This document shows, piece by piece, positions 1 through 64,000 of a DNA stretch of 64,000 nt. The notes below the pieces were generated by a model. That model did not search any database. It was not told the origin of the DNA and saw only the letters and a program-made list of their open reading frames with translations. Source of the DNA: Streptomyces sp. ML-6. Its GTDB lineage: Bacteria > Actinomycetota > Actinomycetes > Streptomycetales > Streptomycetaceae. Within the stretch, counting starts at the first letter, position 1, and each line of letters starts with the position of its first letter. Both the position numbers and the translations under genes were made by a program. Location: positions 2,499,001 through 2,563,000 of the forward strand of contig NZ_JAOTIK010000001.1 in the NCBI RefSeq assembly GCF_030116705.1, in the 5' to 3' direction.

Positions 1-2
1 AA

Positions 3-746
3 CTGGGGCTGTGCCGCGCCTTCGCGGCGCTGCTGGAGGAGGACCGCGAGCGGGCGCTGGCCGACCTCGACGCCTCGCTGGCCTGGGAGCGCGAGAACCC
101 CAGTTTCTTCTATCTGAGCGGGCGTTACGGCCTGCGTCCGCTGCTGCGGGTCCTCGACGGGCAGGACGGCCGGGCGGAGCTCGGCTCGATCCTGGAGAGC
201 CCCGGCGCGGACCTGGCGTGGAACCAGCTGTTCCTGCGGCTGGCCGACGGTGTCCTGCACGGCCGGGAGGGCGACGCGGAGTGTGCCGCCCGGACGGTCC
301 GCTCCGCCGTCGCCGACGCCGTCGCCTTCCCCCTCGCCCGCCATCTGGGGCTGCGGCTGGTCGCGGGCGCGGCGCTCGCCGAGAAGTGGGGCGAGCCGGT
401 GGGGTGGCTGCGGGCGTCGGAGGAGTACTTCTACGGGGCGGGCATCCAGCCGGTCGCGGCGGCGTGCCGGGCGGAGCTGCGGCAGGCGGGGGCCAGCGTC
501 GGGCAGCACCGGGGCGGCTGGGACCGCATTCCGGCCGCCCTGCGGACGAGCGGTGTGACGCCGCGCGAGTACGAGGTCTTCGTCCTGCTGGCGGAACGGC
601 CGGGCAACCAGCAGATAGCCCGGCGGCTGTCCATCTCGCCACGCACGGTGGAGAAGCACATGGCGAGCCTGCTGAACAAGACGGGACGCGCGGACCGGGC
701 GGCCCTGTGCGAGTTCTCCGCCGAGTGCGCGGCGGAACGCGACTGA
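3..746 (+). CDS. LuxR-family transcriptional regulator, C-terminal part (5' end outside window)
   Basis: The reading frame is open from the left edge, so the N-terminus is missing. The first 170 or so residues are helical, consistent with the TPR/LAL-type sensor half of large actinobacterial LuxR regulators. The last 65 residues are a clear LuxR-type helix-turn-helix: VTPREYEVFVLLAERPGNQQ followed by IARRLSISPRTVEKHMASLL. It probably regulates a promoter, possibly of the RiPP genes that follow, but that link is only positional. Family assignment is firm; the target is unknown. Confidence 0.85.
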   Translation: MGLCRAFAALLEEDRERALADLDASLAWERENPSFFYLSGRYGLRPLLRVLDGQDGRAELGSILESPGADLAWNQLFLRLADGVLHGREGDAECAARTVRSAVADAVAFPLARHLGLRLVAGAALAEKWGEPVGWLRASEEYFYGAGIQPVAAACRAELRQAGASVGQHRGGWDRIPAALRTSGVTPREYEVFVLLAERPGNQQIARRLSISPRTVEKHMASLLNKTGRADRAALCEFSAECAAERD

Positions 747-1077
747 ACGACGGAGCGCACCCGGACGACGGCGGGATGACGGATCGGGGGCGGGTTGAGG
801 AGGGGTAGCGGGGGGCGAGATGAGGGGGCGGGGTGGCGAGGTGACGGGGTGATGGGGTGATGGGGTGATGGGCGGTGGTTCGAGAGGCCCGTGATGTCCG
901 CGTCAGGCACGGAATACGGGTGTGCGGGCCCAACATGGGGGTGCGGAGCGGTTTTGGTCGGGTCCTGTCACGGAACATGCGGGTGCGGCACCGATGTGGG
1001 GGGCACCGTTCCCGGCGGACCATCCAGGGACATGACCGGCAAGCCGCCCCAGTCCCCCGTTCTTCGGAGGCCCGTCC
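747..1077. other. Intergenic region with a short octamer tandem repeat
   Basis: About 330 bases separate the LuxR gene from the SARP gene. I see no credible gene. The region holds three exact copies of GGGGTGAT at 846-869 and loosely repeated G-rich words around 915-1000 (CGGGTGTGCGGG and similar). It should contain the promoter of the SARP gene, but I cannot point to convincing -35/-10 boxes. Confidence 0.6.
846..872. repeat. Tandem octamer repeat (3 x GGGGTGAT)
   Basis: Three perfect head-to-tail copies of an 8-base unit, followed by GGG. This is simple-sequence DNA with no evident coding role. Confidence 0.8.
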
Positions 1078-3078
1078 ATGACCCGAAACCCCTCCCGTAC
1101 CCCGTCGTCCGGTGCGCTGACTCTCTCGGTCCTCGGACCGCTCTCCGGGTCCCTGGACGGACGGCCGCTGCTCCTCGGGCCGCGCAAGCAGCGGCTGGTC
1201 CTGGCCATGTTGCTCAGCCGGCCCAACACACCGGTACCGGTGGACGTGCTCACCGACGCGGTGTGGCCGGACGCGCCGCCCCGCACGGCGCGCAAGAACC
1301 TCCAGGTGTACATCAGTTCCGCGCGGGCGCTGCTCGGCGCGCGATGTCCCGGGGGGCCGGACGGCGGCGGTGGCGGCGGGGAACGGCTGGTGCACTCCTG
1401 CGGCGGTTACCTGCTGCGGGTCGGCGAGGACGAGCTGGACTCCCTGCGGTTCCGTTCGCTGGCCGCGGCCGGCCGGCGGGCCGCCGACGACGGCGATCCG
1501 CGGGCTGCCGCCGGTCTGCTGCGCCGGGCACTGGACCTGTGGCAGGGGCCGCCGATGCACGATCTGCGGGACTCGCCGGAGGTGGCTGCGGAGGCGGAAC
1601 GGCTGGAGGCCCGGTGCCTGACCGTGCACGAGGACTGGGCCGAGACGGAGATCTCGCTGGGGCGGGCGCCCGCCGTCGTGGACGGGCTGCGGGACCTCGC
1701 CGAACAGCACCCCCTGCGCGAACGCCTCCGGGCCGCGTGGATGGACGCCCTGCACCGGACCGGCCGCCGGGCCGAGGCGCTCGCCGTGTACGACGACTAC
1801 CGCCAGTTGCTGGCAAGGGAGTTGGGGCTGGAGCCGGGTGCGGCCATCGCCGCCCGGCACCGGGCGATGCTGACCGGCCGGGACGGTGCGGACCGGCCGC
1901 GGGCGGCGGCCCCGGCGCGCCGGACCGAGGCGCTGCGGACGGTGCTGCCCGCCGGGACGCCCGACTTCACCGGCCGGGGCGAGCAGCTGCGGGAGCTGCT
2001 GGACGTCCTGGGCGGGGAGAACGGCCGGGTGGTGGCGGTCACCGGGGCCGCGGGGATCGGGAAAACAGCCCTCGCGGTGCGGGCGGCGCATCTGTTGGCG
2101 GACCGGTTCCCGGACGGCCGGATTCACATCCGGGTCCGCGACGAGCAGGGCGCGGTGCGTCCCCCGTCGGCGCTCCTCGGTGACCTGGCCCGGCTGACCG
2201 GCGACCCGCACCGGGCGGAGCCGATGACGGACCCGGAACACGGGCGGCACTGGCTGGCCACGCACCGTTCGCTGGTCGTGCTCGACGACGTGCCGGACGA
2301 GGCGGCGGTACGGGCCCTGCTGCCGGGCACCGGCGGCAGTTCGTTCGTCCTGACGGCGCGCGGTCAGCTGGCCGGGCTCGCGCCGGTGCACCGGATCGCG
2401 CTGCCGCCGCTGGCCCCCGCCGAGGCGCTGGCGCTGCTGGGCCGGCTGATCGGGGCGGGGCGGGTGGGCCTGGACCGGGCCGCCGCCCTGCGCATAGCCG
2501 ACGCCTGCGGGCTGCTTCCGCTGGCGGTGCGGGTGAGCGGGATGCGGCTGGCGGTGCTGCGGCACCTGCCGCTGGCCGAGTACGCGGAACGGCTGGCCGA
2601 TCCGGCCGGGGCACTGGACGAGTTGGTGGCCGGCGACATCTCGGTACGGGCCCGGCTGGCCTCCGGCTGGCAGGACCTGTCGCCCGGGAGCGGGCTGGCG
2701 CTGGCCCGGCTGGCCTCCGCCGTCCACGAGGGGCCGTTCACCCTGCCGGAGGCCATGACCGCACTGGGCTGCGGCGAACGGCAGGCGCTGCGGGCGGTGG
2801 AGTCGCTGATCGACGCCGGGGTGGTGACCTCCCCCAGCGGCGAGGTCACCGCGCACTCCGTGCTGTACGAACTGCCGCGCCTGACGGGCCTGTACGCCCG
2901 CGAACTCACCGCCGCGGAACCGGCCCCGGCCCCGCAGCCGGAGCCGACTCCGGTGCCGGTGCCGGTGTCGGCCCCTGCCCCGGTGTCGATCCCGGTCTCG
3001 ACTCTGGTGCCGGTGTCGGCTCCGGGGGCCGATGCCCCTTCGGGAGCGGCGCCCCGCACGGCGATACCGGTGGGGTGA
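1078..3078 (+). CDS. SARP-family regulator (DNA-binding + BTAD + NB-ARC ATPase), AfsR-like
   Basis: This 666-aa protein has the SARP layout. An OmpR-like winged helix (residues 15-90, with PRKQRLVLAMLLSRPNTPVP) precedes a bacterial transcriptional activation domain (about 110-265). A STAND-type ATPase follows, with Walker A GAAGIGKTA near residue 322 and Walker B LVVLDDV near 400. AfsR itself is near 990 aa; this one lacks the TPR tail and ends in a low-complexity Pro/Val/Ser tail (about 615-666) encoded by degenerate GTGCCGGTGTCGG repeats. ATG with GTTCTTCGGAGG upstream supports the start. SARPs activate biosynthetic clusters through direct repeats, and 11-base repeats lie upstream of the lanthipeptide precursor gene (7875-7907), so pathway-specific activation is likely. 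Confidence 0.92.
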   Translation: MTRNPSRTPSSGALTLSVLGPLSGSLDGRPLLLGPRKQRLVLAMLLSRPNTPVPVDVLTDAVWPDAPPRTARKNLQVYISSARALLGARCPGGPDGGGGGGERLVHSCGGYLLRVGEDELDSLRFRSLAAAGRRAADDGDPRAAAGLLRRALDLWQGPPMHDLRDSPEVAAEAERLEARCLTVHEDWAETEISLGRAPAVVDGLRDLAEQHPLRERLRAAWMDALHRTGRRAEALAVYDDYRQLLARELGLEPGAAIAARHRAMLTGRDGADRPRAAAPARRTEALRTVLPAGTPDFTGRGEQLRELLDVLGGENGRVVAVTGAAGIGKTALAVRAAHLLADRFPDGRIHIRVRDEQGAVRPPSALLGDLARLTGDPHRAEPMTDPEHGRHWLATHRSLVVLDDVPDEAAVRALLPGTGGSSFVLTARGQLAGLAPVHRIALPPLAPAEALALLGRLIGAGRVGLDRAAALRIADACGLLPLAVRVSGMRLAVLRHLPLAEYAERLADPAGALDELVAGDISVRARLASGWQDLSPGSGLALARLASAVHEGPFTLPEAMTALGCGERQALRAVESLIDAGVVTSPSGEVTAHSVLYELPRLTGLYARELTAAEPAPAPQPEPTPVPVPVSAPAPVSIPVSTLVPVSAPGADAPSGAAPRTAIPVG

Positions 3079-3109
3079 CCTGGTACCCGGCACCCGGCAC
3101 CGACGTACT

Positions 3110-3153
3110 GAAGCCGATCGCCCCGCACTGCACGGTGCGGGGCGATCGGCTTC
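3110..3153. terminator. Bidirectional terminator hairpin
   Basis: A perfect 19-bp inverted repeat (3110-3128 with 3135-3153, arms starting GAAGCCGATCGCCCC) surrounds a 6-base loop. It sits between the convergent SARP and lanKC genes, so it can stop both transcripts. Confidence 0.88.
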
Positions 3154-3210
3154 GTTGCGGTGGTGCTCCGGTACGGCGTTGCGGTGGTGCTTCTGTACGG
3201 CGACCGTTCG

Positions 3211-5808
3211 TCACCCCAGCGTCAACACGTCCAGCAGATCGGGGCGTTCGTCCGGTGCGGCGAACACCGTGTGCAGGGCGAGCAGCAGCCCCGCCGCGCC
3301 GGTCGCGAGGTCGGCGGAGAAACGCCGCAGCCGTGCGCCCGGCACCAGGAGGCGGTCCTCCTCGGCGACCAGGTGCCAGGAGAGGTTGCGTACCGAGTCC
3401 AGCACCTCGGGGTCCGGTTCGCCGCCCGCGAGCCGGCGGGCGGACAGCTGGTGGGCGGTGGCCACCAGCCCGGCGCGGCCCCGGAAGAGCCCCGGTTCGC
3501 GGACGAACTCCAGGACGCAGCCCTGTCCGATGCCCGGCAGCAGTCCGGCGAGCGCCGGGTCCTCCCGGTGGGCCAGGTAGCGCTGCGCGAGCAGGGCCAC
3601 GCCGCTGCTGCCCTGGTCCAGGTAGAGCAGATGGCGCTTGCCGTCCTTCACCTGCACGCTGCCGCCCGGCATGAGCACGCAGTGCCCGGCCTCCCTGGTG
3701 AGTGCCGCGCCGGCGGCGTCCAGCAGCCAGTCCTCACCGGTGTGCCCGTACAGTTCGAGCTGGAGGAGCGCGGCTCCGCAGAGGCCGGTCAGCAGTCCGG
3801 CGGAGTGCGGGGCAGTCAGGCGGCCGTCGATGTCCTCGCCGCGGACCAGCGAGTCGAGTTCCCAGGCGGTCCGCACGGCCCGGTCGAGCAGTTCCTGGTC
3901 GGGCGTTCCGTCGTCACCGTTTCCGTCGGAGGCGAATCGCAGGGCCGCTAGTGCCGTTCCCGCCCGGCCGGTGAGCAGGTCGGCCGAGGCGGAGGCGGGG
4001 GCCCGCAGCGCCCGGTCGAGCAGTTCGCGCCCCTCCTCGCGGCGGCCGAGCCGGGACAGCACCAGCGCGATGCCGGGCAGCCCGTCGAACAGCCCACCGG
4101 GGGCGTCCGGGCTGCGGCGCAGTGCCGTGCGCGCCAGCCAGTCGACGTGCTCGTCGGGGACGGGGGCGCCGAGGCGGTCCAGGGCGTACAGCACTCCGGC
4201 GGCACCGTGCGCGGCGCAGGCGCCGCCGGTGGTGAAGCCCGTCAGGTCGCCGGGGTAGAGCCGGTCGGTGCGGTCCGGGGTGGCCCCGACGCGGATGCCG
4301 GCGACGAGCCGTTCGCGGATGCCGGGCCAGTCGGGTGCCGGGCCGCGCAGCAGCGCGTCCACGGTCGGTTCGCCGCTGTCGTCCGGGAGGCCGTGGGCGA
4401 GCACGGCCGGTCGCGGCGGCCCCGCGTCGGGCCCCAGCCGGTAGCGGGCGCGGGCCCAGCGCTCCAGGGTGAGGGCCTTGCCGCGGTCGTGGTCCGCCAC
4501 CTCCATCAGCGGCATCAGGGTGTGCAGCCAGATCGCCCAGAGCCCGTAGGCGTCCGCCTCTGCGCCGTTCCGGTTGAGGTCGGGCGGCGCCTGGAGGCCG
4601 GGGGCGCCCGCCGGCGGGGTGTCCGGGTCGTCGAGATCGGTGGCGTACTCGAAGTCGATCAGGACCACCCGGCCGTCGGGGCGGATGATGACGTTGGCGG
4701 GGTGCACGTCCGCGAACCGCAGGCCGCGGGCGTGGATGAGGTCGAGGGCCCGGCCGAGCCCGTCCGTGACGGACTGCGCCCAGCGGGAGTAGGCGTCGAG
4801 TTCGGCGGGGGTGCGTTCGCCGCGCGCCAGCGCGAAACGCGCGACGATCTCGTCGAACAGGGTGGTGCCCTCGATGTACTCCTCGATCAGGAAGTGGTGT
4901 TCCCAGACCGTGCGGACGCCGTACACCTCGGGCACGCAGTCGAGTCCGGCGAGCCGGGTCAGGGCCCGGTGCTCACGGTGCAGCCGGGTGACGGCGTCGT
5001 GCCCGGCGGGGTCGAGTCCGCAGTGCGGCCGGGCCTCGCGCAGCACCACCTGCTGCTTGGTGGTGCGGTGTTCGGCCAGGTAGATGCCGCCCGCACTGGA
5101 GAACTGGAGTGCCTTGGTGACCACGTACGGGAAGTCGTCGTCGTGGGCGGCGGCGCGGGCGGCGAGGTGGGGGCGCAGCGGCTCGGGAACGGTGACCCAC
5201 TCCGGTATCCGGAAGGCCACGCCCCGGGTGTCGGGGACGAGTTCGCCGGACGGGTGGCGCATCGCGCGGACCCGTTCCCCTTCGTCGTCCCGGCACCAGA
5301 GTTCGACGAACGCGCCGTAGCGGACGTACACGGGAGAGTTCCCGATCCGCAGGTCGCTGAGGATGTACGGCCCGCTGCGCCCCTCCAGGGCCTTGCTCAG
5401 GGCGTCGAGCAACTTCAGGAACGCGGGCTCGTCCTCGGGGTAGACGGTGATGAACTTCCCCGCGCTGGAACGGTTCATGTACTTCGCCGACATCAGCCGC
5501 AGGGCACGGCTGCTGCGCAGGAACTTGAACGTCACGCCCTGTTCCAGGCAGATGCGGGCGGTGTCGGCGAGGGTGCGCTCGGCCTCCTCCGGCACGGTGG
5601 AGATGTGGATCTTCCAGCCCTGCTCGGGCAGTTCGGCGGACGCCGGGTGCAGCGCGGTCCACAGGCCGGTGGTGCCGCGCCGCCAGCCGGCAGGCGGTTC
5701 GGCGCGGTCGAGCGGGTAGCGGGTGTCCTCGTCGGGCAGCCGGGCCGGGGTCTCGTAGTAGCGGCGGTCGGCGAGGCAGTACAGCTGGGTCTCCTGGATG
5801 CCGGGCAC
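3211..5808 (-). CDS. Class III lanthionine synthetase LanKC
   Basis: This 865-aa enzyme would dehydrate and cyclise a lanthipeptide precursor in the cytoplasm. It has the class III order: an N-terminal phospho-Ser/Thr lyase region (about 1-210), a Ser/Thr kinase-like domain (about 240-500) with catalytic ADVHPAN near 369 and metal-binding DFE near 384, and a LanC-like cyclase (about 530-865) with GAAGVLYALDRLG and GLLTGLCGAALLQLELY. The usual LanC Cys/Cys-His zinc set is not evident, which fits class III cyclases. I chose the GTG start because AGGAGG lies 6 bases upstream; an ATG 4 bases earlier opens a different frame, and the frame stays open far upstream only as overlap with the MFS gene. 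It follows the MFS gene by 23 bases in one operon. Confidence 0.93.
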   Translation of the reverse strand: MPGIQETQLYCLADRRYYETPARLPDEDTRYPLDRAEPPAGWRRGTTGLWTALHPASAELPEQGWKIHISTVPEEAERTLADTARICLEQGVTFKFLRSSRALRLMSAKYMNRSSAGKFITVYPEDEPAFLKLLDALSKALEGRSGPYILSDLRIGNSPVYVRYGAFVELWCRDDEGERVRAMRHPSGELVPDTRGVAFRIPEWVTVPEPLRPHLAARAAAHDDDFPYVVTKALQFSSAGGIYLAEHRTTKQQVVLREARPHCGLDPAGHDAVTRLHREHRALTRLAGLDCVPEVYGVRTVWEHHFLIEEYIEGTTLFDEIVARFALARGERTPAELDAYSRWAQSVTDGLGRALDLIHARGLRFADVHPANVIIRPDGRVVLIDFEYATDLDDPDTPPAGAPGLQAPPDLNRNGAEADAYGLWAIWLHTLMPLMEVADHDRGKALTLERWARARYRLGPDAGPPRPAVLAHGLPDDSGEPTVDALLRGPAPDWPGIRERLVAGIRVGATPDRTDRLYPGDLTGFTTGGACAAHGAAGVLYALDRLGAPVPDEHVDWLARTALRRSPDAPGGLFDGLPGIALVLSRLGRREEGRELLDRALRAPASASADLLTGRAGTALAALRFASDGNGDDGTPDQELLDRAVRTAWELDSLVRGEDIDGRLTAPHSAGLLTGLCGAALLQLELYGHTGEDWLLDAAGAALTREAGHCVLMPGGSVQVKDGKRHLLYLDQGSSGVALLAQRYLAHREDPALAGLLPGIGQGCVLEFVREPGLFRGRAGLVATAHQLSARRLAGGEPDPEVLDSVRNLSWHLVAEEDRLLVPGARLRRFSADLATGAAGLLLALHTVFAAPDERPDLLDVLTLG

Positions 5809-5831
5809 GGCATACCTCCTGTGGTTCGTGG

Positions 5832-7310
5832 TCAGGGGCGGGGGCTGCCGGCCCCGGTGCGGTCCTCGGGGGGCCCGGTGCGGTCCTCGGGGATCTTGGC
5901 GCTGTCCTCGGGAGTTCCGTGCGCGAGGACCTCGTCCGCGGAGGAGTCGGAGGAGTCGGAAGGGCTGGAGGAGTCGGAAGGGCTGGAGGAGTCGGAGGGG
6001 CTGGAGGGGCTGGAGGAGTCCGACTGCTGCCCGGACGGCTTGGAGACGCCGGAGCGTTTGGACGTGCCGGAACGTCTGGAGGCCCCCAGGGCCGCCGCCG
6101 CCTCGACCACCTCCGGGCCCGGCCGGGCGGACGGGGCGAACGTGACCACGGCGGCGGACACGGCGAGGACCCCGGCGATCGCCCCGAACGTCGTCCGGCT
6201 GCCGAAGGCGGTGAGGAGCGCGCCCGCGGCCAGCGGCCCGAACGGCTGGACCAGCGAGGAGAGGAAGCCGGCCGCGCTCTGCACCCTGCCCACCCGGTCG
6301 CCGGGGGTGACGGTCAGCAGGGTGGAGAGGAAGCCGATGCTGGCCACGGTCGACAGGCACATGCAGGCGGCGCAGAGCAGTCCGGCGAACAGCGGGACCC
6401 GGACCCAGGACATGGCGAGGGCGCTCCCCACACAGAGCCAGCAGGTGGCGGCGATCAGCACCCAGGTGTGGCGTTCGGGGCGCAGCCGGGGGGCGAGGAG
6501 GGCGCCGACGAGAGCCCCGACCGAGATGAAAGTGACGACGGTGCCGCCGCCGAGCCCGGACCTTCCGCCGCTCGAGAAGACGGTCAGCGCGGTGAACGTC
6601 AGGGCGCCGAAGGCGAAGTTCATGCCGAGTCCGAAGACGAGGAGCACGGTCCGCAGATAGGGCAGCCCCCACAGGAACGAGAGCCCGGCGGTCAACTCGG
6701 CCTTGCTGAAAGCCGATCCGGACCTGGTCTCGGATCTGGACCGGGTGCGCACCAGGGCCACGCAGATCGTGGACAGCAGGAGCCCGACGGCCTCGGCGAG
6801 GAACGGCAGGACCGGGTGCAGCCCGAACAGGGCGCCCCCGACCATCGGCCCCACCAGCCGCGCGGTGGAGGTACGGGCCTGGAGCCGGGCGGTCGCGGTC
6901 CCCATGTCCTCGGGGGGCACGACGGTCCGCATCAGCCCGAACGCGGCGGGCCCGTAGAGGCTGCCGATGATGGCGCCCGCGCCCGCGACCAGCAGCACCA
7001 GGGGCAGCGGTACGTGCCCCAGCCACACGGCCACGACGAGGGCGCCGACGACGCAGAAACTGCCCAGGTCGCACAGGCGCATCAGCCTGCGGCGCTCCAC
7101 CCGGTCGGCCACCACCCCGCCGGGCAGCATGGTGATCAGGACCGCGGTGACGGACACCGTGCTGATCGCACCGGCCTGCACGGCCGATCCGGTCTCGCGG
7201 AGCACGAGCAGCGGCAGGGCCAGTGCGGTCATCTGGGTGCCGAGGATGGCGAACAGACCGCTCATCCACAGCAGTCGGAAGTCCCGGTTGTTTCGTAGCG
7301 AGGCGGCCAT
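5832..7310 (-). CDS. MFS transporter, probable lanthipeptide exporter
   Basis: A 492-aa major facilitator protein with about 12 predicted membrane segments and the MFS loop signature near GGVVADRVERRRLM. It resembles the enterobactin-exporter/tetracenomycin class of MFS drug exporters. It lies between the class III precursor gene and lanKC, so export of the mature peptide or self-protection is the best guess; many class III loci use ABC exporters instead. The start is ATG with GGGAG 8 bases upstream. The C-terminus is unusual: about 90 residues of Ser/Asp/Pro repeats (SDSSSPSDSSSP) encoded by a minisatellite, probably a disordered cytoplasmic tail. Confidence 0.85.
   Translation of the reverse strand: MAASLRNNRDFRLLWMSGLFAILGTQMTALALPLLVLRETGSAVQAGAISTVSVTAVLITMLPGGVVADRVERRRLMRLCDLGSFCVVGALVVAVWLGHVPLPLVLLVAGAGAIIGSLYGPAAFGLMRTVVPPEDMGTATARLQARTSTARLVGPMVGGALFGLHPVLPFLAEAVGLLLSTICVALVRTRSRSETRSGSAFSKAELTAGLSFLWGLPYLRTVLLVFGLGMNFAFGALTFTALTVFSSGGRSGLGGGTVVTFISVGALVGALLAPRLRPERHTWVLIAATCWLCVGSALAMSWVRVPLFAGLLCAACMCLSTVASIGFLSTLLTVTPGDRVGRVQSAAGFLSSLVQPFGPLAAGALLTAFGSRTTFGAIAGVLAVSAAVVTFAPSARPGPEVVEAAAALGASRRSGTSKRSGVSKPSGQQSDSSSPSSPSDSSSPSDSSSPSDSSDSSADEVLAHGTPEDSAKIPEDRTGPPEDRTGAGSPRP
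5949..6020. repeat. 18-bp coding minisatellite in the MFS gene tail
   Basis: Near-identical 18-base units (GGAGGAGTCGGAAGGGCT on the plus strand) repeat three to four times, one partial at nine bases. On the coding strand they give the acidic Ser/Asp/Pro tail. Copy number is likely to vary between strains. Confidence 0.8.
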
Positions 7311-7425
7311 CGTCGGCTCCCGGTCGGTGATGCGGGGACAGGGCTCGGCCGGTGGCCCGGCGAAGGCGACGGCCCTGCGGGGTGGCGGCCCGGTGAGCGC
7401 TGGACCCGTGGTGAGCGCTGGGCCC

Positions 7426-7467
7426 GGTGAACGCGGGGTCCGGCCCGGTGAACGCGGGGTCCGGCCC
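7426..7467. repeat. 21-bp perfect tandem repeat between lanA and the MFS gene
   Basis: Two exact 21-base copies (7426-7446 and 7447-7467, starting GGTGAACGCGGGG) follow two weaker GTGAGCGCTGG copies near 7393-7425. They lie in the untranslated stretch between precursor and exporter genes. Confidence 0.8.
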
Positions 7468-7479
7468 GGAAAATCGAGG

Positions 7480-7511
7480 CGGGGCGGTCTCCGTGTGACG
7501 GAGCCGCCCCG
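7480..7511 (-). terminator. Hairpin downstream of the class III precursor gene (attenuator)
   Basis: Arms CGGGGCGG-t-CTCCG (7480-7493) and CGGAGCCGCCCCG (7499-7511) pair over 13 bp with one bulged base and a 5-base loop. On the minus strand it lies after the precursor stop and before the exporter. Such partial terminators often give high precursor mRNA and less mRNA for processing genes. Confidence 0.7.
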
Positions 7512-7580
7512 TTTCGGCCGGCCGGGCGCCACGGGGGAAGGTTCATTCCCCGGGTGGCGCCACGGCCCGGTCATCAGTCC

Positions 7581-7736
7581 TTACTGCTCCGACATGACCA
7601 CGCTGACCACGCTGACGCAGCTGCCGTCGATCTCGCGGTCGACGTTGACGGCGGTCTCCTGGAGGTCCAGCACGGAGTGCGCCTCGACCTCGGGGGTCTC
7701 GTTGTTGTCGCCGGCCGGCTTGGTGTTCTCAGCCAT
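7581..7736 (-). CDS. Class III lanthipeptide precursor peptide (LanA)
   Basis: The 51-aa product begins MAENTKPAGDNN and contains SVLDLQ at residues 21-26, matching the leader motif (LLDLQ/ILELQ type) that class III synthetases recognise. The predicted core end is GSCVSVVSVVMSEQ (38-51), with one Cys (C40) and Ser at 39, 42, 45 and 49. Typical class III cores have Ser-x2-Ser-x(2-5)-Cys, with Cys last; here Cys comes first. The start is ATG with GGAG 9 bases upstream. It heads the minus-strand operon with the MFS gene and lanKC. The cleavage site is not evident. Confidence 0.87.
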   Translation of the reverse strand: MAENTKPAGDNNETPEVEAHSVLDLQETAVNVDREIDGSCVSVVSVVMSEQ

Positions 7737-7874
7737 GGTGGTCTCCGTCCACTCGTATGACTCTGCGGTCTCCGGTCGTTCCGGGGCGGACCCCGGTTCT
7801 TCCGGTTGCGGCCGGCGGGTGCCTGCCGCTGACCAGAAAGTTAGGAGCCCCGGCCTGGCAAACGGCTCGACGCC

Positions 7875-7907
7875 GGTATGGCGGCGGTATCGCGGCAGTT
7901 CACCGGG
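7875..7907 (-). promoter_or_regulatory. Candidate SARP operator: three 11-bp direct repeats
   Basis: On the plus strand three consecutive 11-base units read GGTATGGCGGC, GGTATCGCGGC and AGTTCACCGGG. The first two differ at one base. SARP regulators bind heptamer direct repeats with an 11-bp period. On the minus strand a possible TAACTT -10 box lies at 7843-7838 with a poor -35 (GCCGTT) 17 bases upstream, 8 bases from the repeats. That suits an activator-dependent promoter for the precursor gene starting at 7736. Binding is inferred. Confidence 0.5.
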
Positions 7908-8026
7908 GGTCGACCGGGGGCGTACGGGTGTTCCACGGGCCCGGTGGCGGGCCGCCGGACCCGGCCCGGCCTGCGGCCATACCGGTTCCGAACCGGTTCC
8001 GGACCGGTGCCGAACCGCCCGGCGGG

Positions 8027-8198
8027 ACGCTGTACCCGCGCACGGCGGACGCGCTGTCCGCCTGCCGGGCCCGTACGCCCGGAACGGCCGTCGCATCCGG
8101 GCCCGTGCGCCCGGAACGCATCGCCGTACCCGCGCACGAACGAACCACGAACGCTGTACCCGCGCACGAACCACGAACGCTGTATCCGCGCACGGCGG
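8027..8198 (+). repeat. Four copies of a CGCTGTACCCGCGCACG motif upstream of the radical SAM gene
   Basis: Copies lie at about 8027-8048, 8122-8138, 8151-8168 and 8177-8198, with the last two separated by a 26-base period including ACGAACCACGA. They end 38 bases before the radical SAM start. They could be operators or simply expanded sequence. Confidence 0.6.
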
Positions 8199-8235
8199 CC
8201 GCGCGCCGCACCCCTACGCCCGAAGGAGACGGCCG

Positions 8236-9342
8236 GTGGAACTCGCCGAACTCGTCGGACTGCGGCCGGTCCCGGCCGGTGGAGTGCTGGTCACCCTCAC
8301 CCGCCGCTGTCCGCTGCGCTGCTCCCACTGCTCCACCGGCTCCGGGCCGCAGGTGCGGGAGGAACCGGAGGCGGACGCGCTGAAACGCTTCGTCTTCTCG
8401 TTCACCGCCGCCGACCGGCCCGACGTGATGATGCTGACCGGGGGCGAACCACTGCTCCGGCCGGACCTGGTGGCCTCGCTCACCCGTTCCGCACGGGCCG
8501 CCGGCACCCGTACCGCGCTGCTCAGCGGCATGTTCTTCGCCCGGTCCCACGGCCTTTCGGCCCCGATGCGGCGGGTGGTGCGCACGCTCGACCACTTCTC
8601 CGCCAGCCTCGACCTGCCGCACGAGCGGGAGGTGCCCCGGGCCGCGGTGTTCCGCGCGGTGCGCGAGATCCGCGAGCTGGGGGTGGCGGTCAGCTTCCAC
8701 CTCACCGGGACCGGCGAGGACGACCCGTACCTCGCGGACGTCACCGCGGACATCGACCGGACCTTCGGCGGAACGGTGCCGTCCCTGGTCAACGAGGTGC
8801 GGCCGTTCGGCCGGGCGGCGTCCTGGGCCCGCCCGGCGCGGACCGTGCCGGACGGCGGGGGCGCGCTGCCGTGCGCGATGGCCGCCTGGCCGGTGGTCGC
8901 CTTCGACGGCACGGTGCTGGCCTGCTGCAACCAGGACACCGTGGACCGCCGCCCCGTACCGCCCCATCTGCGGCTCGGCCACATCGCCCGGGACGACTGG
9001 TCCGCCGTACGGGCGCGGGCGCTGGGGTCGCCGCTGCTGCGGCTCGTGCGCACGGTCGGCCCGGCCCATCTGCGGCAGCGCTGGTCGCCCGGCACCCCGG
9101 CCGGTTCCTACTGCGGGGACTGCCGGCGGCTGGGCGAACTGCCGGAGGTGGTCGCCGCGGCCGACGCGCTGGCCTCGGGCGCCGCGGGCGCGCTGCTCGA
9201 CCTGACCGCCGCCCGCCGGCAGCACGAGCAGGGGCCGGTGACGCTGGTGCGCCGCCACGGCTGCGCCGCGTACGCCGGCCTGGTGGCGGCCCGGGGCGGC
9301 GACCTGTCCCCGCCCCCGGCGACGGAAGGCGCCGGGACATGA
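8236..9342 (+). CDS. Radical SAM/SPASM-type RiPP-modifying enzyme
   Basis: This 368-aa enzyme has the radical SAM CxxxCxxC cluster motif as CPLRCSHC (C25, C29, C32), then LTGGEPLL near residue 73. The C-terminal part has scattered Cys residues (CAMAAWPVVAFDGTVLACC and YCGDC) suggesting auxiliary Fe-S clusters of the SPASM/Twitch type. Such enzymes crosslink or epimerise residues in peptides. The start is GTG with AAGGAG 8 bases upstream. Its stop overlaps the next start (ATGA), so the two are translationally coupled. The substrate could be the divergent class III peptide or the 66-aa protein two genes downstream. Confidence 0.88.
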   Translation: MELAELVGLRPVPAGGVLVTLTRRCPLRCSHCSTGSGPQVREEPEADALKRFVFSFTAADRPDVMMLTGGEPLLRPDLVASLTRSARAAGTRTALLSGMFFARSHGLSAPMRRVVRTLDHFSASLDLPHEREVPRAAVFRAVREIRELGVAVSFHLTGTGEDDPYLADVTADIDRTFGGTVPSLVNEVRPFGRAASWARPARTVPDGGGALPCAMAAWPVVAFDGTVLACCNQDTVDRRPVPPHLRLGHIARDDWSAVRARALGSPLLRLVRTVGPAHLRQRWSPGTPAGSYCGDCRRLGELPEVVAAADALASGAAGALLDLTAARRQHEQGPVTLVRRHGCAAYAGLVAARGGDLSPPPATEGAGT

Positions 9343-10289
9343 GCCCCGTGGCCCGGCCCCCGGGACGCGCCGCGGAGCCGGTCGCGGAACCCGTCGCGGC
9401 GCAACTCCCGGGACGTACCCCGGATCCCGCCCCGGATCCCGTCGCGGCGTCGCGCCCGGCATCGGCTCCCGGGCGGGCCTCATCGACTCCCGGCCGGGCT
9501 CCTCGACCCGTCCGGGACACCGCCCCGTCCGCCGCCGCCCGGGTACCGGGGGCGCGCGGCGGGCGCGGGCTTTCGGCCTCCGAACGACTGCGGGTCAAAC
9601 TCGCCTTCGCCGAACCGGCGTTGCGCGCCTCGACGGCCGGGCTGTGGCGGCCCGAGGGGCTGCTGTCCCGCTACCGGTCGTACCTGTGCGCGATGCACAC
9701 GGTCATCCGGGCCTCCGTACCGCTGATGGAGCGGGCCACCGAACGGGCCGGGCTGCTGGCCCGGCGCGGCGATCCGCTGGGCGCGCCGCTGGCCGCCTAC
9801 CTGGAGGAGCACATCCGGGAGGAGGCGGAGCACGACACCTGGCTGCTGGAGGACCTGACGGCGGCGGGCAGCGGCCCCCGGGCCGCGCTGGACCCGGTCC
9901 CGCCGCCGCTCGTCGCCTCCCTGGTGGGGGCCCAGTACTACTGGATCGAGCACCACCACCCGGTGGCGCTGCTCGGTTACATCGCCGTGCTGGAGGGGCA
10001 CGCCCCGGCGGCGGGCCTCGCGCCCCGGCTGGCCCGGCTGACCGGACTGCCCGCCCCGGCCTTCCGCACCGTGCACGAGCACGCGCGGCTCGACGGCGGC
10101 CATGCCGACGAACTGTACGCACTGCTCGACCGGTTGCCGTTGTCGCGGGGCCAGGAGGCGGCCGTGGCCGTCAGCGCCCTGCACACCACGGACGCGCTCA
10201 CCCAGTTGTTCGTCCGGCTCGGGCGCACCGGACCGGCGCCGCCGGTGCGGGGAGCCGGGCGGTCCGTCCCGAGGGAAGGCCCGACATGA
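9339..10289 (+). CDS. Haem-oxygenase-like iron-containing redox enzyme
   Basis: The 316-aa protein begins with about 75 Pro/Ala/Arg-rich residues, likely disordered, then a helical domain. Candidate metal ligands sit in EEHIREEAEHD (about 156-166), WIEHHHP (about 203-209) and HEHARLDGGH (246-255). Spacing of Glu, His and Asp-x-x-His resembles haem-oxygenase-like diiron oxidases. Such enzymes hydroxylate, desaturate or cleave small substrates. It overlaps both neighbours by ATGA, so it is an integral member of the operon. The reaction cannot be predicted. Confidence 0.78.
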   Translation: MSPVARPPGRAAEPVAEPVAAQLPGRTPDPAPDPVAASRPASAPGRASSTPGRAPRPVRDTAPSAAARVPGARGGRGLSASERLRVKLAFAEPALRASTAGLWRPEGLLSRYRSYLCAMHTVIRASVPLMERATERAGLLARRGDPLGAPLAAYLEEHIREEAEHDTWLLEDLTAAGSGPRAALDPVPPPLVASLVGAQYYWIEHHHPVALLGYIAVLEGHAPAAGLAPRLARLTGLPAPAFRTVHEHARLDGGHADELYALLDRLPLSRGQEAAVAVSALHTTDALTQLFVRLGRTGPAPPVRGAGRSVPREGPT

Positions 10290-10486
10290 CCGAACCACCG
10301 GACCGGCTCGCCGTGCTGTACGGCGCCGGGTTCGCCGTCGATCTGCTCACCGACGAACAGCGGCAGGTACTGAACGACCTCGCACCGGAGGAACTCACCG
10401 TGCTGCTCGACATCAAGAGCCGGCTCGACGCGGTGGGGCCCGAGGTGGAGGCGCACGGCGAGATCGCGGGCGGCGCCCTGTTCTGA
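10286..10486 (+). CDS. 66-aa small protein, aroma-sacti cluster domain-like; possible RiPP precursor
   Basis: The product starts MTEPPDRLAVLYGAGFAVD and ends AHGEIAGGALF. The middle (LTDEQRQVLNDLAPEELTVL then LDIKSRLDAVGPEVEAH) is a compact helical pattern I associate with short actinobacterial proteins named aroma-sacti cluster domain proteins, found beside radical SAM genes. The start overlaps the stop of the preceding gene (ATGA). It could be a precursor with a short C-terminal core, or an accessory recognition protein. It has no Cys, so a classical thioether sactipeptide core is excluded. Confidence 0.68.
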   Translation: MTEPPDRLAVLYGAGFAVDLLTDEQRQVLNDLAPEELTVLLDIKSRLDAVGPEVEAHGEIAGGALF

Positions 10487-10635
10487 GGCCGCCCACCGGG
10501 TTCCGGGCCGGCCGGCGATCCGCCGGCCGCCCCGGGGCCGCCCGGGTCCTGCTCCGTCGGGACCCGTCGCGCGGCGGGCCGGTTCCCGTGACCGGGCCCG
10601 CCGCTCCGGCCGGGCCAAGCAGAGAGGAAGCGCTG

Positions 10636-13600
10636 ATGAACTGCACATCGTGCCGGCACGAGCTGCCCGCCGCCGCACGGTTCTGCCCGTTCTGCGGCAC
10701 CCCGTGCCCGTCGCCCGTGGCCGCCGCGCCGGAGGACGAACGCAAGCTGGTCACCGCGGTCTTCTGCGACCTGGTGGGTTCCACGGCGCTGTCCGGGCTG
10801 CTGGACCCGGAGACCCTGCGCACCGTGACGCTGCGCTACTTCGCGGTGATGAGCGAGCAGATCGAGGCGCACGGCGGCACCCCGGAGAAGTTCATCGGCG
10901 ACGCCGTGATGGCGGTGTTCGGGGTGCCGGTGATGCGTGAGGACGACGCGCGGCGGGCTCTCGCCGCGGCGCTCGGCATGCGGGAGGCGCTGGCGGAACT
11001 GAACACCGAGCTCGAAGCCACCCTGGGCATCCGGCTCGACATTCGGATCGGCGTCAACACCGGTCAGGTGGTGGCGAGTTCCGATGCGAGCACCCGGCAG
11101 GCGCTGATCTCGGGCGAGACGGTGAACGTGGCGGCCCGGCTGGAGCAGAACGCGGCGGCCGGCGAGATCCTGATCGGCCCGCAGACCCTGGAGGCCGCCG
11201 GTCCGACGGTGGTCGTCCAGGAGACGGGCCCGCTGCGGCTCAAGGGCAAGAGCGACAGCGTGTCCGCGTACCGGCTGATCGCGCTCGGCGCCGACGACCC
11301 GGAGCTGCTGCGCCGTTTCGACGTGCCGTTCATCGGCCGCGCCGCGGAGCGGGCGGCGCTGGACGAGGCCCTGGAGCACACGGCGCGCGGGGCGGGCCCG
11401 GGGCTGGTCCGCCTCGTCGGTGACGCCGGGATCGGCAAGACCCGCCTGGCGCGCGAGTGGCTGGCCGGCCTCGACGGCCCCGGGCGGCCGGTCGTCGGGA
11501 CCGGCCGCTGCCGCAGCTACGGGGACCACGGCACCCTGGCGCCGCTGGCCGACGCGGTACGGGAGGTGCTCGGCTCGCCGGTCGCCCGGGAAGCGCTGCG
11601 GGAAGCGGTGCGGGAGGCGTCGGCCGGGGTGTCCGGGCGGTCCGGGGCCGCGGTGGCGGACGCGTGGGAGCTGCTGCGCGGCGGCCTGCTGCACGACGGC
11701 ACGCCCAACGCCCCGTTCGAGGACATGTGCGCCGCGCTGATCACCGTGCTGTCCCGGACGGCGGAGCGGCGGCCGGTGCTGCTGGTCGTCGACGACTGGC
11801 ACTGGGCCGAACCGCTGCTGGTGCGGACGGTGAACCGGCTGGCCGGGCCGCTGGGCCGGGCGGGCGGGCTCATCGTGTGTCCGGGCCGCCCGGACGGGCC
11901 GCCGGCCGCCGCCGACCCGGCCGCGGACCCTGCCCGGATCCTGCCGCTGACCGGCCTGCCGCGCGCCGAGGCCGCCCTGCTGGTCCGCGAACTGACCGCC
12001 TCGGCCTCCCCCGCCACAGGGGCCGCTCCGGGCACGTACGGCCGCGTCCCCCACCCCCGTACCCCGCACGACACCGACTCCTACAGTCACGACCTCTACG
12101 AGCGGGCCGAGGGAAACCCCCTCTATCTGGAGCAGCTCCTCGTCCCGGCGGGCCCGGATGCGGCGGGCCCGGTGCCGGAGGGGGCGCGGGACGTACGGGG
12201 CTCGGCGCTGCCGCCGACCCTCCAGGCGCTGCTGGGGGCCAGGATCGGCACGCTGGAACGGGCCGAACGCGCCACCCTGGACCTGGCCGCTGTCGTCGGC
12301 CGGGACTTCACCGCCCCGGAACTCGTCCGGCTGACCCGGGCGGCCCGGGAGGCGGAGCACACGGCCCGCCCCGTACCGGCCGCGCACCCCGAGGGGTCCG
12401 CCCCGGAGGACGACCGGGGCCGGGTGGCCCGCGCGCTGGCCCGGTTGCGCGGACGCCGGCTGGTCGAGGCCGCGCCGGGCGGCGAACCGGGCGCGGGACG
12501 GCACCGGTTCAGCAGCGGCCTGGTCCAGGAGGTGGCGTACGACTCGCTGTCGAAGCGGGCCAAGGCCGAGCGGCACGCCTGGGCGTCCGAGCTGCCCAGT
12601 GTGACGGCGGCGGGCGAGGCGGCGGTCGGCGGGCATCTGGAGCGGGCGTACCGGTACCGCACCGAGCTGGGGCTGGCCGACGACCGGGCCGCCGCCCTGC
12701 GGGTCCGGGCCGCCGCCGCGCTCGCCTCGGCCGGTGCGCAGGCCCTGGCCCGTTCCGATCTGCACTGGGCGCAGGGCCTGTTGGAGCGTGCCGTGGATCT
12801 GCATCCGGCGGGTGACCCGGCCGCGGCACCGGCGCTGCGGCGGCTCGGCGAGGTGCGGCTGGCGCTCGGCCGGGCCGAGGACGGGGAGCGCCTGTTGCGG
12901 CAGGTGCTGGCCATCGGGACCGCGCCGGTGGAGGCCGCGCACGCCCGGCTCGCGCTGGCGGTGCTGGACCCGGCCTCGGTGAGCGTGTCGGCCACGGCCC
13001 GGTCGGTGCTGCCGCTCTTCGAGTCCGCCGGGGACTGGATCGGACAGGCGCGGGCCCGGTTGCGGCTGGCCCAGCGGTTGCAGCTGGCGGGCCGGCACGA
13101 GGAGGCCGACCGCGATCTGACCCTGGCCCTGGACCACGCGGTGCGGGCCGAGGCGGAGCCGGAGCGGGCGGCGGCGCTCGGCGCCATCGGGATCTCGCTG
13201 TGGCGCGGGCCGGAGCCGGTACCGGTCGCGGTGACCCGCTGCCGGGGCCTGCTCGCCGCGCACGGCGCAGGCCGCCCGGCCGTCCGGACCACCCTGAACT
13301 GCCCGCTGGCCGTGCTGTACGCGCTCCACGACCGGGCGGACCGGGCCCGGGAGTGCCTGGCCGAGGCGGAACGGCTGGCCGACGAGCTGGGGTACGCGGA
13401 GGCGGAGGTCTTCCTTCCGGTGTTCCGGGCGACGGTCGAGTCGCTGCTCGGGTGCACCGGCCCGGCCCTGGACCTGCTCGTCCGGGCGGACCGGGCGGCG
13501 GAGCGCGCCGGGGCCCGGTCCATGCGGCCGGCCATCGCGCTGGAGGCGGCCCGGTTGCTGCTCGACGACGGCCGGCCCGGCGAGGCGGGTCCGTGGCTCG

Positions 13601-13938
13601 AAGGGGTCGGGGAGGAGCGGCCGTTGCCGCACTCCGACCGGGTGGACCTGGCGGGGCTGCGGGCCCGGCTGGCGGCGGGGGCCGGGGACGCGGGGGCGGC
13701 CCTGCGTCACGCGGACCGGGCCGTGCGGGACTCCCTGCTGACCGACTCCCCGTTGGTACGGGCCACCGCGTCGCTGGACCGGGCGCGGACGCTGGCGCTG
13801 CTGGGCGACGCGGCGGGGGCCTCGGCGGCGGCGCGGGAGGCCCGGGAGGGGTTCGCGGAGAAGGGACATCTGCCGGGCGAACGGTGGGCCGCACGGCTCG
13901 TCGCCGGACCGGCGGCGGCCACGACGGAGAAGAGCTGA
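10636..13938 (+). CDS. Zinc-ribbon / nucleotidyl cyclase / AAA-type ATPase / TPR signalling protein
   Basis: This 1100-aa protein starts with a CxxC...CxxC zinc ribbon (C3, C6, C17, C20), then a class III adenylate/guanylate cyclase domain (about 35-215, with VFCDLVGST and FIGDAVMAVFG). A STAND-type ATPase follows with Walker A GDAGIGKTR near 265 and Walker B LLVVDDWHW near 385, then alpha-helical TPR-like repeats to the end. No LuxR helix-turn-helix is seen at the C-terminus, unlike many LAL regulators. It likely senses a ligand and makes cyclic nucleotide, or uses the domain as a switch. A 149-bp gap precedes it; the start has GAGGAAG upstream. The gene downstream follows by 2 bases. Confidence 0.85.
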   Translation: MNCTSCRHELPAAARFCPFCGTPCPSPVAAAPEDERKLVTAVFCDLVGSTALSGLLDPETLRTVTLRYFAVMSEQIEAHGGTPEKFIGDAVMAVFGVPVMREDDARRALAAALGMREALAELNTELEATLGIRLDIRIGVNTGQVVASSDASTRQALISGETVNVAARLEQNAAAGEILIGPQTLEAAGPTVVVQETGPLRLKGKSDSVSAYRLIALGADDPELLRRFDVPFIGRAAERAALDEALEHTARGAGPGLVRLVGDAGIGKTRLAREWLAGLDGPGRPVVGTGRCRSYGDHGTLAPLADAVREVLGSPVAREALREAVREASAGVSGRSGAAVADAWELLRGGLLHDGTPNAPFEDMCAALITVLSRTAERRPVLLVVDDWHWAEPLLVRTVNRLAGPLGRAGGLIVCPGRPDGPPAAADPAADPARILPLTGLPRAEAALLVRELTASASPATGAAPGTYGRVPHPRTPHDTDSYSHDLYERAEGNPLYLEQLLVPAGPDAAGPVPEGARDVRGSALPPTLQALLGARIGTLERAERATLDLAAVVGRDFTAPELVRLTRAAREAEHTARPVPAAHPEGSAPEDDRGRVARALARLRGRRLVEAAPGGEPGAGRHRFSSGLVQEVAYDSLSKRAKAERHAWASELPSVTAAGEAAVGGHLERAYRYRTELGLADDRAAALRVRAAAALASAGAQALARSDLHWAQGLLERAVDLHPAGDPAAAPALRRLGEVRLALGRAEDGERLLRQVLAIGTAPVEAAHARLALAVLDPASVSVSATARSVLPLFESAGDWIGQARARLRLAQRLQLAGRHEEADRDLTLALDHAVRAEAEPERAAALGAIGISLWRGPEPVPVAVTRCRGLLAAHGAGRPAVRTTLNCPLAVLYALHDRADRARECLAEAERLADELGYAEAEVFLPVFRATVESLLGCTGPALDLLVRADRAAERAGARSMRPAIALEAARLLLDDGRPGEAGPWLEGVGEERPLPHSDRVDLAGLRARLAAGAGDAGAALRHADRAVRDSLLTDSPLVRATASLDRARTLALLGDAAGASAAAREAREGFAEKGHLPGERWAARLVAGPAAATTEKS

Positions 13939-13940
13939 GG

Positions 13941-14819
13941 ATGACGACCACGGACACGGCCCCGGGGCCGGGACTGACCTGGAGTCTGCGGGGACGCGGA
14001 CCCGACGACGTGGCGGTTCTCGCGGACCCGGGCCCGGGGCACGAGGACGGGACCGTACCGGGCACCGGGCGGGGCGTACGGGTCTGCGTGGTGGACTCGG
14101 GCGTCGAACGCGACCATCCGGGCGTCGGCCCGGTCGCCGGCTCATGGGTGGTGGTCAAGGACCCGGAGACCGGCGGGACCGAGGTGCGGCCGACCGACAC
14201 CGGGGACTCCTGCGGGCACGGCACCGCCTGCGCGGGCATCATCCGGCGGACCGCCCCGGAGTGCGAACTGCACAGCGTACGGGTGCTGGGCGAGCGGTTC
14301 TCCGGTACCGGGGACGTGCTGCTGGCCGGGTTGCGCTGGGCGGTCGAGCAGGGCTTCGACGTGGTGAACCTGTCGTTGTCCACCACCCGGGCCCGGTTCG
14401 CCGAGGAGCTGCACTCGCTGGCCGACCGCGCCTACTTCAACCGGACGGTCGTGGTCGCCTCGGCGCACAACTCCCCGGTGGAGAGCTACCCGTGGCGGTT
14501 CGCCTCGGTGATCTCCGTGGGCAGCCACCAGGAGGAGGACCCGGACCTGCACCTATACAACCCCGAACCGCCGGTGGAGTTCTTCGCCCCCGGCCAGAAC
14601 GTGACGGTGCCGTGGCTGGGCGGCACCTCGATCCGCACCACCGGGAACAGCTTCGCGACCCCGTACATCAGCGGACTGTGCGCGCGTCTCCTCTCGTCCC
14701 ATCCGAGGATGACGGCCTTCCAGCTCAAGAACGCCCTTTATCTCTCCGCGGCCAACGTGCGGTTCGGTCCGCGGCTTCCCACCCCGGCAGGAGAGGTCTG
14801 CGATGACTCCGAGAACTGA
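13941..14819 (+). CDS. Subtilisin-like (S8) serine peptidase without signal peptide
   Basis: The 292-aa protein carries the S8 triad: D52 in VVDSGVERDHPG, H93 in CGHGTACAGI and S237 in GNSFATPYISG, with VASAHNS supplying the oxyanion Asn. No signal peptide or propeptide is visible, so it should act in the cytoplasm. Dedicated S8 proteases remove leaders in some lanthipeptide systems, and this locus has no other leader peptidase, so leader removal is a fair inference. It starts 2 bases after the cyclase/ATPase gene and overlaps the GAF gene by 17 bases. Confidence 0.88.
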   Translation: MTTTDTAPGPGLTWSLRGRGPDDVAVLADPGPGHEDGTVPGTGRGVRVCVVDSGVERDHPGVGPVAGSWVVVKDPETGGTEVRPTDTGDSCGHGTACAGIIRRTAPECELHSVRVLGERFSGTGDVLLAGLRWAVEQGFDVVNLSLSTTRARFAEELHSLADRAYFNRTVVVASAHNSPVESYPWRFASVISVGSHQEEDPDLHLYNPEPPVEFFAPGQNVTVPWLGGTSIRTTGNSFATPYISGLCARLLSSHPRMTAFQLKNALYLSAANVRFGPRLPTPAGEVCDDSEN

Positions 14820-15417
14820 ACCAGTGTCCGCGTCGGCGTCCGCCGCGGGAACGGTCCCACCGGTCGACCCGCACCGGCGCGAACTCCTCCAGTCCATCGT
14901 CGACGTGGCCCGCGCGATCTTCGGGGCGGAGGCCAGTTCGGTCTTCCTGCTGGACGAGGAGGCCGACGAGCTGGTCTTCCAGGCGGTGTCCGGCCAGGGC
15001 GAGGAGTTCCTGGTGGGCCGCAGGTTTCCGGCCGGCCGCGGGATCGCGGGCTGGGTGGCGACCTCGGGCGAGCCGATGGTGGTGGACGACCTCACCACGG
15101 ACACCTCCTTCGACCGTTCGCTCGCCGAGTCCACCGAGTTCGTGCCCGACTCCCTGATGGCGGCCCCGCTGATCAGCGACGGGCAGGTGCTCGGCGTACT
15201 GGAGGTGCTCGATCCGTCGCCGCGCGCCCGGACGGACATGCGGGAACTGGACCTGCTCGCCATGTTCGCCCGGCAGGCCGCGGCGGCGCTGCGGATGGCC
15301 GCGCACGCCCCCGCCGCCGGCGCACAGGGACTCGGCGCGGGGCTGGGGCCACGTCAGCGGGCGGACGCGCTGCGACTGCTGGGTAGTCTGGAGCAGCTGC
15401 TCCGGGAGCCCTGCTGA
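14803..15417 (+). CDS. GAF-domain protein
   Basis: The 204-aa product has a single GAF sensor fold at about residues 25-170 (SSVFLLDEEADELVFQAVSG, GRGIAGWVATSGEPMVVDDL, MAAPLISDGQVLGVLEVLD) and no output domain. It might sense a small molecule or cyclic nucleotide and act with the cyclase/ATPase two genes upstream. The 17-base overlap with the S8 gene supports a shared operon. Confidence 0.88.
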   Translation: MTPRTEPVSASASAAGTVPPVDPHRRELLQSIVDVARAIFGAEASSVFLLDEEADELVFQAVSGQGEEFLVGRRFPAGRGIAGWVATSGEPMVVDDLTTDTSFDRSLAESTEFVPDSLMAAPLISDGQVLGVLEVLDPSPRARTDMRELDLLAMFARQAAAALRMAAHAPAAGAQGLGAGLGPRQRADALRLLGSLEQLLREPC

Positions 15418-15457
15418 GCCCCGGGGGCAGGAAGCCGACGACGGAAGGACCACCCAG

Positions 15458-16249
15458 GTGAAGTTCGCCTTCTCCACCCTCGGAGTGCCGGGGCTGCCCA
15501 TCGCCGATGTCGTCCGGCTCGCCGTCGACCACGGCTACCAGGGGGTGGAGCTGCGGGCCCACCCGGAGGAGCCGGTGCACCCGGGCCTCTCCGCCTCCGA
15601 ACGGGCCGCCGTGGCCGAGGAGTTCGAGAAGGCCGGCGTACGGATCCTGACCGTCGCCGGGTACGTCAGGGCCGCCGCCGAGGGCGACGACGCGCCCGTG
15701 CTGGAGGAGCTGGCCGGGCTGGTGGACCTGGCGCACGACCTGGGCGCGGAGAACGTCCGGGTCTTCCCGGGCGGCGGCGGCCTGCCCCCCGCCGAGGCCG
15801 ACGCGAACGCCGCCCGCCGCCTGGCCGCCGCCGCCCCGCACGCCACCGACCGGAACGTACGCATCCTGCTGGAGACCCACGACTCCCACCGGGCCGGCGC
15901 GGACGTCGCCCGGATCGTCGGAACGGTCGGCCACGCCCGGATCGGCGCGCTGTGGGACATCATGCACACCTGGCTCGCCGACGAGCCCCCGGCCGCGAGC
16001 CACGCGGTACTGGCCCCGTACCTGGGCTACGTCCAGGTGAAGGACATCGCGTCCGCCGAGGACACCGAACCGCTCCCCCTGGGCGCCGGAGCACTGCCCC
16101 TGGCCGCCTGCCTGGCCACCCTGGACCCGGACAGCTGGGTCTGCTGGGAATACGAGAAGCGCTGGCACCCGGCCGCCCCTCCCCTGCCGGACCTCCTGAC
16201 GGCGGGGCGGGAGCATCTGCTGAGCTTGGGCGCGCCGCGGGGGCGGTAG
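15458..16249 (+). CDS. Sugar phosphate isomerase/epimerase (AP endonuclease 2-type TIM barrel)
   Basis: The 263-aa protein matches the xylose isomerase-like TIM barrel family, with metal-binding residues in LLETHDSH, ALWDIMHTW, YVQVKDI and CWEYEKRW. Members isomerise or epimerise sugars, inositols or hydroxypyruvate-like compounds. The start is GTG with GGAAGG 11 bases upstream. It lies 40 bases after the GAF gene, but no clear functional link to the RiPP genes exists. Confidence 0.85.
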   Translation: MKFAFSTLGVPGLPIADVVRLAVDHGYQGVELRAHPEEPVHPGLSASERAAVAEEFEKAGVRILTVAGYVRAAAEGDDAPVLEELAGLVDLAHDLGAENVRVFPGGGGLPPAEADANAARRLAAAAPHATDRNVRILLETHDSHRAGADVARIVGTVGHARIGALWDIMHTWLADEPPAASHAVLAPYLGYVQVKDIASAEDTEPLPLGAGALPLAACLATLDPDSWVCWEYEKRWHPAAPPLPDLLTAGREHLLSLGAPRGR

Positions 16250-16339
16250 CCGTCCCGGCGCCCTGCTGGTGGGGTGTTCCCTGCGCAGGTGGGGCATTCC
16301 GCTCTCTGCCGTGGAACAGGCCCAAGCCCCCACCTTGCG

Positions 16340-16513
16340 GACCGAGTCCAGCCATGAGGAAGAACTGGCGGGGCGAAGGCGGCCTGAGACAATTGCTCTG
16401 CCCGGGCTCCCTATCCACCACCTAAAAGAATGCCCCTTGCGTCCGCTATGTCGGAATCTTTGAAAGTAAGTAAAATCAACACCCTGCCGCGATAACGTCG
16501 CAGGTCACGAACT
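16340..16513 (+). promoter_or_regulatory. CRISPR leader of array 1
   Basis: This 174-base stretch aligns with the region before array 2 (25670-25844). The most conserved part is the last 70 bases: CTATG, ATCTTTGRAAGTAAGTAAAA, CACCCTGCCGCGATAA and GCAGGTCACGAACT. It is AT-richer than its surroundings and adjoins the first repeat, as expected for a leader where transcription and spacer insertion begin. Confidence 0.85.
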
Positions 16514-18012
16514 GTGTTCCCCGCGCGTGCGGGGGTGGTCCGTGGCCGGTGGGGAAGTTGCTGAGCTGGCGGAGGTGTTCCCCGCGCGTGCGGGGGTGGT
16601 CCCCGGCTCTACGACCTCTACAACGCGCATGTGAAGTGTTCCCCGCGCGTGCGGGGGTGGTCCCCGGAACCTGTCCCGCGTGTCCCGGCAGGGCGTGTGT
16701 TCCCCGCGCGTGCGGGGGTGGTCCCGCCCGCTACCAGCGCTCCTACGAGGAGCTGCCGTGTTCCCCGCGCGTGCGGGGGTGGTCCCCCATCCACGTCGGT
16801 CCCGGACAGGCCCTGAGCGTGTTCCCCGCGCGTGCGGGGGTGGTCCCCAGGGCGCCCACCCCGGGGCGTGGGGCAACCGGTGTTCCCCGCGCGTGCGGGG
16901 GTGGTCCCTGCGGCGGCCTCCACTGCGGCTTGAGCCTCCGCAACGAGTGTTCCCCGCGCGTGCGGGGGTGGTCCCGCCGACTGACGGAAGTCGAAACCGG
17001 TGCCGGGGTGTTCCCCGCGCGTGCGGGGGTGGTCCCACCCGGCTGCGGACAGGGGAGTACGGAATGGAGTGTTCCCCGCGCGTGCGGGGGTGGTCCCGCG
17101 GCGGTGGTGCGTTCGTGAACGTCCGCATCGTGTTCCCCGCGCGTGCGGGGGTGGTCCCACTTCTCCAACCCTAAGCGGCATTGTCTTCTGGTGTTCCCCG
17201 CGCGTGCGGGGGTGGTCCCAGCCCGACCACTTCCAGCCTGGCGACCTGGTGGTGTTCCCCGCGCGTGCGGGGGTGGTCCCGATCCGTATGCACTTGCGCA
17301 GCAGCAGATGTGGTGTTCCCCGCGCGTGCGGGGGTGGTCCCGTGACCAAGCTTGCCGACATGGCCCGTGCGTCGTGTTCCCCGCGCGTGCGGGGGTGGTC
17401 CCAGGGCGTCGATCGGGTACCAGCGCTTCCCCGGGTGTTCCCCGCGCGTGCGGGGGTGGTCCCGCCTACGGCGCTCACGTTGGCGGTGTGGCCGGGTGTT
17501 CCCCGCGCGTGCGGGGGTGGTCCCGTTGGCCATGCATCGCAAGTGGCTCCACGACCGTGTTCCCCGCGCGTGCGGGGGTGGTCCCCTGCGCAAGCACGGG
17601 CGGCACAGTGCCGGCCGGTGTTCCCCGCGCGTGCGGGGGTGGTCCCCGTGGTCAGGGCGCCGGGGGAGCGGCCCACCCGTGTTCCCCGCGCGTGCGGGGG
17701 TGGTCCCCCGAGGGGACGTGACGACATGCGCGAACTCAAGTGTTCCCCGCGCGTGCGGGGGTGGTCCCCCGAGGGGACGTGACGACATGCGCGAACTCAA
17801 GTGTTCCCCGCGCGTGCGGGGGTGGTCCCCGACCTCAGCACCGTCACCGCCCCCTCCACCAGTGTTCCCCGCGCGTGCGGGGGTGGTCCCTCCTCGGTGC
17901 GCAGAGGCCCAGGCCGCCACGAGTGTTCCCCGCGCGTGCGGGGGTGGTCCCCCGATGGACCCCCTGCACACCACCCGGCCCGGGTGTTCCCCGCGCGTGC
18001 GGGGGTGGTCCC
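16514..18012 (+). CRISPR. CRISPR array 1, type I-E-like, 25 repeats and 24 spacers
   Basis: A 29-base repeat starting GTGTTCCCCGCGCGTGCGGG and ending GGTGGTCCC recurs 25 times with no internal variation. The first repeat ends in G instead of C. Spacers are 32 bases, except one of 38 (16909-16946). Spacers 17708-17739 and 17769-17800 are identical. The repeat is the type I-E hairpin kind. The leader on the left implies that spacers nearest 16543 are youngest. Apparent proteins across this region are artefacts of the repeats. Confidence 0.98.
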
Positions 18013-18133
18013 CTTTTCATGGGCTGTTCCGCCCAGCGGGCCCGCCGGGTGACGCGTACCTCCGAGCTGTGGCTTCGCCTGGGGCAACAGCGGTTCGCAC
18101 CTGGCCGGGGGCAGCCCAGCAACGGCCGACAGG

Positions 18134-18676
18134 TCAGTGAGTGGGGCGGATCATCACCGTGAGCACCGGCGACGCCGGGGACGGCTGACTCTGCCCAAGA
18201 TCGCGGTATCCCCACGACTCGTACAGCCGGTGGACGGCCCCGTCGCCGGCCAACTTATTGACCATGAGGGTGGCGTACGGCTTGTCGTCGTGGGTGGCGA
18301 GCAGGGCGTCGTGGAGAACGCGGGCCGTTCCGGTCTTCCGCCATGCCTCCACAACACCGAGCTCCTTCAACGCCACGACGGGGTGCTCGGTGTACTCCTC
18401 CGATGGTTCCGGGGTGGTGCGCTGCCAGTACCGGTCGCCGTGCCGGATCGTGTTGCTGTAGGCGTAGCCGACCGGCTGCCCGCCGACGTAGGCGAGGACG
18501 GCCGTGAACTCGGGGCCGGCGCCGTGCCGGTCCAGCCGTTCGCCGAAGGCGTGGACCGCGTAGTTCGGCAGGTGAAGGAGAGGGGCGCGGACCTCGGCGT
18601 ACACGTCCAGGAGGTCCCCGCGAACGGGGTCGAGGTCGGTATGTGCGCGGAGTTCGATTGCGGGTGTCGTCGTCAT
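18134..18676 (-). CDS. GNAT-family N-acetyltransferase
   Basis: The 180-aa protein has GNAT features: a central beta hairpin (FTAVLAYVGGQPVGYAYSNT), a motif A-like acetyl-CoA loop (VVEAWRKTGTARVLHDALL) and the terminal NKLAGDGAVHRLYESWGYRD pattern. The substrate is unknown. The start overlaps the stop of the XRE/TPR gene (ATGA), so they are co-translated. Such GNAT plus XRE/TPR pairs are common in Streptomyces. Confidence 0.87.
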   Translation of the reverse strand: MTTTPAIELRAHTDLDPVRGDLLDVYAEVRAPLLHLPNYAVHAFGERLDRHGAGPEFTAVLAYVGGQPVGYAYSNTIRHGDRYWQRTTPEPSEEYTEHPVVALKELGVVEAWRKTGTARVLHDALLATHDDKPYATLMVNKLAGDGAVHRLYESWGYRDLGQSQPSPASPVLTVMIRPTH

Positions 18677-19953
18677 GCGGCGGCCCTCCAGGTGGTGGTG
18701 TGTTCGGCCCAGGTCTGCACGGCGGCGCTGCCCGGTGCGGTAGCGCGCAGGGCGGCGGTGAACTCGCGCAGCATCCGACTGACCCGGGCGTGCTCGGTGG
18801 CGGCCTCGGCGGGGACCTTCATCGCGGTGACGGTGGCCATGTCGGCATCGCCCTGCGCGAGCTGGGCGTGCGCGAGACGAGTCGTGGTGATGGCCCGGGA
18901 CCGAATCATGTGAGGCCGGAGGTTGGCCAGGCAGCGGTGGGCGTGGAACTCGGCGGTCGGATAGTTGCCGAGCGACAGATGCGCCGAGAGCGCCAGGGCA
19001 TGCAGCTCGGCCTGGTCCCAGAAAGCAAGCATCCACATCGGACGGTGGTCGTCGGGGTCGGCGCGCAGCATGGCGTACTGGGCCTGGTCGAACGAGCGGT
19101 TGGCGTTGGACTGCTGGTGTGCTGCGCCCTGGATGGCACCTTGTCGGGCGAGGCCGAGGGCGGCGAACTGGGGGTCTCGGCGGGTGATGTGGAGACTGCG
19201 GGCCACATCGTTCGCAGCGAGGGCGTCGGCGGGGCGGCCCATGTGCCGGTACATGGTGCCTGCATGGCTCCAGATCCGGAACTTGATGGCCTGGTCGCCA
19301 CTCATCTCGGCGAGGGTCTGCGCCTTGCGCATGTGGCCTTCCGCGACGTCGTAGCGTCGGCCGTCCACGGCAGCCCACATCGCGGAGGAGCGGAATGCTG
19401 CTGCGGCAGCGTAGAGGTTGCGGCGTACCCGTTGGGTGGCGGCGCCGGCGTTCTGGAGGGTCAGGGCCTCATCGGCGAGCGCGGCGGCGCGCTGTTCGAT
19501 GTCCACCTGCCCGCCCCGGCGGTGGTCGCTGGCGACGATCCCGGCGAAGCGCTGCTGTAGACGTTCGACATCGCTCATGCCGATCCGGCGTGGTGCGGCA
19601 GTGCCTGGGGCTGCGGCCGCTGCGGCAGCCGCCGCGATGCCGCCGACGAGGGTGCGGCGCTTCATTGCGTCCTCCTGCTGCGGTGGGGCGGGGGTGGGCA
19701 GAGTCCGACCCCGTGGCACGAACCCTAAATCGGTCACAGACAGGCCGGATACCTCCTCAAGTGCTCTACGTGTAGCTGATTTGGGCCATCTGACACGTCC
19801 TGCCTTCCAGGCCCGGACCGACGATCCGTCCAGGCCCCCAAGGCGTCCTGTGAGGTGTTCAAGGGCGGTGTTCACCGCCTCGGCCAGGCTGTTGGAGCTG
19901 TGGCCGTGCTCGGCCATCCACGCCTCAAGAGCGGCATTGCGCGCGGCACTCAT
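18673..19953 (-). CDS. XRE-like DNA-binding regulator with TPR-like domain
   Basis: The 426-aa protein has an N-terminal helix-turn-helix (about 15-75, SNSLAEAVNTALEH then DGSSVRAWKAGRVRWPK), an Ala-rich hydrophobic stretch near 98-120 that begins MKRRTLVGG and looks signal-like, and helical repeats (about 150-420) with TPR character. Streptomyces has many such regulators. It is divergent from the small-gene chain starting at 20189 and probably controls it from the 235-bp gap. Confidence 0.8.
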   Translation of the reverse strand: MSAARNAALEAWMAEHGHSSNSLAEAVNTALEHLTGRLGGLDGSSVRAWKAGRVRWPKSATRRALEEVSGLSVTDLGFVPRGRTLPTPAPPQQEDAMKRRTLVGGIAAAAAAAAAPGTAAPRRIGMSDVERLQQRFAGIVASDHRRGGQVDIEQRAAALADEALTLQNAGAATQRVRRNLYAAAAAFRSSAMWAAVDGRRYDVAEGHMRKAQTLAEMSGDQAIKFRIWSHAGTMYRHMGRPADALAANDVARSLHITRRDPQFAALGLARQGAIQGAAHQQSNANRSFDQAQYAMLRADPDDHRPMWMLAFWDQAELHALALSAHLSLGNYPTAEFHAHRCLANLRPHMIRSRAITTTRLAHAQLAQGDADMATVTAMKVPAEAATEHARVSRMLREFTAALRATAPGSAAVQTWAEHTTTWRAAA

Positions 19954-20118
19954 CGACTCACCGTAGCCCCATGCTCTCTTTCAGTCAGGTAAACCCGGGG
20001 TCAAATCGCCCTAGGGGGTTTTCTCGGGTTCCTCCCGGAAAGCCCTAACCATCGGTGCTGGCAGTCGAGTTGTCTGCATGTCAGCCACCCAGTGCATGCG
20101 CAGCGGTGGCTGTTGACG

Positions 20119-20160
20119 GCCTGGCCTGCATTTCGTCCCCCGTCCGAATGCAGGCCAGGC
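20119..20160. promoter_or_regulatory. Perfect 14-bp inverted repeat in the leader of the small-gene operon
   Basis: GCCTGGCCTGCATT (20119-20132) and its exact complement AATGCAGGCCAGGC (20147-20160) flank a 14-base loop, 28 bases before the 20189 start. A TTGACGG word at 20113-20119 abuts the left arm. It may be an operator for the divergent XRE regulator or an mRNA hairpin. No U-tract follows. Confidence 0.5.
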
Positions 20161-20188
20161 GCCGAGACGACACGAAGGCTCCAAACCG

Positions 20189-20776
20189 ATGACGAGTCTC
20201 AACGCTCCCTCCCAGCCCGGCTTCAACGGCCGTCCCGTGTCCGTACCTCCCGCGAAGGGCCGCGGGCCGGCGGTCACCTACTGGCTGCTCAGCGCGGCCC
20301 CGGACCTGCGCGAGGCTCGCGACCAGTGGGTCTCGAAGGGCATCGCGCTCCTGCGCTGCGGCGTGGTGTTCGCTGCGGTCCGCATCCAGGCCGACATCGT
20401 GCAGGCCGCCGCCGGCACCAAGGACCCCGAGCGCATCGACGCCTACCTGAAGGAAGTGCTCCGGGGCGGCGCCGTGTTCATCGACACGTCCTCCCAGCGG
20501 TACTACGCACTCGTTCCGGCGAACATGTCACGGCTGCCGCAATGGGCCGGCCCGGTCCCGGGCGTCGAGTGTCTCGGCCCCGGCTGCTTTCTCGGCGTCC
20601 CGAGCCCCCACCGGACCGAACCGACCCCGTCCAGGTCCTACTGGTGCGTACCGATGGACGGCCCCGGAGCCCTGTGCGCCCCGGGCGCCGTCGCACTGCT
20701 CGTCGCCTACGGCAGCCACCAGCGAAGTGCCAGGCAGCGCCTGGCCGTGGAGGCTAAGGAGGACGGCCGTGGATAG
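20189..20776 (+). CDS. Hypothetical protein, possibly a degenerate prim-pol-like N-terminal domain
   Basis: The 195-aa product is not firmly recognised. The pattern (LREARDQWVSKGIALLRCG, then VFAAVRIQADIVQAAAG, a FIDTSSQRYYALVP strand and a late CVPMDGPGALCAPGAVALLVAYG segment) recalls the small Streptomyces family related to bifunctional primase/polymerase N-termini, but I see no convincing catalytic acidic pair. It opens a chain of coupled genes running toward 25.6 kb. Confidence 0.6.
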   Translation: MTSLNAPSQPGFNGRPVSVPPAKGRGPAVTYWLLSAAPDLREARDQWVSKGIALLRCGVVFAAVRIQADIVQAAAGTKDPERIDAYLKEVLRGGAVFIDTSSQRYYALVPANMSRLPQWAGPVPGVECLGPGCFLGVPSPHRTEPTPSRSYWCVPMDGPGALCAPGAVALLVAYGSHQRSARQRLAVEAKEDGRG

Positions 20777-20945
20777 GCCGACAGAGGATGCCGCCGAGTC
20801 GACGTACCTGACGTTGCTGGACCACACCTTGGCGTGCGCGGACTGCCTCGCTGGTGCGCCGTGCGAGCGAGCGCGAACCCTGAAGCGCGCATGCGGATTC
20901 TTCTGCACTCGTGGCGTCTGGGTGTTCTCGGGGCCGGGCTGGTGA
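20769..20945 (+). CDS. Small Cys-containing hypothetical protein (58 aa)
   Basis: Starting at GTG, the product runs MDRPTEDAAESTYLTLLDHT then LACADCLAGAPCERARTLKRA, ending in an aromatic tail GVWVFSGPGW. The CxxC...C pattern and YLxLLDHTxxCxxC core are typical of short Streptomyces proteins of unknown role. It overlaps the gene before by 8 bases and the one after by GTGA, supporting translation. Confidence 0.62.
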   Translation: MDRPTEDAAESTYLTLLDHTLACADCLAGAPCERARTLKRACGFFCTRGVWVFSGPGW

Positions 20946-21370
20946 CCCTGTCGCCCGCTGCCCCGCGCCGGGACCACCCCGTGAGGAAGGCAGATCAGCC
21001 CTCTGACCCCGCCCGGCTCAGCTGGATGCTCGGCAAGGCCCAGACGTGGCAGCCGTACGTGGACGGTAACCGCCTCGACGACGTCGCGGCCGTGCTCGAC
21101 AACTACGTGCCCAGCAAGGACGAGGTCGAGGCCCTCGGGACGCGGCTGCGCAGTCACCTGCGGCACATGGTGCAACTCGCGGTCACCTCGCAGGCCGACC
21201 AACGGGATCCGGAGGTCGCTGACCTCGTGAAGCGCGCACAGGACGCCCGGTCGGCAGCGCTGGGCGAGGACCACTCCGAAGCTGTCGGGCACCTGCGGCA
21301 ACTGGCCTGGAGGCTCGATGCGTTCCTGGAGCGCCTGGTCGAGAACCAGTGCCTCCGAGAGAGGCCATGA
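20942..21370 (+). CDS. DUF6415-like hypothetical protein
   Basis: The 142-aa product has an all-helical pattern (PSKDEVEALGTRLRSHLRHM ... SEAVGHLRQLAWRLDAFLERL) that matches my recollection of DUF6415, a Streptomyces family of unknown function. I chose the GTG at 20942 because it overlaps the preceding stop (GTGA); an ATG at 20891 would add 17 residues. Confidence 0.62.
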   Translation: MTLSPAAPRRDHPVRKADQPSDPARLSWMLGKAQTWQPYVDGNRLDDVAAVLDNYVPSKDEVEALGTRLRSHLRHMVQLAVTSQADQRDPEVADLVKRAQDARSAALGEDHSEAVGHLRQLAWRLDAFLERLVENQCLRERP

Positions 21371-21386
21371 GGAGAAGGAGAGCACG

Positions 21387-21464
21387 GTGAGTTCTTCCGT
21401 TTCCCGCAGCCCGGCAGGTCCTACGGACTCGGTATCCGGTATCGCCCTCTCGGGAGGTGAGTAG
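21387..21464 (+). CDS. Predicted 25-aa peptide
   Basis: A GTG preceded by GGAGAAGGAG opens a 25-codon frame starting MSSSVSRSPAGP and ending SGIALSGGE. The stop is 2 bases before the next start, whose ribosome site (GGGAGG) lies inside this frame. It has no Cys. The strong ribosome site makes translation plausible; the role is unknown. Confidence 0.5.
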   Translation: MSSSVSRSPAGPTDSVSGIALSGGE

Positions 21465-21466
21465 AG

Positions 21467-22083
21467 GTGGCATTCGAGGATGTGCCGACGGGCAAGGAAG
21501 AAGGCGTTCTTCGCGTCGTTACGTACAACCTGCGCGGGGGCGGCCTCGACAGGACGGGACTCGGTGGGGTCGACACCGTGCGCTGGGAACAGCAGATCAT
21601 TTTGCTGCTGTTGCTGCGGCCGGATGTGGTGTGTCTCCAGGAGGCCACACACTACGACCGGGACGACTTCAAGATGGCCAAGGCGACCGGTCAGGCGCTG
21701 GGCATGGAGTGGCATCTGACCCCGTCGAACAGCCGCGGGTCCCTGATAACGCTGGTCACCCCTCGCCGGCTGGAGGTCAGGGACTTCGTTCCTGTTGCCG
21801 TTGAAGGGGCGCCTCGTCACACGCTCGCCAGGGCCGATCTGACGGGCCGGGTCACGGGCTGGAAGCTCACCGACTTCAACGCGCACCTCGATCCGCTCTC
21901 ACCGGCCGGCCGTGCCCGCGGGGTCGCTTTGCTGGCCGAGTACGGGGCGCGGGACCGTGGTTGAAGGGCTTCCGGGTCCTGGACATGCCCGAAACTCGCG
22001 AGGTCTCCAACCACCTCCCCTGCTACGCGGACGTCGCATCGGCCGTCTGGCCTCTGCACGTCGATCCTGATCGGCTGGGATGA
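21467..22083 (+). pseudogene. Endonuclease/exonuclease/phosphatase (EEP) family gene with internal deletion
   Basis: The first 165 codons hold the EEP N-terminal motifs VVTYNLRGGG and VVCLQEATH, plus FNAHLDPLSPAGRARGVALL. The frame stops at 21964. Immediately after, in another frame from about 21958, comes GFRVLDMPETREVSNHLPCY, the C-terminal SDHxP-type catalytic segment. The middle of the fold, including the expected GD(L/F)N motif, is missing. A deletion with frameshift near 21950-21960 explains this. Intact relatives act on DNA or phosphoesters. A short N-terminal product could still be made. Confidence 0.75.
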
Positions 22084-22179
22084 GCCGGCGCAGGAAGCCG
22101 AGGGAGGGAAGAGGGGACCGGACCTTTGTGATGCGAGAAGCTACGGCGAAACCAAGCGCACAACGCGAGGAGCACCCCC

Positions 22180-22980
22180 ATGAGTGTCTTGACGACCGAT
22201 CACCCCGCATGGATCGAGACTGAGGCTGGTGGCCGTGTGCGAGCCGTGCACGCGACCACCGGGGTCTGGGTCCTGTCGTGGGACCGAAATGGCCCGCACA
22301 TGGACTGCGTGGACGGCACCGAGGACGTGAAGCCGGAGTTCGTCACCACCGATCCCGTACGGTTGCCCGCCGATGTTCCTGCCGAGCTGCGGGAGGGCCT
22401 GGCCGAGTTGGGCGTCTCGCAGAGGCTGGCCACCCCGTGGCTGTGGGACGCGATCACCACGGCGGTGCTGCGGCAGGTCGTGCGGGCCGGGCAGGCCCGC
22501 AAGCTCTACCGGAACTGGTGCCGGTCATACGGCACGCGTGTCTGCACCGCGTCCGGGGACCTCCACCTCGCTCCGTCCCCGGAGCGTGTCCTTGAGCTGG
22601 GCGACGACGAGTTCGCGGCGGTCGGGGCCCGGTTCCACTCGACAGCGCTGCGGGCCGCTGCCACGGCCTACGCGGCGAACGCCGGGCGGTGGCAGCTCCT
22701 GAACGCGCCGGACCTCGTGACCAAGTTGGTGCGGATCCCGCGCATCGGCCCGTGGACCGCAGCCGCAGCCGCAGCCGACTTCACCGGCGACTTCAGCATG
22801 TACCCGCACGACGACCTCGCCGTGCGGACCTGGGCAGCGAAGATCGCCCCCACCCATAACTGGCCGGACAAGAAGGACAAGTCGTTCGGCGCGATGTGGA
22901 CCGGCTGGGCCGGTCCCGACCGTACTGCTCTGCACACCCTGACCCTGTCCACGCTCACCTGGGGCTCCCACGCCCCTTGA
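22180..22980 (+). CDS. HhH-GPD superfamily DNA glycosylase
   Basis: The 266-aa protein has the helix-hairpin-helix motif LVRIPRIGPWTAAAAA near residues 183-200, followed by the catalytic Asp region YPHDDLAVRTWAAKI. The preceding helix TPWLWDAITTAVLRQVVRAG corresponds to the family's first conserved helix. Such enzymes excise damaged or modified bases, as in AlkA or 3-methyladenine glycosylases. No Fe-S Cys cluster is seen. The start has GAGGAG 8 bases upstream. It precedes the radical SAM gene by 15 bases. Confidence 0.8.
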   Translation: MSVLTTDHPAWIETEAGGRVRAVHATTGVWVLSWDRNGPHMDCVDGTEDVKPEFVTTDPVRLPADVPAELREGLAELGVSQRLATPWLWDAITTAVLRQVVRAGQARKLYRNWCRSYGTRVCTASGDLHLAPSPERVLELGDDEFAAVGARFHSTALRAAATAYAANAGRWQLLNAPDLVTKLVRIPRIGPWTAAAAAADFTGDFSMYPHDDLAVRTWAAKIAPTHNWPDKKDKSFGAMWTGWAGPDRTALHTLTLSTLTWGSHAP

Positions 22981-22995
22981 GAAAAGGATGGACCG

Positions 22996-24537
22996 ATGCA
23001 GCAGTTACCCCTCATCTCCGGCGCCGACCCGGCGCACCGGCTCGACGCCCTGTTCGTGAACGCCCCGCTGCGCGACTACGCATTGAGGCCCCGGACCAAC
23101 GACTACACGCTGCCGGTGCTCGGCATGGCGTACATCGCCACCTACGCGAAGCAGGCCGGGTTCGCCGTGGGGGTCCTCGACGCGGAGGCGCACGGGCTCG
23201 GCATCGAGCAGACCGCGGACCTCGTCAACCAGGCCCGGCCGCGGTGGGCGGCGATGAACCTGCTCGCCCCCACCTACGAGATGTCCGCACGGATCGCCGC
23301 CCTGCTCGACCCGGACATCGCGCTGATGGTCGGCGGGCACCACGCCAAGGCCATGCCGGACCGGATCCTGGCCGACCCCCGCATGGCCAACCTGCGCGCG
23401 CTGATCCTGGGCGAGGGAGAACTGCGCGTCGCCGCGCTGCTGGAGGACGAGCAGCGGCGCCGGGAGTTGCCCGGGGTGCTGTGGCGCGACACGCTGCTCG
23501 GCACCCGGGCCGCCGGCATCCCGTCCGGCCGCCCGGACCCGCAGCTCCTCGGCCCGGACATCAACGCCCTGCCCCACGTCGACCGGACGTTCCTGCCGCA
23601 GGACCCTTGTCGGGCCGCGCCCACGGAGACGGACCGACGCCTGGCGGCGAGCCGTGGCACCACCCTGCTGAAGACGGCCGCGCGCACCGGCCACGTGGAA
23701 GCGAACATCGTCGGCAGCAGGGGCTGCCCGTACAACTGCACGTTCTGCGGGGCCGCCGTCAGTGCCAACCCCGACCTCCTGATCCGCGTCCGCGACCCCG
23801 AGAACATCATCGGCGAACTCGATCAGCTCCATGACGGGTACGGGGTGACCGCCTTCCGGTTCGTGGACGACCTGTTCCTCGGCGTCGGCCGCGTCATCGA
23901 GGAGCAGATGAATGCCTTCGCCCGGCACCGGATCGGGGAACGGTACGTGTGGGACGCCACCGGGCGTATCAACGTGCTGGACCGGCTGTCCGACGCGGAG
24001 CTGGACCGGCTTGTGGCCAACGGGCTGCGGGAGGTCGCACTCGGGATCGAGTCCGGCAGCGACCGCATCCTGAAGATGATGGACAAGCGGATCGACGCGG
24101 CCATGACGGAGCGCGTCGCCCGCCGCCTGGTCGCGCACGGCATCAGCGTCAAGGGCTACTTCATCTTGGGTTTCCCCGGGGAGGGGCCCGACGACCTTGC
24201 CGCGACTGTTCGCCACATCCGTACCCTGTGGGACATCGCCGACCACCATCCCGGCGACGTACGGGCGAGCGTGTTCGAGTTCCGTCCCTACCCGGGGACC
24301 CCCGTCTGGCAGACACTCCTGGACGACGGGCACCGCCCCGACGACCTTCTCGCCTACGGAGACGTCGACCTCACCCAGGACGGCGCCGACGAGTCCATGC
24401 GCCAGCGCGACGAGTTCAACTTTTCCGTGAATGTTCAGTTCGGCGGCGTCCCGCTGCCACGTATCCGCTCCACCCTCGCGACGCTCACCCGAGAGCAGCA
24501 CCAGCGCAACAGCCGCACGCAGGGGGCGGCGGCATGA
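22996..24537 (+). CDS. B12-binding-type radical SAM enzyme
   Basis: The 513-aa protein combines an N-terminal Rossmann-like B12-binding region (about 15-130; LFVNAPLRDYALRP, MVGGHHAKAMPDRIL, LGEGE) with a radical SAM core bearing CPYNCTFC near residue 245 and GIESGSDRILKMMDK near 350. No DxHxxG is visible, so cobalamin would bind base-off as in many class B methylases. The family methylates unactivated carbons or rearranges carbon skeletons. It is coupled to the thymidylate-kinase-like gene by ATGA, which suggests a nucleotide substrate, but that is inference. Confidence 0.86.
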   Translation: MQQLPLISGADPAHRLDALFVNAPLRDYALRPRTNDYTLPVLGMAYIATYAKQAGFAVGVLDAEAHGLGIEQTADLVNQARPRWAAMNLLAPTYEMSARIAALLDPDIALMVGGHHAKAMPDRILADPRMANLRALILGEGELRVAALLEDEQRRRELPGVLWRDTLLGTRAAGIPSGRPDPQLLGPDINALPHVDRTFLPQDPCRAAPTETDRRLAASRGTTLLKTAARTGHVEANIVGSRGCPYNCTFCGAAVSANPDLLIRVRDPENIIGELDQLHDGYGVTAFRFVDDLFLGVGRVIEEQMNAFARHRIGERYVWDATGRINVLDRLSDAELDRLVANGLREVALGIESGSDRILKMMDKRIDAAMTERVARRLVAHGISVKGYFILGFPGEGPDDLAATVRHIRTLWDIADHHPGDVRASVFEFRPYPGTPVWQTLLDDGHRPDDLLAYGDVDLTQDGADESMRQRDEFNFSVNVQFGGVPLPRIRSTLATLTREQHQRNSRTQGAAA

Positions 24538-25181
24538 CCCGCGGGATGTTCGTCAGCATCGACGGCCCCAGCGGCGCCGGGAAGTCCACCACCATCAAGG
24601 CCCTATACGACGAGCTGGCCGGCCGGGGCATCGACGTGCACCGGACGGTGGAGCCGACTACCAGCGACGTCGGCCGGTTCGTCAGCGCCCACTTCGCCCA
24701 CATCCGCGGGCACGCCCTGGCCTGCCTGGTCGCCGCAGACCGGTACGAGCACGCCGAGCACGAGATCGAGCCCCGACTGACCGCCGGACAGATGGTGATC
24801 ACCGACCGGTACGTCGCCTCGACCCTCGTCATGCAGCAGCTCGACGGTGTGCCGCTGCCATTCCTCCTCGCTCTGAACGCGCACGTCCTGATGCCGGACC
24901 TCGCGGTCATCCTGACCGCGGACCCCGGCCTCATCGCCGAGCGGATAGCCGCGCGCGGCCCCCACAACCGGTTCCACCGCGACCCGACCGCGCCCGGCCG
25001 CGAAGTCGCCCTCTACGAGGAAGCGACCCGGGCCCTTCGGTCAGCCGGCGTGCCTGTGCTCGTCGTGGACAACGGATCGGTCACCCCCACAGAGGTGGCC
25101 GCCGCAATCGCCGACGCGATCCCGGATCCATCGGTAGCGTCGACTGCTCCACCACCGCCAACCAACCCCCAGGAACCATGA
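24534..25181 (+). CDS. Thymidylate kinase-like nucleotide kinase
   Basis: The 215-aa protein has the P-loop IDGPSGAGKSTTIKAL (about 8-23), the DRY-type motif ITDRYVASTLVMQQLDG and a C-terminal helix. This matches dTMP kinases, which add the second phosphate to dTMP. The lid RGPHNRFHRDP differs from the common LID sequence. Being a second-copy-type gene within an operon with radical SAM and NUDIX genes, it may act on a modified dNMP. Overlaps on both sides (ATGA) show tight coupling. Confidence 0.87.
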   Translation: MTRGMFVSIDGPSGAGKSTTIKALYDELAGRGIDVHRTVEPTTSDVGRFVSAHFAHIRGHALACLVAADRYEHAEHEIEPRLTAGQMVITDRYVASTLVMQQLDGVPLPFLLALNAHVLMPDLAVILTADPGLIAERIAARGPHNRFHRDPTAPGREVALYEEATRALRSAGVPVLVVDNGSVTPTEVAAAIADAIPDPSVASTAPPPPTNPQEP

Positions 25182-25624
25182 CACCGCAACTCGCGCAACC
25201 CGTCATCGACGTCCACGTCATCCTCCGCACGGGTGACAAGGTGCTCCTCTCCCAGCGCGGCGGAGAGTACGGACACGGCCGATGGCACCTGCCCTCCGGC
25301 AAACTCGACGAAGGCGAGCCCCTGACCACGGGGGCCGCCCGCGAACTGTTCGAGGAGGTCGGCGTATCGGTCGACCCCGACCGTCTGCGGCTGGTGCACA
25401 CCGTGCACCACAAGCAGAACAGCACCGTCTCCCGCATCGGGTTCTTCTTCGAGGCGGCTGAGTGGATCGGTGAGCCTTTCAACAGGGAGCCGGACAAGTG
25501 CCTGGCTGTGGAGTGGCACCCCGTGCACGACCTGCCCGAGGACATCATCGAGTACCCGAGGGCAGGACTTCTCGCCCACCTCGGCGGCCTCGGCGGCACC
25601 CTGACCGAACACGGCTGGAGCTGA
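25178..25624 (+). CDS. NUDIX hydrolase
   Basis: The 148-aa protein holds a perfect NUDIX box, GKLDEGEPLTTGAARELFEE followed by VGV (residues about 41-63). NUDIX enzymes hydrolyse nucleoside diphosphates linked to another moiety, often cleaning up oxidised or unusual nucleotides. It overlaps the kinase gene by ATGA and ends the operon, just before the leader of CRISPR array 2. Confidence 0.9.
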   Translation: MTPQLAQPVIDVHVILRTGDKVLLSQRGGEYGHGRWHLPSGKLDEGEPLTTGAARELFEEVGVSVDPDRLRLVHTVHHKQNSTVSRIGFFFEAAEWIGEPFNREPDKCLAVEWHPVHDLPEDIIEYPRAGLLAHLGGLGGTLTEHGWS

Positions 25625-25669
25625 AACCTCAGCCGATGACAGAGCTGGCGGCAGCGCCTTCGTCTTACA

Positions 25670-25844
25670 GACCGAGTTCAGCCATGAGAAGTGATTGTTG
25701 TGGTGAAGGCAAGCTGGGATAACCGCTCCGCACGGGCCTCTGCCTCCCACCTGAAAAGAATGCACCTTTTAGGGACTATGCCGGGATCTTTGGAAGTAAG
25801 TAAAAACTCGCACCCTGCCGCGATAAAGGCGCAGGTCACGAACT
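25670..25844 (+). promoter_or_regulatory. CRISPR leader of array 2
   Basis: The region aligns end to end with 16340-16513, beginning ACCGAGTTCAGCCATGAG and ending CGCAGGTCACGAACT against the first repeat. The two leaders clearly share ancestry despite different repeats. Confidence 0.83.
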
Positions 25845-26056
25845 GTGGTCCCCGCACGTGCGGGGGTGATTCCCTGAACCACGTGCCGCCCCTCGGCGTC
25901 CGGCTGTGGTCCCCGCACGTGCGGGGGTGATTCGGTGCGGCGGGAGAACGTCCCGCACGGCGAGTAGTGGTCCCCGCGCGTGCGGGGGTGATTCGTCGTC
26001 GGGCAGGTTCGGCGCATCCGCCGGTACGTGGTCCCCGCGCATGCGGGGGTGATTCA
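25845..26056 (+). CRISPR. CRISPR array 2, type I-E-like, 4 repeats and 3 spacers
   Basis: Repeats start at 25845, 25906, 25967 and 26028 (61-base period, 32-base spacers). The repeat begins GTGGTCCCCGCACGTGCGGG and ends GGTGATTC plus a variable base (C, G, G, A). The third and fourth copies carry GCG for GCA, and the last also has CATG for CGTG, so repeats decay away from the leader. It differs from array 1 at several positions. Confidence 0.96.
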
Positions 26057-26140
26057 ACCCCGCAGGGCGGCGGACACGCTGATGGCAGGGTTGTCAGGTC
26101 GTTCGGCTGCGCGACCTGGTCGCATGGCGGAGAGGGGAGA

Positions 26141-26341
26141 ATGGCCGTCATGACGAACTGCAGGAAGTGTGGGGGACAGAAGCACCGATGGCCTCGGTCC
26201 TGTCCTCGCTGTCGACATGGCTCGGACCGTGCGGAAATAGCTGCCGATGCCGGTGAACTTGCGCTGGAAACAGGTCTGTTCAGATTGATAGGGCGAGGAA
26301 TCGCAGGCACGGTACGGCTCTTGCTGCGCGCTTTCGACTGA
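26141..26341 (+). CDS. Small zinc-ribbon protein (66 aa)
   Basis: The product begins MAVMTNCRKCGGQKHRWPRS then CPRC, a CxxC-x(11)-CxxC zinc ribbon, followed by an acidic helix and a C-terminal amphipathic helix (GIAGTVRLLLRAFD). ATG is preceded by GAGAGGGGAG. It starts 84 bases after array 2. The function is unknown. Confidence 0.65.
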   Translation: MAVMTNCRKCGGQKHRWPRSCPRCRHGSDRAEIAADAGELALETGLFRLIGRGIAGTVRLLLRAFD

Positions 26342-26414
26342 CGGGGCCGGCGCGCGGGGCGGGAGCCGTCCGCTCTGTCAGTTCTGTCAGTCCCTCTCGG
26401 TAGCGTCCTGGGGC

Positions 26415-26921
26415 GTGGAAGACGTTGTGAAGATCGTCGTTGAGCGTCACTACGCCTCGAAGCCCATCGACTACGGGCGCCTCGTCTCGCTGGTCGAGTC
26501 CACCGGGGAACGTGTCGTATTCACCGAGCACGGTGGGGCGGTGAGTGTGCTGTTACCGGCGGGGAAGGTGGCCGAGCTGGAGCATTGGGTCCGCGCCGAC
26601 TGTCCCGTTCCCGGGCCGATACCGCAGGGCGAGGGCGAGGAAGAGGGACCGGACGGAGCGGCGCGGGACGTCGGGCGGCTCCGGGTCGAGCCGTTGGCCG
26701 AGCCGGAGGAGTACGGGCCCTACACCCGGTACGTGCGCGCCGACGGTCGGCGGGTGAGCTTTGCCCGGGGTGGAGCGGTGGTGGTCGTGCAGGTGGACGC
26801 CCGCGAGGTGGAGTGGCTGGAGAACAGGGCCATGCATGCGCGCCAGGGATACATGAGTCCCAAGCAGGCGGCGGCCTTCGAAGAGTTCCTGGCGCGACAG
26901 CCACCGGTCGGCGGGCAGTGA
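26415..26921 (+). CDS. Protein with two Phd/YefM antitoxin-like repeats
   Basis: Each half of the 168-aa product carries a similar strand-helix block: VESTGERVVFTEHGGAVSVL then LPAGKVAELEHWV (about 27-60), and VRADGRRVSFARGGAVVVVQ then VDAREVEWLENR (about 108-140). The first resembles the Phd/YefM antitoxin fold core (GERVVxTxxGxPVAVLVP). No toxin gene is adjacent. The GTG start lacks a strong ribosome site, so the N-terminus is uncertain. Confidence 0.6.
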   Translation: MEDVVKIVVERHYASKPIDYGRLVSLVESTGERVVFTEHGGAVSVLLPAGKVAELEHWVRADCPVPGPIPQGEGEEEGPDGAARDVGRLRVEPLAEPEEYGPYTRYVRADGRRVSFARGGAVVVVQVDAREVEWLENRAMHARQGYMSPKQAAAFEEFLARQPPVGGQ

Positions 26922-26936
26922 GCCTGCGTCACCGGG

Positions 26937-27875
26937 TCACCGGCCGGCCCTCGCGGCCGGCTGGGGGTCGCCCGCGTCGGGGGCGGCCTCCGGGGTCGGC
27001 TCCGACGCGGACCGGGGCTTGCGCGTTCCGGCCAGGGACGTCAGGGCCACCCCGCCCACCAGCAGCGCCGCCGCGCACCACCGCAGCGGGCTCACCGACT
27101 CCCCCAGCAGCAGCGCGGCCGAGGACATTCCGAAGACCGGGACGAGCAGGGTGAACGGGGCCACCGACGACGCCGGGTGCCGGCTCAGCAGGTAGCCCCA
27201 GGCCCCGAAGCCGAACACGGTCGTGATCCAGGCGACGTAGACGATGATGCCGACGCCGCTCCAGTCGAGTGCGGCCAGCGCCTCCGCGTCGCGGTCCCAG
27301 CCCTCGAAGAGGAGGGAGAGGCCGAGCAGCGGGAGCACGGGCACGGTCGAGACCCAGACCATGAAGTTGAGCGGGTCCGGCGGGGCGGCCTTGCGGGTCA
27401 GTACGTTGGACACGCCCCAGCAGGCCGCCGCCGCGATCACCAGGACGAAGGCGAGCACGGGCCCCCTCGCTCCCTCGTCGACCGCCGCGACCCCGATGCC
27501 GGCGAGGGCCACCCCCATCCCCAGCACCCGCACCTTCCCCGGGCGTTCGCCGAGTACGACGGCGGCGAAGAGCGCGGTGAAGACCGCCTGGACCTGGAGC
27601 ACGAGGGACGACAGACCGGCGGGCATCCCCCGGTCCATGCCGATGAAGAGCAGCCCGAACTTCGCCACCCCGAGGGCCAGCCCGACGCCCACGATCCACT
27701 TCCAGGCCACCTTGGGCCGGCCGACGAAGAAGATCGCGGGCAGGGCGGCGGCCAGGAAGCGCAGGGCCGAGAAGAGCAGCGGCGGGAAGTGCCCGAGGCC
27801 GACCTCGATGACGACGAAGTTGACACCCCAGACGGCGGCCACCAGGGCGGCCAGGGCGATGTGGAGGGGACGCAT
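26937..27875 (-). CDS. EamA/DMT-family metabolite exporter
   Basis: The 312-aa membrane protein has ten predicted helices and two EamA repeats (IALAALVAAVWGVNFVVIEV and AFVLVIAAAACWGVSNVLTR). Such proteins export amino acids or other metabolites. I chose the ATG at 27875 (MRPLHIAL); an upstream GTG would add nine residues. It is divergent from a LysR gene that probably controls it. Its 3' end lies 15 bases from the Phd-like gene. Confidence 0.88.
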   Translation of the reverse strand: MRPLHIALAALVAAVWGVNFVVIEVGLGHFPPLLFSALRFLAAALPAIFFVGRPKVAWKWIVGVGLALGVAKFGLLFIGMDRGMPAGLSSLVLQVQAVFTALFAAVVLGERPGKVRVLGMGVALAGIGVAAVDEGARGPVLAFVLVIAAAACWGVSNVLTRKAAPPDPLNFMVWVSTVPVLPLLGLSLLFEGWDRDAEALAALDWSGVGIIVYVAWITTVFGFGAWGYLLSRHPASSVAPFTLLVPVFGMSSAALLLGESVSPLRWCAAALLVGGVALTSLAGTRKPRSASEPTPEAAPDAGDPQPAARAGR

Positions 27876-28032
27876 GCACCGAGGATCACCCGCACCGACC
27901 ATGTAGCACCAGCACGGATTTCTTCATGGTGGAATTGAGTGTTGCTGATGAATCGCCGATGAGGCGCCGCCGGAACGGTGTCGAATCGCCGAGGGCCTCC
28001 GCAAGGGCGGCCCCTGCCTCCGGGAGGTTCCG

Positions 28033-28956
28033 GTGCTCGATCTGGCCAGGCTGCGCGCCCTGCACGCGGTCTCCGTACACGGTTCCGTCGCGGCTGCCGC
28101 CGCCGCGCTCGGCTACACCCCGTCGGCGGTCTCGCAGCAGATCACCAAGCTGGAGCGGGAGACCCGCACGACGCTCCTGGAACGCCGCGGGCGCGGTGTC
28201 GCGCTGACCGAGGAGGCGCTCCATCTGGCCGCTACGGCCCAGCAGTTGCTGGCGATCGTGGAGCGCGCCGAGACGACGCTGGAGGAGCGCAGGGGGCTGC
28301 CGACGGGGCGGCTGTCGATCGGTGCGTTCGCGTCCGCCGCGCGCGGGCTGCTGCCCGGTGTACTGGCGGAGCTGGACCGGGACCATCCGGCCCTGGAGGT
28401 GCGGCTGACCGAGGTCGACCCGCACCTCTCGGTCGATCTGGTGGCCAAGGGCGTGATCGATCTGGCGGTCGCGCACGACTGGGACATCGCCCCGCTGCCC
28501 GCGCCGGAGGGCGTGGCGCAGGCGGTGATCGGCGACGACCGCTGCGATCTACTGGTGCCCGAGGGGCACCGTCTCGCCGGGCGGAAGGGGGCGCGGCGCG
28601 AGGAGCTGGCGAAGGAGCGGTGGATCTGCCAGCCGCCGGGGACGGTCTGCCACGACTGGCTCGTACGGACACTGCGCGCGGCGGGTTACGAGCCGGACAT
28701 CCGGCATCAGGCGGAGGAGAACCACACCCAGCTGGCCCTGCTCGCCGCGGGTCTCGGGGTCGCGATGATCCCAAGGCTGGGGCGGGGCGCGCTGCCCGAG
28801 GGGGTGGTGGCGGTGCCGCTCGATCCGGTACCGGTGCGGAGGCTGTACGCGCTGTGGCGCACGGAGGCGGCCCGGCGGCCCGCGATCACGGCGGCGGTGG
28901 CCTCGCTCCAGGCGCACGGGGTCGCGGTGGGGCTGACCCCGCCCGCCCCTGTTTGA
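28033..28956 (+). CDS. LysR-family transcriptional regulator
   Basis: The 307-aa protein has the LysR winged helix (LRALHAVSVHGSVAAAAAAL then GYTPSAVSQQITKLERE, residues 6-45) and a periplasmic-binding-like effector domain (about 90-295). The GTG start has GGGAGG upstream. LysR regulators usually control the divergent gene, here the EamA exporter, from the shared 157-bp gap. Confidence 0.9.
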   Translation: MLDLARLRALHAVSVHGSVAAAAAALGYTPSAVSQQITKLERETRTTLLERRGRGVALTEEALHLAATAQQLLAIVERAETTLEERRGLPTGRLSIGAFASAARGLLPGVLAELDRDHPALEVRLTEVDPHLSVDLVAKGVIDLAVAHDWDIAPLPAPEGVAQAVIGDDRCDLLVPEGHRLAGRKGARREELAKERWICQPPGTVCHDWLVRTLRAAGYEPDIRHQAEENHTQLALLAAGLGVAMIPRLGRGALPEGVVAVPLDPVPVRRLYALWRTEAARRPAITAAVASLQAHGVAVGLTPPAPV

Positions 28957-28994
28957 TCCGCCTGCCCCCAGCTCGATCTGCCGGGAGGGATCGG

Positions 28995-29060
28995 GCCCGC
29001 CTCGCCCCTCCCGAGCCCTCCCGATCCCTCCCGGACCCTCCCGAGCCCTCCTGATCCCGT
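28995..29060. repeat. Degenerate CCTCCCGA(G/T)CC tandem repeats
   Basis: Five to six copies of CCTCCCGAGCC/CCTCCCGATCC-type units follow the LysR gene, continuing into GATCC/GGACC words to about 29125. No gene is seen in the 300-bp gap apart from the promoter region of the GH3 gene at its right end. Confidence 0.7.
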
Positions 29061-29154
29061 CTGCCCCGATCCGTACTGATCCGGACCAATCCAGACCGGT
29101 GCGGCCCGGTGCGGTCCGGTCCGGCGGCGACGGGGCTGAGCGGAGCGGGCCAAA

Positions 29155-29170
29155 AACGGTCCAGACCCTT
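29155..29170. promoter_or_regulatory. DasR dre-like operator
   Basis: AACGGTCCAGACCCTT has the core GGTC-CA-GACC, close to the DasR element ACTGGTCTAGACCAGT. It touches the -35 box of the GH3 promoter. DasR represses N-acetylglucosamine genes in Streptomyces, which fits the enzyme type. The call rests on eye matching. Confidence 0.5.
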
Positions 29171-29197
29171 GACCGGAAGTTATTTTCTGGATATCCG
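29169..29197 (+). promoter_or_regulatory. Vegetative-type promoter of the GH3 gene
   Basis: TTGACC (29169-29174) and TATCCG (29192-29197) are separated by 17 bases, 60 bases before the GTG start. The AT-rich spacer stands out in this G+C-rich region. Confidence 0.6.
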
Positions 29198-29257
29198 TGC
29201 TCCTTGGAAGTTTCTTTCACCATCCTCTCGTTCCCGAGTACGGCCGAAGGAGCTCAC

Positions 29258-31120
29258 GTGCCCCACCGCCCCTCCAGACGCACCCTCCTCACCGCCACCG
29301 CCGCGACGGTCGCAGCCGTCGCCACGGGCGCGGGCGTCGCCCCCGGCGCCGTCGCCGCCCCGCGGGCCGCGAGCAGTGGCCATGGCGGGCACCACCATTC
29401 AGCCGCCGCCACCGCGCGGCTCAAGCGGATCATCTCCGGGATGAGCCTGGAGGAGAAGGTCGGGCAGCTCTTCGTGATGCGGGTGTACGGGCACTCCGCC
29501 ACCGAGCCCGACCAGGCCGACATCGACGCCAACCTGGCCGAGATCGGGGTCCGTACCGCCGCCGAGCTGATCGCCAAGTACCACGTCGGCGGGATCATCT
29601 ACTTCGCCTGGGCGCACAACACCCGCGACCCGTACCAGATCGCCGACCTCTCCAACGGCATCCAGCGCGCCGGTCTCGCCGGTCCCACCCCGCTGCCGCT
29701 CCTCGTCTCCACCGACCAGGAGCACGGCATCGTCTGCCGGGTCGGCGAGCCCGCCACCCTGATGCCGGGCGCGATGGCGCTGGGCGCGGGCGGCTCGCGC
29801 TCCGACGCCCGCCGGGCCGGGCAGATCGCGGGCGCCGAGCTGGCCGCGATGGGCATCAACCAGAACTACGCGCCGGACGCCGACGTCAACGTCAACCCGG
29901 CCAACCCGGTCATCGGCGTACGTTCCTTCGGCTCCGACCCGCAGTCGGTGGCCGCGATGGTCGCCGCTCAGGTGAAGGGGTACCAGAGCAGCGGGATCGC
30001 CTCGACGGCCAAGCACTTCCCGGGCCACGGCGACACCAGCACCGACAGCCACACCGGGCTGCCCGTCATCAACCACACCCGCGAGCAGTGGGCGGAGCTG
30101 GACGCGCCGCCGTTCCGGGCCGCGATCGCCGCGGGCATCGACTCGATCATGACCGCGCACATCGTCGTCCCGGCCCTGGACCCGGCGGAGGACCCGGCCA
30201 CGCTGTCCCACCCGATCCTCACCGGCATCCTGCGCGAGGAACTCGGCTACGACGGCGTCGTGGTGACCGACGCGCTCGACATGAAGGGGGTGCGGGAGAA
30301 GTACGGCGACGACCGCGTGCCGGTCCTCGCCCTGAAGGCGGGCGTCGACCAGCTGCTCAACCCGCCGCGCCTGGACATCGCCTGGAACGCCGTCCTGGCG
30401 GCCGTGAAGAGCGGTGAACTCACCGAGGCCCGGCTCGACGAATCGATCCTGCGCATCCTGCGGCTGAAGGCGAAGCTCGGGCTGTTCGACGACCCGTTCG
30501 TGAGCCGCCGGGGAGTGGACCGTACCGTCGGCACCCGGGCGCACCTCGCCGCCGCCGACCGGATCGCCGGGCGCACCACCACCCTGCTCGCCAACGAGGG
30601 CGCGGTGCTGCCGCTCTCCCGCCGCTCCCACAAGAACCTGCTGGTGGTCGGTGCCGACCCGGCCTCCCCCTCCGGCACCACGGGACCGCCGACCACCACC
30701 CTGGCCACCGCCTTCGGGGAGCTGGGACACGCGGCGACCGCGCTGTCCACCGGCACCGCGCCCACCAGGGCGAAGATCGACGAGGCGGTGGCGGCGGCCC
30801 GGGGCAAGGACGCCGTGGTCGTGGCGACGTACAACGTCTCGGCGGCCAGTTCGCAGCGCACCCTGGTGAGCGCCCTGGCCGCGACCGGCGTCCCGGTGAT
30901 CACGGTCGCGATCCGCAACCCGTACGACGTCGCCCACCTGGCCGGGACCGGGTTCGCGGCGAACCTGGCCACGTACTCCTGGACCGACGTCGAGCTCCGG
31001 GCCGCGGCCCGGGTCATCGCGGGTCGCGCCGAGCCGCGGGGCGCCCTGCCGGTGCCGGTGCAGCGCGCGGACGATCCGACCCGGGTGCTGTACCCGGTGG
31101 GGTACGGCCTGAAGTACTGA
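29258..31120 (+). CDS. Secreted glycoside hydrolase family 3, NagZ-type beta-N-acetylhexosaminidase
   Basis: The 620-aa protein starts with a Tat-like signal (RPSRRTLLTATAATVAAVAT). The GH3 barrel contains STDQEHG, KHFPGHGDTSTDSHTGLP near residue 250 and VVTDALDM with the likely Asp nucleophile. The KHFPGHG...DSH loop marks the NagZ subgroup, in which a His-Asp dyad replaces the usual acid/base, releasing N-acetylglucosamine from chitin or peptidoglycan fragments. A C-terminal GH3 domain follows. The GTG start has GAAGGAG 7 bases upstream. Confidence 0.9.
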   Translation: MPHRPSRRTLLTATAATVAAVATGAGVAPGAVAAPRAASSGHGGHHHSAAATARLKRIISGMSLEEKVGQLFVMRVYGHSATEPDQADIDANLAEIGVRTAAELIAKYHVGGIIYFAWAHNTRDPYQIADLSNGIQRAGLAGPTPLPLLVSTDQEHGIVCRVGEPATLMPGAMALGAGGSRSDARRAGQIAGAELAAMGINQNYAPDADVNVNPANPVIGVRSFGSDPQSVAAMVAAQVKGYQSSGIASTAKHFPGHGDTSTDSHTGLPVINHTREQWAELDAPPFRAAIAAGIDSIMTAHIVVPALDPAEDPATLSHPILTGILREELGYDGVVVTDALDMKGVREKYGDDRVPVLALKAGVDQLLNPPRLDIAWNAVLAAVKSGELTEARLDESILRILRLKAKLGLFDDPFVSRRGVDRTVGTRAHLAAADRIAGRTTTLLANEGAVLPLSRRSHKNLLVVGADPASPSGTTGPPTTTLATAFGELGHAATALSTGTAPTRAKIDEAVAAARGKDAVVVATYNVSAASSQRTLVSALAATGVPVITVAIRNPYDVAHLAGTGFAANLATYSWTDVELRAAARVIAGRAEPRGALPVPVQRADDPTRVLYPVGYGLKY

Positions 31121-31220
31121 GAGGGCGACAGGTGCCAGGCGTCGTAGGGCAATAGCCGGTGGTGCCGGCCGTCACAGCGCAGCAGCCGGTGTCCGGCCCC
31201 CGCAGCGCGACGGCCGGTGC

Positions 31221-31260
31221 CCGGCGCCGGTGCCCGGAACGTTCCGGGGACCGGCGCCGG
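31221..31260. terminator. Bidirectional terminator palindrome
   Basis: CCGGCGCCGGTgCCCGGAAC pairs with GTTCCGGGgACCGGCGCCGG, a 20-bp stem with one mismatch and almost no loop. It separates the convergent GH3 and S37 genes. Confidence 0.75.
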
Positions 31261-31266
31261 GGTCGG

Positions 31267-32751
31267 TCACGGGCGCAGGCGCCGCTCGTTCATCACGTCC
31301 TGCTTGTCCAGCCGGGCGTCGAACTTCGCGAGCGGCTTCGCCTTCGCCGGGTCGTCCTGCACGGCGGCCGGGGCGACGCCCGCCCAGCGCAGGATGGCCG
31401 CGGTGGCCTTGGCCCGGTCCGCCTCGCCGAGCCCGGCCACGTTGGCGCCGTGGTTGCCGCCGGGCACGGTCATGACGTAGCTGTCACGGGAGCCCGCGCC
31501 GGGCCGGAAGCGCTCCGAGCCCCACGGGTCGTTCTCCCCGTAGACGTACAGCATCTGGTGGGCGTGCCGCTTGACCCACTTGTCGACGTCGCGCATCACC
31601 GACGGCTGGAACCGCATCGGGATGGACCGCGGCACGAAGTTGCGCGGCGGCTGGTACCCGTACCGGCTCAGGTTGCCGAGCCATGGCTGCTTGATGTCGG
31701 GCGAACCGAGCTGGGTGCCCGCCTGGTAGTAGTACGGGGTGTACCTCTCCAGGCCCTGGTCCGCGTAGGCGGAGAAGCCGGAGATGGAGTCGATCGAGTC
31801 CCAGATCTCCTGGTCGGACGCGGAGGCGGCGTCGGCCGGAATGGTGTCGCAGTCGGACAGCAGACTGTACTGCCAGAACGCCCAGACGTAGTCCATGACG
31901 ACGGCCTCGTACGCCCGGTCCAGCGAACCGGTGATGTCGAAGGTGTAGCCGTTCGCCGCGGCGTACTCCCGGTACTTCTTCTCCAGCGGCTCGCGGCGCA
32001 CCAGCGCCTCGCGCTGCACCCCGTTCAGCCGGTCGCGGCACTCCTTGGTGCCGACGTTCTCGAAGAACCGGTCGTAGGCCGAATCCTCCTTGTTCACCAC
32101 GTCGTTGGGCGCGACGTACGCGACGACGCCGTCCATGTCCCGGGGGTAGAAGCGCTCGAAGTACGTGGCGGTCATGCCGCCCTTGGAACCGCCGGTGGTC
32201 AGCCAGTTCTTGCTGTAGATCCGCTTCAGGGCGGTGAAGACGCGGTGCTGGTCGCTGGCGGCCTGCCAGATGTCCAGCTTGGACCAGTCGGCGGGCGCCG
32301 GGCGGGACGGGGTGAAGAACCGGTACTCCAGGGAGACCTGGTTGCCGTCGATGATCCGGGTCGGCTCGGAGCGGCTGGGGTTGGTGGAGACGTTGTACCC
32401 GCTGGTGTAGAAGACCGTCGGGCGGGACGTGTCCTTGTGCAGCAGGGTGAGGCGCTGCTGGAAGGTGCCCTTCCACGGGCGCCGGTGGTCGACCGGCTGG
32501 GTGTAGTTGAGGACGAAGTAGCGGTAGCCCGCGTAGGGCTTCTCCTCTATGAGGCTCATCCCGGGAATGGCCAGGATGCGGTCCTTGATGTCGGTGGCGG
32601 TGCCGTCGTCGGTGGCGGTGCCGTCCTGGCCGGACCGGCTCACCGGCCCGGCCGGTTCCGCGGCGGTGGCCGCCCCGGCCGAGACGCCCGTCGCGCCCAC
32701 CGTGCCGACGAGCAACGCGAGCGACAGGAACCCTCTGAGCGCCTTGCGCAT
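31267..32751 (-). CDS. Secreted S37-family tripeptidyl aminopeptidase
   Basis: The 494-aa protein has a Sec signal (MRKALRGFLSLALLVGTVGA, cleavage near ATAAEP) and the S37 nucleophile motif GGSKGGMTATYFERF near residue 190. Later acidic and His residues (YGENDPW, PGGNHGANV) complete an alpha/beta-hydrolase triad. Streptomyces S37 enzymes release tripeptides from extracellular proteins and mycelial substrates. Length is typical. Confidence 0.87.
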   Translation of the reverse strand: MRKALRGFLSLALLVGTVGATGVSAGAATAAEPAGPVSRSGQDGTATDDGTATDIKDRILAIPGMSLIEEKPYAGYRYFVLNYTQPVDHRRPWKGTFQQRLTLLHKDTSRPTVFYTSGYNVSTNPSRSEPTRIIDGNQVSLEYRFFTPSRPAPADWSKLDIWQAASDQHRVFTALKRIYSKNWLTTGGSKGGMTATYFERFYPRDMDGVVAYVAPNDVVNKEDSAYDRFFENVGTKECRDRLNGVQREALVRREPLEKKYREYAAANGYTFDITGSLDRAYEAVVMDYVWAFWQYSLLSDCDTIPADAASASDQEIWDSIDSISGFSAYADQGLERYTPYYYQAGTQLGSPDIKQPWLGNLSRYGYQPPRNFVPRSIPMRFQPSVMRDVDKWVKRHAHQMLYVYGENDPWGSERFRPGAGSRDSYVMTVPGGNHGANVAGLGEADRAKATAAILRWAGVAPAAVQDDPAKAKPLAKFDARLDKQDVMNERRLRP

Positions 32752-32852
32752 ACACCCTCCCCAAGATTCACAACGTTCGCCGTGAACCTAGCGGGGCGGC
32801 ACCCCCGCCGCCAGACCCTGACGGGGCCGATCGGCCGCGGGGTGTTCCGTCG

Positions 32853-33338
32853 TCAGCAGAGGATCCAGCCGGTGGAGGCCGATCCGCCCGAGATGCCGGC
32901 CGAGGCCCTGACGCATCTGTTCAGCGCGTGGACCGTCACCGGGCCCGCCTGCTTGGTGTACTTGCCCCGGTCGGTGACGGGGCTGCCGCCGCGCGCCTGG
33001 ATCGTCACGGACATCGAGCGGCGCGGCCCCGGCTTCTTGGCGACGGCCATCGCGCAGGCGTAGGAACGGCTCTTGTAGACGTGCAGTTTGCCGGTCTTGA
33101 AGGGGACCGTCTTCGCCAGGCGTCCGGTGCAGGCCGATGCGGCGTCGGCGCTGCCGACGGCGGGGCCGCCGAGGACCATGCCGACGGCGACCACCAACGG
33201 CAGAGCGATCGAACGCGCCACTCTCCCGAAGCCCTTGGCCCCTCCGGTGACCGTGCCGGTTCTCCCACCCCCATGGGAGGAACCAGCTATTTCAGCCTTT
33301 CCGGACTTGACGGCCCTTTTGCTCACCAGTAACCCCAT
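32853..33338 (-). CDS. Secreted small cysteine-containing protein of unknown function
   Basis: The 161-aa product has a long basic N-terminus, a hydrophobic stretch SIALPLVVAVGMVLGG and a cleavage-like ADAASA, giving a mature protein of about 95 residues. Mature Cys residues in SACTGRL, SYACAMAV, NRCVRA and a terminal WILC could form two disulfides. I recognise no family. The chosen ATG is uncertain; GTG codons farther upstream or downstream are possible. Confidence 0.6.
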   Translation of the reverse strand: MGLLVSKRAVKSGKAEIAGSSHGGGRTGTVTGGAKGFGRVARSIALPLVVAVGMVLGGPAVGSADAASACTGRLAKTVPFKTGKLHVYKSRSYACAMAVAKKPGPRRSMSVTIQARGGSPVTDRGKYTKQAGPVTVHALNRCVRASAGISGGSASTGWILC

Positions 33339-33499
33339 CGCCAATCGAACATTTACACCCCGGCCCGGTACACACGCATACACGCGTACGACGCAGGAGT
33401 CCATCCGAAGGTTGCATCCGGCGTGCCACACCCCAGGGCAACCGAATCACCACAGCATGGCTCCAACAGGACAGAGCCATACGAAAGGCAGGAACTGTC

Positions 33500-34057
33500 A
33501 TGCTTCAACTCCGCACCGCGCAGGGGTCCCGGAGCCGGCGCGCCCTCGGCCGGACGCTGCTCGCCGCCGCTCTGCTCACCGCCGTCGCCGCGGGCCCGGT
33601 CGTCGCGGCGGCCCCGGGGGCACCGCAGACGTCAAAAACCCCGCAGGCACAGCAGGCGTCGAAAACCCGACAGGCACCACAGACCCAGCAGGCACCGGCG
33701 GCGCACGGGAACCTCGGCGCCCCGGCGTACCAGCAGGTCGCCCACTTCTACGGCGCCTACATCGACGCCGTGTCGGCGGAGGGCGGCGGTGAACTCACCA
33801 CCGTCCTGCGGAAGTTCTACCTGACCCCGCAGTTGCGGTCCCGGCTGGACGCCTGGGAGCGGCGCAACCACGCGGACGGGGTGCTCCGCGCCCAGAACGT
33901 TCCGCTCGCCTTCCTGGTCACGCCGGGCGACAGCGCCACCGGTCACACCTGGTCGACGGTGCGGCTCACCTGGAGCCGCGGCGAGCACCCCACGTACTCG
34001 TACCTGACCGTGCGGTCGGACCTGGCGACCGGTCGGATCTCCGACATCGGCGACTGA
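33500..34057 (+). CDS. Secreted hypothetical protein with Gln/Ala-rich linker
   Basis: The 185-aa product has a signal peptide (RRALGRTLLAAALLTAVAAG), then a repetitive TSKTPQAQQASKTRQAPQTQ linker, then a domain of about 115 residues beginning YQQVAHFYGAYIDAV and ending in strand-rich YLTVRSDLATGRISDIGD. It may be a small cystatin-like fold, but I do not recognise the family. ATG follows GAAAGGCAGGAA. Confidence 0.68.
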   Translation: MLQLRTAQGSRSRRALGRTLLAAALLTAVAAGPVVAAAPGAPQTSKTPQAQQASKTRQAPQTQQAPAAHGNLGAPAYQQVAHFYGAYIDAVSAEGGGELTTVLRKFYLTPQLRSRLDAWERRNHADGVLRAQNVPLAFLVTPGDSATGHTWSTVRLTWSRGEHPTYSYLTVRSDLATGRISDIGD

Positions 34058-34188
34058 GCCCAGCCCGGGGCTGCACGAACCCCGCCCGGGACCAGCCGAG
34101 GTACGCGGGACCGCCGGAAGTCCCGGCAGCCCCGTGCAGTCGGGCCCGGCGGCCTCGCACAGTCGGCCCCGTCCCCGGCCCCGTGCCC

Positions 34189-37100
34189 TCAGACCGCGGC
34201 GGGCTCGTCCTCCCCGATGAAGGTGCGCCACAGCACGGCGTAACGCCCGTCCTCGGCGAGGAGTTCGTCGTGGGTGCCGTCCTCGACGACCCGGCCGTGG
34301 TCCATCACCACGACCCGGTCGGCGCGGGCGGCCGTGGTCAGCCGGTGGGCGACGACCAGGGTGGTGCGGCGGCCGGCCAGGCGGTCGGTCGCCTGGTTGA
34401 CCAGTGCCTCGCTGGCCAGGTCCAGGGAGGCGGTCGCCTCGTCGAGCAGCAGGACGTCCGGGTCGACGAGTTCGGCGCGGGCCAGTGCGATCAGCTGGCG
34501 CTGGCCGGCCGAGAGGTTGCGGCCCCGCTCGGCGACCTCGTGCAGGTAGCCGCCGTCCAGGGTGGCGATCATGTCGTGGGCGCCGACCGCCCGCGCCGCC
34601 GCCTCCACCTCGGCGTCGGTGGCCTCGGGCCGCCCGTACGCGATGGCGTCGCGGACCGTGCCCGGGAAGAGGTACGCCTCCTGCGGCACCACTCCGAGCC
34701 GGTGCCGGTACGCGGTGAGGTCGAGGCGGCGCAGATCGGTGCCGTCCGCGGTGACCCGGCCGCCCGTGGGGTCGTAGAACCGGGCGACGAGCTTGACGAG
34801 GGTGGACTTGCCCGCGCCGGTCTCGCCCACGAACGCGACCGTCTGGCCGGCCGGTATTCGCAGGTCGATGCCGGTGAGCGCCTCCTCGCCGCCGCCGTCG
34901 CCCCCGTACCCGAAGGACACGTTCTCGAAGGCGATCTCGCCGCGCAGCGACGGCACCTCCAGGGGTTCGTCGGCGGTTTCGGTGGAGGTCGGCTCCCGCA
35001 GCAGTTCCTGGATGCGGCCCAGGGAGACGGTGGCCTGCTGGTAGCCGTCGAAGACCTGGGACAGCTGCTGCACGGGGGCGAAGAACAGCTCGATGTAGAG
35101 CAGGTACGCGACCAGCGCGCCGGTGGTGAGGGTGCCGTTGTCGACCCGGCCCGCCCCGACGATCAGGACGGCCGCGGCGGCCACCGAGGACAGCAGCTGC
35201 ACGAACGGGAAGTAGACCGAGATCAGCCACTGGCCGCGGATCCGGGCCTCGCGGTAGTGGTCGCTGCGCTCCGCGAACCGCTCCGCGCCGTCGTGCTCGC
35301 GGCGGAACGCCTGCACGATCCGCAGCCCGGAGACGGATTCCTGGAGGTCGGCGTTGACCACGCCGATGCGTTCCCGGGCCAGCTCGTACGCCTTGACGCT
35401 CCTGCGGCGGAAGAAGAACGTGCCGACGATCAGCACCGGCAGCGTCGCGAAGACCACGAGGGCCAGCTGCACGTCCAGGACCAGCAGCGCGACCATGATG
35501 CCGAAGAAGGTGACGACGGAGACGAAGGCCGTGACCAGACCGGTCTGCAGGAACGTGGACAGCGCGTCCACGTCCGTCGTCATCCGGGTCATGATGCGGC
35601 CGGTCAGTTCGCGCTCGTAGTAGTCCAGGCCGAGCCGCTGGAGCTGCGCGAAGATCTTCAGCCGCAGCGAGTACAGCACCCGCTCACCGGTGCGGCCGGT
35701 CATCCGGGTCTCGCCGATCTGGGCGGCCCACTGCACGAGGACGACCACCAGGGCCAGCGCGGACGCCGCCCAGACCGCTCCGAGCGCGAGCTGCGAGACG
35801 CCCTGGTCGATGCCGTGCCGGATCAGCACCGGCAGCAGCAGCCCGGCACCCGCGTCGACCGCGACCAGCGCCAGGCTCACCAGCAGCGGCAGCCCGAAGC
35901 CGCGCAGCAGCCTGCGCAGCCCGTAGGAGTCCTCGGGGCGCACGGCCCGGGCCTCGTCGATGTCGGGCGTGTCCGTGGCGGGCGGCAGCGCCTCGACCTG
36001 GGCGAGCAGCTCGGGGGTGGCGGGCATGCCGGCGGCGCCGGTGTCGCGCGGTTCCTCCTTGCGGACCCACAGCCGGGGGCTGATGCCGCGCTCGGCGTCG
36101 AACTCGGCGTCCAGCTCCTCCTGGAGGGCGCGGTCGTCCTCGGGGGCGGCCTCGACGGCCCGCGGCTGGTGGCCGGGCGAGGTGCCGCCCAGCTCGTCCG
36201 GGTCGGTGAGCAGCCGCCGGTAGAGCGCGGAGCGGCGCTCCAGCTCCTCGTGCGTGCCGAGGTCGGCGAGCCGGCCGTGCTCCAGGACGGCGATCCGGTC
36301 GGCGAGGTTCAGGGTGGAGCGGCGGTGGGCGATCAGCAGCGTGGTCCGCCCGGCCATCACCTGGCGCAGCGCCTCGTGGATCTCGTGCTCGACGCGGGCG
36401 TCGACGGCGGAGGTGGCGTCGTCGAGGAGGAGCAGCCGGGGGTCGGCGAGGATGGCGCGGGCGAGCGCGACGCGCTGGCGCTGGCCGCCGGAGAGGGTGA
36501 GCCCGTGCTCGCCGACCTTGGTGTCGTAGCCCTCGGGGAGCTCCGCGATGAACCGGTCGGCCTGGGCGGCACGGGCCGCCTCCTCGATCTGCTCCTGGGT
36601 GGCGTCCGGGAAGCCGTAGGCGATGTTGGCGCGGACGGTGTCGGAGAACAGGAAGCTGTCCTCCGGTACGAGGCCGATGGCGGCGCGCAGCGAGGACTGG
36701 GTCAGCTCGCGGACGTCGTGGCCGCCGACCAGGACGGCGCCGTGCGTCACGTCGTAGAAGCGGGGCAGCAGCAGCGAGACGGTGGACTTCCCGCTGCCGG
36801 ACGCGCCGACGACGGCGACGGTCTCGCCGGGCTCGATGGTCAGCGAGAACCCGTCGAGGACGGGGCGCTCGTCGTCGTAGCCGAACCGTACGTCGTCGAA
36901 CTCGACGCTCGCGGGGGCGTCGGCCGGGAGTTCCTTGGTGCCGTCCTTCATGGTCGGCTCGGTGTCGATCAGCTCCAGGACGCGTTCGACGCCGGCCCGG
37001 GCCTGCTGTCCGACGGTGAGCACCATGGCGAGCATCCGGACCGGGCCGACGAGCTGGGCGAGGTAGGTGGAGAACGCGACGAACGTGCCGAGGGTGATCT

Positions 37101-37938
37101 CGCCCCGGGTGGCGAGCCAGCCGCCGAGGGCCAGCATCGCGACCTGGCCGAGGGCGGGGACGGCCTGGAGGGCGGGGGTGTAGCGGGAGTTCAGCCGGAT
37201 CGTCCGCAGGCGTCCGGCGAACAGCTTCCGGCCGACCTCGCGCAGCTTGCCGGTCTCCTGCTCCTCCTGCCCGAACCCCTTGACGACCCGGACCCCCGAG
37301 ACGGCCCCGTCGACCACTCCGGCGACGGCCGCCGCCTGTCCCTGGGCGTACCAGGTGGCGGGGAAGAGCCGGTTGCGGGAGTGGCGGGCTATGTACCAGA
37401 GGGCGGGGGCGACGGCGATCGCCACCAGGGTCAGCAGCGGGGAGAGCCACGCCATGACGACCAGGGATATGAGGAAGAGCAGGAGGTTCCCGATGGTCAT
37501 CGGGAGCATGAACAGGAGTCCCTGGATCAGCTGGAGGTCGCTGGTGGCACGCCCGACGACCTGCCCGGTGGACAGCTCGTCCTGCCGTTTCCCGTCGAGC
37601 CGGGTGATCGTTCCGTACATCTCGGTGCGCAGGTCGTGCTGCACGTCGAGGGCGAGCCGGCCGCCGTAGTAGCGGCGGATGTACGTGAGGACGTACACGA
37701 CCACGGCGGAGGCGATGAGGAGGCCGGTCCAGAGGGCGAGGGAGCGGGTGCGATCGACGACGACGTCGTCGATGATCACCTTGGTGATCAGCGGGACGAG
37801 GGCCATCACCGCCATGCCGGCGAGGGACGAGCCGAGCGCCAGCAGCACGTTGAGCCGGTAGCGCCATGCGTAACCGCACAGCCGCCGGGCCCATCCCGGG
37901 GCCCGTGCCACGCCCTCCGTGTCCGCTGCGTCCGTCAC
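34189..37938 (-). CDS. Fused tandem ABC exporter (TMD-NBD-TMD-NBD)
   Basis: The 1249-aa protein joins two half-transporters. Module 1: six-helix domain (about 25-330), Walker A GASGSGKSTVSLLL near 385, signature LSGGQRQRVALARAI and Walker B LLLLDDATSAVD. Module 2: six-helix domain (about 680-960), Walker A GETGAGKSTLVKLV near 1035, signature LSAGQRQLIALARAEL and LLLDEATASLD. The type IV exporter fold suggests drug, lipid or peptide efflux. It is far from either lanthipeptide operon, but neither has its own ABC exporter, so a role in trans is possible. Confidence 0.93.
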   Translation of the reverse strand: MTDAADTEGVARAPGWARRLCGYAWRYRLNVLLALGSSLAGMAVMALVPLITKVIIDDVVVDRTRSLALWTGLLIASAVVVYVLTYIRRYYGGRLALDVQHDLRTEMYGTITRLDGKRQDELSTGQVVGRATSDLQLIQGLLFMLPMTIGNLLLFLISLVVMAWLSPLLTLVAIAVAPALWYIARHSRNRLFPATWYAQGQAAAVAGVVDGAVSGVRVVKGFGQEEQETGKLREVGRKLFAGRLRTIRLNSRYTPALQAVPALGQVAMLALGGWLATRGEITLGTFVAFSTYLAQLVGPVRMLAMVLTVGQQARAGVERVLELIDTEPTMKDGTKELPADAPASVEFDDVRFGYDDERPVLDGFSLTIEPGETVAVVGASGSGKSTVSLLLPRFYDVTHGAVLVGGHDVRELTQSSLRAAIGLVPEDSFLFSDTVRANIAYGFPDATQEQIEEAARAAQADRFIAELPEGYDTKVGEHGLTLSGGQRQRVALARAILADPRLLLLDDATSAVDARVEHEIHEALRQVMAGRTTLLIAHRRSTLNLADRIAVLEHGRLADLGTHEELERRSALYRRLLTDPDELGGTSPGHQPRAVEAAPEDDRALQEELDAEFDAERGISPRLWVRKEEPRDTGAAGMPATPELLAQVEALPPATDTPDIDEARAVRPEDSYGLRRLLRGFGLPLLVSLALVAVDAGAGLLLPVLIRHGIDQGVSQLALGAVWAASALALVVVLVQWAAQIGETRMTGRTGERVLYSLRLKIFAQLQRLGLDYYERELTGRIMTRMTTDVDALSTFLQTGLVTAFVSVVTFFGIMVALLVLDVQLALVVFATLPVLIVGTFFFRRRSVKAYELARERIGVVNADLQESVSGLRIVQAFRREHDGAERFAERSDHYREARIRGQWLISVYFPFVQLLSSVAAAAVLIVGAGRVDNGTLTTGALVAYLLYIELFFAPVQQLSQVFDGYQQATVSLGRIQELLREPTSTETADEPLEVPSLRGEIAFENVSFGYGGDGGGEEALTGIDLRIPAGQTVAFVGETGAGKSTLVKLVARFYDPTGGRVTADGTDLRRLDLTAYRHRLGVVPQEAYLFPGTVRDAIAYGRPEATDAEVEAAARAVGAHDMIATLDGGYLHEVAERGRNLSAGQRQLIALARAELVDPDVLLLDEATASLDLASEALVNQATDRLAGRRTTLVVAHRLTTAARADRVVVMDHGRVVEDGTHDELLAEDGRYAVLWRTFIGEDEPAAV

Positions 37939-38040
37939 CGGTACCTCCCCGTTCGGTCTGCTCTACCGGAAGTCACCAACGCGGTGGGCTGCGGATTTCA
38001 TCCCGCTGTTACAAACGCGGGCCCAGAGATGCAGAAGGGG

Positions 38041-38068
38041 CGTGCGACGGTCGTAGGACCGTCGCACG
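38041..38068. terminator. Terminator hairpin after the beta-lactamase-like gene
   Basis: CGTGCGACGGTC (38041-38052) and GACCGTCGCACG (38057-38068) pair perfectly over 12 bp with a GTAG loop. It lies downstream of the minus-strand gene ending at 38178 and before the ABC gene. Confidence 0.8.
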
Positions 38069-38090
38069 CCCTCCGGCAGGCGGCGCGGCA

Positions 38091-38177
<87 letters not shown>

Positions 38178-38190
<13 letters not shown>

Positions 38191-39149
38191 GTGGCGGTGA
38201 GCATGCGTACCGCCGGGGCCTCCGGCACCGCGGGCACGGCTTCCTGCGGGGCCGCGGGCGGGGCGACGGTCGTGGTCGTCCTCGCGGCGACGGCCGGGTT
38301 GAGGTCCTTGTGCACGGCGCGGGCGACGGCCTGGATGGTGTTGATGCCGTCGTTCATCGTCTTGTTGTCCTGGGTGAGGACGGTGATCGCGTAGTCGTGC
38401 CCCTTCCCGGTGAAGGCGCCGATGCTGTGCACCCGCCAGCCGTGGGTGGCGCGCGGCAGCCAGCCGTTCTTGACCTGGACGGTCACCCCGGACGGCGCCC
38501 CGGCGGGGGTGCCCCAGCGCTGCGAGGAGACGACCTTCTTCATCAGCCCCAGCTCGTAGGCCCGCGCGTTGTCGCTCAGCACCGAGTTCTTCACGGTCAG
38601 CAGGTGCAGCAGCCGCAGCTCGTCCTGGGCGGTGATCCGGGTGAGCCCCCAGTAGCCGCCGGAGCCGGGCACGGTGTTCTTCATGCCGGCGGCCTTGAGG
38701 AACGCCTTGATCTTGGTCACGCCGAGCTGCTTCCACAGGCTGGTGGTCGCGTTGTTGTCGGACTTGGTGATCATGGCGGTGGCGAGGTTGGTCTCGCGCT
38801 GGGTGAGGTAGCGGTTGTGCTTCTTGTTGTCCCAGAGCAGCGTGGCCAGCACGGTCGCCTTCACGACGCTGGCGGAGTCGTACTTCGTCGTCGCCCGCAG
38901 GGTGCAGTTGGTCCTGGTCTTCCGGTCGTAGAGGGCCACCGCCGTGGTCGACTTCCGCCCCTTGAGGGCGGCGGTGATGTCCTTCGACAGCTTGGCGGCG
39001 AGCCCGGCCTTGCCGGACGTGCAGCTCACGGCCGGTGTCGCGGCCGAGGCCGGTGCCGCGCCGACCGCCACCGGCACGAGCACGCCCGCGGTGAGCGCGA
39101 CGGCGAGCGGGGCCTGTGCGCGACGGGATGTACGAGATCGGTCCTTCAT
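38178..39149 (-). CDS. Secreted class A beta-lactamase-like serine hydrolase
   Basis: The 323-aa protein has a signal peptide (RAQAPLAVALTAGVLVPVAV, ASA cleavage), then a penicillin-recognising fold: SxxK as SVVK near residue 92, SDN as KSDNNAT and KTG-like KNGW. Active-site order and spacing match class A, but substrate range cannot be told. The C-terminus (TTTTVAPPAAPQEAVPAVPE) is low complexity and ends in the tandem repeat. Confidence 0.83.
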
Positions 39150-39366
39150 GCGATGTGTCCCCCCTGGACTGATGTGTACGGGAACGCGCACCTCGCGCAC
39201 CCGCCAGTAACGACTTCCGAGCAGTCGAAAGGTTGTGCGCATCAGGTCGTGGTGTTCGCCTCGGAAATCCCGGCCCTCTCGGGGGCGGCGGGGCGTTCCT
39301 CGCGGTCGTGGCCGGGTATCGATGGCCTCGTGCGGTCCGTCCCGACGGCAGGAGGAACGAGGAACC

Positions 39367-39741
39367 ATGACGAGCGCCCGACCCGTCCGGTACGCCGAGG
39401 CGTACCGCTGCGGCAGGCTCTACGCGGTGATCGCCGCGTTGCAGCGGCTCGCGGAGAACGAGCACCACGAACTGGGCAGGCCGCAGTGCGTGGAGAGGGC
39501 CGCCACCCGGCCGGAGCCCGCGCTGCGGGATCCCCTGCGGCAGGTCGGCCACTACCTGGTGCGGGCGCGGATACGAGGCCGGGGCGCGGCGGCCGATCCG
39601 GTCTTCCGGTCGATCCCCGACTTCCTGCCCGAGGCCCGGGAGGTGCCCGCGTACCTGAGCGCCGAGGAGCGGGAGGACTTCCACCGCGGCCGCGAGGAGC
39701 AGGCGGCGCTCATCGCGAAGGAGTACCCGGCCGGAAAGTGA
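39367..39741 (+). CDS. Small protein resembling the C-terminal part of Csd1/Cas8c
   Basis: The 124-aa product (YAEAYRCGRLYAVIAALQRL near the start; YLSAEEREDFHRGREEQAAL near the end) echoes the pattern at the C-terminus of type I-C Csd1/Cas8c (AYxxGRLxAVLExxQ ... F.lGYYhQR). No other type I-C gene is nearby and both arrays here are I-E-like. It is probably a standalone Streptomyces family derived from or sharing that domain. ATG follows AGGAGGAACGAGGAACC. Confidence 0.6.
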   Translation: MTSARPVRYAEAYRCGRLYAVIAALQRLAENEHHELGRPQCVERAATRPEPALRDPLRQVGHYLVRARIRGRGAAADPVFRSIPDFLPEAREVPAYLSAEEREDFHRGREEQAALIAKEYPAGK

Positions 39742-39791
39742 ACCGGGGAGGGGAAACGGTCCCGCTTGGCAACACCCCCGCCCGGGAACGG

Positions 39792-39828
39792 CCCCGCCCG
39801 CGCCCCGGGATCGGGTGCGCGGGCGGGG
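39792..39828. terminator. Terminator hairpin after the Csd1-like gene
   Basis: CCCCGCCCGCGC (39792-39803) pairs perfectly with GCGCGGGCGGGG (39817-39828) around a 13-base loop, 51 bases after the stop. Confidence 0.72.
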
Positions 39829-39890
39829 ACACGGGCCCTCTACGGGTACGTCAGGGCATCACAGGGGAGGTGCGTCGGCTCGAACAGCCG

Positions 39891-39916
39891 GGTCGGCCCG
39901 GTCAGCCGGGCCGACC
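39891..39916. terminator. Terminator hairpin after the agmatinase gene
   Basis: GGTCGGCCCGG and CCGGGCCGACC pair over 11 bp around TCAG. It lies 32 bases beyond the minus-strand agmatinase stop, within a run of GGTCGGCC-like words. Confidence 0.7.
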
Positions 39917-39948
39917 GGATCAGCCAGGTCGGCCAGGTCGGCCGTGAC

Positions 39949-40917
39949 TCACTTGGCGCGGGTTTCCGCGATCTGCCGGGACATGATCGTGGTCAGCTCG
40001 TACGCGGTGTGGGAGGCGGCGACGGAGGTGATCTCGGCGTGGTCGTACGCGGGGGCGACCTCGACCAGGTCGGCGGAGACCAGGTTGCAGGAGGACAGGC
40101 CGCGGACGATCTCCAGGAGTTCGCGGGAGGTCAGGCCGCCGGCCTCGGGGGTGCCGGTGCCGGGCGCGTGCGCCGGGTCCAGCACGTCGATGTCGATGGA
40201 GATGTACAGCGGCCGGGCACCGATCCGCTGGCGCAGCTGGTCGGCGACCTCGTCGACGCCGCGCCGCATGACGTCGGCGGAGGTGACGATGCCGAAGCCC
40301 ATCTTCGCGTCGTCGTCCAGGTCCTGCTTGCCGTAGAGCGGGCCGCGGGTGCCGACGTGGGAGAGCGCGGAGGTGTCGAGGATGCCCTCCTCGACGGCCC
40401 GGCGGAACGGGGTGCCGTGGGTGTACTCGGCGCCGAAGTAGGTGTCCCAGGTGTCGAGGTGGGCGTCGAAGTGGAGCAGCGCGACCGGGCCGTGCTTCTT
40501 GGCGACGGAACGCAGCAGCGGCAGCGCGATGGTGTGGTCGCCGCCGAGCGTCATCAGGCGGGCGCCGGTGGCCAGGAGGTCGTCGGCGGCGGCCTCGACC
40601 GTCTCGACGGCCTCGTTGATGTTGAACGGGTTCGCGGCGATGTCCCCGGCGTCGGCGACCTGCGCGAGCGCGAACGGGGAGGCGTCCTGCGCCGGGTTGT
40701 ACGGGCGCAGCAGGCGCGAGGCCTCGCGGATCGCGTTGCCGCCGAAGCGGGCGCCGGGGCGGTAGGAGACACCGGTGTCGAAGGGCACGCCGACGACGGC
40801 GACGTCGGCGGTGCCGACCTCATCGAGGCGGGGCAGCCGGGCGAACGTCGCGGGTCCGGCGTACCGCGGGACGCGGGAGGAGTCGATGGGGCCGCGCGGC
40901 GTTTCGCTACTGCTCAT
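39949..40917 (-). CDS. speB: Agmatinase/ureohydrolase family enzyme
   Basis: The 322-aa protein carries the binuclear manganese motifs GGDHTI, DAHLDTW and [19 protein letters not shown]. Family members hydrolyse agmatine, guanidinobutyrate or related guanidino compounds to urea. The family is certain; the exact substrate is not, so the symbol is tentative. I chose the ATG at 40917 over an upstream GTG because GAAAGG precedes it. It is divergent from a PucR-type regulator, which likely controls it. Confidence 0.85.
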
Positions 40918-41048
40918 GGGGGTGCCTTTCTCGTGGTGGTGCGTGCCTCGTGGGGGGGGGGTGCGTGGTGACGCGGTCCGTACTGAAGACGGTAGGTGGC
41001 CCGCACACGGCACTGAAGTGTACGTTTCCTCCATAACTGAAGCCGTCG

Positions 41049-42521
41049 ATGGATGGATCGTCCATGGAAGCCCCGGTCGCGCTGCCCCCGCCGCCCACTC
41101 CCCCGGTGTCGCTCACCGCGCTGCTCGCCCGTGAGGAGCTGGGGCTGCGCCGCATCGCGGGCCCGGACGGGGCCGAGCTGTTGTGGGTGCACACCTCGGA
41201 GATGGCCGACCCGTACCCGTATCTGCTCGGCGGTGAGCTGGTGCTGAGCGCCGGGGTGCTGCTCAAGGACCCGGACGGGTACGTGGCCCGGCTGGTGGAG
41301 GCGGGGGCGGCGGCGCTCGGTTTCGGGGTGACGCCGGTGTTCGACACGGTGCCGGGGGCGCTGGTCGAGGCGTGCGAGCGGCACGGTCTGCCGCTGGTGG
41401 AGGTGCCGCCCGGGACTCCGTTCACGGCGATAGCCCGGGCGGTGTGGCGGCTGATGGCCGAGGCCCGGCACCGGGAGCTGCGCCGGGTGACGCACGCCCA
41501 GCAGGCCCTGGCGACGGCGGCGGCCCGGCCCGACCCGGTCCCCGCGGTGCTGCACCAGCTGACGGTGCGGCTGGGCGGCCGGGCGGTGCTGCTCGCCGCG
41601 GACGGCGAGGAGCTGCACGCCTCGGGCCCCCGTCCCGCCCCGGACGTCGGTGCGGCGCTGGCCGGGCTGGCCCGGGTGGTCTCCGCCGGGGCGCGCCCCG
41701 CCCCGTCGTCCGCCACCGACACGCTGCGGGGCACCCATCTGTCCGCGTACGCGCTGGGCGGCGGCCAGGGGCTGGTCCTGGAGTTGGCGACGGACCGGCG
41801 GGAGGCGGGCGACCACACGATCGCCGGGGTCGCGGTCGTCCTGCTCTCGCTGCTGGCCGCCCCGCACCAGGGCGCCGACGCGGCGGGCCGGTCGGCCGCC
41901 CTCGTACGGATGCTGCTGGGCGCGGACCCGCAGGACGTCGGCCCGCTGCTCGGCGGCGCGGAACAGTGGACGGTAGTGCACGCCCGGCGCAGCGGGGACG
42001 GCCCGGTGGACCCGCTCACCGCCGGCGCGCTGGGCGCCGCCCTGGGCTCGGCCCTGGTCGACGCGGGCCGGGGCGGGGACGCGGTGCGGGTGCTGGTGCC
42101 CGGCGACGACCGGATCGTCCCGCAGCCCGGTTGGACCCTCGGCGCCTCCGCCCCCGCTCCCCTCACCGCCCTGGGCCTCGCCGACGCCCAGGCGGCCCAC
42201 GCCCTGGGCCGCGCCGCGGCCACCCGCACCCCGTTGGTCCACCACCGCACCGACGCCGGTACGGGCCTGGCCGCCCTGGTCCCTCCCGACCGGGCCGAGG
42301 CCCACGCCCGCACCCTCCTGGCCCCGCTCACCGAACCCCTGGCCGAGACCCTGCGCTGCTGGCTGAGCCTCCACGGCAACTGGGACCGCACGGCCACGGC
42401 CCTGCGCATCCACCGCAACACGGTCCGCCAGCGCATCACCCGCTGCGCGGCCCTGCTGGACGTGGACCTGGACGACATGGACGTACGGACGGAGCTGTGG
42501 TTCGCACTGCGGCACCACTGA
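41049..42521 (+). CDS. PucR-family transcriptional regulator
   Basis: The 490-aa protein begins with a PucR ligand-binding domain (about 18-125, [20 protein letters not shown]) and ends with the PucR-type helix-turn-helix ([20 protein letters not shown] then [16 protein letters not shown]). Regulators of this kind control nitrogen or purine catabolism, which suits control of the divergent ureohydrolase gene. Two ATG codons (41049, 41064) are possible starts. Confidence 0.87.
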
Positions 42522-42795
42522 CCCGGGCGCGGGGCACCGGCGGATTGGGGCAGGGGTGCGGGTGGCGTCGCCGACACTCGCCACGACCCCAGCGGCTTTG
42601 AGCAAGGTGCCGCACACATCGCGGTTCGCCGGAGCCGCCAAGGGCTGCCCCACCTCCACGGCGAACGGGCCCAGCATGAGCGTCCGGCCTGCCTTGGGCC
42701 GAACCCATCCCGCGTCGACCAACAGGCCGTTGCCCTGCGCGCCGCCGAGTAGTCGCAAGCGCCCGCAGGGTCGCGCAAAGGGCACGGAAGCGGCG
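42522..42795. other. Unassigned stretch between PucR and the immunity gene
   Basis: No confident gene. On the minus strand a frame reads GLLVDAGWVRPKAGRTLMLG then PFAVEVGQPLAAPANRDVCG, without a start or domain I recognise. It may be a gene remnant linked to the toxin module, or noise. Confidence 0.4.
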
Positions 42796-43218
42796 TCAGC
42801 TCGCGCCGAGATAAATCCTCCGCGCCAGGACAGCTTCGATGAATTTCCGAGGTGGCAGGTAGTTGTGATCCTTGACGTAGTGATAAGCAAGATCCGGCGC
42901 GATCAGCAGTTCTCCGTCCGCGGAATAGACGCGCACTTCTGCGGCCCCCAGCGCAATCCTGACCCCATCCATTTCGGTGCGATAGGGGTATGAGAGCTTA
43001 CCGTTTTCGTGAGGCAACGAGCAGGCATGAAACCCGCGCATCCTTGCAGAGGAGTTGTCTCGGGCAAGCAGAATAAAGGCGTCAAGAAAGCCTTCCGGCA
43101 CATCTCCCTTCGTGAAATTTTTGTCGCCGCCGAGCCATCCGATGTTCAGCGCATTCGCGCCGGGCGGGATGGTTTCAGTGGCGTAAGTGTAAGGAGACAG
43201 ATCGCTATACGTGGTCAC
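42796..43218 (-). CDS. Probable RHS immunity protein, DUF7919-like
   Basis: The 140-aa product (MTTYSDLSPYTYATE; ANALNIGWLGGDKNFTKGDV; YHYVKDHNYLPPRKFIEAVL) has a pattern I associate with the DUF7919 family, often seen near polymorphic toxins. It lies 6 bases after the RHS toxin gene in the same direction, the classic place for an immunity gene. Its DNA is more AT-rich than neighbours, like the toxin tip, so the pair probably moved together. Confidence 0.68.
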   Translation of the reverse strand: MTTYSDLSPYTYATETIPPGANALNIGWLGGDKNFTKGDVPEGFLDAFILLARDNSSARMRGFHACSLPHENGKLSYPYRTEMDGVRIALGAAEVRVYSADGELLIAPDLAYHYVKDHNYLPPRKFIEAVLARRIYLGAS

Positions 43219-43224
43219 GTAACC

Positions 43225-46200
43225 TCATCCTCCAAAAATCACACTTCTGCATGCCGCCCAGTGAATATTCCCCATGTTGGGTCTCAATAATTCAGAGAGG
43301 TTGGCCGGGGATGTCACAGTAACATTCCTGGGAACTCCGAGAATCTTTAGCCCATCAGGCTCGAACAGGGTGTAGTTTGGCAGCTTTTCACCCGGTCCGT
43401 AGACCTCGACAGGGGTGGGTGAGCCAGTCTCAATCTGATTCCCCAGCACATCACTGATCGGCTCTCCGTGACGACTGTACATATGGACGCTCACCCCCTC
43501 AGGAACCGTGACCGGAGTCCCGTCACCCTCCCAGATTCCGCCATGCCCACTGAAGACTAGTTGGCCATCAGGGCGCCCCATCCCGCGTAGATCTTGGACC
43601 ACTCCATCCTTACCCGCGGCAAAGTCGGGAGCGTTACCCTTCCTGTCCACCGACCCCGTTTCCTTCTTCGGTTGGCAGGGCGCGAGGCCGAGAGGGTCGC
43701 TCCATGCGCCAGGGTTGTGCACGTAGGCGGTCGGGTTGGGGGCGGCGTTCAGCCCTAACGGGTCGACGCTGAAATAGCGGGCGGTTTCGGGGTCGTAATG
43801 CCTGAAGTAGTTGTAGTGCAGGCCGGTTTCCGGGTCAAAATACTGGCCCGGGAATCGGAGCGGCGTGTAGGCGCTACTATCTACCGCCCAGGCAGTTGAA
43901 CCCCACAAGGTGCTACGGGTACGCCAGGCGACATCTTCCCGTTCATCTATAAGTTCACTTGGCGCGCCGACGAGATCGGTGACGATTGCGAAGAAACGTG
44001 AGTTGATCTCTTCCCGGGAAGTGTCAGAAGCAGTGATTCGTTCTGTTTGAGCTACCGGGTACAGACCTCGGTGATCCCAGGTCAGCGTAACCGGACGGGG
44101 CGAATCGACATCAAGTGTCGTCTGTTCGCACAGCATTGCACCGTCCCACGTGAAGATGACACGCTCGACGACGCTTTCACCGTCGGAGGCCAGGCGCAGT
44201 TTCTCTGTGCGCCTCCCCAACACGTCGTACGTGTACCGCCACCGTGTTCCGTCTGGAGTGATCGCAGACGTGAGTCGGTCTTCCGTGTCCCACTCGTATC
44301 GCCAGGTATCCGGTTTGCCGGATAGTCGGCGCTTTTGTCGCAAGGTGACGCGGCCCAGCTCGTCGTGTTCGTAGCGGACGCGTCCGGCTTGAGTGATACG
44401 CGTGCCGGAGTACGTGCGCCGACCCGCTGCTTCCTGCTCGGGGTGGGATGTGGGCCAGGAAGCTTCGGTCTGGTTGCCGGCTGCGTCGTAGGTGTAGCGC
44501 TCGGCCCAGTTGGTGGCGTGGACGGCGGTGACCCGGCCAGCCGGGTCGAGGTCGAAGGTTTTGGGGCCGGAGAGTAGATCGGTGAGGCCGGTGAGGTGGC
44601 CGTCGGCGCGGTAGGTGTAGTCGCGGCGTTGGATGCTCTTGTTGTCCGAGCCGGTGATCTGCTGGGTGGTGAGGTGGCCCCTGGGGTCGTATTGGTTCGT
44701 CAGGGTGAGGGCGTTGCCGATGTGGCGGGTGGTTTCCTGGCCTGCCGCGTCGTGTTCGAAGGTGAGGGTGTGGCCGGAGGTGGTGAGTGATGTGGGACGG
44801 CCTGCAGTGTCGTAGGCCCAGGTGCTGTGCGCGCCGCTGGGTGTTCTGCGGCTGGTACGACGGCCGAGGGCGTCGTACTCATACGACATGGTACGACCAT
44901 TGATGGTCTCCGATTTAAGGCGGCCGTGCCGGTCGCGAAGATAGGTGAGGGTTGTGTCCGGGCCAATTGCCCCGGCTAGTTGGTCGAAGATGTCGTATTC
45001 GAAGGTGGTGACCGCGCCTGCGACATCCTTGGAGACGATGCGGTCGAGATTGTCCCGCTGGTAGCGGATGGTCTGACCGAGGACGTCGGTGCGTGCGGTG
45101 AGGCGGCCTGCCGCATCGCGTTCGTATGCGAGTGCGCGGTTGTCGAAGTCGGTCTCGGCTATGAGATGGCCAGCCGCGTCATAGCTGTAGTTCCAGGTCA
45201 AGCCCTGAGGATTGAGGACCTGAGTGAGGCGGAGTTCGTGGTCGTGGACGAATTCGTAGCGCACGCCGTCCGGGCTGGTGCGGGCAGCCATGCGGTCGAA
45301 GTGGGTGTACTCGAAGTGGGAGATGCCTCCCATGGCGTCGGTGTGCGTGAGGCAGTTGCCTTCGCCGTCGTACGTCCATGACTGCGTGGAGCCATTCGCG
45401 TCTGTACAGCGGGACAACTTGCCTTCGGCAGTCCATTCGAGGCGGGTGACCGCACCAAGGGGATCGGTGAGGATGACGGGACGGCCGAAGGCGTCACGTG
45501 TAACGCAGGTGGTGGCACCGAGCGGGTCGGTGATCTCGACAGGCAGCCCATCAGCGTTGCTGCGGATGCGGGTAGTGTTACCGAGCGTGTCGGTCACGGA
45601 TGTGAGGTGTCCGGCGTTGTCGTACGTGTAGGTCGTTGTCGCGCCGGAGGCGTCGGTGACCGAGGTGCGGTTGCCGCGTTCGTCGTAGGTCTGCCGGGTG
45701 ACGAGGCCGTCCGTGCCTCGTATTCGCACGGGCAGGCCGAGGGTGTTGTATTCGGCGGTCAGTTCCCGGCCGTCCGGGCGGACCACGGAGGTGAGGCGGC
45801 CATTCTCGTCGTATGTGGACCGGGTGGCGTGGCCGAGCGGGTTCGTGACGGACAGCAGGCGGTGGTGGCGGTCGTGTTCGAAGCGGGTGACGGCTCCCAG
45901 TGCGTTGATCTCGGCGACGACCTGGGAGCGGTCGTTGATCATGTAGCGCGTGGTGTGGCCGAGGCCGTCGGTCATGGAGGTCATGCGCAGGCCGGTGTCG
46001 GGGTCGGTGTCGTCCCAGGTGAAGCGGGCTTCGAGGTGTCCGTTGGTGCCGGCCTGGTGCACGCAGCGGTCGTGTTCGTCGTAAACGTATGCGTAGCGGC
46101 TGTTGTTGGTGTCCGTCCATGAGGTGATGCGGCCCTGTTCGTCGTAGCCGAAGCGCAGGGGTTTTCCGGAGGAGTTGGTGATTTCGGTGAGGTGGCCGTC

Positions 46201-47970
46201 GGTGTAGCCGTAGCGGAGGATTTCCTGGTCGGTGCCGTCGGGTGCGGCGCCTGCCAGGTGCAGGGCGGTGATCCTGCCGTCGTGCGTGGTGAGTTTCAGG
46301 TGGTAGCCGCCGTGGTGGACGATCGATGTGGGGGCGCCTGTTTCGTCGTACTCGAAGGTGATCCAGCGGTTGTTGCGGTCGTCGATCTGGGTCAGGAGTG
46401 CCAGTTCGCCGTCGGGCTGGTCGGTGAAGTGCCGGACGTGGCCGGTTTCCGGGTCGGTGATGGTGTAGCCGCCGTCGACCCGGTCCAGGGGCCAGCGCCG
46501 GCCGTGTGTGGGCATGACGGGAACGCCGGGTGCGGGGTGCGGGTAGGCCAGCAGGCTGCCTTCGTCGCAGCTGAAGACGACGCCTTCCGCGTCGATCTCC
46601 AGGCGCTGGTCGACCGTGCTCGACCAGCCGGTGCCGAACCAGCGGCCGGCCCGGTAGGAGGAGTCGAAGACGCGCGCGAAGACCAGGGGCAGCGAGCCGG
46701 GCAGCACGATGTCCGTCTGCGGCAGCAGCATGCGCCCGGTGGCGACGTCGACGGGGTCTCCGGCGCACTTGACCTTGCTGCACTGCTGGGAGGTGGAGTC
46801 GGGGTTCTTCTCGTGTCCGTTCCGGTTCGTGTTGTTCGGGCGGTCGGGGAGGTCCTTCGCCCCGGTCCGCAGGCCCCCGCGTGCGAGGCCGCTGCCCTTG
46901 GTGCCGGCCAGTTCGGGGACGAGGCGGCCGATGAATTCGGAGGGGTCGCCCTTGGCGGAATCCCAGGCGTTCTTGAGGGCCCGGTCGGGGCTGGCCCCGG
47001 TGGAGACGAGACCGGCGAGCGTCATGTGGACGCCCTTGTAGTAGTCGGCCGGGTGGGTCAGGTTGTAGGGGTCGGTCGGGTTGACCGAGCGGAGGAAGTT
47101 GACCAGTCCCGCGCCGCCCTTGATGACACCACCGCCGAAGTGGGCGAGCTCGATGCCCTGTCCCGCGGCGTGGTCGTAGACCTCCTGCCTGAGCCGGTTC
47201 AGGCCGGTGGGTTCCTCCGGCGCATGAGCCATCGCCGCACCGACCGCGCCCCTGGCCGTCCCGGCCGCCTCGTCGCGCACCTGCCGGGCATGCTGCAGCA
47301 GCTCCTGCGCGAGCCGGCGTTTGGCCAGTCCCGGGTCCGTGAACTCCCCCGGGTGCGGCAGCGGATGGTCGGTGTTGCGGACCGCGTTGTACGCCTGTGC
47401 CTTCTCCCGGAACGCGGCGGCGGCCCTCTCGTAGTCCCGCTTGCCCTCCTTGTACAGGGCGATGGCCTCGCGGGCCTTGTCCTGAGCACTGGTCACCGTC
47501 CGCGCATACGTCTCCAGCGCCCCGGCCGCGTCCTCGAACGCGTCGGCCGCACGCAGCCAGTCGGTCGGCAGGGTCCGGAACTTCTCCCGGAACGCGTCGG
47601 CGGCCTCGCCCTTCCAGTGGCCGGAGTCGAGCCTCTTCATCCCGGCACCGACGAGATCGAAAGCCCGCTGGAAGTCACGGAGGTTCTTCACCGTGGCAGC
47701 GATCTTCTCCGGCCTGCCGTGGATCAGCTCGTCCGCTTCCTCGCTCTGCCCGAGCTGCTTCTCACCGACCTCCGCACCCAGCGCGGACGCGGTCGCATCC
47801 CCCCAGTCCTCGACCCCGTCGGCCCAGCCGTGCGCCCCGACCCTGTCCAGGCCCGCACCCAGAACATCGGTACCGGCGTCGACGGCCCGGCCCGCGAGCT
47901 CCCTGCCCTTGTCGACCAGCTTGCCGGCCCCGTCGACCAGCCCGTCCCCGAGCCTCCCCCAGTCCACCAT
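43225..47970 (-). CDS. RHS/YD-repeat polymorphic toxin with WXG-type N-terminus and Stv-like tip
   Basis: The 1581-aa protein starts with a helical T7SS-substrate-type domain (about 60-200, LDSGHWKGEAADAFREKF). A linker leads to DPVDVATGRMLLPQTDIVLP and more than 25 YD repeats (about 440-1380). The RHS core closes with the hallmark PGQYFDPETGLHYNYFRHYD and DPLGLAPCQ. The last 130 residues (VFSGHGGIWEGDGTPVTVPE ... NIHWAACRS) resemble the putative adhesin Stv domain and are the variable toxin tip. It should be secreted and act on competing cells. The start overlaps the preceding stop by one base. Confidence 0.92.
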   Translation of the reverse strand: MVDWGRLGDGLVDGAGKLVDKGRELAGRAVDAGTDVLGAGLDRVGAHGWADGVEDWGDATASALGAEVGEKQLGQSEEADELIHGRPEKIAATVKNLRDFQRAFDLVGAGMKRLDSGHWKGEAADAFREKFRTLPTDWLRAADAFEDAAGALETYARTVTSAQDKAREAIALYKEGKRDYERAAAAFREKAQAYNAVRNTDHPLPHPGEFTDPGLAKRRLAQELLQHARQVRDEAAGTARGAVGAAMAHAPEEPTGLNRLRQEVYDHAAGQGIELAHFGGGVIKGGAGLVNFLRSVNPTDPYNLTHPADYYKGVHMTLAGLVSTGASPDRALKNAWDSAKGDPSEFIGRLVPELAGTKGSGLARGGLRTGAKDLPDRPNNTNRNGHEKNPDSTSQQCSKVKCAGDPVDVATGRMLLPQTDIVLPGSLPLVFARVFDSSYRAGRWFGTGWSSTVDQRLEIDAEGVVFSCDEGSLLAYPHPAPGVPVMPTHGRRWPLDRVDGGYTITDPETGHVRHFTDQPDGELALLTQIDDRNNRWITFEYDETGAPTSIVHHGGYHLKLTTHDGRITALHLAGAAPDGTDQEILRYGYTDGHLTEITNSSGKPLRFGYDEQGRITSWTDTNNSRYAYVYDEHDRCVHQAGTNGHLEARFTWDDTDPDTGLRMTSMTDGLGHTTRYMINDRSQVVAEINALGAVTRFEHDRHHRLLSVTNPLGHATRSTYDENGRLTSVVRPDGRELTAEYNTLGLPVRIRGTDGLVTRQTYDERGNRTSVTDASGATTTYTYDNAGHLTSVTDTLGNTTRIRSNADGLPVEITDPLGATTCVTRDAFGRPVILTDPLGAVTRLEWTAEGKLSRCTDANGSTQSWTYDGEGNCLTHTDAMGGISHFEYTHFDRMAARTSPDGVRYEFVHDHELRLTQVLNPQGLTWNYSYDAAGHLIAETDFDNRALAYERDAAGRLTARTDVLGQTIRYQRDNLDRIVSKDVAGAVTTFEYDIFDQLAGAIGPDTTLTYLRDRHGRLKSETINGRTMSYEYDALGRRTSRRTPSGAHSTWAYDTAGRPTSLTTSGHTLTFEHDAAGQETTRHIGNALTLTNQYDPRGHLTTQQITGSDNKSIQRRDYTYRADGHLTGLTDLLSGPKTFDLDPAGRVTAVHATNWAERYTYDAAGNQTEASWPTSHPEQEAAGRRTYSGTRITQAGRVRYEHDELGRVTLRQKRRLSGKPDTWRYEWDTEDRLTSAITPDGTRWRYTYDVLGRRTEKLRLASDGESVVERVIFTWDGAMLCEQTTLDVDSPRPVTLTWDHRGLYPVAQTERITASDTSREEINSRFFAIVTDLVGAPSELIDEREDVAWRTRSTLWGSTAWAVDSSAYTPLRFPGQYFDPETGLHYNYFRHYDPETARYFSVDPLGLNAAPNPTAYVHNPGAWSDPLGLAPCQPKKETGSVDRKGNAPDFAAGKDGVVQDLRGMGRPDGQLVFSGHGGIWEGDGTPVTVPEGVSVHMYSRHGEPISDVLGNQIETGSPTPVEVYGPGEKLPNYTLFEPDGLKILGVPRNVTVTSPANLSELLRPNMGNIHWAACRSVIFGG

Positions 47971-48578
47971 CAGTCCCCCCTCCCCCGCTCCTGCTCCGAA
48001 CGCCCGGCCCCGGCGACCGCCTCCCGCAACGCCGGATCCGTCATCCAGGAGTCCTCTGCGGCATCCGGCCCCCCGATCCCCAGCTCCCCGCCGGTGTCCC
48101 GCCAGGCCTGCTGGACCTCCTCGTACGCCTTCCGCCCCGACTCCTCACTGAAGTCCGGGTCGTCGTACGCCGACTGGCTCCGGACCGTGTCCCAGCTCAT
48201 CTCCTTGACCTCGTCCTCGGACAGGTGCGGATTCCCGTTCAGGGAGTTCACACCGATCTTGAACGAGTCCTTGACGTACCGTTCCTGCTCCGCGAACGAA
48301 CCCGCCGACAACCCGACCCCCATGGCGAAGTCGTTGCCCCTCCGCGTCAGCGCCCGCACACCCCACTCCCAACGCCCGCAGAACGCCTCGAACTCCGCCG
48401 CCAGACCGCCATGCCCCAACTCCAGCCCCGACAGGCCCAGATCAGAAAAACCACGGCCCACCGACGCCTCACCGACCATCCCGAGCTCCTTCAGCTCGGC
48501 ATGCGCCAGATCGATCCCCTTCGCAATCGCGGCCAACGCCTCCGGCGGCACCCGAAGATCCGAACCATCCCCGCTCAC
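47970..48578 (-). CDS. WXG100-like helical partner of the RHS toxin
   Basis: The 202-aa product is mainly helical (VPPEALAAIAKGIDLAHAEL ... FEAFCGRWEWGVRALTRRGN) and fits the long WXG/ESAT-6-like families found before secreted polymorphic toxins. It may be a secretion chaperone or co-substrate. Its stop overlaps the RHS start, and its GTG overlaps the upstream stop. Confidence 0.75.
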   Translation of the reverse strand: MSGDGSDLRVPPEALAAIAKGIDLAHAELKELGMVGEASVGRGFSDLGLSGLELGHGGLAAEFEAFCGRWEWGVRALTRRGNDFAMGVGLSAGSFAEQERYVKDSFKIGVNSLNGNPHLSEDEVKEMSWDTVRSQSAYDDPDFSEESGRKAYEEVQQAWRDTGGELGIGGPDAAEDSWMTDPALREAVAGAGRSEQERGRGD

Positions 48579-49063
48579 CGCGTCCCCCCGAGATCCACCG
48601 CCACCGAATCCGGCACGATCCCCGCCACCGGCGGGAACAACACCCCGCCCTCCTCACCGCCCGCATCCAGCGCCACCCCCGCAGGCCCCGGCAGCAACGG
48701 CACCATCACATCCAGCAACCGCGCCCCCAACACCCTCCGGTACACCCACTCCCGACCGGCCCCACCCCGGGCAGCGGCAAACCGCGCCAGCGCCGCCTCG
48801 TCCGAGAACGCACAGATCCACCGCACCCCGTTCTGCTCCGCCGACCACAGATCCCCCGCACCGTCCAGCGGCACCAGCACCGCCGCCCGCCGGAATTCAC
48901 CCAGCAACACGGCAAACTCACGCCGAGCCACCGCCACCGGATCACCCTCCGGCCTCAGAACAGCGCCCGGCCCGGGCACCTCACCCGGCACCGAAGTCTC
49001 TTCAGGAGCAGGACAGTCGATCAGATCCAGGAGCTTCGAACGCCGCACAGACGGCTCCGCCAT
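48575..49063 (-). CDS. SseB-like protein
   Basis: The 162-aa product contains AAVLVPLDGAGDLWSAEQNG then VRWICAFSDEAALARFAA, the SseB N-terminal domain pattern. In actinobacteria these proteins often precede WXG-type and toxin genes. It overlaps the next gene by GTGA, so it belongs to the toxin operon. I chose ATG at 49063, preceded by GGGGATG. Confidence 0.75.
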   Translation of the reverse strand: MAEPSVRRSKLLDLIDCPAPEETSVPGEVPGPGAVLRPEGDPVAVARREFAVLLGEFRRAAVLVPLDGAGDLWSAEQNGVRWICAFSDEAALARFAAARGGAGREWVYRRVLGARLLDVMVPLLPGPAGVALDAGGEEGGVLFPPVAGIVPDSVAVDLGGTR

Positions 49064-49255
49064 GTCATCCCCGTTATCGAACACGCGCCGAATGCTGCCA
49101 CGGTGTGCTTTCCAGGAGCAACGAGCAAAAATGGCCAGGCAGACATGGTTCAAGCCTCAGCGGCTCCGCGCCGGGCCCCAGCCGTGAGCAGACCGACAAG
49201 CACCCGACCCCCAGCCACACCGTCAGCAGCATCTTCGGGGCCTCGTCTTCGGGCC

Positions 49256-50485
49256 TCAGCGCAGCCCGAGGCAGGGCAGCCAGTCGCGCGAGGCGTCGTG
49301 GGTGGCGGTGAGCAGGGCGCTGAGCGCGCCCGCGGTCCCGTTGAGCAGGGACGTGTGCGGTACGCCGGGGGCGAGGGTGGCGGGAAGGCGCCGGCCCAGG
49401 TGCCCGGACAGGCGGTCGCGGAGCGTCGCGGCGGCCGGCAGGTGGGCGTGCCGGTGGAACGCGTCCGCCACGGCCAGCACGCCCGCCGCGCCGTGGCACA
49501 GGGCGAGCTGATCGGTCAGGGGGTCGCCGTAGAGGTGGAAGCTCTCGTCGTACCGCTCCGCGAGGGTGGTGAAGGCGGTGGCCGCCCAGTCGGCCGCCGC
49601 CCGGTCGCCCAGTGCGTCGGACGCGTCCCAGAGTGCCCAGGTGACGCCGGGGGCGCCGTAGCACCAGGCCTGCCGGGCGCGGGCTCCGGGGGGCGGTGGG
49701 CCGTCGAGTCCGGCCCCGTCCCAGCTCCGTACGGACCGGGCGTCGTCGAAGGACTGCCGTACCAGCCAACGGGTGGCGCGGCGCAGGGCGTCCTGCAGCT
49801 CCTGCTCCGGGCCGACGTGGCGGACCGCGGCGGTGAGCCCGGCCACGAGCCCGGCCACGCCGTGGCCCATTCCGGTGTTCACCCGGCCCTGCAGCCAGCC
49901 CAGGTACGGGTGGCCGGAGTACTGGCCGACACGCAGGCGGCGCAGGTCATCGCTGTCGCACAGGGCCGCCAAGTGGGCGGCGAACGGGAGGAGTTGGCCG
50001 CGCTTCGGCTGTGGCGGCCCGGCGCAGAGTGCCAGCAGCGTGCCGGCCGGTCCGCAGATGAGGTCGTAGTCGGGCAGAGCGACGTCCTCGGTCCGCCAGG
50101 GGCGCGTCCTCGCCTTGTCCAGCAGGTGGTCGCGCAGCCGGTCGGCGACGCGGTGCAGCGGGGGGTGGAGGCGGGCGCCGAGCCGCAGGCCGATCAGGGT
50201 TCCGGCCAGACCGCCGTCGTACAGGCCGGGTCGGCCGGGGCCGCGGCCGATGGTCCGCGCCCATGCCGCCACCGCGCGTCCGGCGCCCGCCACCGCCGCG
50301 GGGTCGGGGGGCACCACCGGGCGGAACGTCTTCGCCCGCGGGCCGCACATCTCCGCGACCAGGCAGGCCAGGACCGGGATGCCGGGATCGGGTGTGGCGT
50401 CCCGCGCCCCGGAGAAGTCGTCGAGGAGTCGGACGGCGGTGTCGAGGGCCGCACGGGGCGGCGGAGCCTGGCTGTCTGCGTGCAT
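49256..50485 (-). CDS. Class I lanthipeptide cyclase LanC
   Basis: The 409-aa protein has the LanC double alpha-barrel with GMGHGVAGLVAGLTAA, and zinc ligands in WCYGAPG (Cys) and LCHGAAG (Cys-His). It catalyses Cys addition to dehydrated Ser/Thr to form (methyl)lanthionines. It is the last gene of the class I operon, after the precursor gene and a strong hairpin. ATG with AGGAG 7 bases upstream supports the start. Confidence 0.92.
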   Translation of the reverse strand: MHADSQAPPPRAALDTAVRLLDDFSGARDATPDPGIPVLACLVAEMCGPRAKTFRPVVPPDPAAVAGAGRAVAAWARTIGRGPGRPGLYDGGLAGTLIGLRLGARLHPPLHRVADRLRDHLLDKARTRPWRTEDVALPDYDLICGPAGTLLALCAGPPQPKRGQLLPFAAHLAALCDSDDLRRLRVGQYSGHPYLGWLQGRVNTGMGHGVAGLVAGLTAAVRHVGPEQELQDALRRATRWLVRQSFDDARSVRSWDGAGLDGPPPPGARARQAWCYGAPGVTWALWDASDALGDRAAADWAATAFTTLAERYDESFHLYGDPLTDQLALCHGAAGVLAVADAFHRHAHLPAAATLRDRLSGHLGRRLPATLAPGVPHTSLLNGTAGALSALLTATHDASRDWLPCLGLR

Positions 50486-50501
50486 CGGGTCTCCTCGTCG
50501 A

Positions 50502-50531
50502 GGAGCCACCCGGAGCGCTCCGGGTGGCTCC
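50502..50531 (-). terminator. Strong palindrome between lanA and lanC (attenuator)
   Basis: GGAGCCACCCGGAGC and GCTCCGGGTGGCTCC pair over 15 bp with no loop bases. It lies between precursor and cyclase genes and ends 17 bases before the lanC start, so it can lower lanC expression relative to lanA. Confidence 0.75.
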
Positions 50532-50638
50532 GTTCAGCTCAGCGGTGGACGCATGGGGTCACGACCGCCCCGACGTCATGCCCGTCGTGCCGGCATGCCG
50601 TCATGGCGTCATGCCTCATGCCGTCCGGACGGAGGTCG

Positions 50639-50800
50639 TCAGCAGACGCCGATGACCGAGCAGATGAGGACGGTGCAGAGGCCGGAGCACGCCCCGGTGT
50701 CGCCGGCGCCGCCGTCCATCGCCGGCAGCTCGGCGCCGGTGACCCTCTCGTCCAGCTCGGCGATGAGGTCGTCGAGCTCGGTGAGTTCCATGGTGGGCAT
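50639..50800 (-). CDS. Class I lanthipeptide precursor (LanA) with four paired rings
   Basis: The 53-aa product starts MPTMELTELDDLIAELDERV and has a GG at residues 30-31. The C-terminus is TGACSGLCTVLICSVIGVC (35-53). Every Ser/Thr here pairs with the next Cys: T35-C38, S39-C42, T43-C47, S48-C53. IAELDERV resembles the FDLD leader box of class I peptides. ATG follows GGAGGAAACACC. It sits 11 bases after the lanB stop, not at the head of the operon as is usual. Confidence 0.88.
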   Translation of the reverse strand: MPTMELTELDDLIAELDERVTGAELPAMDGGAGDTGACSGLCTVLICSVIGVC

Positions 50801-50811
50801 GGTGTTTCCTC

Positions 50812-53448
50812 CTATTTCTCGGTTGTTCCCTCTTGGGTGTGGACCGCCCCGGCGACCGCCGCACCAGGTGCGGGCGGGCCGGGGACGTCATGGGTGAGTG
50901 CGGCGACCGCGGAGGCCGCCAGCTCCTCGGCCGTCAGGTCGAACGGAGTCCTGAGCATCAGCTCGGCAGCCACAGGGGCGCCGCCGTGAAGGGCGTCGCC
51001 CAGCGTCGGCCCCTGCGGGCCGGCCACCGGACCGGGCAGCATCTCCTCGAGGACCAGTTCGTCACCGGGCAGCGCGGCGCACGCCCGGTCGATGACGTTG
51101 AACGCCGTCAGGGCTTCGAGGTCGACCGGCACCGGTTTGGCCTCGAACCCGGGCCGGACGAAGACGAATCGCGGCAGGCCGGTGGAGCGTCTGAGCGAGG
51201 CGAGCACCCGTACCCGTTCGAGGTCCCCGTCCCCGGGCCGCCACAGGCGGGCTCTCGGTACCCGCCAGGCGGCCGGGGAGGCGACCAGGTCCGTGCCCAC
51301 CGTCAGCCGCGGCAGACGGACGACGTCGCCGCCCGTGGGGAAGGCCGCGGCGAGACCGTCCAGGCGGAGGGCGGTCCCCGCCCAGGGGTGCCCGGCGGAC
51401 AGCAGCAGCCGCACCAGCCGGTCGTACGGCGGCATCGGGAGCCGGGTGGCGTGGTGGACGGGCATCACCCGCTCGCCGTCCACCTCGGCGATGATCCGGT
51501 GCCCCGACCTTCGCAGGGTGATGCGGTCCAGCGGCAGGTAGCGCTGTTCCGGTCCGCCGCGCCCGAAGTACGCGCAGGCGTTGGGATCCCCGGTCCACCA
51601 ACGGGTGGTGACGGGACGTCGGACGGCGTTGGCCGCGCGCTCGGTGACCGGGGGTACCAGCAGCTCGACGAACCGCACACCGGCTCCCCGCTCGACGGCG
51701 GCCAGGAAGTCGCGGTAGGCCTCGACGGTGTCGTAGCCGCCGTACAGGGTCTGGAGCGCCTCGGTGAACCGGGCGTCGAGGATTCCGGCGGGCGAGGCGG
51801 TGTCCAGCACCGCGAGGGGCCCCGGGCCGGACAGCGGGCGCAGCAGGCAGTCCAGTGGCCAGGGCGGGATCACCTCGTCGGCGGGCGGCGCCCCGAGGTC
51901 GTCCAGGAGGTCGTCGTCCACGTCCACCCGGGTCGCGTCGCGGCGGGCGGCGAGACGGGTGAGAAGCCGGGCGTAGCCGGATTCCGGGTCGTGCGCCGGG
52001 TGCCAGGCCCGGTGGTGGCGCAGGTCCGGCGCGGGTGGCCGCTCGCCCGACGACAGCAGTGCGGCCAGGATCTCGCCGACCGGACGCGGGTGCTCGTCCA
52101 GCTGCTCGACACCGGGCGCGGGCCGTGGCGCGTCGGCGCCCGCGGCCAGGTCGGTCCGGCGCAGCGCGGCCAGCCGGTGGGCGGTCCGCAGGGCGCGCTG
52201 GACGCGGGCGGCAGCCCGATCGGGCACCCGGGCGTCCAGGCCGCGGTAGGAGTCGAGGAACCAGTCGTCCGGCTCGGGGTCCGTGAAACGGGCTCCCGGG
52301 CCGGGCAGTCGGCCGCATCCGGTCACCCGGGCGGCCGGGGACCAGGCGATGTGGCGGCGGCGGGGGGCCGCGCAGAGCTGGAGCACCCCGAGCCGCACGA
52401 GGTGGGCGAGGAAGCCGCGCAGCACGACGGCGTCGGCGACCGGCAGGGCGCGCTCCAGTTCCGCGAGGGTGCGCGGCCCTTCGGCGAAGAGCGTGAGCAG
52501 CAGGTCCAGCAGCGCGGTGCGCCGGACCGCGACCTGGCGCAGCCGCCCCGGGTCGTCCGGGTCGATCGCGTAGCAGCGCAGTGCCGGTTCCGACCCGTCC
52601 TCGTGGCCGGTGTCGGCGAGGTGCAGCGGGGCGGGTGCGAGCGCGGTCGCCGGGTCGGCGGTGCGCAGGTCCAGCGCACCGGCCCGGGTGTGTACGGCGT
52701 GGACGTTCTCCACGGCGGAGGCGGCCAGCGCGGACAGTTCGGCGCCGGGGCCGAGGAGCCGGTGGCCCGCGCCGGGGCCGCCGACCGGGACCGGGGCGAC
52801 CTGCCCCACCCAGCCGCGTGGCGTGGTCTTCGCCGCCGCCCGGCCCACGGCCCGCCACAGATAGGCGGAACGCTTGCGCAGCTGCTTCCCGCTCCACGGT
52901 TCGCCGCGGGCCAGGCGGGCGGTCACCTCCCGCACCAGCCCGGGGTGCGCGGTGTCCACGAACTCCCGCAGGACGGGGCTGGACGACACCAGCGACCAGG
53001 CCAGCGCGGCCACCCGCTCGCGCTCGTCCCCGAGGGCCCGCTCCAGCTCCTCCCGGGTCGCGACGGCCGTCCCGGCGGCCCGGCACAGCTCGTCGGCCTC
53101 CCGTACGACCCGCTCGGGCGCGGCGGTCAGCGCCGCCAGGAACCCGCAGTCCGTCACGTCCGGTGCCGCCCCCGAGTGCAGCCGCCGCCGCAGCGCCAGC
53201 ACGGCACGGCGCTCGGTGTCCGTCAGGCGCGGGTCGGGAACGACCCCGCTCAGCCCCTCGGCCAGCCGCCGGGCGCGCTCGGCCTGTTGCCCGACGGCGT
53301 CGGCGTGCTCGGCGACCCGGCCGAACAGCCCCGAACCGCCCGCGGCCATCCACATCGAACAGGGAATTCCGGATACCCGTACCAGGGCGGTGGCGCCCAG
53401 GAGCCGGTGGCCGGCCGGGGCCGGGGGGACGGCGCGGAGGCCGGTCAC
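50812..53448 (-). CDS. Lanthipeptide dehydratase, glutamylation domain (LanB N-terminal protein)
   Basis: The 878-aa protein matches the LanB N-terminal domain that transfers Glu from Glu-tRNA to Ser/Thr of the precursor. Markers include FVDTAHPGLVREVTARLARG, LWRAVGRAAAKTTPRGWVGQ and TTRWWTGDPNACAYFGRGG. It lacks the C-terminal elimination domain, which is encoded by the gene just upstream; a single full LanB is near 1000 aa. GTG start, 1 base after the elimination gene stop. Confidence 0.9.
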   Translation of the reverse strand: MTGLRAVPPAPAGHRLLGATALVRVSGIPCSMWMAAGGSGLFGRVAEHADAVGQQAERARRLAEGLSGVVPDPRLTDTERRAVLALRRRLHSGAAPDVTDCGFLAALTAAPERVVREADELCRAAGTAVATREELERALGDERERVAALAWSLVSSSPVLREFVDTAHPGLVREVTARLARGEPWSGKQLRKRSAYLWRAVGRAAAKTTPRGWVGQVAPVPVGGPGAGHRLLGPGAELSALAASAVENVHAVHTRAGALDLRTADPATALAPAPLHLADTGHEDGSEPALRCYAIDPDDPGRLRQVAVRRTALLDLLLTLFAEGPRTLAELERALPVADAVVLRGFLAHLVRLGVLQLCAAPRRRHIAWSPAARVTGCGRLPGPGARFTDPEPDDWFLDSYRGLDARVPDRAAARVQRALRTAHRLAALRRTDLAAGADAPRPAPGVEQLDEHPRPVGEILAALLSSGERPPAPDLRHHRAWHPAHDPESGYARLLTRLAARRDATRVDVDDDLLDDLGAPPADEVIPPWPLDCLLRPLSGPGPLAVLDTASPAGILDARFTEALQTLYGGYDTVEAYRDFLAAVERGAGVRFVELLVPPVTERAANAVRRPVTTRWWTGDPNACAYFGRGGPEQRYLPLDRITLRRSGHRIIAEVDGERVMPVHHATRLPMPPYDRLVRLLLSAGHPWAGTALRLDGLAAAFPTGGDVVRLPRLTVGTDLVASPAAWRVPRARLWRPGDGDLERVRVLASLRRSTGLPRFVFVRPGFEAKPVPVDLEALTAFNVIDRACAALPGDELVLEEMLPGPVAGPQGPTLGDALHGGAPVAAELMLRTPFDLTAEELAASAVAALTHDVPGPPAPGAAVAGAVHTQEGTTEK

Positions 53449-53449
53449 G

Positions 53450-54283
53450 TCAGTCCACCGCCCCGTCGTCGAACAGGGCCTCGGCGAGCAGGCTCTGGCG
53501 GGCGAGCGACAGCCGGCCCCGGTTCCAGTGGAAGATCACAGCGTGGGCGGCGGCTCGGCGCGGTCCGCGTACCGCCTCACCGGACTCGAAGTAGCCGGTG
53601 CGCCAGTGGTCCGCGGCCCGGCGCATCGCCTCCCCGTGCTGTTCCCCCCATCCGCGCCAGGCCTCGGGCAGCCCGTCGGGCCACTGCGCCCGGGGGCGTT
53701 GCCAGTAGGTGCGGATGCCTTGGGCCGCCTGGCGGAGCGCGTCGTCCCGGAGGCCGCCGGGGAAGCTGCGCCCGGTGTCCGTACGCACCGCTTCCCAGAC
53801 GCCCCGGTGCTCCCAGCCCACGATGTGCAGGCCGTCGAAGAGTTCGCGGAGCAGGGCGAGGGAGAGGCGCCAGTCCGGCACGGTGTGCCCTTCGCCGTCC
53901 GCGCGCCGGGCGTGCCGGTCGAGCCAGGCCAGTGAGTCCGCCGTGAACACCTCGTGCACCCCCGGCATGGCGGCGGGTCCGCCGAAGAGGTAGGACTCCG
54001 GCTCGTACACCGCGCACACCGGAGGGGCGGCCAGTCCGTCGAAATCCTTGAGGCGGTCGAGGAGTTCGGTCCGCAGCGGGACGATGCCGACCGCCCCGGG
54101 CGCCTGGAACCGCACCCGCAGGCCCGGTGGCTTGTGCATGAAGAAGAACTCCTGCGCGAGGCCCGCGTCGAGGAGGCCGCGCGCCGTGCCGGCGAGCCGG
54201 TCGTACAGGCGCGGCCACGCGTGCGACCGCGGGGCCAGGTTCACCTGTACCCAGCTCGTCTCCGGGTGCTCCACCTCCAGCAT
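53450..54283 (-). CDS. Separate lantibiotic elimination domain (SpaB_C-like)
   Basis: The 277-aa protein has the SpaB_C/thiopeptide-type pattern SWVQVNLAPRSHAWPRLYDR near the start and FFMHKPPGLRVRFQAPGAVG. It would eliminate glutamate from glutamylated Ser/Thr to give dehydro residues. It is the first gene of the class I operon, with GGAGG 4 bases before ATG. A split LanB is the rule in thiopeptide loci and less usual beside a LanC. Confidence 0.88.
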   Translation of the reverse strand: MLEVEHPETSWVQVNLAPRSHAWPRLYDRLAGTARGLLDAGLAQEFFFMHKPPGLRVRFQAPGAVGIVPLRTELLDRLKDFDGLAAPPVCAVYEPESYLFGGPAAMPGVHEVFTADSLAWLDRHARRADGEGHTVPDWRLSLALLRELFDGLHIVGWEHRGVWEAVRTDTGRSFPGGLRDDALRQAAQGIRTYWQRPRAQWPDGLPEAWRGWGEQHGEAMRRAADHWRTGYFESGEAVRGPRRAAAHAVIFHWNRGRLSLARQSLLAEALFDDGAVD

Positions 54284-55043
54284 GGGACCTCCGTGTGTCG
54301 TGGTGACGTGGTGGCGTGGTTCCGCAGCGGCTTGGTTGCGCAGCGGCTTGGTGGTGCGGTTCCGCAGCGGCTTGGTTCCGGGCATCACGGCCCTGGTTGT
54401 CGCGGTTCGGAGTGGCACTGTTCCGGGCGTCGTGGTTCTGGATGGCGCTGTTCCGGCCCGGCGGGGGTCTCGGGGGTCGCCGAACGGATCCGCAGAGTCG
54501 GCGCCGCGGCCTCGTTCGGGTCTCGGGAGAAGCCCTGCTTCGTTCTGTCTCGTCCGCAGGTTCACGGGATGTGTCGCACCGCCCGGAACCCGAGCCGCTC
54601 GTCGGCCGGACCGGATGCGCCGGAACCGGATCCCCTTCCCGTCCGCGCCGAACCGGTCAGGCCCGTCGACAGGTCAGTTCCCGCGTCAACACCGACTGAA
54701 AGATATATCGCAATTAGTCGGATTATGGACGGGTGTGCGCTTGGTGTGACCCGTGCGCCGGGAGCGCGGAAACCCGCGCCGTCGCACAGCCCACGGGGAG
54801 AGCGAAAGCGGAGGGAACCAGCCTCGCCCGCCCCTCCCCGCAGCCCGTGCAGAACGTCCGGGACCGACCTCCGGGCAGGGTCTTCACGCCGGACGTTCAC
54901 GCCGGTGCGCGAAGGAGCGCCGCGATCTTCGCGGCGGGCTTCGAGCGCCCCCGTTTCCGCCTGTCTGTGCAGGTCACGGGCGTGCCACGCTGACCGGGAC
55001 CAGGGCGCGGGGCCCTGGTCGCCGTCAGAAAGAGGTCTCCGTC
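54284..55043. other. 760-bp divergent intergenic region upstream of the class I operon
   Basis: It holds decayed repeats at 54319-54450, then an AT-rich patch (54697-54730, GAAAGATATATCGCAATTAG) that is a good place for a promoter. I see no credible gene; apparent frames have no ribosome site or family match. Promoters for both the class I operon and the I36 gene must lie here. Confidence 0.6.
54319..54383. repeat. Tandem GCAGCGGCTTGGT repeats upstream of the class I operon
   Basis: Three copies of (TTCC)GCAGCGGCTTGGT occur, the outer two as TTCCGCAGCGGCTTGGTT. Looser copies (GGTTCCGGGCGTCGTGG) run to about 54450. They begin 36 bases from the elimination gene start. Confidence 0.75.
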
Positions 55044-55466
55044 ATGAACCGCTTCACCACGCTCGCCGCCGCCTCGCTCGCCCTGGCCCTGGGGCTGGCC
55101 ACCGGGCCCGCCGCGGCCGGGACCGCAGCCACGGGGAACGGCAACGGCGCCGTGGCGAGCGACACCGCCCGAAGCGCCGACGCCAGGGCTTCCTTCAGTT
55201 GCAGCCCCGGGTACTTCTGCATCTACAGCGACTGGAACGGGGGCGGCACCCGCTGCCAGTGGTCGGACAAGCAGCGGGCGAACACCGCCGACGACTGCTC
55301 GTTCATCCAGCGGGGCCAGAACGTCCGCTCCGTGTGGAACGCGACCGGGCACCGCGTGCAGTACTACACCCAGACCAACTACAACTCCCGGGTCGGTTCC
55401 ACCCCGGCCGGCAACGGCGGCAACCTCCAGGGGAACTACCAGATCCGCTCCTTCAAGCCCCAGTAG
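55044..55466 (+). CDS. Secreted peptidase inhibitor family I36-like protein
   Basis: The 140-aa product has a Sec signal (TTLAAASLALALGLATGPAA) and a mature gamma-crystallin-like pattern: CSPGYFCIYSDWNGGGTRCQ and DDCSFIQRGQNVRSVWN. Spaced Cys residues and YFCIY/NxxVRSVWN fit I36 metalloprotease inhibitors such as SMPI, although some members are only structural. ATG follows AGAGG. Confidence 0.82.
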   Translation: MNRFTTLAAASLALALGLATGPAAAGTAATGNGNGAVASDTARSADARASFSCSPGYFCIYSDWNGGGTRCQWSDKQRANTADDCSFIQRGQNVRSVWNATGHRVQYYTQTNYNSRVGSTPAGNGGNLQGNYQIRSFKPQ

Positions 55467-55498
55467 CGCCGGGGAGCGGGAAGAGGGAGCGGGCGAGG

Positions 55499-55528
55499 AT
55501 CCTTCCCGGCCGGTGGGCCGGGAAGGAT
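55499..55528 (+). terminator. Rho-independent terminator after the I36 gene
   Basis: ATCCTTCCCGGCC and GGCCGGGAAGGAT pair perfectly over 13 bp around GGTG and are followed by TT. It lies 32 bases after the stop. Confidence 0.88.
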
Positions 55529-55604
55529 TTCCGCACGCCCGGGGCCGGGCGTGCCACGCATCACCCTGGACAGCTTCGGTGACTGCCGGGTAACTTTTGA
55601 ACGT

Positions 55605-55625
55605 ATCTGAGCAAGCGCTTAGCCA
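55605..55625. promoter_or_regulatory. Palindromic site before the acyl-CoA dehydrogenase gene
   Basis: GAGCAAGCGCTTAGCC contains the palindrome AAGCGCTT, like operators of TetR-type fatty-acid regulators. It is 75 bases before the start. The match is short, so the call is weak. Confidence 0.35.
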
Positions 55626-55699
55626 GGCCGGTCGAGGCGGACCGCACCCGACCCCGGCCGAAGGCGACCGCCGACCGAAGCTGATCAAGGAGGCACCCC

Positions 55700-56857
55700 G
55701 TGCGCCGTACGGTATTCGACGAGGACCACGAGGCGTTCCGGGAGACCATACGCGCCTTCATCGAGGCGGAGGTCGTCCCCCACTACGACGAGTGGTTCCA
55801 GCAGGGCATCGTGCCGCGCGAGTTCTACTCCAAGCTCGCCGACCTCGGTCTGTTCGGCATCAACGTCCCCGAGGAGTTCGGCGGCGCCGGCCTGGACACC
55901 CACAAGTTCGAGGCCATCCAGTACGAGGAGACCGCCCGCGCGGGCATCAACTTCGGCGGCTCCGGCGTGCACGTCCTGCTCGCGCTGCCGTACATCAAGA
56001 TGCTCGCCGACGAGGACCAGAAGAAGCGCTACCTGCCGAAGTTCGTCTCCGGCGAGGAGATGTGGGCCCTCGCGATGACCGAGCCGGGCACCGGCTCCGA
56101 CCTCGCGGGCATGAAGACCACCGCCAAGCTCTCCGACGACGGCACGCACTACGTGCTCAACGGTTCCAAGACCTTCATCACGGGCGGCGTCCACGCCGAC
56201 CGCGTCATCGTCTGCGCCCGCACCTCGGCGCCGACCGCCGAGGACCGTCGTTTCGGCATCTCCCTGTTCGCCGTGGACACCAAGTCCGAGGGGTACTCCC
56301 TGGGCCGCAAGCTCGACAAGCTGGGCCTGCGCACCTCCGACACCGCCGAGCTGGCGTTCGTCGACGTGAAGGTGCCCGCCGCCGACCTGCTCGGCGAGGA
56401 GAACAAGGGCTTCTACTACCTCGGCCAGAATCTGCCGTCCGAGCGCTGGGGCATCGCCTACGGCGCGTACGCGCAGGCCAAGGCCGCGATCCGGTTCGCG
56501 CAGGAGTACGTCCAGGAGCGCACCGTCTTCGGCAAGACCGTCGCGTCCTTCCAGAACACCAAGTTCGAACTGGCCGCCTGCCAGGCCGAGGTGGACGCCG
56601 CCGAGGCCGTCGCCGACCGCGCCCTGGAGGCCCTGGACGCCGGTGAGCTGACGGCGGCCGAGGCCGCGTCCGCGAAGCTGTTCTGCACCGAGGTCGCGCA
56701 CCGCGTCATCGACCGCTGCCTCCAGCTGCACGGCGGCTACGGCTACATGAACGAGTACCCGATCGCCCGCCTCTACGCGGACAACCGGGTCAACCGCATC
56801 TACGGCGGCACCAACGAGGTCATGAAGTCGATCATCGCCAAGTCCATGGGTCTGTGA
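55700..56857 (+). CDS. Acyl-CoA dehydrogenase
   Basis: The 385-aa flavoprotein has FAD-binding ALAMTEPGTGSDLAGMKTTA, ERWGIAYGAYAQAKAAI and the C-terminal QLHGGYGYMNEYPIARLYAD then IYGGTNEVMKSI. The residue before GT is Gly, not the Glu of medium-chain enzymes, so the catalytic base must sit elsewhere, as in long-chain or isovaleryl types. It oxidises an acyl-CoA during fatty-acid or branched-chain catabolism. GTG start with AAGGAGG 6 bases upstream. Confidence 0.92.
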   Translation: MRRTVFDEDHEAFRETIRAFIEAEVVPHYDEWFQQGIVPREFYSKLADLGLFGINVPEEFGGAGLDTHKFEAIQYEETARAGINFGGSGVHVLLALPYIKMLADEDQKKRYLPKFVSGEEMWALAMTEPGTGSDLAGMKTTAKLSDDGTHYVLNGSKTFITGGVHADRVIVCARTSAPTAEDRRFGISLFAVDTKSEGYSLGRKLDKLGLRTSDTAELAFVDVKVPAADLLGEENKGFYYLGQNLPSERWGIAYGAYAQAKAAIRFAQEYVQERTVFGKTVASFQNTKFELAACQAEVDAAEAVADRALEALDAGELTAAEAASAKLFCTEVAHRVIDRCLQLHGGYGYMNEYPIARLYADNRVNRIYGGTNEVMKSIIAKSMGL

Positions 56858-56876
56858 GAACGGCTGCGTTCCTGCC

Positions 56877-57791
56877 ATGAGCTCAGCGCTGGATTCCCTG
56901 CTCGGTCTGCTCGACCTGGAGCAGATCGAGCGGGACATCTTCCGGGGCACGAGCCGTTCGGTGCTCGTCCCCCGGGTCTTCGGCGGCCAGGTCGCGGCCC
57001 AGGCCCTGGTCGCCGCGGGCCGCACCGTCCCCGCCCGGACCCCGGGGGCGCCCGGCGCCGCCCCGGCCGGGGAAGTTCCCTCCGCCCACTCCCTGCATTC
57101 GTACTTCCTGCGGGCCGGTGACCCGGGCGCGCCGATCGTCTACAGCGTCGACCGCATCCGCGACGGCCGCTCCTTCACCACCCGCCGGGTCGTCGCCGTC
57201 CAGCACGGGCAGCCGATCTTCCACCTCTCGGCGTCCTTCCAGACGTACGAGGAGGGCCTGGAGCACCAGGCGGGCATGCCGTCCGCGCCGGATCCGGAGA
57301 CACTGCCCACCACGGCGCAGCTGCTGCCCCGGTACGCGGACCGCTTCAGCGATCCGACGGTCGTGGACCGGCTGATCGAGGCACGGGCCGCGGTCGATCT
57401 GCGGTACGTGGACGCCCCGCCCTTCGGCACGGTCGGCGAACCGCGCGAGCCGCGCTCCCAGGTGTGGTTCCGCACCAACGGCAAGCTCGCGGACGATCCG
57501 CTGCTGCACGTCTGCATGGCGACGTACGTCTCCGACATGACGCTGCTCGACTCGGTGCTCCTCGCGCACGGACGCGGGGGCTGGGCGGTCGGTGACGTGG
57601 TCGGGGCGAGCCTGGACCACGCGATGTGGTTCCACCGGCCCTTCCGGGCCGACGAATGGCTGCTGTACGACCAGGAGTCGCCGTCCGCGTACGGCGGGCG
57701 CGGGCTCGGCCAGGCCCGGATCTACACGCAGGACGGCCGGCTGGCGATCACCGTCATCCAGGAGGGCGTGGTCCGCGTCCCCCGGTCCTGA
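56877..57791 (+). CDS. tesB: Acyl-CoA thioesterase II (TesB-like)
   Basis: The 304-aa protein has the double-hotdog TesB pattern: VFGGQVAAQALVAAGRTV, HSLHSYFLRAGDPGAPIVY, VSDMTLLDSVLL and SLDHAMWFHRPFRADEWLLY. It hydrolyses acyl-CoA to free acid and CoA. It lies 19 bases after the dehydrogenase gene and probably shares its transcript. Confidence 0.9.
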   Translation: MSSALDSLLGLLDLEQIERDIFRGTSRSVLVPRVFGGQVAAQALVAAGRTVPARTPGAPGAAPAGEVPSAHSLHSYFLRAGDPGAPIVYSVDRIRDGRSFTTRRVVAVQHGQPIFHLSASFQTYEEGLEHQAGMPSAPDPETLPTTAQLLPRYADRFSDPTVVDRLIEARAAVDLRYVDAPPFGTVGEPREPRSQVWFRTNGKLADDPLLHVCMATYVSDMTLLDSVLLAHGRGGWAVGDVVGASLDHAMWFHRPFRADEWLLYDQESPSAYGGRGLGQARIYTQDGRLAITVIQEGVVRVPRS

Positions 57792-57869
57792 TCCGGGCCG
57801 TTTCCGACCCGAACACGGGCCGGCCGGCCGGGATCAGCGCGGGGCAGCCCGGGAGCATCCCGGCCGGGA

Positions 57870-58655
57870 TCAGCCCGGGAGCAGCCCCGCCGCGTCCAGC
57901 AGGTAGTCCGTCATCGGGTCGTAGAACCGCGGGTCCATCACGTGGTCGTCCAGCGGGACGACGACCTGGAGCGTGCCCTCCGCCTCGCCCAGGAACAGCG
58001 CCGGGTCGTTGCAGTCCGCGTACCCCACCGCGTCCAGGCCGCGCTGGCCCGCGCAGCCCGCCCAGCCGTGGTCGGCGACCACCAGGTCCGGCAGCGGGCG
58101 GCCCTCCCGCTCCAGGCCGTCCAGGATGGCGGCCATCGGGGCGGGCGAGTGCGTGTGCCAGAGCGTCGCGCCGCGCTCCTGCACGGCGACGTCCGCGAAC
58201 TGGAAGACCATGCCCTCGTCGGCGATCAGCCCCGAGGGAATGCGGACGATCTCGCACCCGGCGGCCCGCAGCGCCGCCGCGGTCTGCCGGTGCACGTCGA
58301 GGAGCCCGCCCGGGTGCCCGGTCGCGAACAGCACCCGCTCCGAGTCCGCCGCGGCCTTCCGGAGCCGTGCCGCCATCCGTTCCAGGGCGTCCACCGTCAG
58401 TTCCGGATCGATGGTGTCCTGCCCGAACCGGTGCTCCGGGTCGTCGCTGACCCCGCAGCGTTCGGCCATCACCGCCAGCACGTCCTGCTCGTCGCGCCAC
58501 CGGTCCCCGAGCTCCAGACCCAGCCAGTAGTGGCGGTCGCCGTTGGCGAGCTTGCGGTAGTGGGAGAGGTTGTTGTCGCGCGGGGTGGCGACGTCTCCGG
58601 CGATACGCGTACGGACGAGGTGTTCGACGAGGGCGGCACGGCTGGGTATCGGCAT
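57870..58655 (-). CDS. Conserved actinobacterial protein annotated as phosphatase
   Basis: The 261-aa product (LLFATGHPGGLLDVHRQTAA-like centre, DLVVADHGWAGCAGQRGLDA, MDPRFYDPMTDYLLDAAGLL) belongs to a conserved actinobacterial family commonly called phosphatase. I see no classical HAD or DxDx motif, so the activity is not verified by sequence. It is convergent with the thioesterase gene. Confidence 0.6.
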   Translation of the reverse strand: MPIPSRAALVEHLVRTRIAGDVATPRDNNLSHYRKLANGDRHYWLGLELGDRWRDEQDVLAVMAERCGVSDDPEHRFGQDTIDPELTVDALERMAARLRKAAADSERVLFATGHPGGLLDVHRQTAAALRAAGCEIVRIPSGLIADEGMVFQFADVAVQERGATLWHTHSPAPMAAILDGLEREGRPLPDLVVADHGWAGCAGQRGLDAVGYADCNDPALFLGEAEGTLQVVVPLDDHVMDPRFYDPMTDYLLDAAGLLPG

Positions 58656-58760
58656 GAACCCATTGTGCCGTCAGGTGTGCGCAGTGTGCCGGATGTCCTG
58701 CACGACGGAGGTACCGGAACGGTCACGCGGGTCGCGCCGGGCCCGTTTGCCGGGCCCGTT

Positions 58761-60317
58761 TCAGGGGAGTCGCGTCGAGTACGTGACCTCGTCCAGGTGG
58801 TAGTACCGGGCCACGCACGAGGCCGGCCACGCCCGCCGACCGTGCCCGCCGAACGGCTCCAGCATCCCGCCCACCGGCACCGGCGCGTACGGCAGCACCC
58901 GGGCCCCCTGCGCCGCCCGCTCCCTCAGCCACTGGTCCTGGTGGTCCCAGTCGCGGGCGCGCACCGCCATCTCCGTCTCCAGCCGGAACAGCGGAACTGC
59001 CAGGCCCGCGCAGGCCAGGACGCACCCCGCGGCGGCGACGGCCGCCACGACCGTACGGGGCGCCGTGCGGCGGACCCGTGGCACCACCGGTGCCGCTACC
59101 GCCCGCCCCAGCAGGACGCCGATGCCGGTCAGCAGCAGCACGTACAGCAGGAGGAAGTCGCCCCAGACGCGCGAGGCGGTCGTCACGTCCGCGCCGAAGA
59201 CGGGACGGGTGACGACGACGCAGAGGTAGCCGGAGACCAGGAACGCGAGGAGGCCCGCCAGGGCCGTGCGAAGAGGACCCCGCCGGGACTGCCCGCCCCC
59301 CGGCCCGTCCGCCGACCCGTCCCCCGGCCCCCTTGCCGGCCGCTCTCCCCCGCGCGCCGACAGGCCGAGGAGTACGCCGACGGCGACCGCCCCCAGGTAC
59401 GGCCAGGTCGTGAGGACGGTGCCCAGGATCTCCCCGAAGGCCCGCAGCGCCGCGCCCAGCGCCTTTGGGGCGAGCATGGAGCCGGTGTCGGCGTCGAAGC
59501 GTGTGCGCCGGGCCTGCGCGCCGGGTGAGAAGTACAGGACGACGGTTCCGGTCGCGAGCCCGGCGAGGGCGACCGCGCACCAGGACCGGAGACGGGTCCG
59601 GCCGGGGCCGGGAGGCGTGCGCAGCCCGGTCAGCAGGACGGTGACGAGCACGACGCCCGCGACGACCACCGTCTCCTCCGACAGCGTGCCGATGAACACC
59701 CCGGCCAGGAGGGCGGCGGCCGAGGCGAGGACGTGCCCCCGGCGGGTGCGGGCGCGCAGCAGGGGAATCACGGCGGCGCAGGCCAGCACCGGTGCGAGGG
59801 TGTGCGAGACGGAGTTGGCGGGCCAGTAGAACGTCTTGTACGTGTCCGGCGTGGCGAGCAGGAAGGCCGCCGTCGCCGTCGCGGCCACGAGCGGCACGGT
59901 CCCGCGCGGCGCGGTCAGTCCCGCCCTGCCGAGCGCGGCGGCGGTCAGCGCCCACAGGACGCCGAGCACGACCGCCCCGCTGACCGGGGCGAACCACTGG
60001 TGGCCCGGGACGCCGAAGGCTCCGTACCCGACGACCAGCAGCGCGTTGGCGACGCGCCCGTTGTCGTGCAGGTAGAACTTGGCGAGCATCCCGAGGGCGC
60101 CCTCGTCCCGCACGACCGGGAGGAAGCACCAGTCGTCGGCGCCCGGCCGGACCAGCCTCCCGAACCAGAAGGCGGCGCCGAGCAGCGCGAACGGGAACAG
60201 GGCGAGGGCCGCCGTCCACGACGCCGCCCGCCGCCGCGCGGGACGCGGACCACCGCCCGCACCGCCCCCGCCCGTGTCCTTTTCCGCGTACGGGCCCGCG
60301 CCGGTGTCCGTGCTCAT
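58761..60317 (-). CDS. DUF6056-like polytopic membrane protein
   Basis: The 518-aa product has about 10-11 membrane segments, an early [11 protein letters not shown] and [20 protein letters not shown] between helices, which fits DUF6056 proteins, probably GT-C-like glycosyltransferases or related. It overlaps the upstream glycosyltransferase gene by ATGA. Together they could build a lipid-linked sugar and transfer it to an external acceptor. Confidence 0.72.
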
Positions 60318-61348
60318 GTGCGCCGACGCCCTTCGTACACGTGAACGCCGGACGAGGAACCGGGCTCGGCATCGGACTCGGCATCGGGCAGGACGCCGGG
60401 CGGGCGCATGCCCCGGTCCGGGCATTCGCTCGTCTCCCGCACCACGTAGTGCGGTCGGCGTTTCACCTCGGAATAGATGCGTCCCACGTATTCGCCGATG
60501 ACGCCCAGGGTCGCGAGCTGAATTCCGCCGAGTGCGACGACGGCGGTCAGCAGGGTCGTGTAACCGGGTACGGCGACGCCGTGCAGGGCGACGTCCACGA
60601 TGATCCACAGCGCGTATCCCAGGGCCGCCAGCGCGAGGGCGAGACCGGTGTGGATGGCCAGGCGCAGGGGGCGGTTGTTGAAGGAGACCAGCCCGCCGAT
60701 CCCGTAATCGATCAGATTCCGGCCGGCCCATTTCGAACGCCCCGCCGCGCGGCGGACGTTCCGGTAGGTGAAGGACGCGGTGTCGAATCCGATCCAGGAG
60801 AAGATCCCCTTGGAGAACCGGTCGGTCTCGGGCAGGGCGAGCACCGCGTCCACGGCCTTGCGCGACAGCAGTCTGAAGTCGCCCTCGCCGTCGACGACTT
60901 CGACGTCCATGCAGCGGCCCATGGCCCGGTAGCAGGCGGCGCTGAGGAGCGTGCGCAGGGCGCCCTCGCCGGTACGGTCCCGGCGCGCGACGACCTGGTC
61001 GTATCCGCTTTTCCTCAACTCCAGTATGCGGGGCAGCAGTTCGGGAGGGTGCTGGAGGTCGGCGTCCATCAGGACGACGACCTCGCCCCGGGACATCCGC
61101 AGCCCGGCGAGCATGGCGGCCTCCTTGCCGAAGTTGCGGCTGAAGGAGACGTAGCGGACCCGCCGGTCCTCGGCGGCGAGCGCATTGATCCGGGCTCCGG
61201 TGCGGTCGCCGCTGCCGTCGTCGACGTAGCAGATCTCGAAGGTGTGCCGTATCGGTTCGAGCACGGCGAGCAGCGCACGGTGGAATGCCTCGATCACCTC
61301 TTCCTCGTCGAAACAGGGGACGACGACCGAAACCTGACATGCTTTCAT
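60314..61348 (-). CDS. Family 2 glycosyltransferase (GtrB/DPM1-like) with two membrane helices
   Basis: The 344-aa protein has a GT-A fold ([57 protein letters not shown]) with the DxD-like motif, then two C-terminal helices ([20 protein letters not shown] and [20 protein letters not shown]). Such enzymes move a sugar from a nucleotide sugar to polyprenyl phosphate at the membrane. It is paired with the DUF6056 gene. Confidence 0.9.
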
Positions 61349-61513
61349 GTGAATTCCCCATCAGGCGTGGGCGAGACAACTCGAACCCTATGCCTGTGGA
61401 TCTTCGCGACACCCCGACCGAAGGGGACACGGCGGAGAAAAGGGGGAAGGAATTCAGCAGCCCCTCCGCCTTCCGCGTTAATTCATATGTTCAAGGCGCG
61501 GCCGGGAAAGCCC

Positions 61514-62122
61514 TCAGGCGCGCACCGCCGCCGCCTCGAAGGCGCCGCGCGCCAGCCGGTGCAGCAGTGCCGCCGTGTCCGCGCGGTCCGGCTGGGCGCC
61601 GGGGCGGCCCAGGTGCGGGGTCGAGTTCAGCAGGCCGAAGACGGCGTGGACGGCCGCGCGGGCCTCGTGCTCGGGCAGGTCCGGGTAGAGGTCGCGGACC
61701 ACCTCCACCCACACCTCGACGTACTGGCGCTGGAGCTGGCGGACCCGCTTGCGGTCGGCGTCCCGCAGCCGGTCCAGCTCCCGGTCGTGGAGGGTGATCA
61801 GGGGACGGTCGTCGAGGGCGAAGTCGATGTGGCCCGCGATGAGCGCGTCGAGCAGGGCCCGCGGGGAGCCGTTCTCGCCGGCCGCGTCCTCCGACACCCG
61901 CAGCCGCCCACCGGCCAGCAGCCGCTCGCTGATGCCGACCAGCAGCTCGGCGAGCATCGCGTCCTTGCCGGGGAAGTGGCGGTAGAGACCGGGGCCGCTG
62001 ATGCCGACGGCCGCGCCTATCTCGTCGACACCGACGCCGTGGAAGCCGCGCTCGGCAAAGAGGCGGGCGGCCTCCTTGAGGATCTGCTCGCGGCGGGTGG
62101 GGGCGTCCGTCCTGGTGGTCAT
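61514..62122 (-). CDS. TetR-family regulator of the carboxylase operon
   Basis: The 202-aa protein has a TetR DNA-binding domain (RREQILKEAARLFAERGFHG then VGVDEIGAAVGISGPGLYRH) and a helical ligand domain. It is divergent from an acyl-CoA carboxylase operon and three matching 16-base operators lie between them, one only 23 bases from its own start. It probably represses both and responds to an acyl-CoA. Confidence 0.9.
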   Translation of the reverse strand: MTTRTDAPTRREQILKEAARLFAERGFHGVGVDEIGAAVGISGPGLYRHFPGKDAMLAELLVGISERLLAGGRLRVSEDAAGENGSPRALLDALIAGHIDFALDDRPLITLHDRELDRLRDADRKRVRQLQRQYVEVWVEVVRDLYPDLPEHEARAAVHAVFGLLNSTPHLGRPGAQPDRADTAALLHRLARGAFEAAAVRA

Positions 62123-62144
62123 GGATTCGATTCTAGACAGTCGG

Positions 62145-62160
62145 GTTAGCGAACGTTAAC
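62145..62160. promoter_or_regulatory. TetR operator copy 1
   Basis: GTTAGCGAACGTTAAC has the palindrome GTTA-N8-TAAC. It is 23 bases upstream of the TetR gene start, fitting autoregulation. Confidence 0.75.
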
Positions 62161-62237
62161 CGAAGTACGAGGTGCCGACCCCGAGCCCCGTCCCGGACCC
62201 CGTCCCGGGGTGCCGGACCACAGCCCTGGACACGGCC

Positions 62238-62253
62238 GTTAGCGCTCGTTAAC
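62238..62253. promoter_or_regulatory. TetR operator copy 2
   Basis: GTTAGCGCTCGTTAAC differs from copy 1 at two central bases. It lies 60 bases before the carboxylase start. Confidence 0.75.
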
Positions 62254-62265
62254 CTTGGGGCAGAC

Positions 62266-62281
62266 GTTAACGGTCACTAAC
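62266..62281. promoter_or_regulatory. TetR operator copy 3
   Basis: GTTAACGGTCACTAAC keeps the GTTA-N8-TAAC frame. It is 28 bases from copy 2 and 32 bases before the carboxylase start, so repressor there would block transcription. Confidence 0.72.
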
Positions 62282-62312
62282 TACTGCGGTACGGGCAAGG
62301 GGGCTCGACACG

Positions 62313-63920
62313 ATGCAGCAGGCACCGGTGCTGACGAGCGCGGCCGATCCCGCCTCCGAGGCCTGGCAGGCCAACGAGGCGGCACATCACGCGCTCGCCG
62401 ACGAGCTGCGCTCGCGGCTCGCCACGGCCAGGCTGGGCGGGGGTGAGAGGTCCCGCGCCCGGCACGTGGCGCGCGGCAAGCTGCTGCCCAGGGACCGGGT
62501 GGACGCCCTGCTCGATCCGGGTTCCCCGTTCCTGGAGCTGGCCCCGCTGGCCGCCGAGGGGCTGTACGGGGGCGCCGCCCCGGCGGCCGGGGTGATCGCG
62601 GGCATCGGCCGGGTCAGCGGCCGGGAGTGCGTGATCGTCGCCAACGACGCGACCGTCAAGGGCGGCACCTACTACCCGATGACGGTGAAGAAGCACCTGC
62701 GCGCCCAGGAAGTGGCGCTGGAGAATCGTCTCCCCTGCCTGTACCTCGTGGACTCGGGCGGCGCGTTCCTGCCGATGCAGGACGAGGTCTTCCCCGACCG
62801 GGAGCACTTCGGCCGGATCTTCTACAACCAGGCCCGGATGTCGGGGGCCGGCATCCCGCAGATCGCCGCCGTGCTGGGCTCGTGCACGGCCGGCGGGGCG
62901 TACGTCCCCGCGATGAGCGACGAGGCCGTGATCGTACGGAACCAGGGCACGATCTTCCTGGGCGGGCCGCCGCTGGTGAAGGCCGCGACCGGCGAGGTCG
63001 TGACGGCCGAGGAGCTGGGCGGCGGCGAGGTCCACTCCCGTACGTCGGGGGTGACCGACCACCTCGCGGAGGACGACGCGCACGCGCTGCGCATCGTGCG
63101 GAACATCGTGGCGACCCTGCCGGACCGGGGCGCGCTGCCGTGGTCCGTGCGGCCCGTCGAGGAGCCGAAGGTCGACCCCGCGGGGCTGTACGGCGCCGTC
63201 CCGGTCGACTCGCGCACCCCGTACGACGTGCGCGAGGTGATCGCCCGGGTCGTGGACGGCTCGCGGTTCGCCGAGTTCAAGGCCGAGTACGGGACGACGC
63301 TGATCACCGGCTTCGCCCACATCCACGGCCACCCGGTGGGGATCGTCGCCAACAACGGCATCCTGTTCTCCGAGTCCGCCCAGAAGGGCGCCCACTTCAT
63401 CGAGCTGTGCGACCAGCGCGGCATCCCGCTGGTCTTCCTGCAGAACATCTCCGGCTTCATGGTGGGCCGGGACTACGAGGCGGGCGGCATCGCCAAGCAC
63501 GGCGCCAAGATGGTCACGGCGGTGGCCTGCACCCGCGTGCCGAAGCTGACCGTCGTGGTCGGCGGTTCGTACGGCGCGGGCAACTACTCCATGTGCGGCC
63601 GGGCCTACTCCCCCCGCTTCCTGTGGATGTGGCCCAACGCGAAGATCTCCGTCATGGGCGGCGAGCAGGCCGCCTCCGTCCTCGCGACGGTCAAGCGCGA
63701 CCAGTTGGGCGACGACTGGAGCGCGGCGGACGAGGAGGCGTTCAAGGCCCCGATCCGCGAGCAGTACGAGACCCAGGGCAACGCGTACTACGCCACGGCC
63801 CGGCTCTGGGACGACGGTGTGATCGACCCGATGGAGACCCGGCAGGTGCTGGGACTCGCCCTGACCGCGTGTGCCAACGCCCCGCTGGGTGAACCCGGCT
63901 TCGGCGTCTTCCGGATGTGA
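62313..63920 (+). CDS. Acyl-CoA carboxylase beta (carboxyltransferase) subunit, methylcrotonyl-CoA type
   Basis: The 535-aa protein matches carboxyltransferases: [60 protein letters not shown] and the C-terminal [20 protein letters not shown]. The [11 protein letters not shown] and [11 protein letters not shown] patterns favour methylcrotonyl-CoA carboxylase of leucine breakdown over acetyl/propionyl types. The biotin carboxylase gene starts 7 bases downstream. Confidence 0.9.
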
Positions 63921-63927
63921 GGAACAG

Positions 63928-64000
63928 ATGACGATGTTCGACACCGTTCTCGTCGCCAACCGCGGCGAGATCGCGGTACGGGTCATCCGCACGCTGCGGG
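63928..64000 (+). CDS. Acyl-CoA carboxylase alpha (biotin carboxylase) subunit, 5' end only
   Basis: The first 24 residues (MTMFDTVLVANRGEIAVRVI and onward) are the N-terminus of biotin carboxylases; VLVANRGEIA is the family hallmark. The gene runs off the right edge. It follows the beta subunit by 7 bases with GAGGAA before ATG, completing the TetR-controlled operon. Confidence 0.9.
   Translation, partial: MTMFDTVLVANRGEIAVRVIRTLR

Follow-up and report, generated by a model that had tools for sequence, protein, structure and literature searches.

Do the two divergent operons of this locus in Streptomyces sp. ML-6, one for a class III lanthipeptide and one headed by a radical SAM gene, make one peptide or two, and what joins them? 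The window, that is the whole 64,000-nucleotide stretch of DNA analysed, was annotated by matching gene products against Pfam and NCBIfam profiles. The arrangement given in a preliminary description, a class III LanKC/MFS/LanA operon divergent from a radical SAM/oxidase/66-aa protein/cyclase-ATPase/S8/GAF operon with 499 bp between them, was confirmed as follows.

1078-3078, + strand: SARP-type regulator (BTAD, NB-ARC; PF03704)
3211-5808, - strand: LanKC, class III lanthionine synthetase, GTG start (NF038151, 886.5 bits, cut-off 575)
5832-7310, - strand: MFS transporter, probable exporter by presumed role (PF07690)
7581-7736, - strand: LanA precursor, 51 aa, LDLQ box (30 relatives)
7677-7691, - strand: EVEAH tag inside LanA, proposed S8 cleavage signal (putative cleavage)
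7602-7619, - strand: LanA core CVSVVS (CxSxxS)
7737-8235, no strand: divergent control region, 499 bp, putative function
8027-8204: four direct repeats of 28 nt within the 499-bp control region
8236-9342, + strand: radical SAM enzyme, EpeE/YydG-like fold (PF04055)
9339-10289, + strand: predicted haem-oxygenase-like (diiron-type) oxidase (PF14518), ATGA overlap with the radical SAM gene
10286-10486, + strand: 66-aa precursor-like protein (NF045560, 75.7 bits, cut-off 30), ATGA overlap with the oxidase gene
10442-10456, + strand: EVEAH tag inside the 66-aa protein
10457-10483, + strand: C-terminal GEIAGGALF of the 66-aa protein, proposed core with aromatic end
10636-13938, + strand: zinc-ribbon/class III cyclase/AAA protein, probable regulator (PF00211, PF13191)
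13941-14819, + strand: S8 subtilase, proposed shared leader protease (PF00082)
14803-15417, + strand: GAF-domain protein, probable sensor (PF01590), 17-nt overlap with the S8 gene

As judged by its NF038151 score, the synthetase belongs to class III. A gap of 149 bp separates the 66-aa gene from the cyclase-ATPase gene, and the SARP gene adjoins the cassette in most related loci. LanA is present in 36 of 44 radical SAM loci, with identical gene order as far as the contigs extend, and the assembly is therefore not due to chance. The expected co-occurrence of the two halves thus held for these loci but not in general, as the radical SAM half is also found without LanKC, and LanKC is widespread without the radical SAM half, being encoded in at least 108 of 150 genomes of the genus versus 29 of 150 with NF045560 over its cut-off.

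A common tag in two precursors

Both precursors of the window, LanA and the 66-aa protein, carry EVEAH. LanKC loci linked and unlinked to the cassette were scored by one script for the pattern [DE]Vx[AG]H, and a tagged LanA was found in 38 of 42 linked loci versus 0 of 59 unlinked ones (a LanA was found in 42 of the 59), counts that, like the others given here, come from related genomes and hence are not independent events. At the level of ORFs, 49 of 51 linked LanAs were tagged versus 0 of 55 unlinked; the script missed tagged LanAs, scoring L043 and L172 as none found and L061 and L168 as untagged. One of the three LanAs at L168 is untagged. The linked set consisted of the radical SAM scan (L002-L045) together with L061, L164, L168 and L172, and included for their LanA two loci with no LanKC on the contig (L006 and L028). 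The control set was 60 LanKC loci hand-picked among the matches listed, 59 of them unlinked and one (L126) linked. The background frequency of the tag was 108 in 660,368 aa. Its conservation is judged from the linked/unlinked comparison and from the precursor sequences of related loci, not from sets selected by the tag, such as the 29 hand-picked sites, at 25 of which S, A, G or T immediately follows the tag.

The tag is kept in L075-L077, which have the S8 gene without this radical SAM and oxidase. An EVEGQ variant occurs in L070, L071, L072, L074, L079 and L163, and four of these loci (L070, L074, L079 and L163) likewise keep the S8 without this radical SAM and oxidase. Among the matches listed for the tag letters in open-licence PMC articles, none was related by title.

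The LxLQ leader box is present as LDLQ in the window LanA and in 48 LanA ORFs among the 36 loci listed. The core is CxSxxS in 49 of 49 LanAs and the usual SxxSx(2-5)C in 0 of 49; these LanAs were chosen by the tag, so the comparison has no bearing on tag conservation. Such cores predict that the ring polarity of the LanKC products is opposite to the usual one. In a tree, the LanKCs linked to the cassette split into two separate clades; this tree was made by a quick method, with 10 rows from the window lineage and G199 counted twice, and lacks L024 (which dropped out), L164, L168, L172 and L188.

The S8 subtilase and its candidate cargo

The S8 protein is a subtilisin by sequence, with D52, H93, S237 and N177 invariant in 22 rows and thus an intact Asp/His/Ser triad in a PF00082 domain. 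The S8 family and NF045560 (over cut-off) have identical distributions, each occurring in 29 of 150 genomes, and the S8 is encoded in 24 of 25 genomes matching the LanA profile. G544 encodes an EVEAH peptide without this S8, and also without a nearby LanKC, Cys or an LxLQ box. The cyclase and GAF genes accompany the S8 gene almost as closely as the tag does, so either of their products might be what recognises the tag. G517 carries a second S8 locus, which is complete.

Residue 181 of the S8 was considered as a reader of the tag. It is E with Ala-His tags (60 rows), P, H, L or T with EVEGQ (4 rows), and I or R with DVEGH (L170 and L173), the rows including the near-duplicates L078/L027, L040/L042 and L041/L166. 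This candidate was set aside and kept as a hint only, because L038 combines V with an Ala-His tag and the independent contrasts number only one or two. The loop 177-182 is of low confidence in the predicted model, and the S8 tree left out L170 and L173 through the extraction rule.

Unrelated precursors at the place of LanA, namely GT/DUF6895/radical SAM peptides, are also tagged (the 15 DUF6895 control loci were hand-picked from the DUF6895 matches), and seven peptides have the tag ahead of each of three repeat units. Where LanKC is absent, a different peptide with the EVxAH tag often stands beside the radical SAM half instead. Of 392 genomes, 64 encode the S8, and the 24 that have a second radical SAM cassette all belong to these 64; in four (G260, G304, G316 and G427) the cassette is unlinked to the S8 gene. 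A tagged peptide is present at 24 of 25 places of this cassette, the peptide of the second G540 cassette being untagged. A tagged cargo peptide was looked for in L036 and not found, and the sole cargo candidate in L038 is a 55-aa untagged protein. In relatives, other peptide pathways seem to be plugged in where the window has its lanthipeptide operon.

Read from the sequence itself, the locus has two precursors with a common tag, confined to loci or genomes with the S8 (with one exception) and carried also by unrelated cargo, and an S8 with an intact triad. The best explanation, to which we assign a probability of roughly 0.7, is that two ribosomal peptide pathways share one S8 leader protease that would cut both precursors after the tag; most likely, it is the common tag that lets one protease process both. 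In the constant pathway, the radical SAM enzyme and the oxidase would modify the aromatic GGALF end of the 66-aa precursor. In the other, the cargo of which is exchangeable, LanKC would modify LanA and the MFS protein would export the product. The S8 would cut both the 66-aa precursor and LanA after (P)EV[EQ]AH, and the SARP, cyclase-ATPase and GAF proteins would regulate the set. Counting against this, a cut after EVEAH would leave the LDLQ part on most LanAs, and a second trimming step would be needed to remove this leftover leader. The cleavage and its exact site, the pairing of enzymes with substrates, the chemistry and the regulation are what we infer from these patterns. Two RiPP systems under common control, one of the readings offered at the outset, are thereby supported and extended: the tag shared by both precursors tracks the S8, which suggests that the operons are joined by proteolytic maturation in common and not by regulation alone.

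It is unlikely that EVxAH, rather than being a protease site, serves for docking or recognition by the first radical SAM enzyme or by a companion of the S8 (cyclase-ATPase or GAF protein). The presence of the cyclase and GAF genes beside the S8 gene in nearly all loci read, and the high conservation of EVEAH, would be expected of a docking site. However, such a site needs no repetition of the kind seen in the three-unit peptides, and the tag persists in L075-L077 without this radical SAM. In L164, a single case, the S8, LanKC and tagged LanA were kept after loss of the 66-aa gene, the GAF gene and most of the cyclase gene. Moreover, the tag precedes the LQ box in most LanAs but follows it in L037 and L164.

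Still less probable is that the operons are co-regulated neighbours only, LanA having acquired the tag by leader exchange within the locus with no shared function. The single control region between the divergent operons and the SARP gene are consistent with this, and a tagged leader could descend within one locus lineage, but the tag occurs in two separate LanKC clades and in other pathways, and persists in the four genomes where the second cassette lies far from the S8 locus.

A broader form of the shared-protease reading seems to us evenly poised. The locus would be a plug-in RiPP platform, whose conserved core (SARP, cyclase-ATPase, GAF and S8) makes one peptide that hardly varies, is modified at its aromatic C-terminus and might resemble a signal or cofactor. 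The S8 would also be the processing hub for unrelated, interchangeable RiPP cassettes, whether located there or at other sites of the genome: class III lanthipeptides from two lineages of LanKC, of which one gives inverted ring polarity, radical SAM/DUF6895 peptides and three-unit peptides. The EVxAH tag would admit all of them.

According to the available text of two papers, most class III lanthipeptide clusters have no protease gene and leader removal is poorly understood (PMC8960859, PMC7268733). As a tag and a candidate protease can be read from the sequence, this question becomes directly testable. A search rule for unlinked precursors follows, namely to look for small EVxAH-containing ORFs in genomes with this S8. 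If the shared-protease reading is true, the S8 would offer a general tool for leader removal across several RiPP classes, and the locus would illustrate the recruitment of new peptide pathways through tagging of the leader.

The radical SAM half and its peptide

The predicted model of the radical SAM enzyme has a pLDDT of 92 and EpeE as its best PDB match. It had been described as a radical SAM/SPASM enzyme; the radical SAM domain was found, and SPASM was not called by Pfam, though C213, C230, C293 and C296 are invariant and the C-terminal Cys columns fit SPASM. In the oxidase, E162, H165, E219, H248, D252 and H255 are invariant in 22 of 22 relatives. The set E-x2-H, E, H-x3-D-x2-H is the UndA pattern of haem-oxygenase-like diiron oxidases, to which the protein is assigned with predicted metal and activity. 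The 66-aa protein falls in the NF045560 aroma-sacti domain family. Its assignment as a StsA-related sactipeptide was rejected, since it has no Cys and scores 22.2 bits against NF045559 (cut-off 75). A search of open-licence PMC articles returned nothing on 'aroma-sacti' or on a haem-oxygenase-like oxidase combined with a radical SAM RiPP.

NF045560-type peptides have an aromatic C-terminus in 72 of 72 cases where the oxidase is present versus 0 of 17 where it is absent, in a comparison that includes the near-duplicates L078/L027, L040/L042 and L041/L166 and to which L020, L164, L169 and L171 yielded no tail. This points to the 66-aa protein as the substrate. The same protein accompanies the radical SAM and oxidase where LanKC is absent (L036, L039-L042, L062-L065 and L067-L069). 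Although both halves are conserved together in the 36 loci, the proposal that a single peptide receives lanthionine, radical and oxidative modifications, the radical SAM and oxidase joining LanKC on LanA, is the least credible of all and was rejected, because these two enzymes follow the precursor-like 66-aa protein and not LanA, which is absent from L036 and L039-L042 and the cores of which have no conserved aromatic residue. The product is thus probably not one triply modified peptide.

Comparison with known systems

The window resembles class III clusters of the SapB/AmfS type in its LanKC, LDLQ leader box, short precursor and exporter, and differs in the tagged N-terminal leader, the adjoining S8 and radical SAM half, and the CxSxxS core. 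With StsA/StsB sactipeptides, the 66-aa protein shares the NF045560 domain, and the same cyclase/S8/GAF set accompanies StsA-like relatives in L075-L077; the window differs in the Cys-free peptide, its GGALF end, the haem-oxygenase-like oxidase partner and the NF045559 score below cut-off. Mycofactocin and PQQ pathways use a conserved short peptide with an aromatic or hydrophobic end and a radical SAM enzyme, and PQQ also a haem-oxygenase-fold oxidase. These features are shared with the window, but its radical SAM enzyme is far below both profile cut-offs (TIGR03962, 19.6 bits against 265; TIGR02109, 36 against 381.35).

As described in the accessible text of PMC7876137, the radical SAM enzyme QhpD modifies a leader-bearing protein, from which the cytoplasmic subtilisin-like QhpE then removes the leader. 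The QhpE profile NF049966 is the top NCBIfam match of the window S8, though at 108.3 bits it is below its cut-off of 165, and the presumed substrate in the window, the 66-aa protein, lacks Cys. The PatA/PatG cyanobactin protease profile TIGR03895 is also below cut-off (37.1 bits against 421.05). Motifs of S8 leader proteases given in the available text of PMC10885120 are (D/E-5)(L/V-4)x2(Q-1) for ElxP, G(L/V)E(A/P)S for PatA and (T/S/A)EVE on class III leaders for AmyP, so that ElxP provides a precedent for an S8 leader protease with an acidic P5 and Leu or Val at P4. The subtilase fold is common to all, and the EVEGQ variants of relatives would fit the ElxP motif; the window tag, ending in His at the proposed -1 position, does not. 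As far as these sources describe the three proteases, the window S8 differs further in that its family is apparently common to unrelated RiPP classes, also in trans. Finally, the unclustered lanthipeptide proteases covered in the available part of PMC8960859 are M16 or other enzymes that are encoded elsewhere and serve one class, whereas the window points to one S8 family and a tag common across classes.

Locus layout and its relatives

Domain searches of positions 1078-15417 in the window (source genome 9.13 Mb) bore out the gene assignments of the preliminary description. The features are arranged as follows.

1078-15417, gene order:
SARP gene (+)
LanKC, MFS and LanA genes (-)
control region of 499 bp
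radical SAM, haem-oxygenase-like oxidase (HDO), 66-aa protein, cyclase-ATPase, subtilase (S8) and GAF genes (+)
8027-8204, in the divergent control region: four 28-nt direct repeats, possible regulator sites
15458-16249: xylose isomerase-like TIM barrel protein (PF01261) after the GAF gene, present in many LanKC-type loci too
16514-18011: CRISPR-like array, 25 exact 28-base repeats, spacing mostly 61 bases
17708-17801: two adjacent spacers of this array, apparently identical by eye

The 66-aa protein is a full-length match to NCBIfam NF045560 ('aroma-sacti cluster domain'; 75.7 bits, cut-off 30). In a scan of GTDB genome contigs, the nearest relatives of the window were Streptomyces, and the radical SAM query retrieved 44 loci, most from this genus. 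LanA lies across the control region from the radical SAM gene in 36 of these. No LanA match was present in the fetched stretches of the other eight (L036-L043), which retain the radical SAM, HDO, 66-aa protein, cyclase, S8, GAF and SARP genes, with rearranged order in L039-L042. As these eight loci keep the rest of the cassette, it is the right-hand module that has the broader distribution, and the lanthipeptide side seems to have been added to it. In a LanKC tree of 77 rows, the cassette-linked enzymes divide into one group with the window's LanKC (10 rows) and another comprising L037 (Virgisporangium), L043 and genome G199; the linked label requires two changes, and two are forced by starred branches. 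Judged from this tree, LanKC would have been recruited to the cassette independently.

The 49 LanAs of the window lineage (37 loci) each have a single Cys with SxxS after it, CxSxxS being found in 49/49 and SxxSx(2-5)C in 0/49; the other linked lineage (L037, L043, G199) retains the usual core order. Named relatives of the window's LanA are all called hypothetical, except for one labelled 'FxLD family lantipeptide'. Two LanA paralogues occur in 12 of the 37 loci (L006, L009, L016, L017, L025, L027-L032, L044), and such pairs are perhaps two-component lanthipeptides.

A tag common to unrelated precursors

LanA (M[SAT]ENTxP...EVEAH..LDLQ...) and the 66-aa protein, which in LanKC-type loci ends in ...PEV[EQR]AHGE[IF]AGGALF, share an EVEAH-type tag, [DE]Vx[AG]H. 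EVEAH was present in 48/48 LanA ORFs from 36 loci, chosen by ORF start and not by the tag, against a background of 108 tags in 660,368 residues of larger predicted proteins (~0.0075 per 50-aa peptide). LanKC is present in 108 of 150 genus genomes and NF045560 over cut-off in 29; among the matches listed, the two are no more than ~7 kb apart in at least 13 of the 29. As controls, 60 LanKC loci were fetched, 59 of them unlinked, and linked and unlinked loci were scored by one identical script. A tagged LanA was found at 38/42 linked loci versus 0/59 unlinked loci, where LanA was detected in 42 and none was found in 17. The remaining four linked loci gave only untagged LanA (two) or none (two) by script, and a tagged LanA was visible by eye in all four. 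By ORF, the tag was in 49/51 linked versus 0/55 unlinked LanAs. Ordinary LanAs mostly start directly at the LxLQ box, whereas linked LanAs carry an additional N-terminal stretch; the tag is upstream of the LQ box in most and downstream in L037 and L164. G199 has a tagged LanA at its linked LanKC and an untagged one at a second LanKC 13 kb off.

Loci without a nearby LanKC have other tagged precursors instead. One type is a 37-42-aa peptide (e.g. M[PA]ENTNPxP..EVVAH..) encoded with a glycosyltransferase-like protein, two DUF6895 proteins, a second radical SAM, an MFS protein and a prolyl oligopeptidase. Another, found in seven places (L142, 5144-5413; L143, 4666-4941; L174, 2999-3268; L201-L204), is an 85-91-aa peptide of three PEV[EVI]AH...WCG[VI]HQE units, each preceded by the tag, an arrangement needed by a processing site and not by a docking site. 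These three-unit peptides are accompanied by their own radical SAM, MFS, S9 protease and glycosyltransferase-like gene. In StsA-like peptides (family f17), PEVEAH immediately precedes the Cys-containing part, and S8 is elsewhere in the genome (3.4 Mb distant in G161). A peptide with a Nif11/NHLP-like leader (L171:1904-2179; NF038399, 39.9 bits, cut-off 40), with EVEAH preceding DSTPAYY, may represent a further tagged class. Upstream of the radical SAM gene, L038:9578-9745 encodes a 55-aa Cys/Ser-rich candidate precursor in which PEVQLMSH replaces the tag.

Co-occurrence of the tag and S8

With a threshold of E<=1e-40, the S8 family was found in 29 of the 150 genomes, the identical set to that with NF045560 over cut-off. 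Across 392 genomes of the genus, S8 was found in 64; the second radical SAM (E<=1e-80) was found in 24, every one of them a genome with S8. The peptide was read at 25/25 places with this second cassette; 24 were tagged and one, a second copy in G540, was untagged. In G260, 4.2 Mb of a single contig separates the cassette from S8, and in G304, G316 and G427 the two are on separate contigs. Among 15 DUF6895 loci away from NF045560, the tagged cassette was present in two (G260, G304), and no tagged precursor was seen in the other 13.

A tagged-LanA profile matched in 25/392 genomes, 24 of them with S8. The exception, G544, counts against a shared protease: its EVEAH peptide, which has LDAQ and no Cys, adjoins a SARP 51% identical to that of the window, no LanKC was found in the fetched stretch, and the search for S8 gave only generic subtilases (best E 2.5e-22) and none of the cassette family. 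This peptide is perhaps a remnant. In L164 (genome G517), cyclase residues 912-1081 come after HDO residues 74-128. The locus retains LanKC, S8 (79% over residues 9-273) and a LanA tagged with DVLAH, but matches neither the 66-aa protein nor GAF. Since G517 carries a second, complete S8 locus (L163), this deletion supports the shared-protease model but does not decide it.

The constant peptide, S8 and known proteases

The last residue of NF045560-type tails is F, W or Y in 72/72 cases at HDO loci versus 0/17 at loci without HDO. E162-x2-H165, E219 and H248-x3-D252-x2-H255 are invariant in HDO and correspond to the UndA-type diiron set, and for the radical SAM model (pLDDT 92) the best structural match is EpeE/YydG (TM 0.61). 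The probable target of the radical SAM and HDO is therefore the C-terminal aromatic end of the 66-aa protein, and the near-invariant C-terminus of this protein suggests a signal or cofactor more than a diversifying antibiotic. Four consecutive small NF045560-type proteins at L080:9746-10675 have the ends GASFW, GGLFW and GAGLW. At L070, L071, L072, L074 and L163, NF045560 proteins with a Cys end (NVVC, NVLC) adjoin a radical SAM and a flavoprotein (PF02441), with a B12-radical SAM protein additionally at L070; these may represent another RiPP-like system.

The S8 triad D52/H93/S237 and N177 are invariant, the predicted structure is moderate (pLDDT 81), the closest solved relatives are subtilisins, and no signal peptide or prodomain was seen on inspection of the sequence. 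S8 would cut precursors after the His of the tag, which is followed by S, A, G or T at 25/29 picked sites. Such a cut keeps the LDLQ part on most LanAs, and further trimming would be required, as described for other class III peptides with AplP and FlaP in the available part of PMC10885120.

There is precedent for S8 RiPP proteases, for unlinked lanthipeptide proteases and for NF045560 proteins. The literature search, in the portions available of sources including PMC10885120, PMC7876137, PMC7268733, PMC8960859 and PMC13352647, gave no report of a single tag that is common to RiPP precursors of unrelated kinds and follows one family of S8 proteases. According to the same part of PMC10885120, ElxP recognises (D/E-5)(L/V-4)x2(Q-1), PatA cuts after G(L/V)E(A/P)S, and the motif for the class III protease AmyP is (T/S/A)EVE. 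The tags have in common an acidic P5 and Val at P4, and the EVEGQ variants match the ElxP motif.
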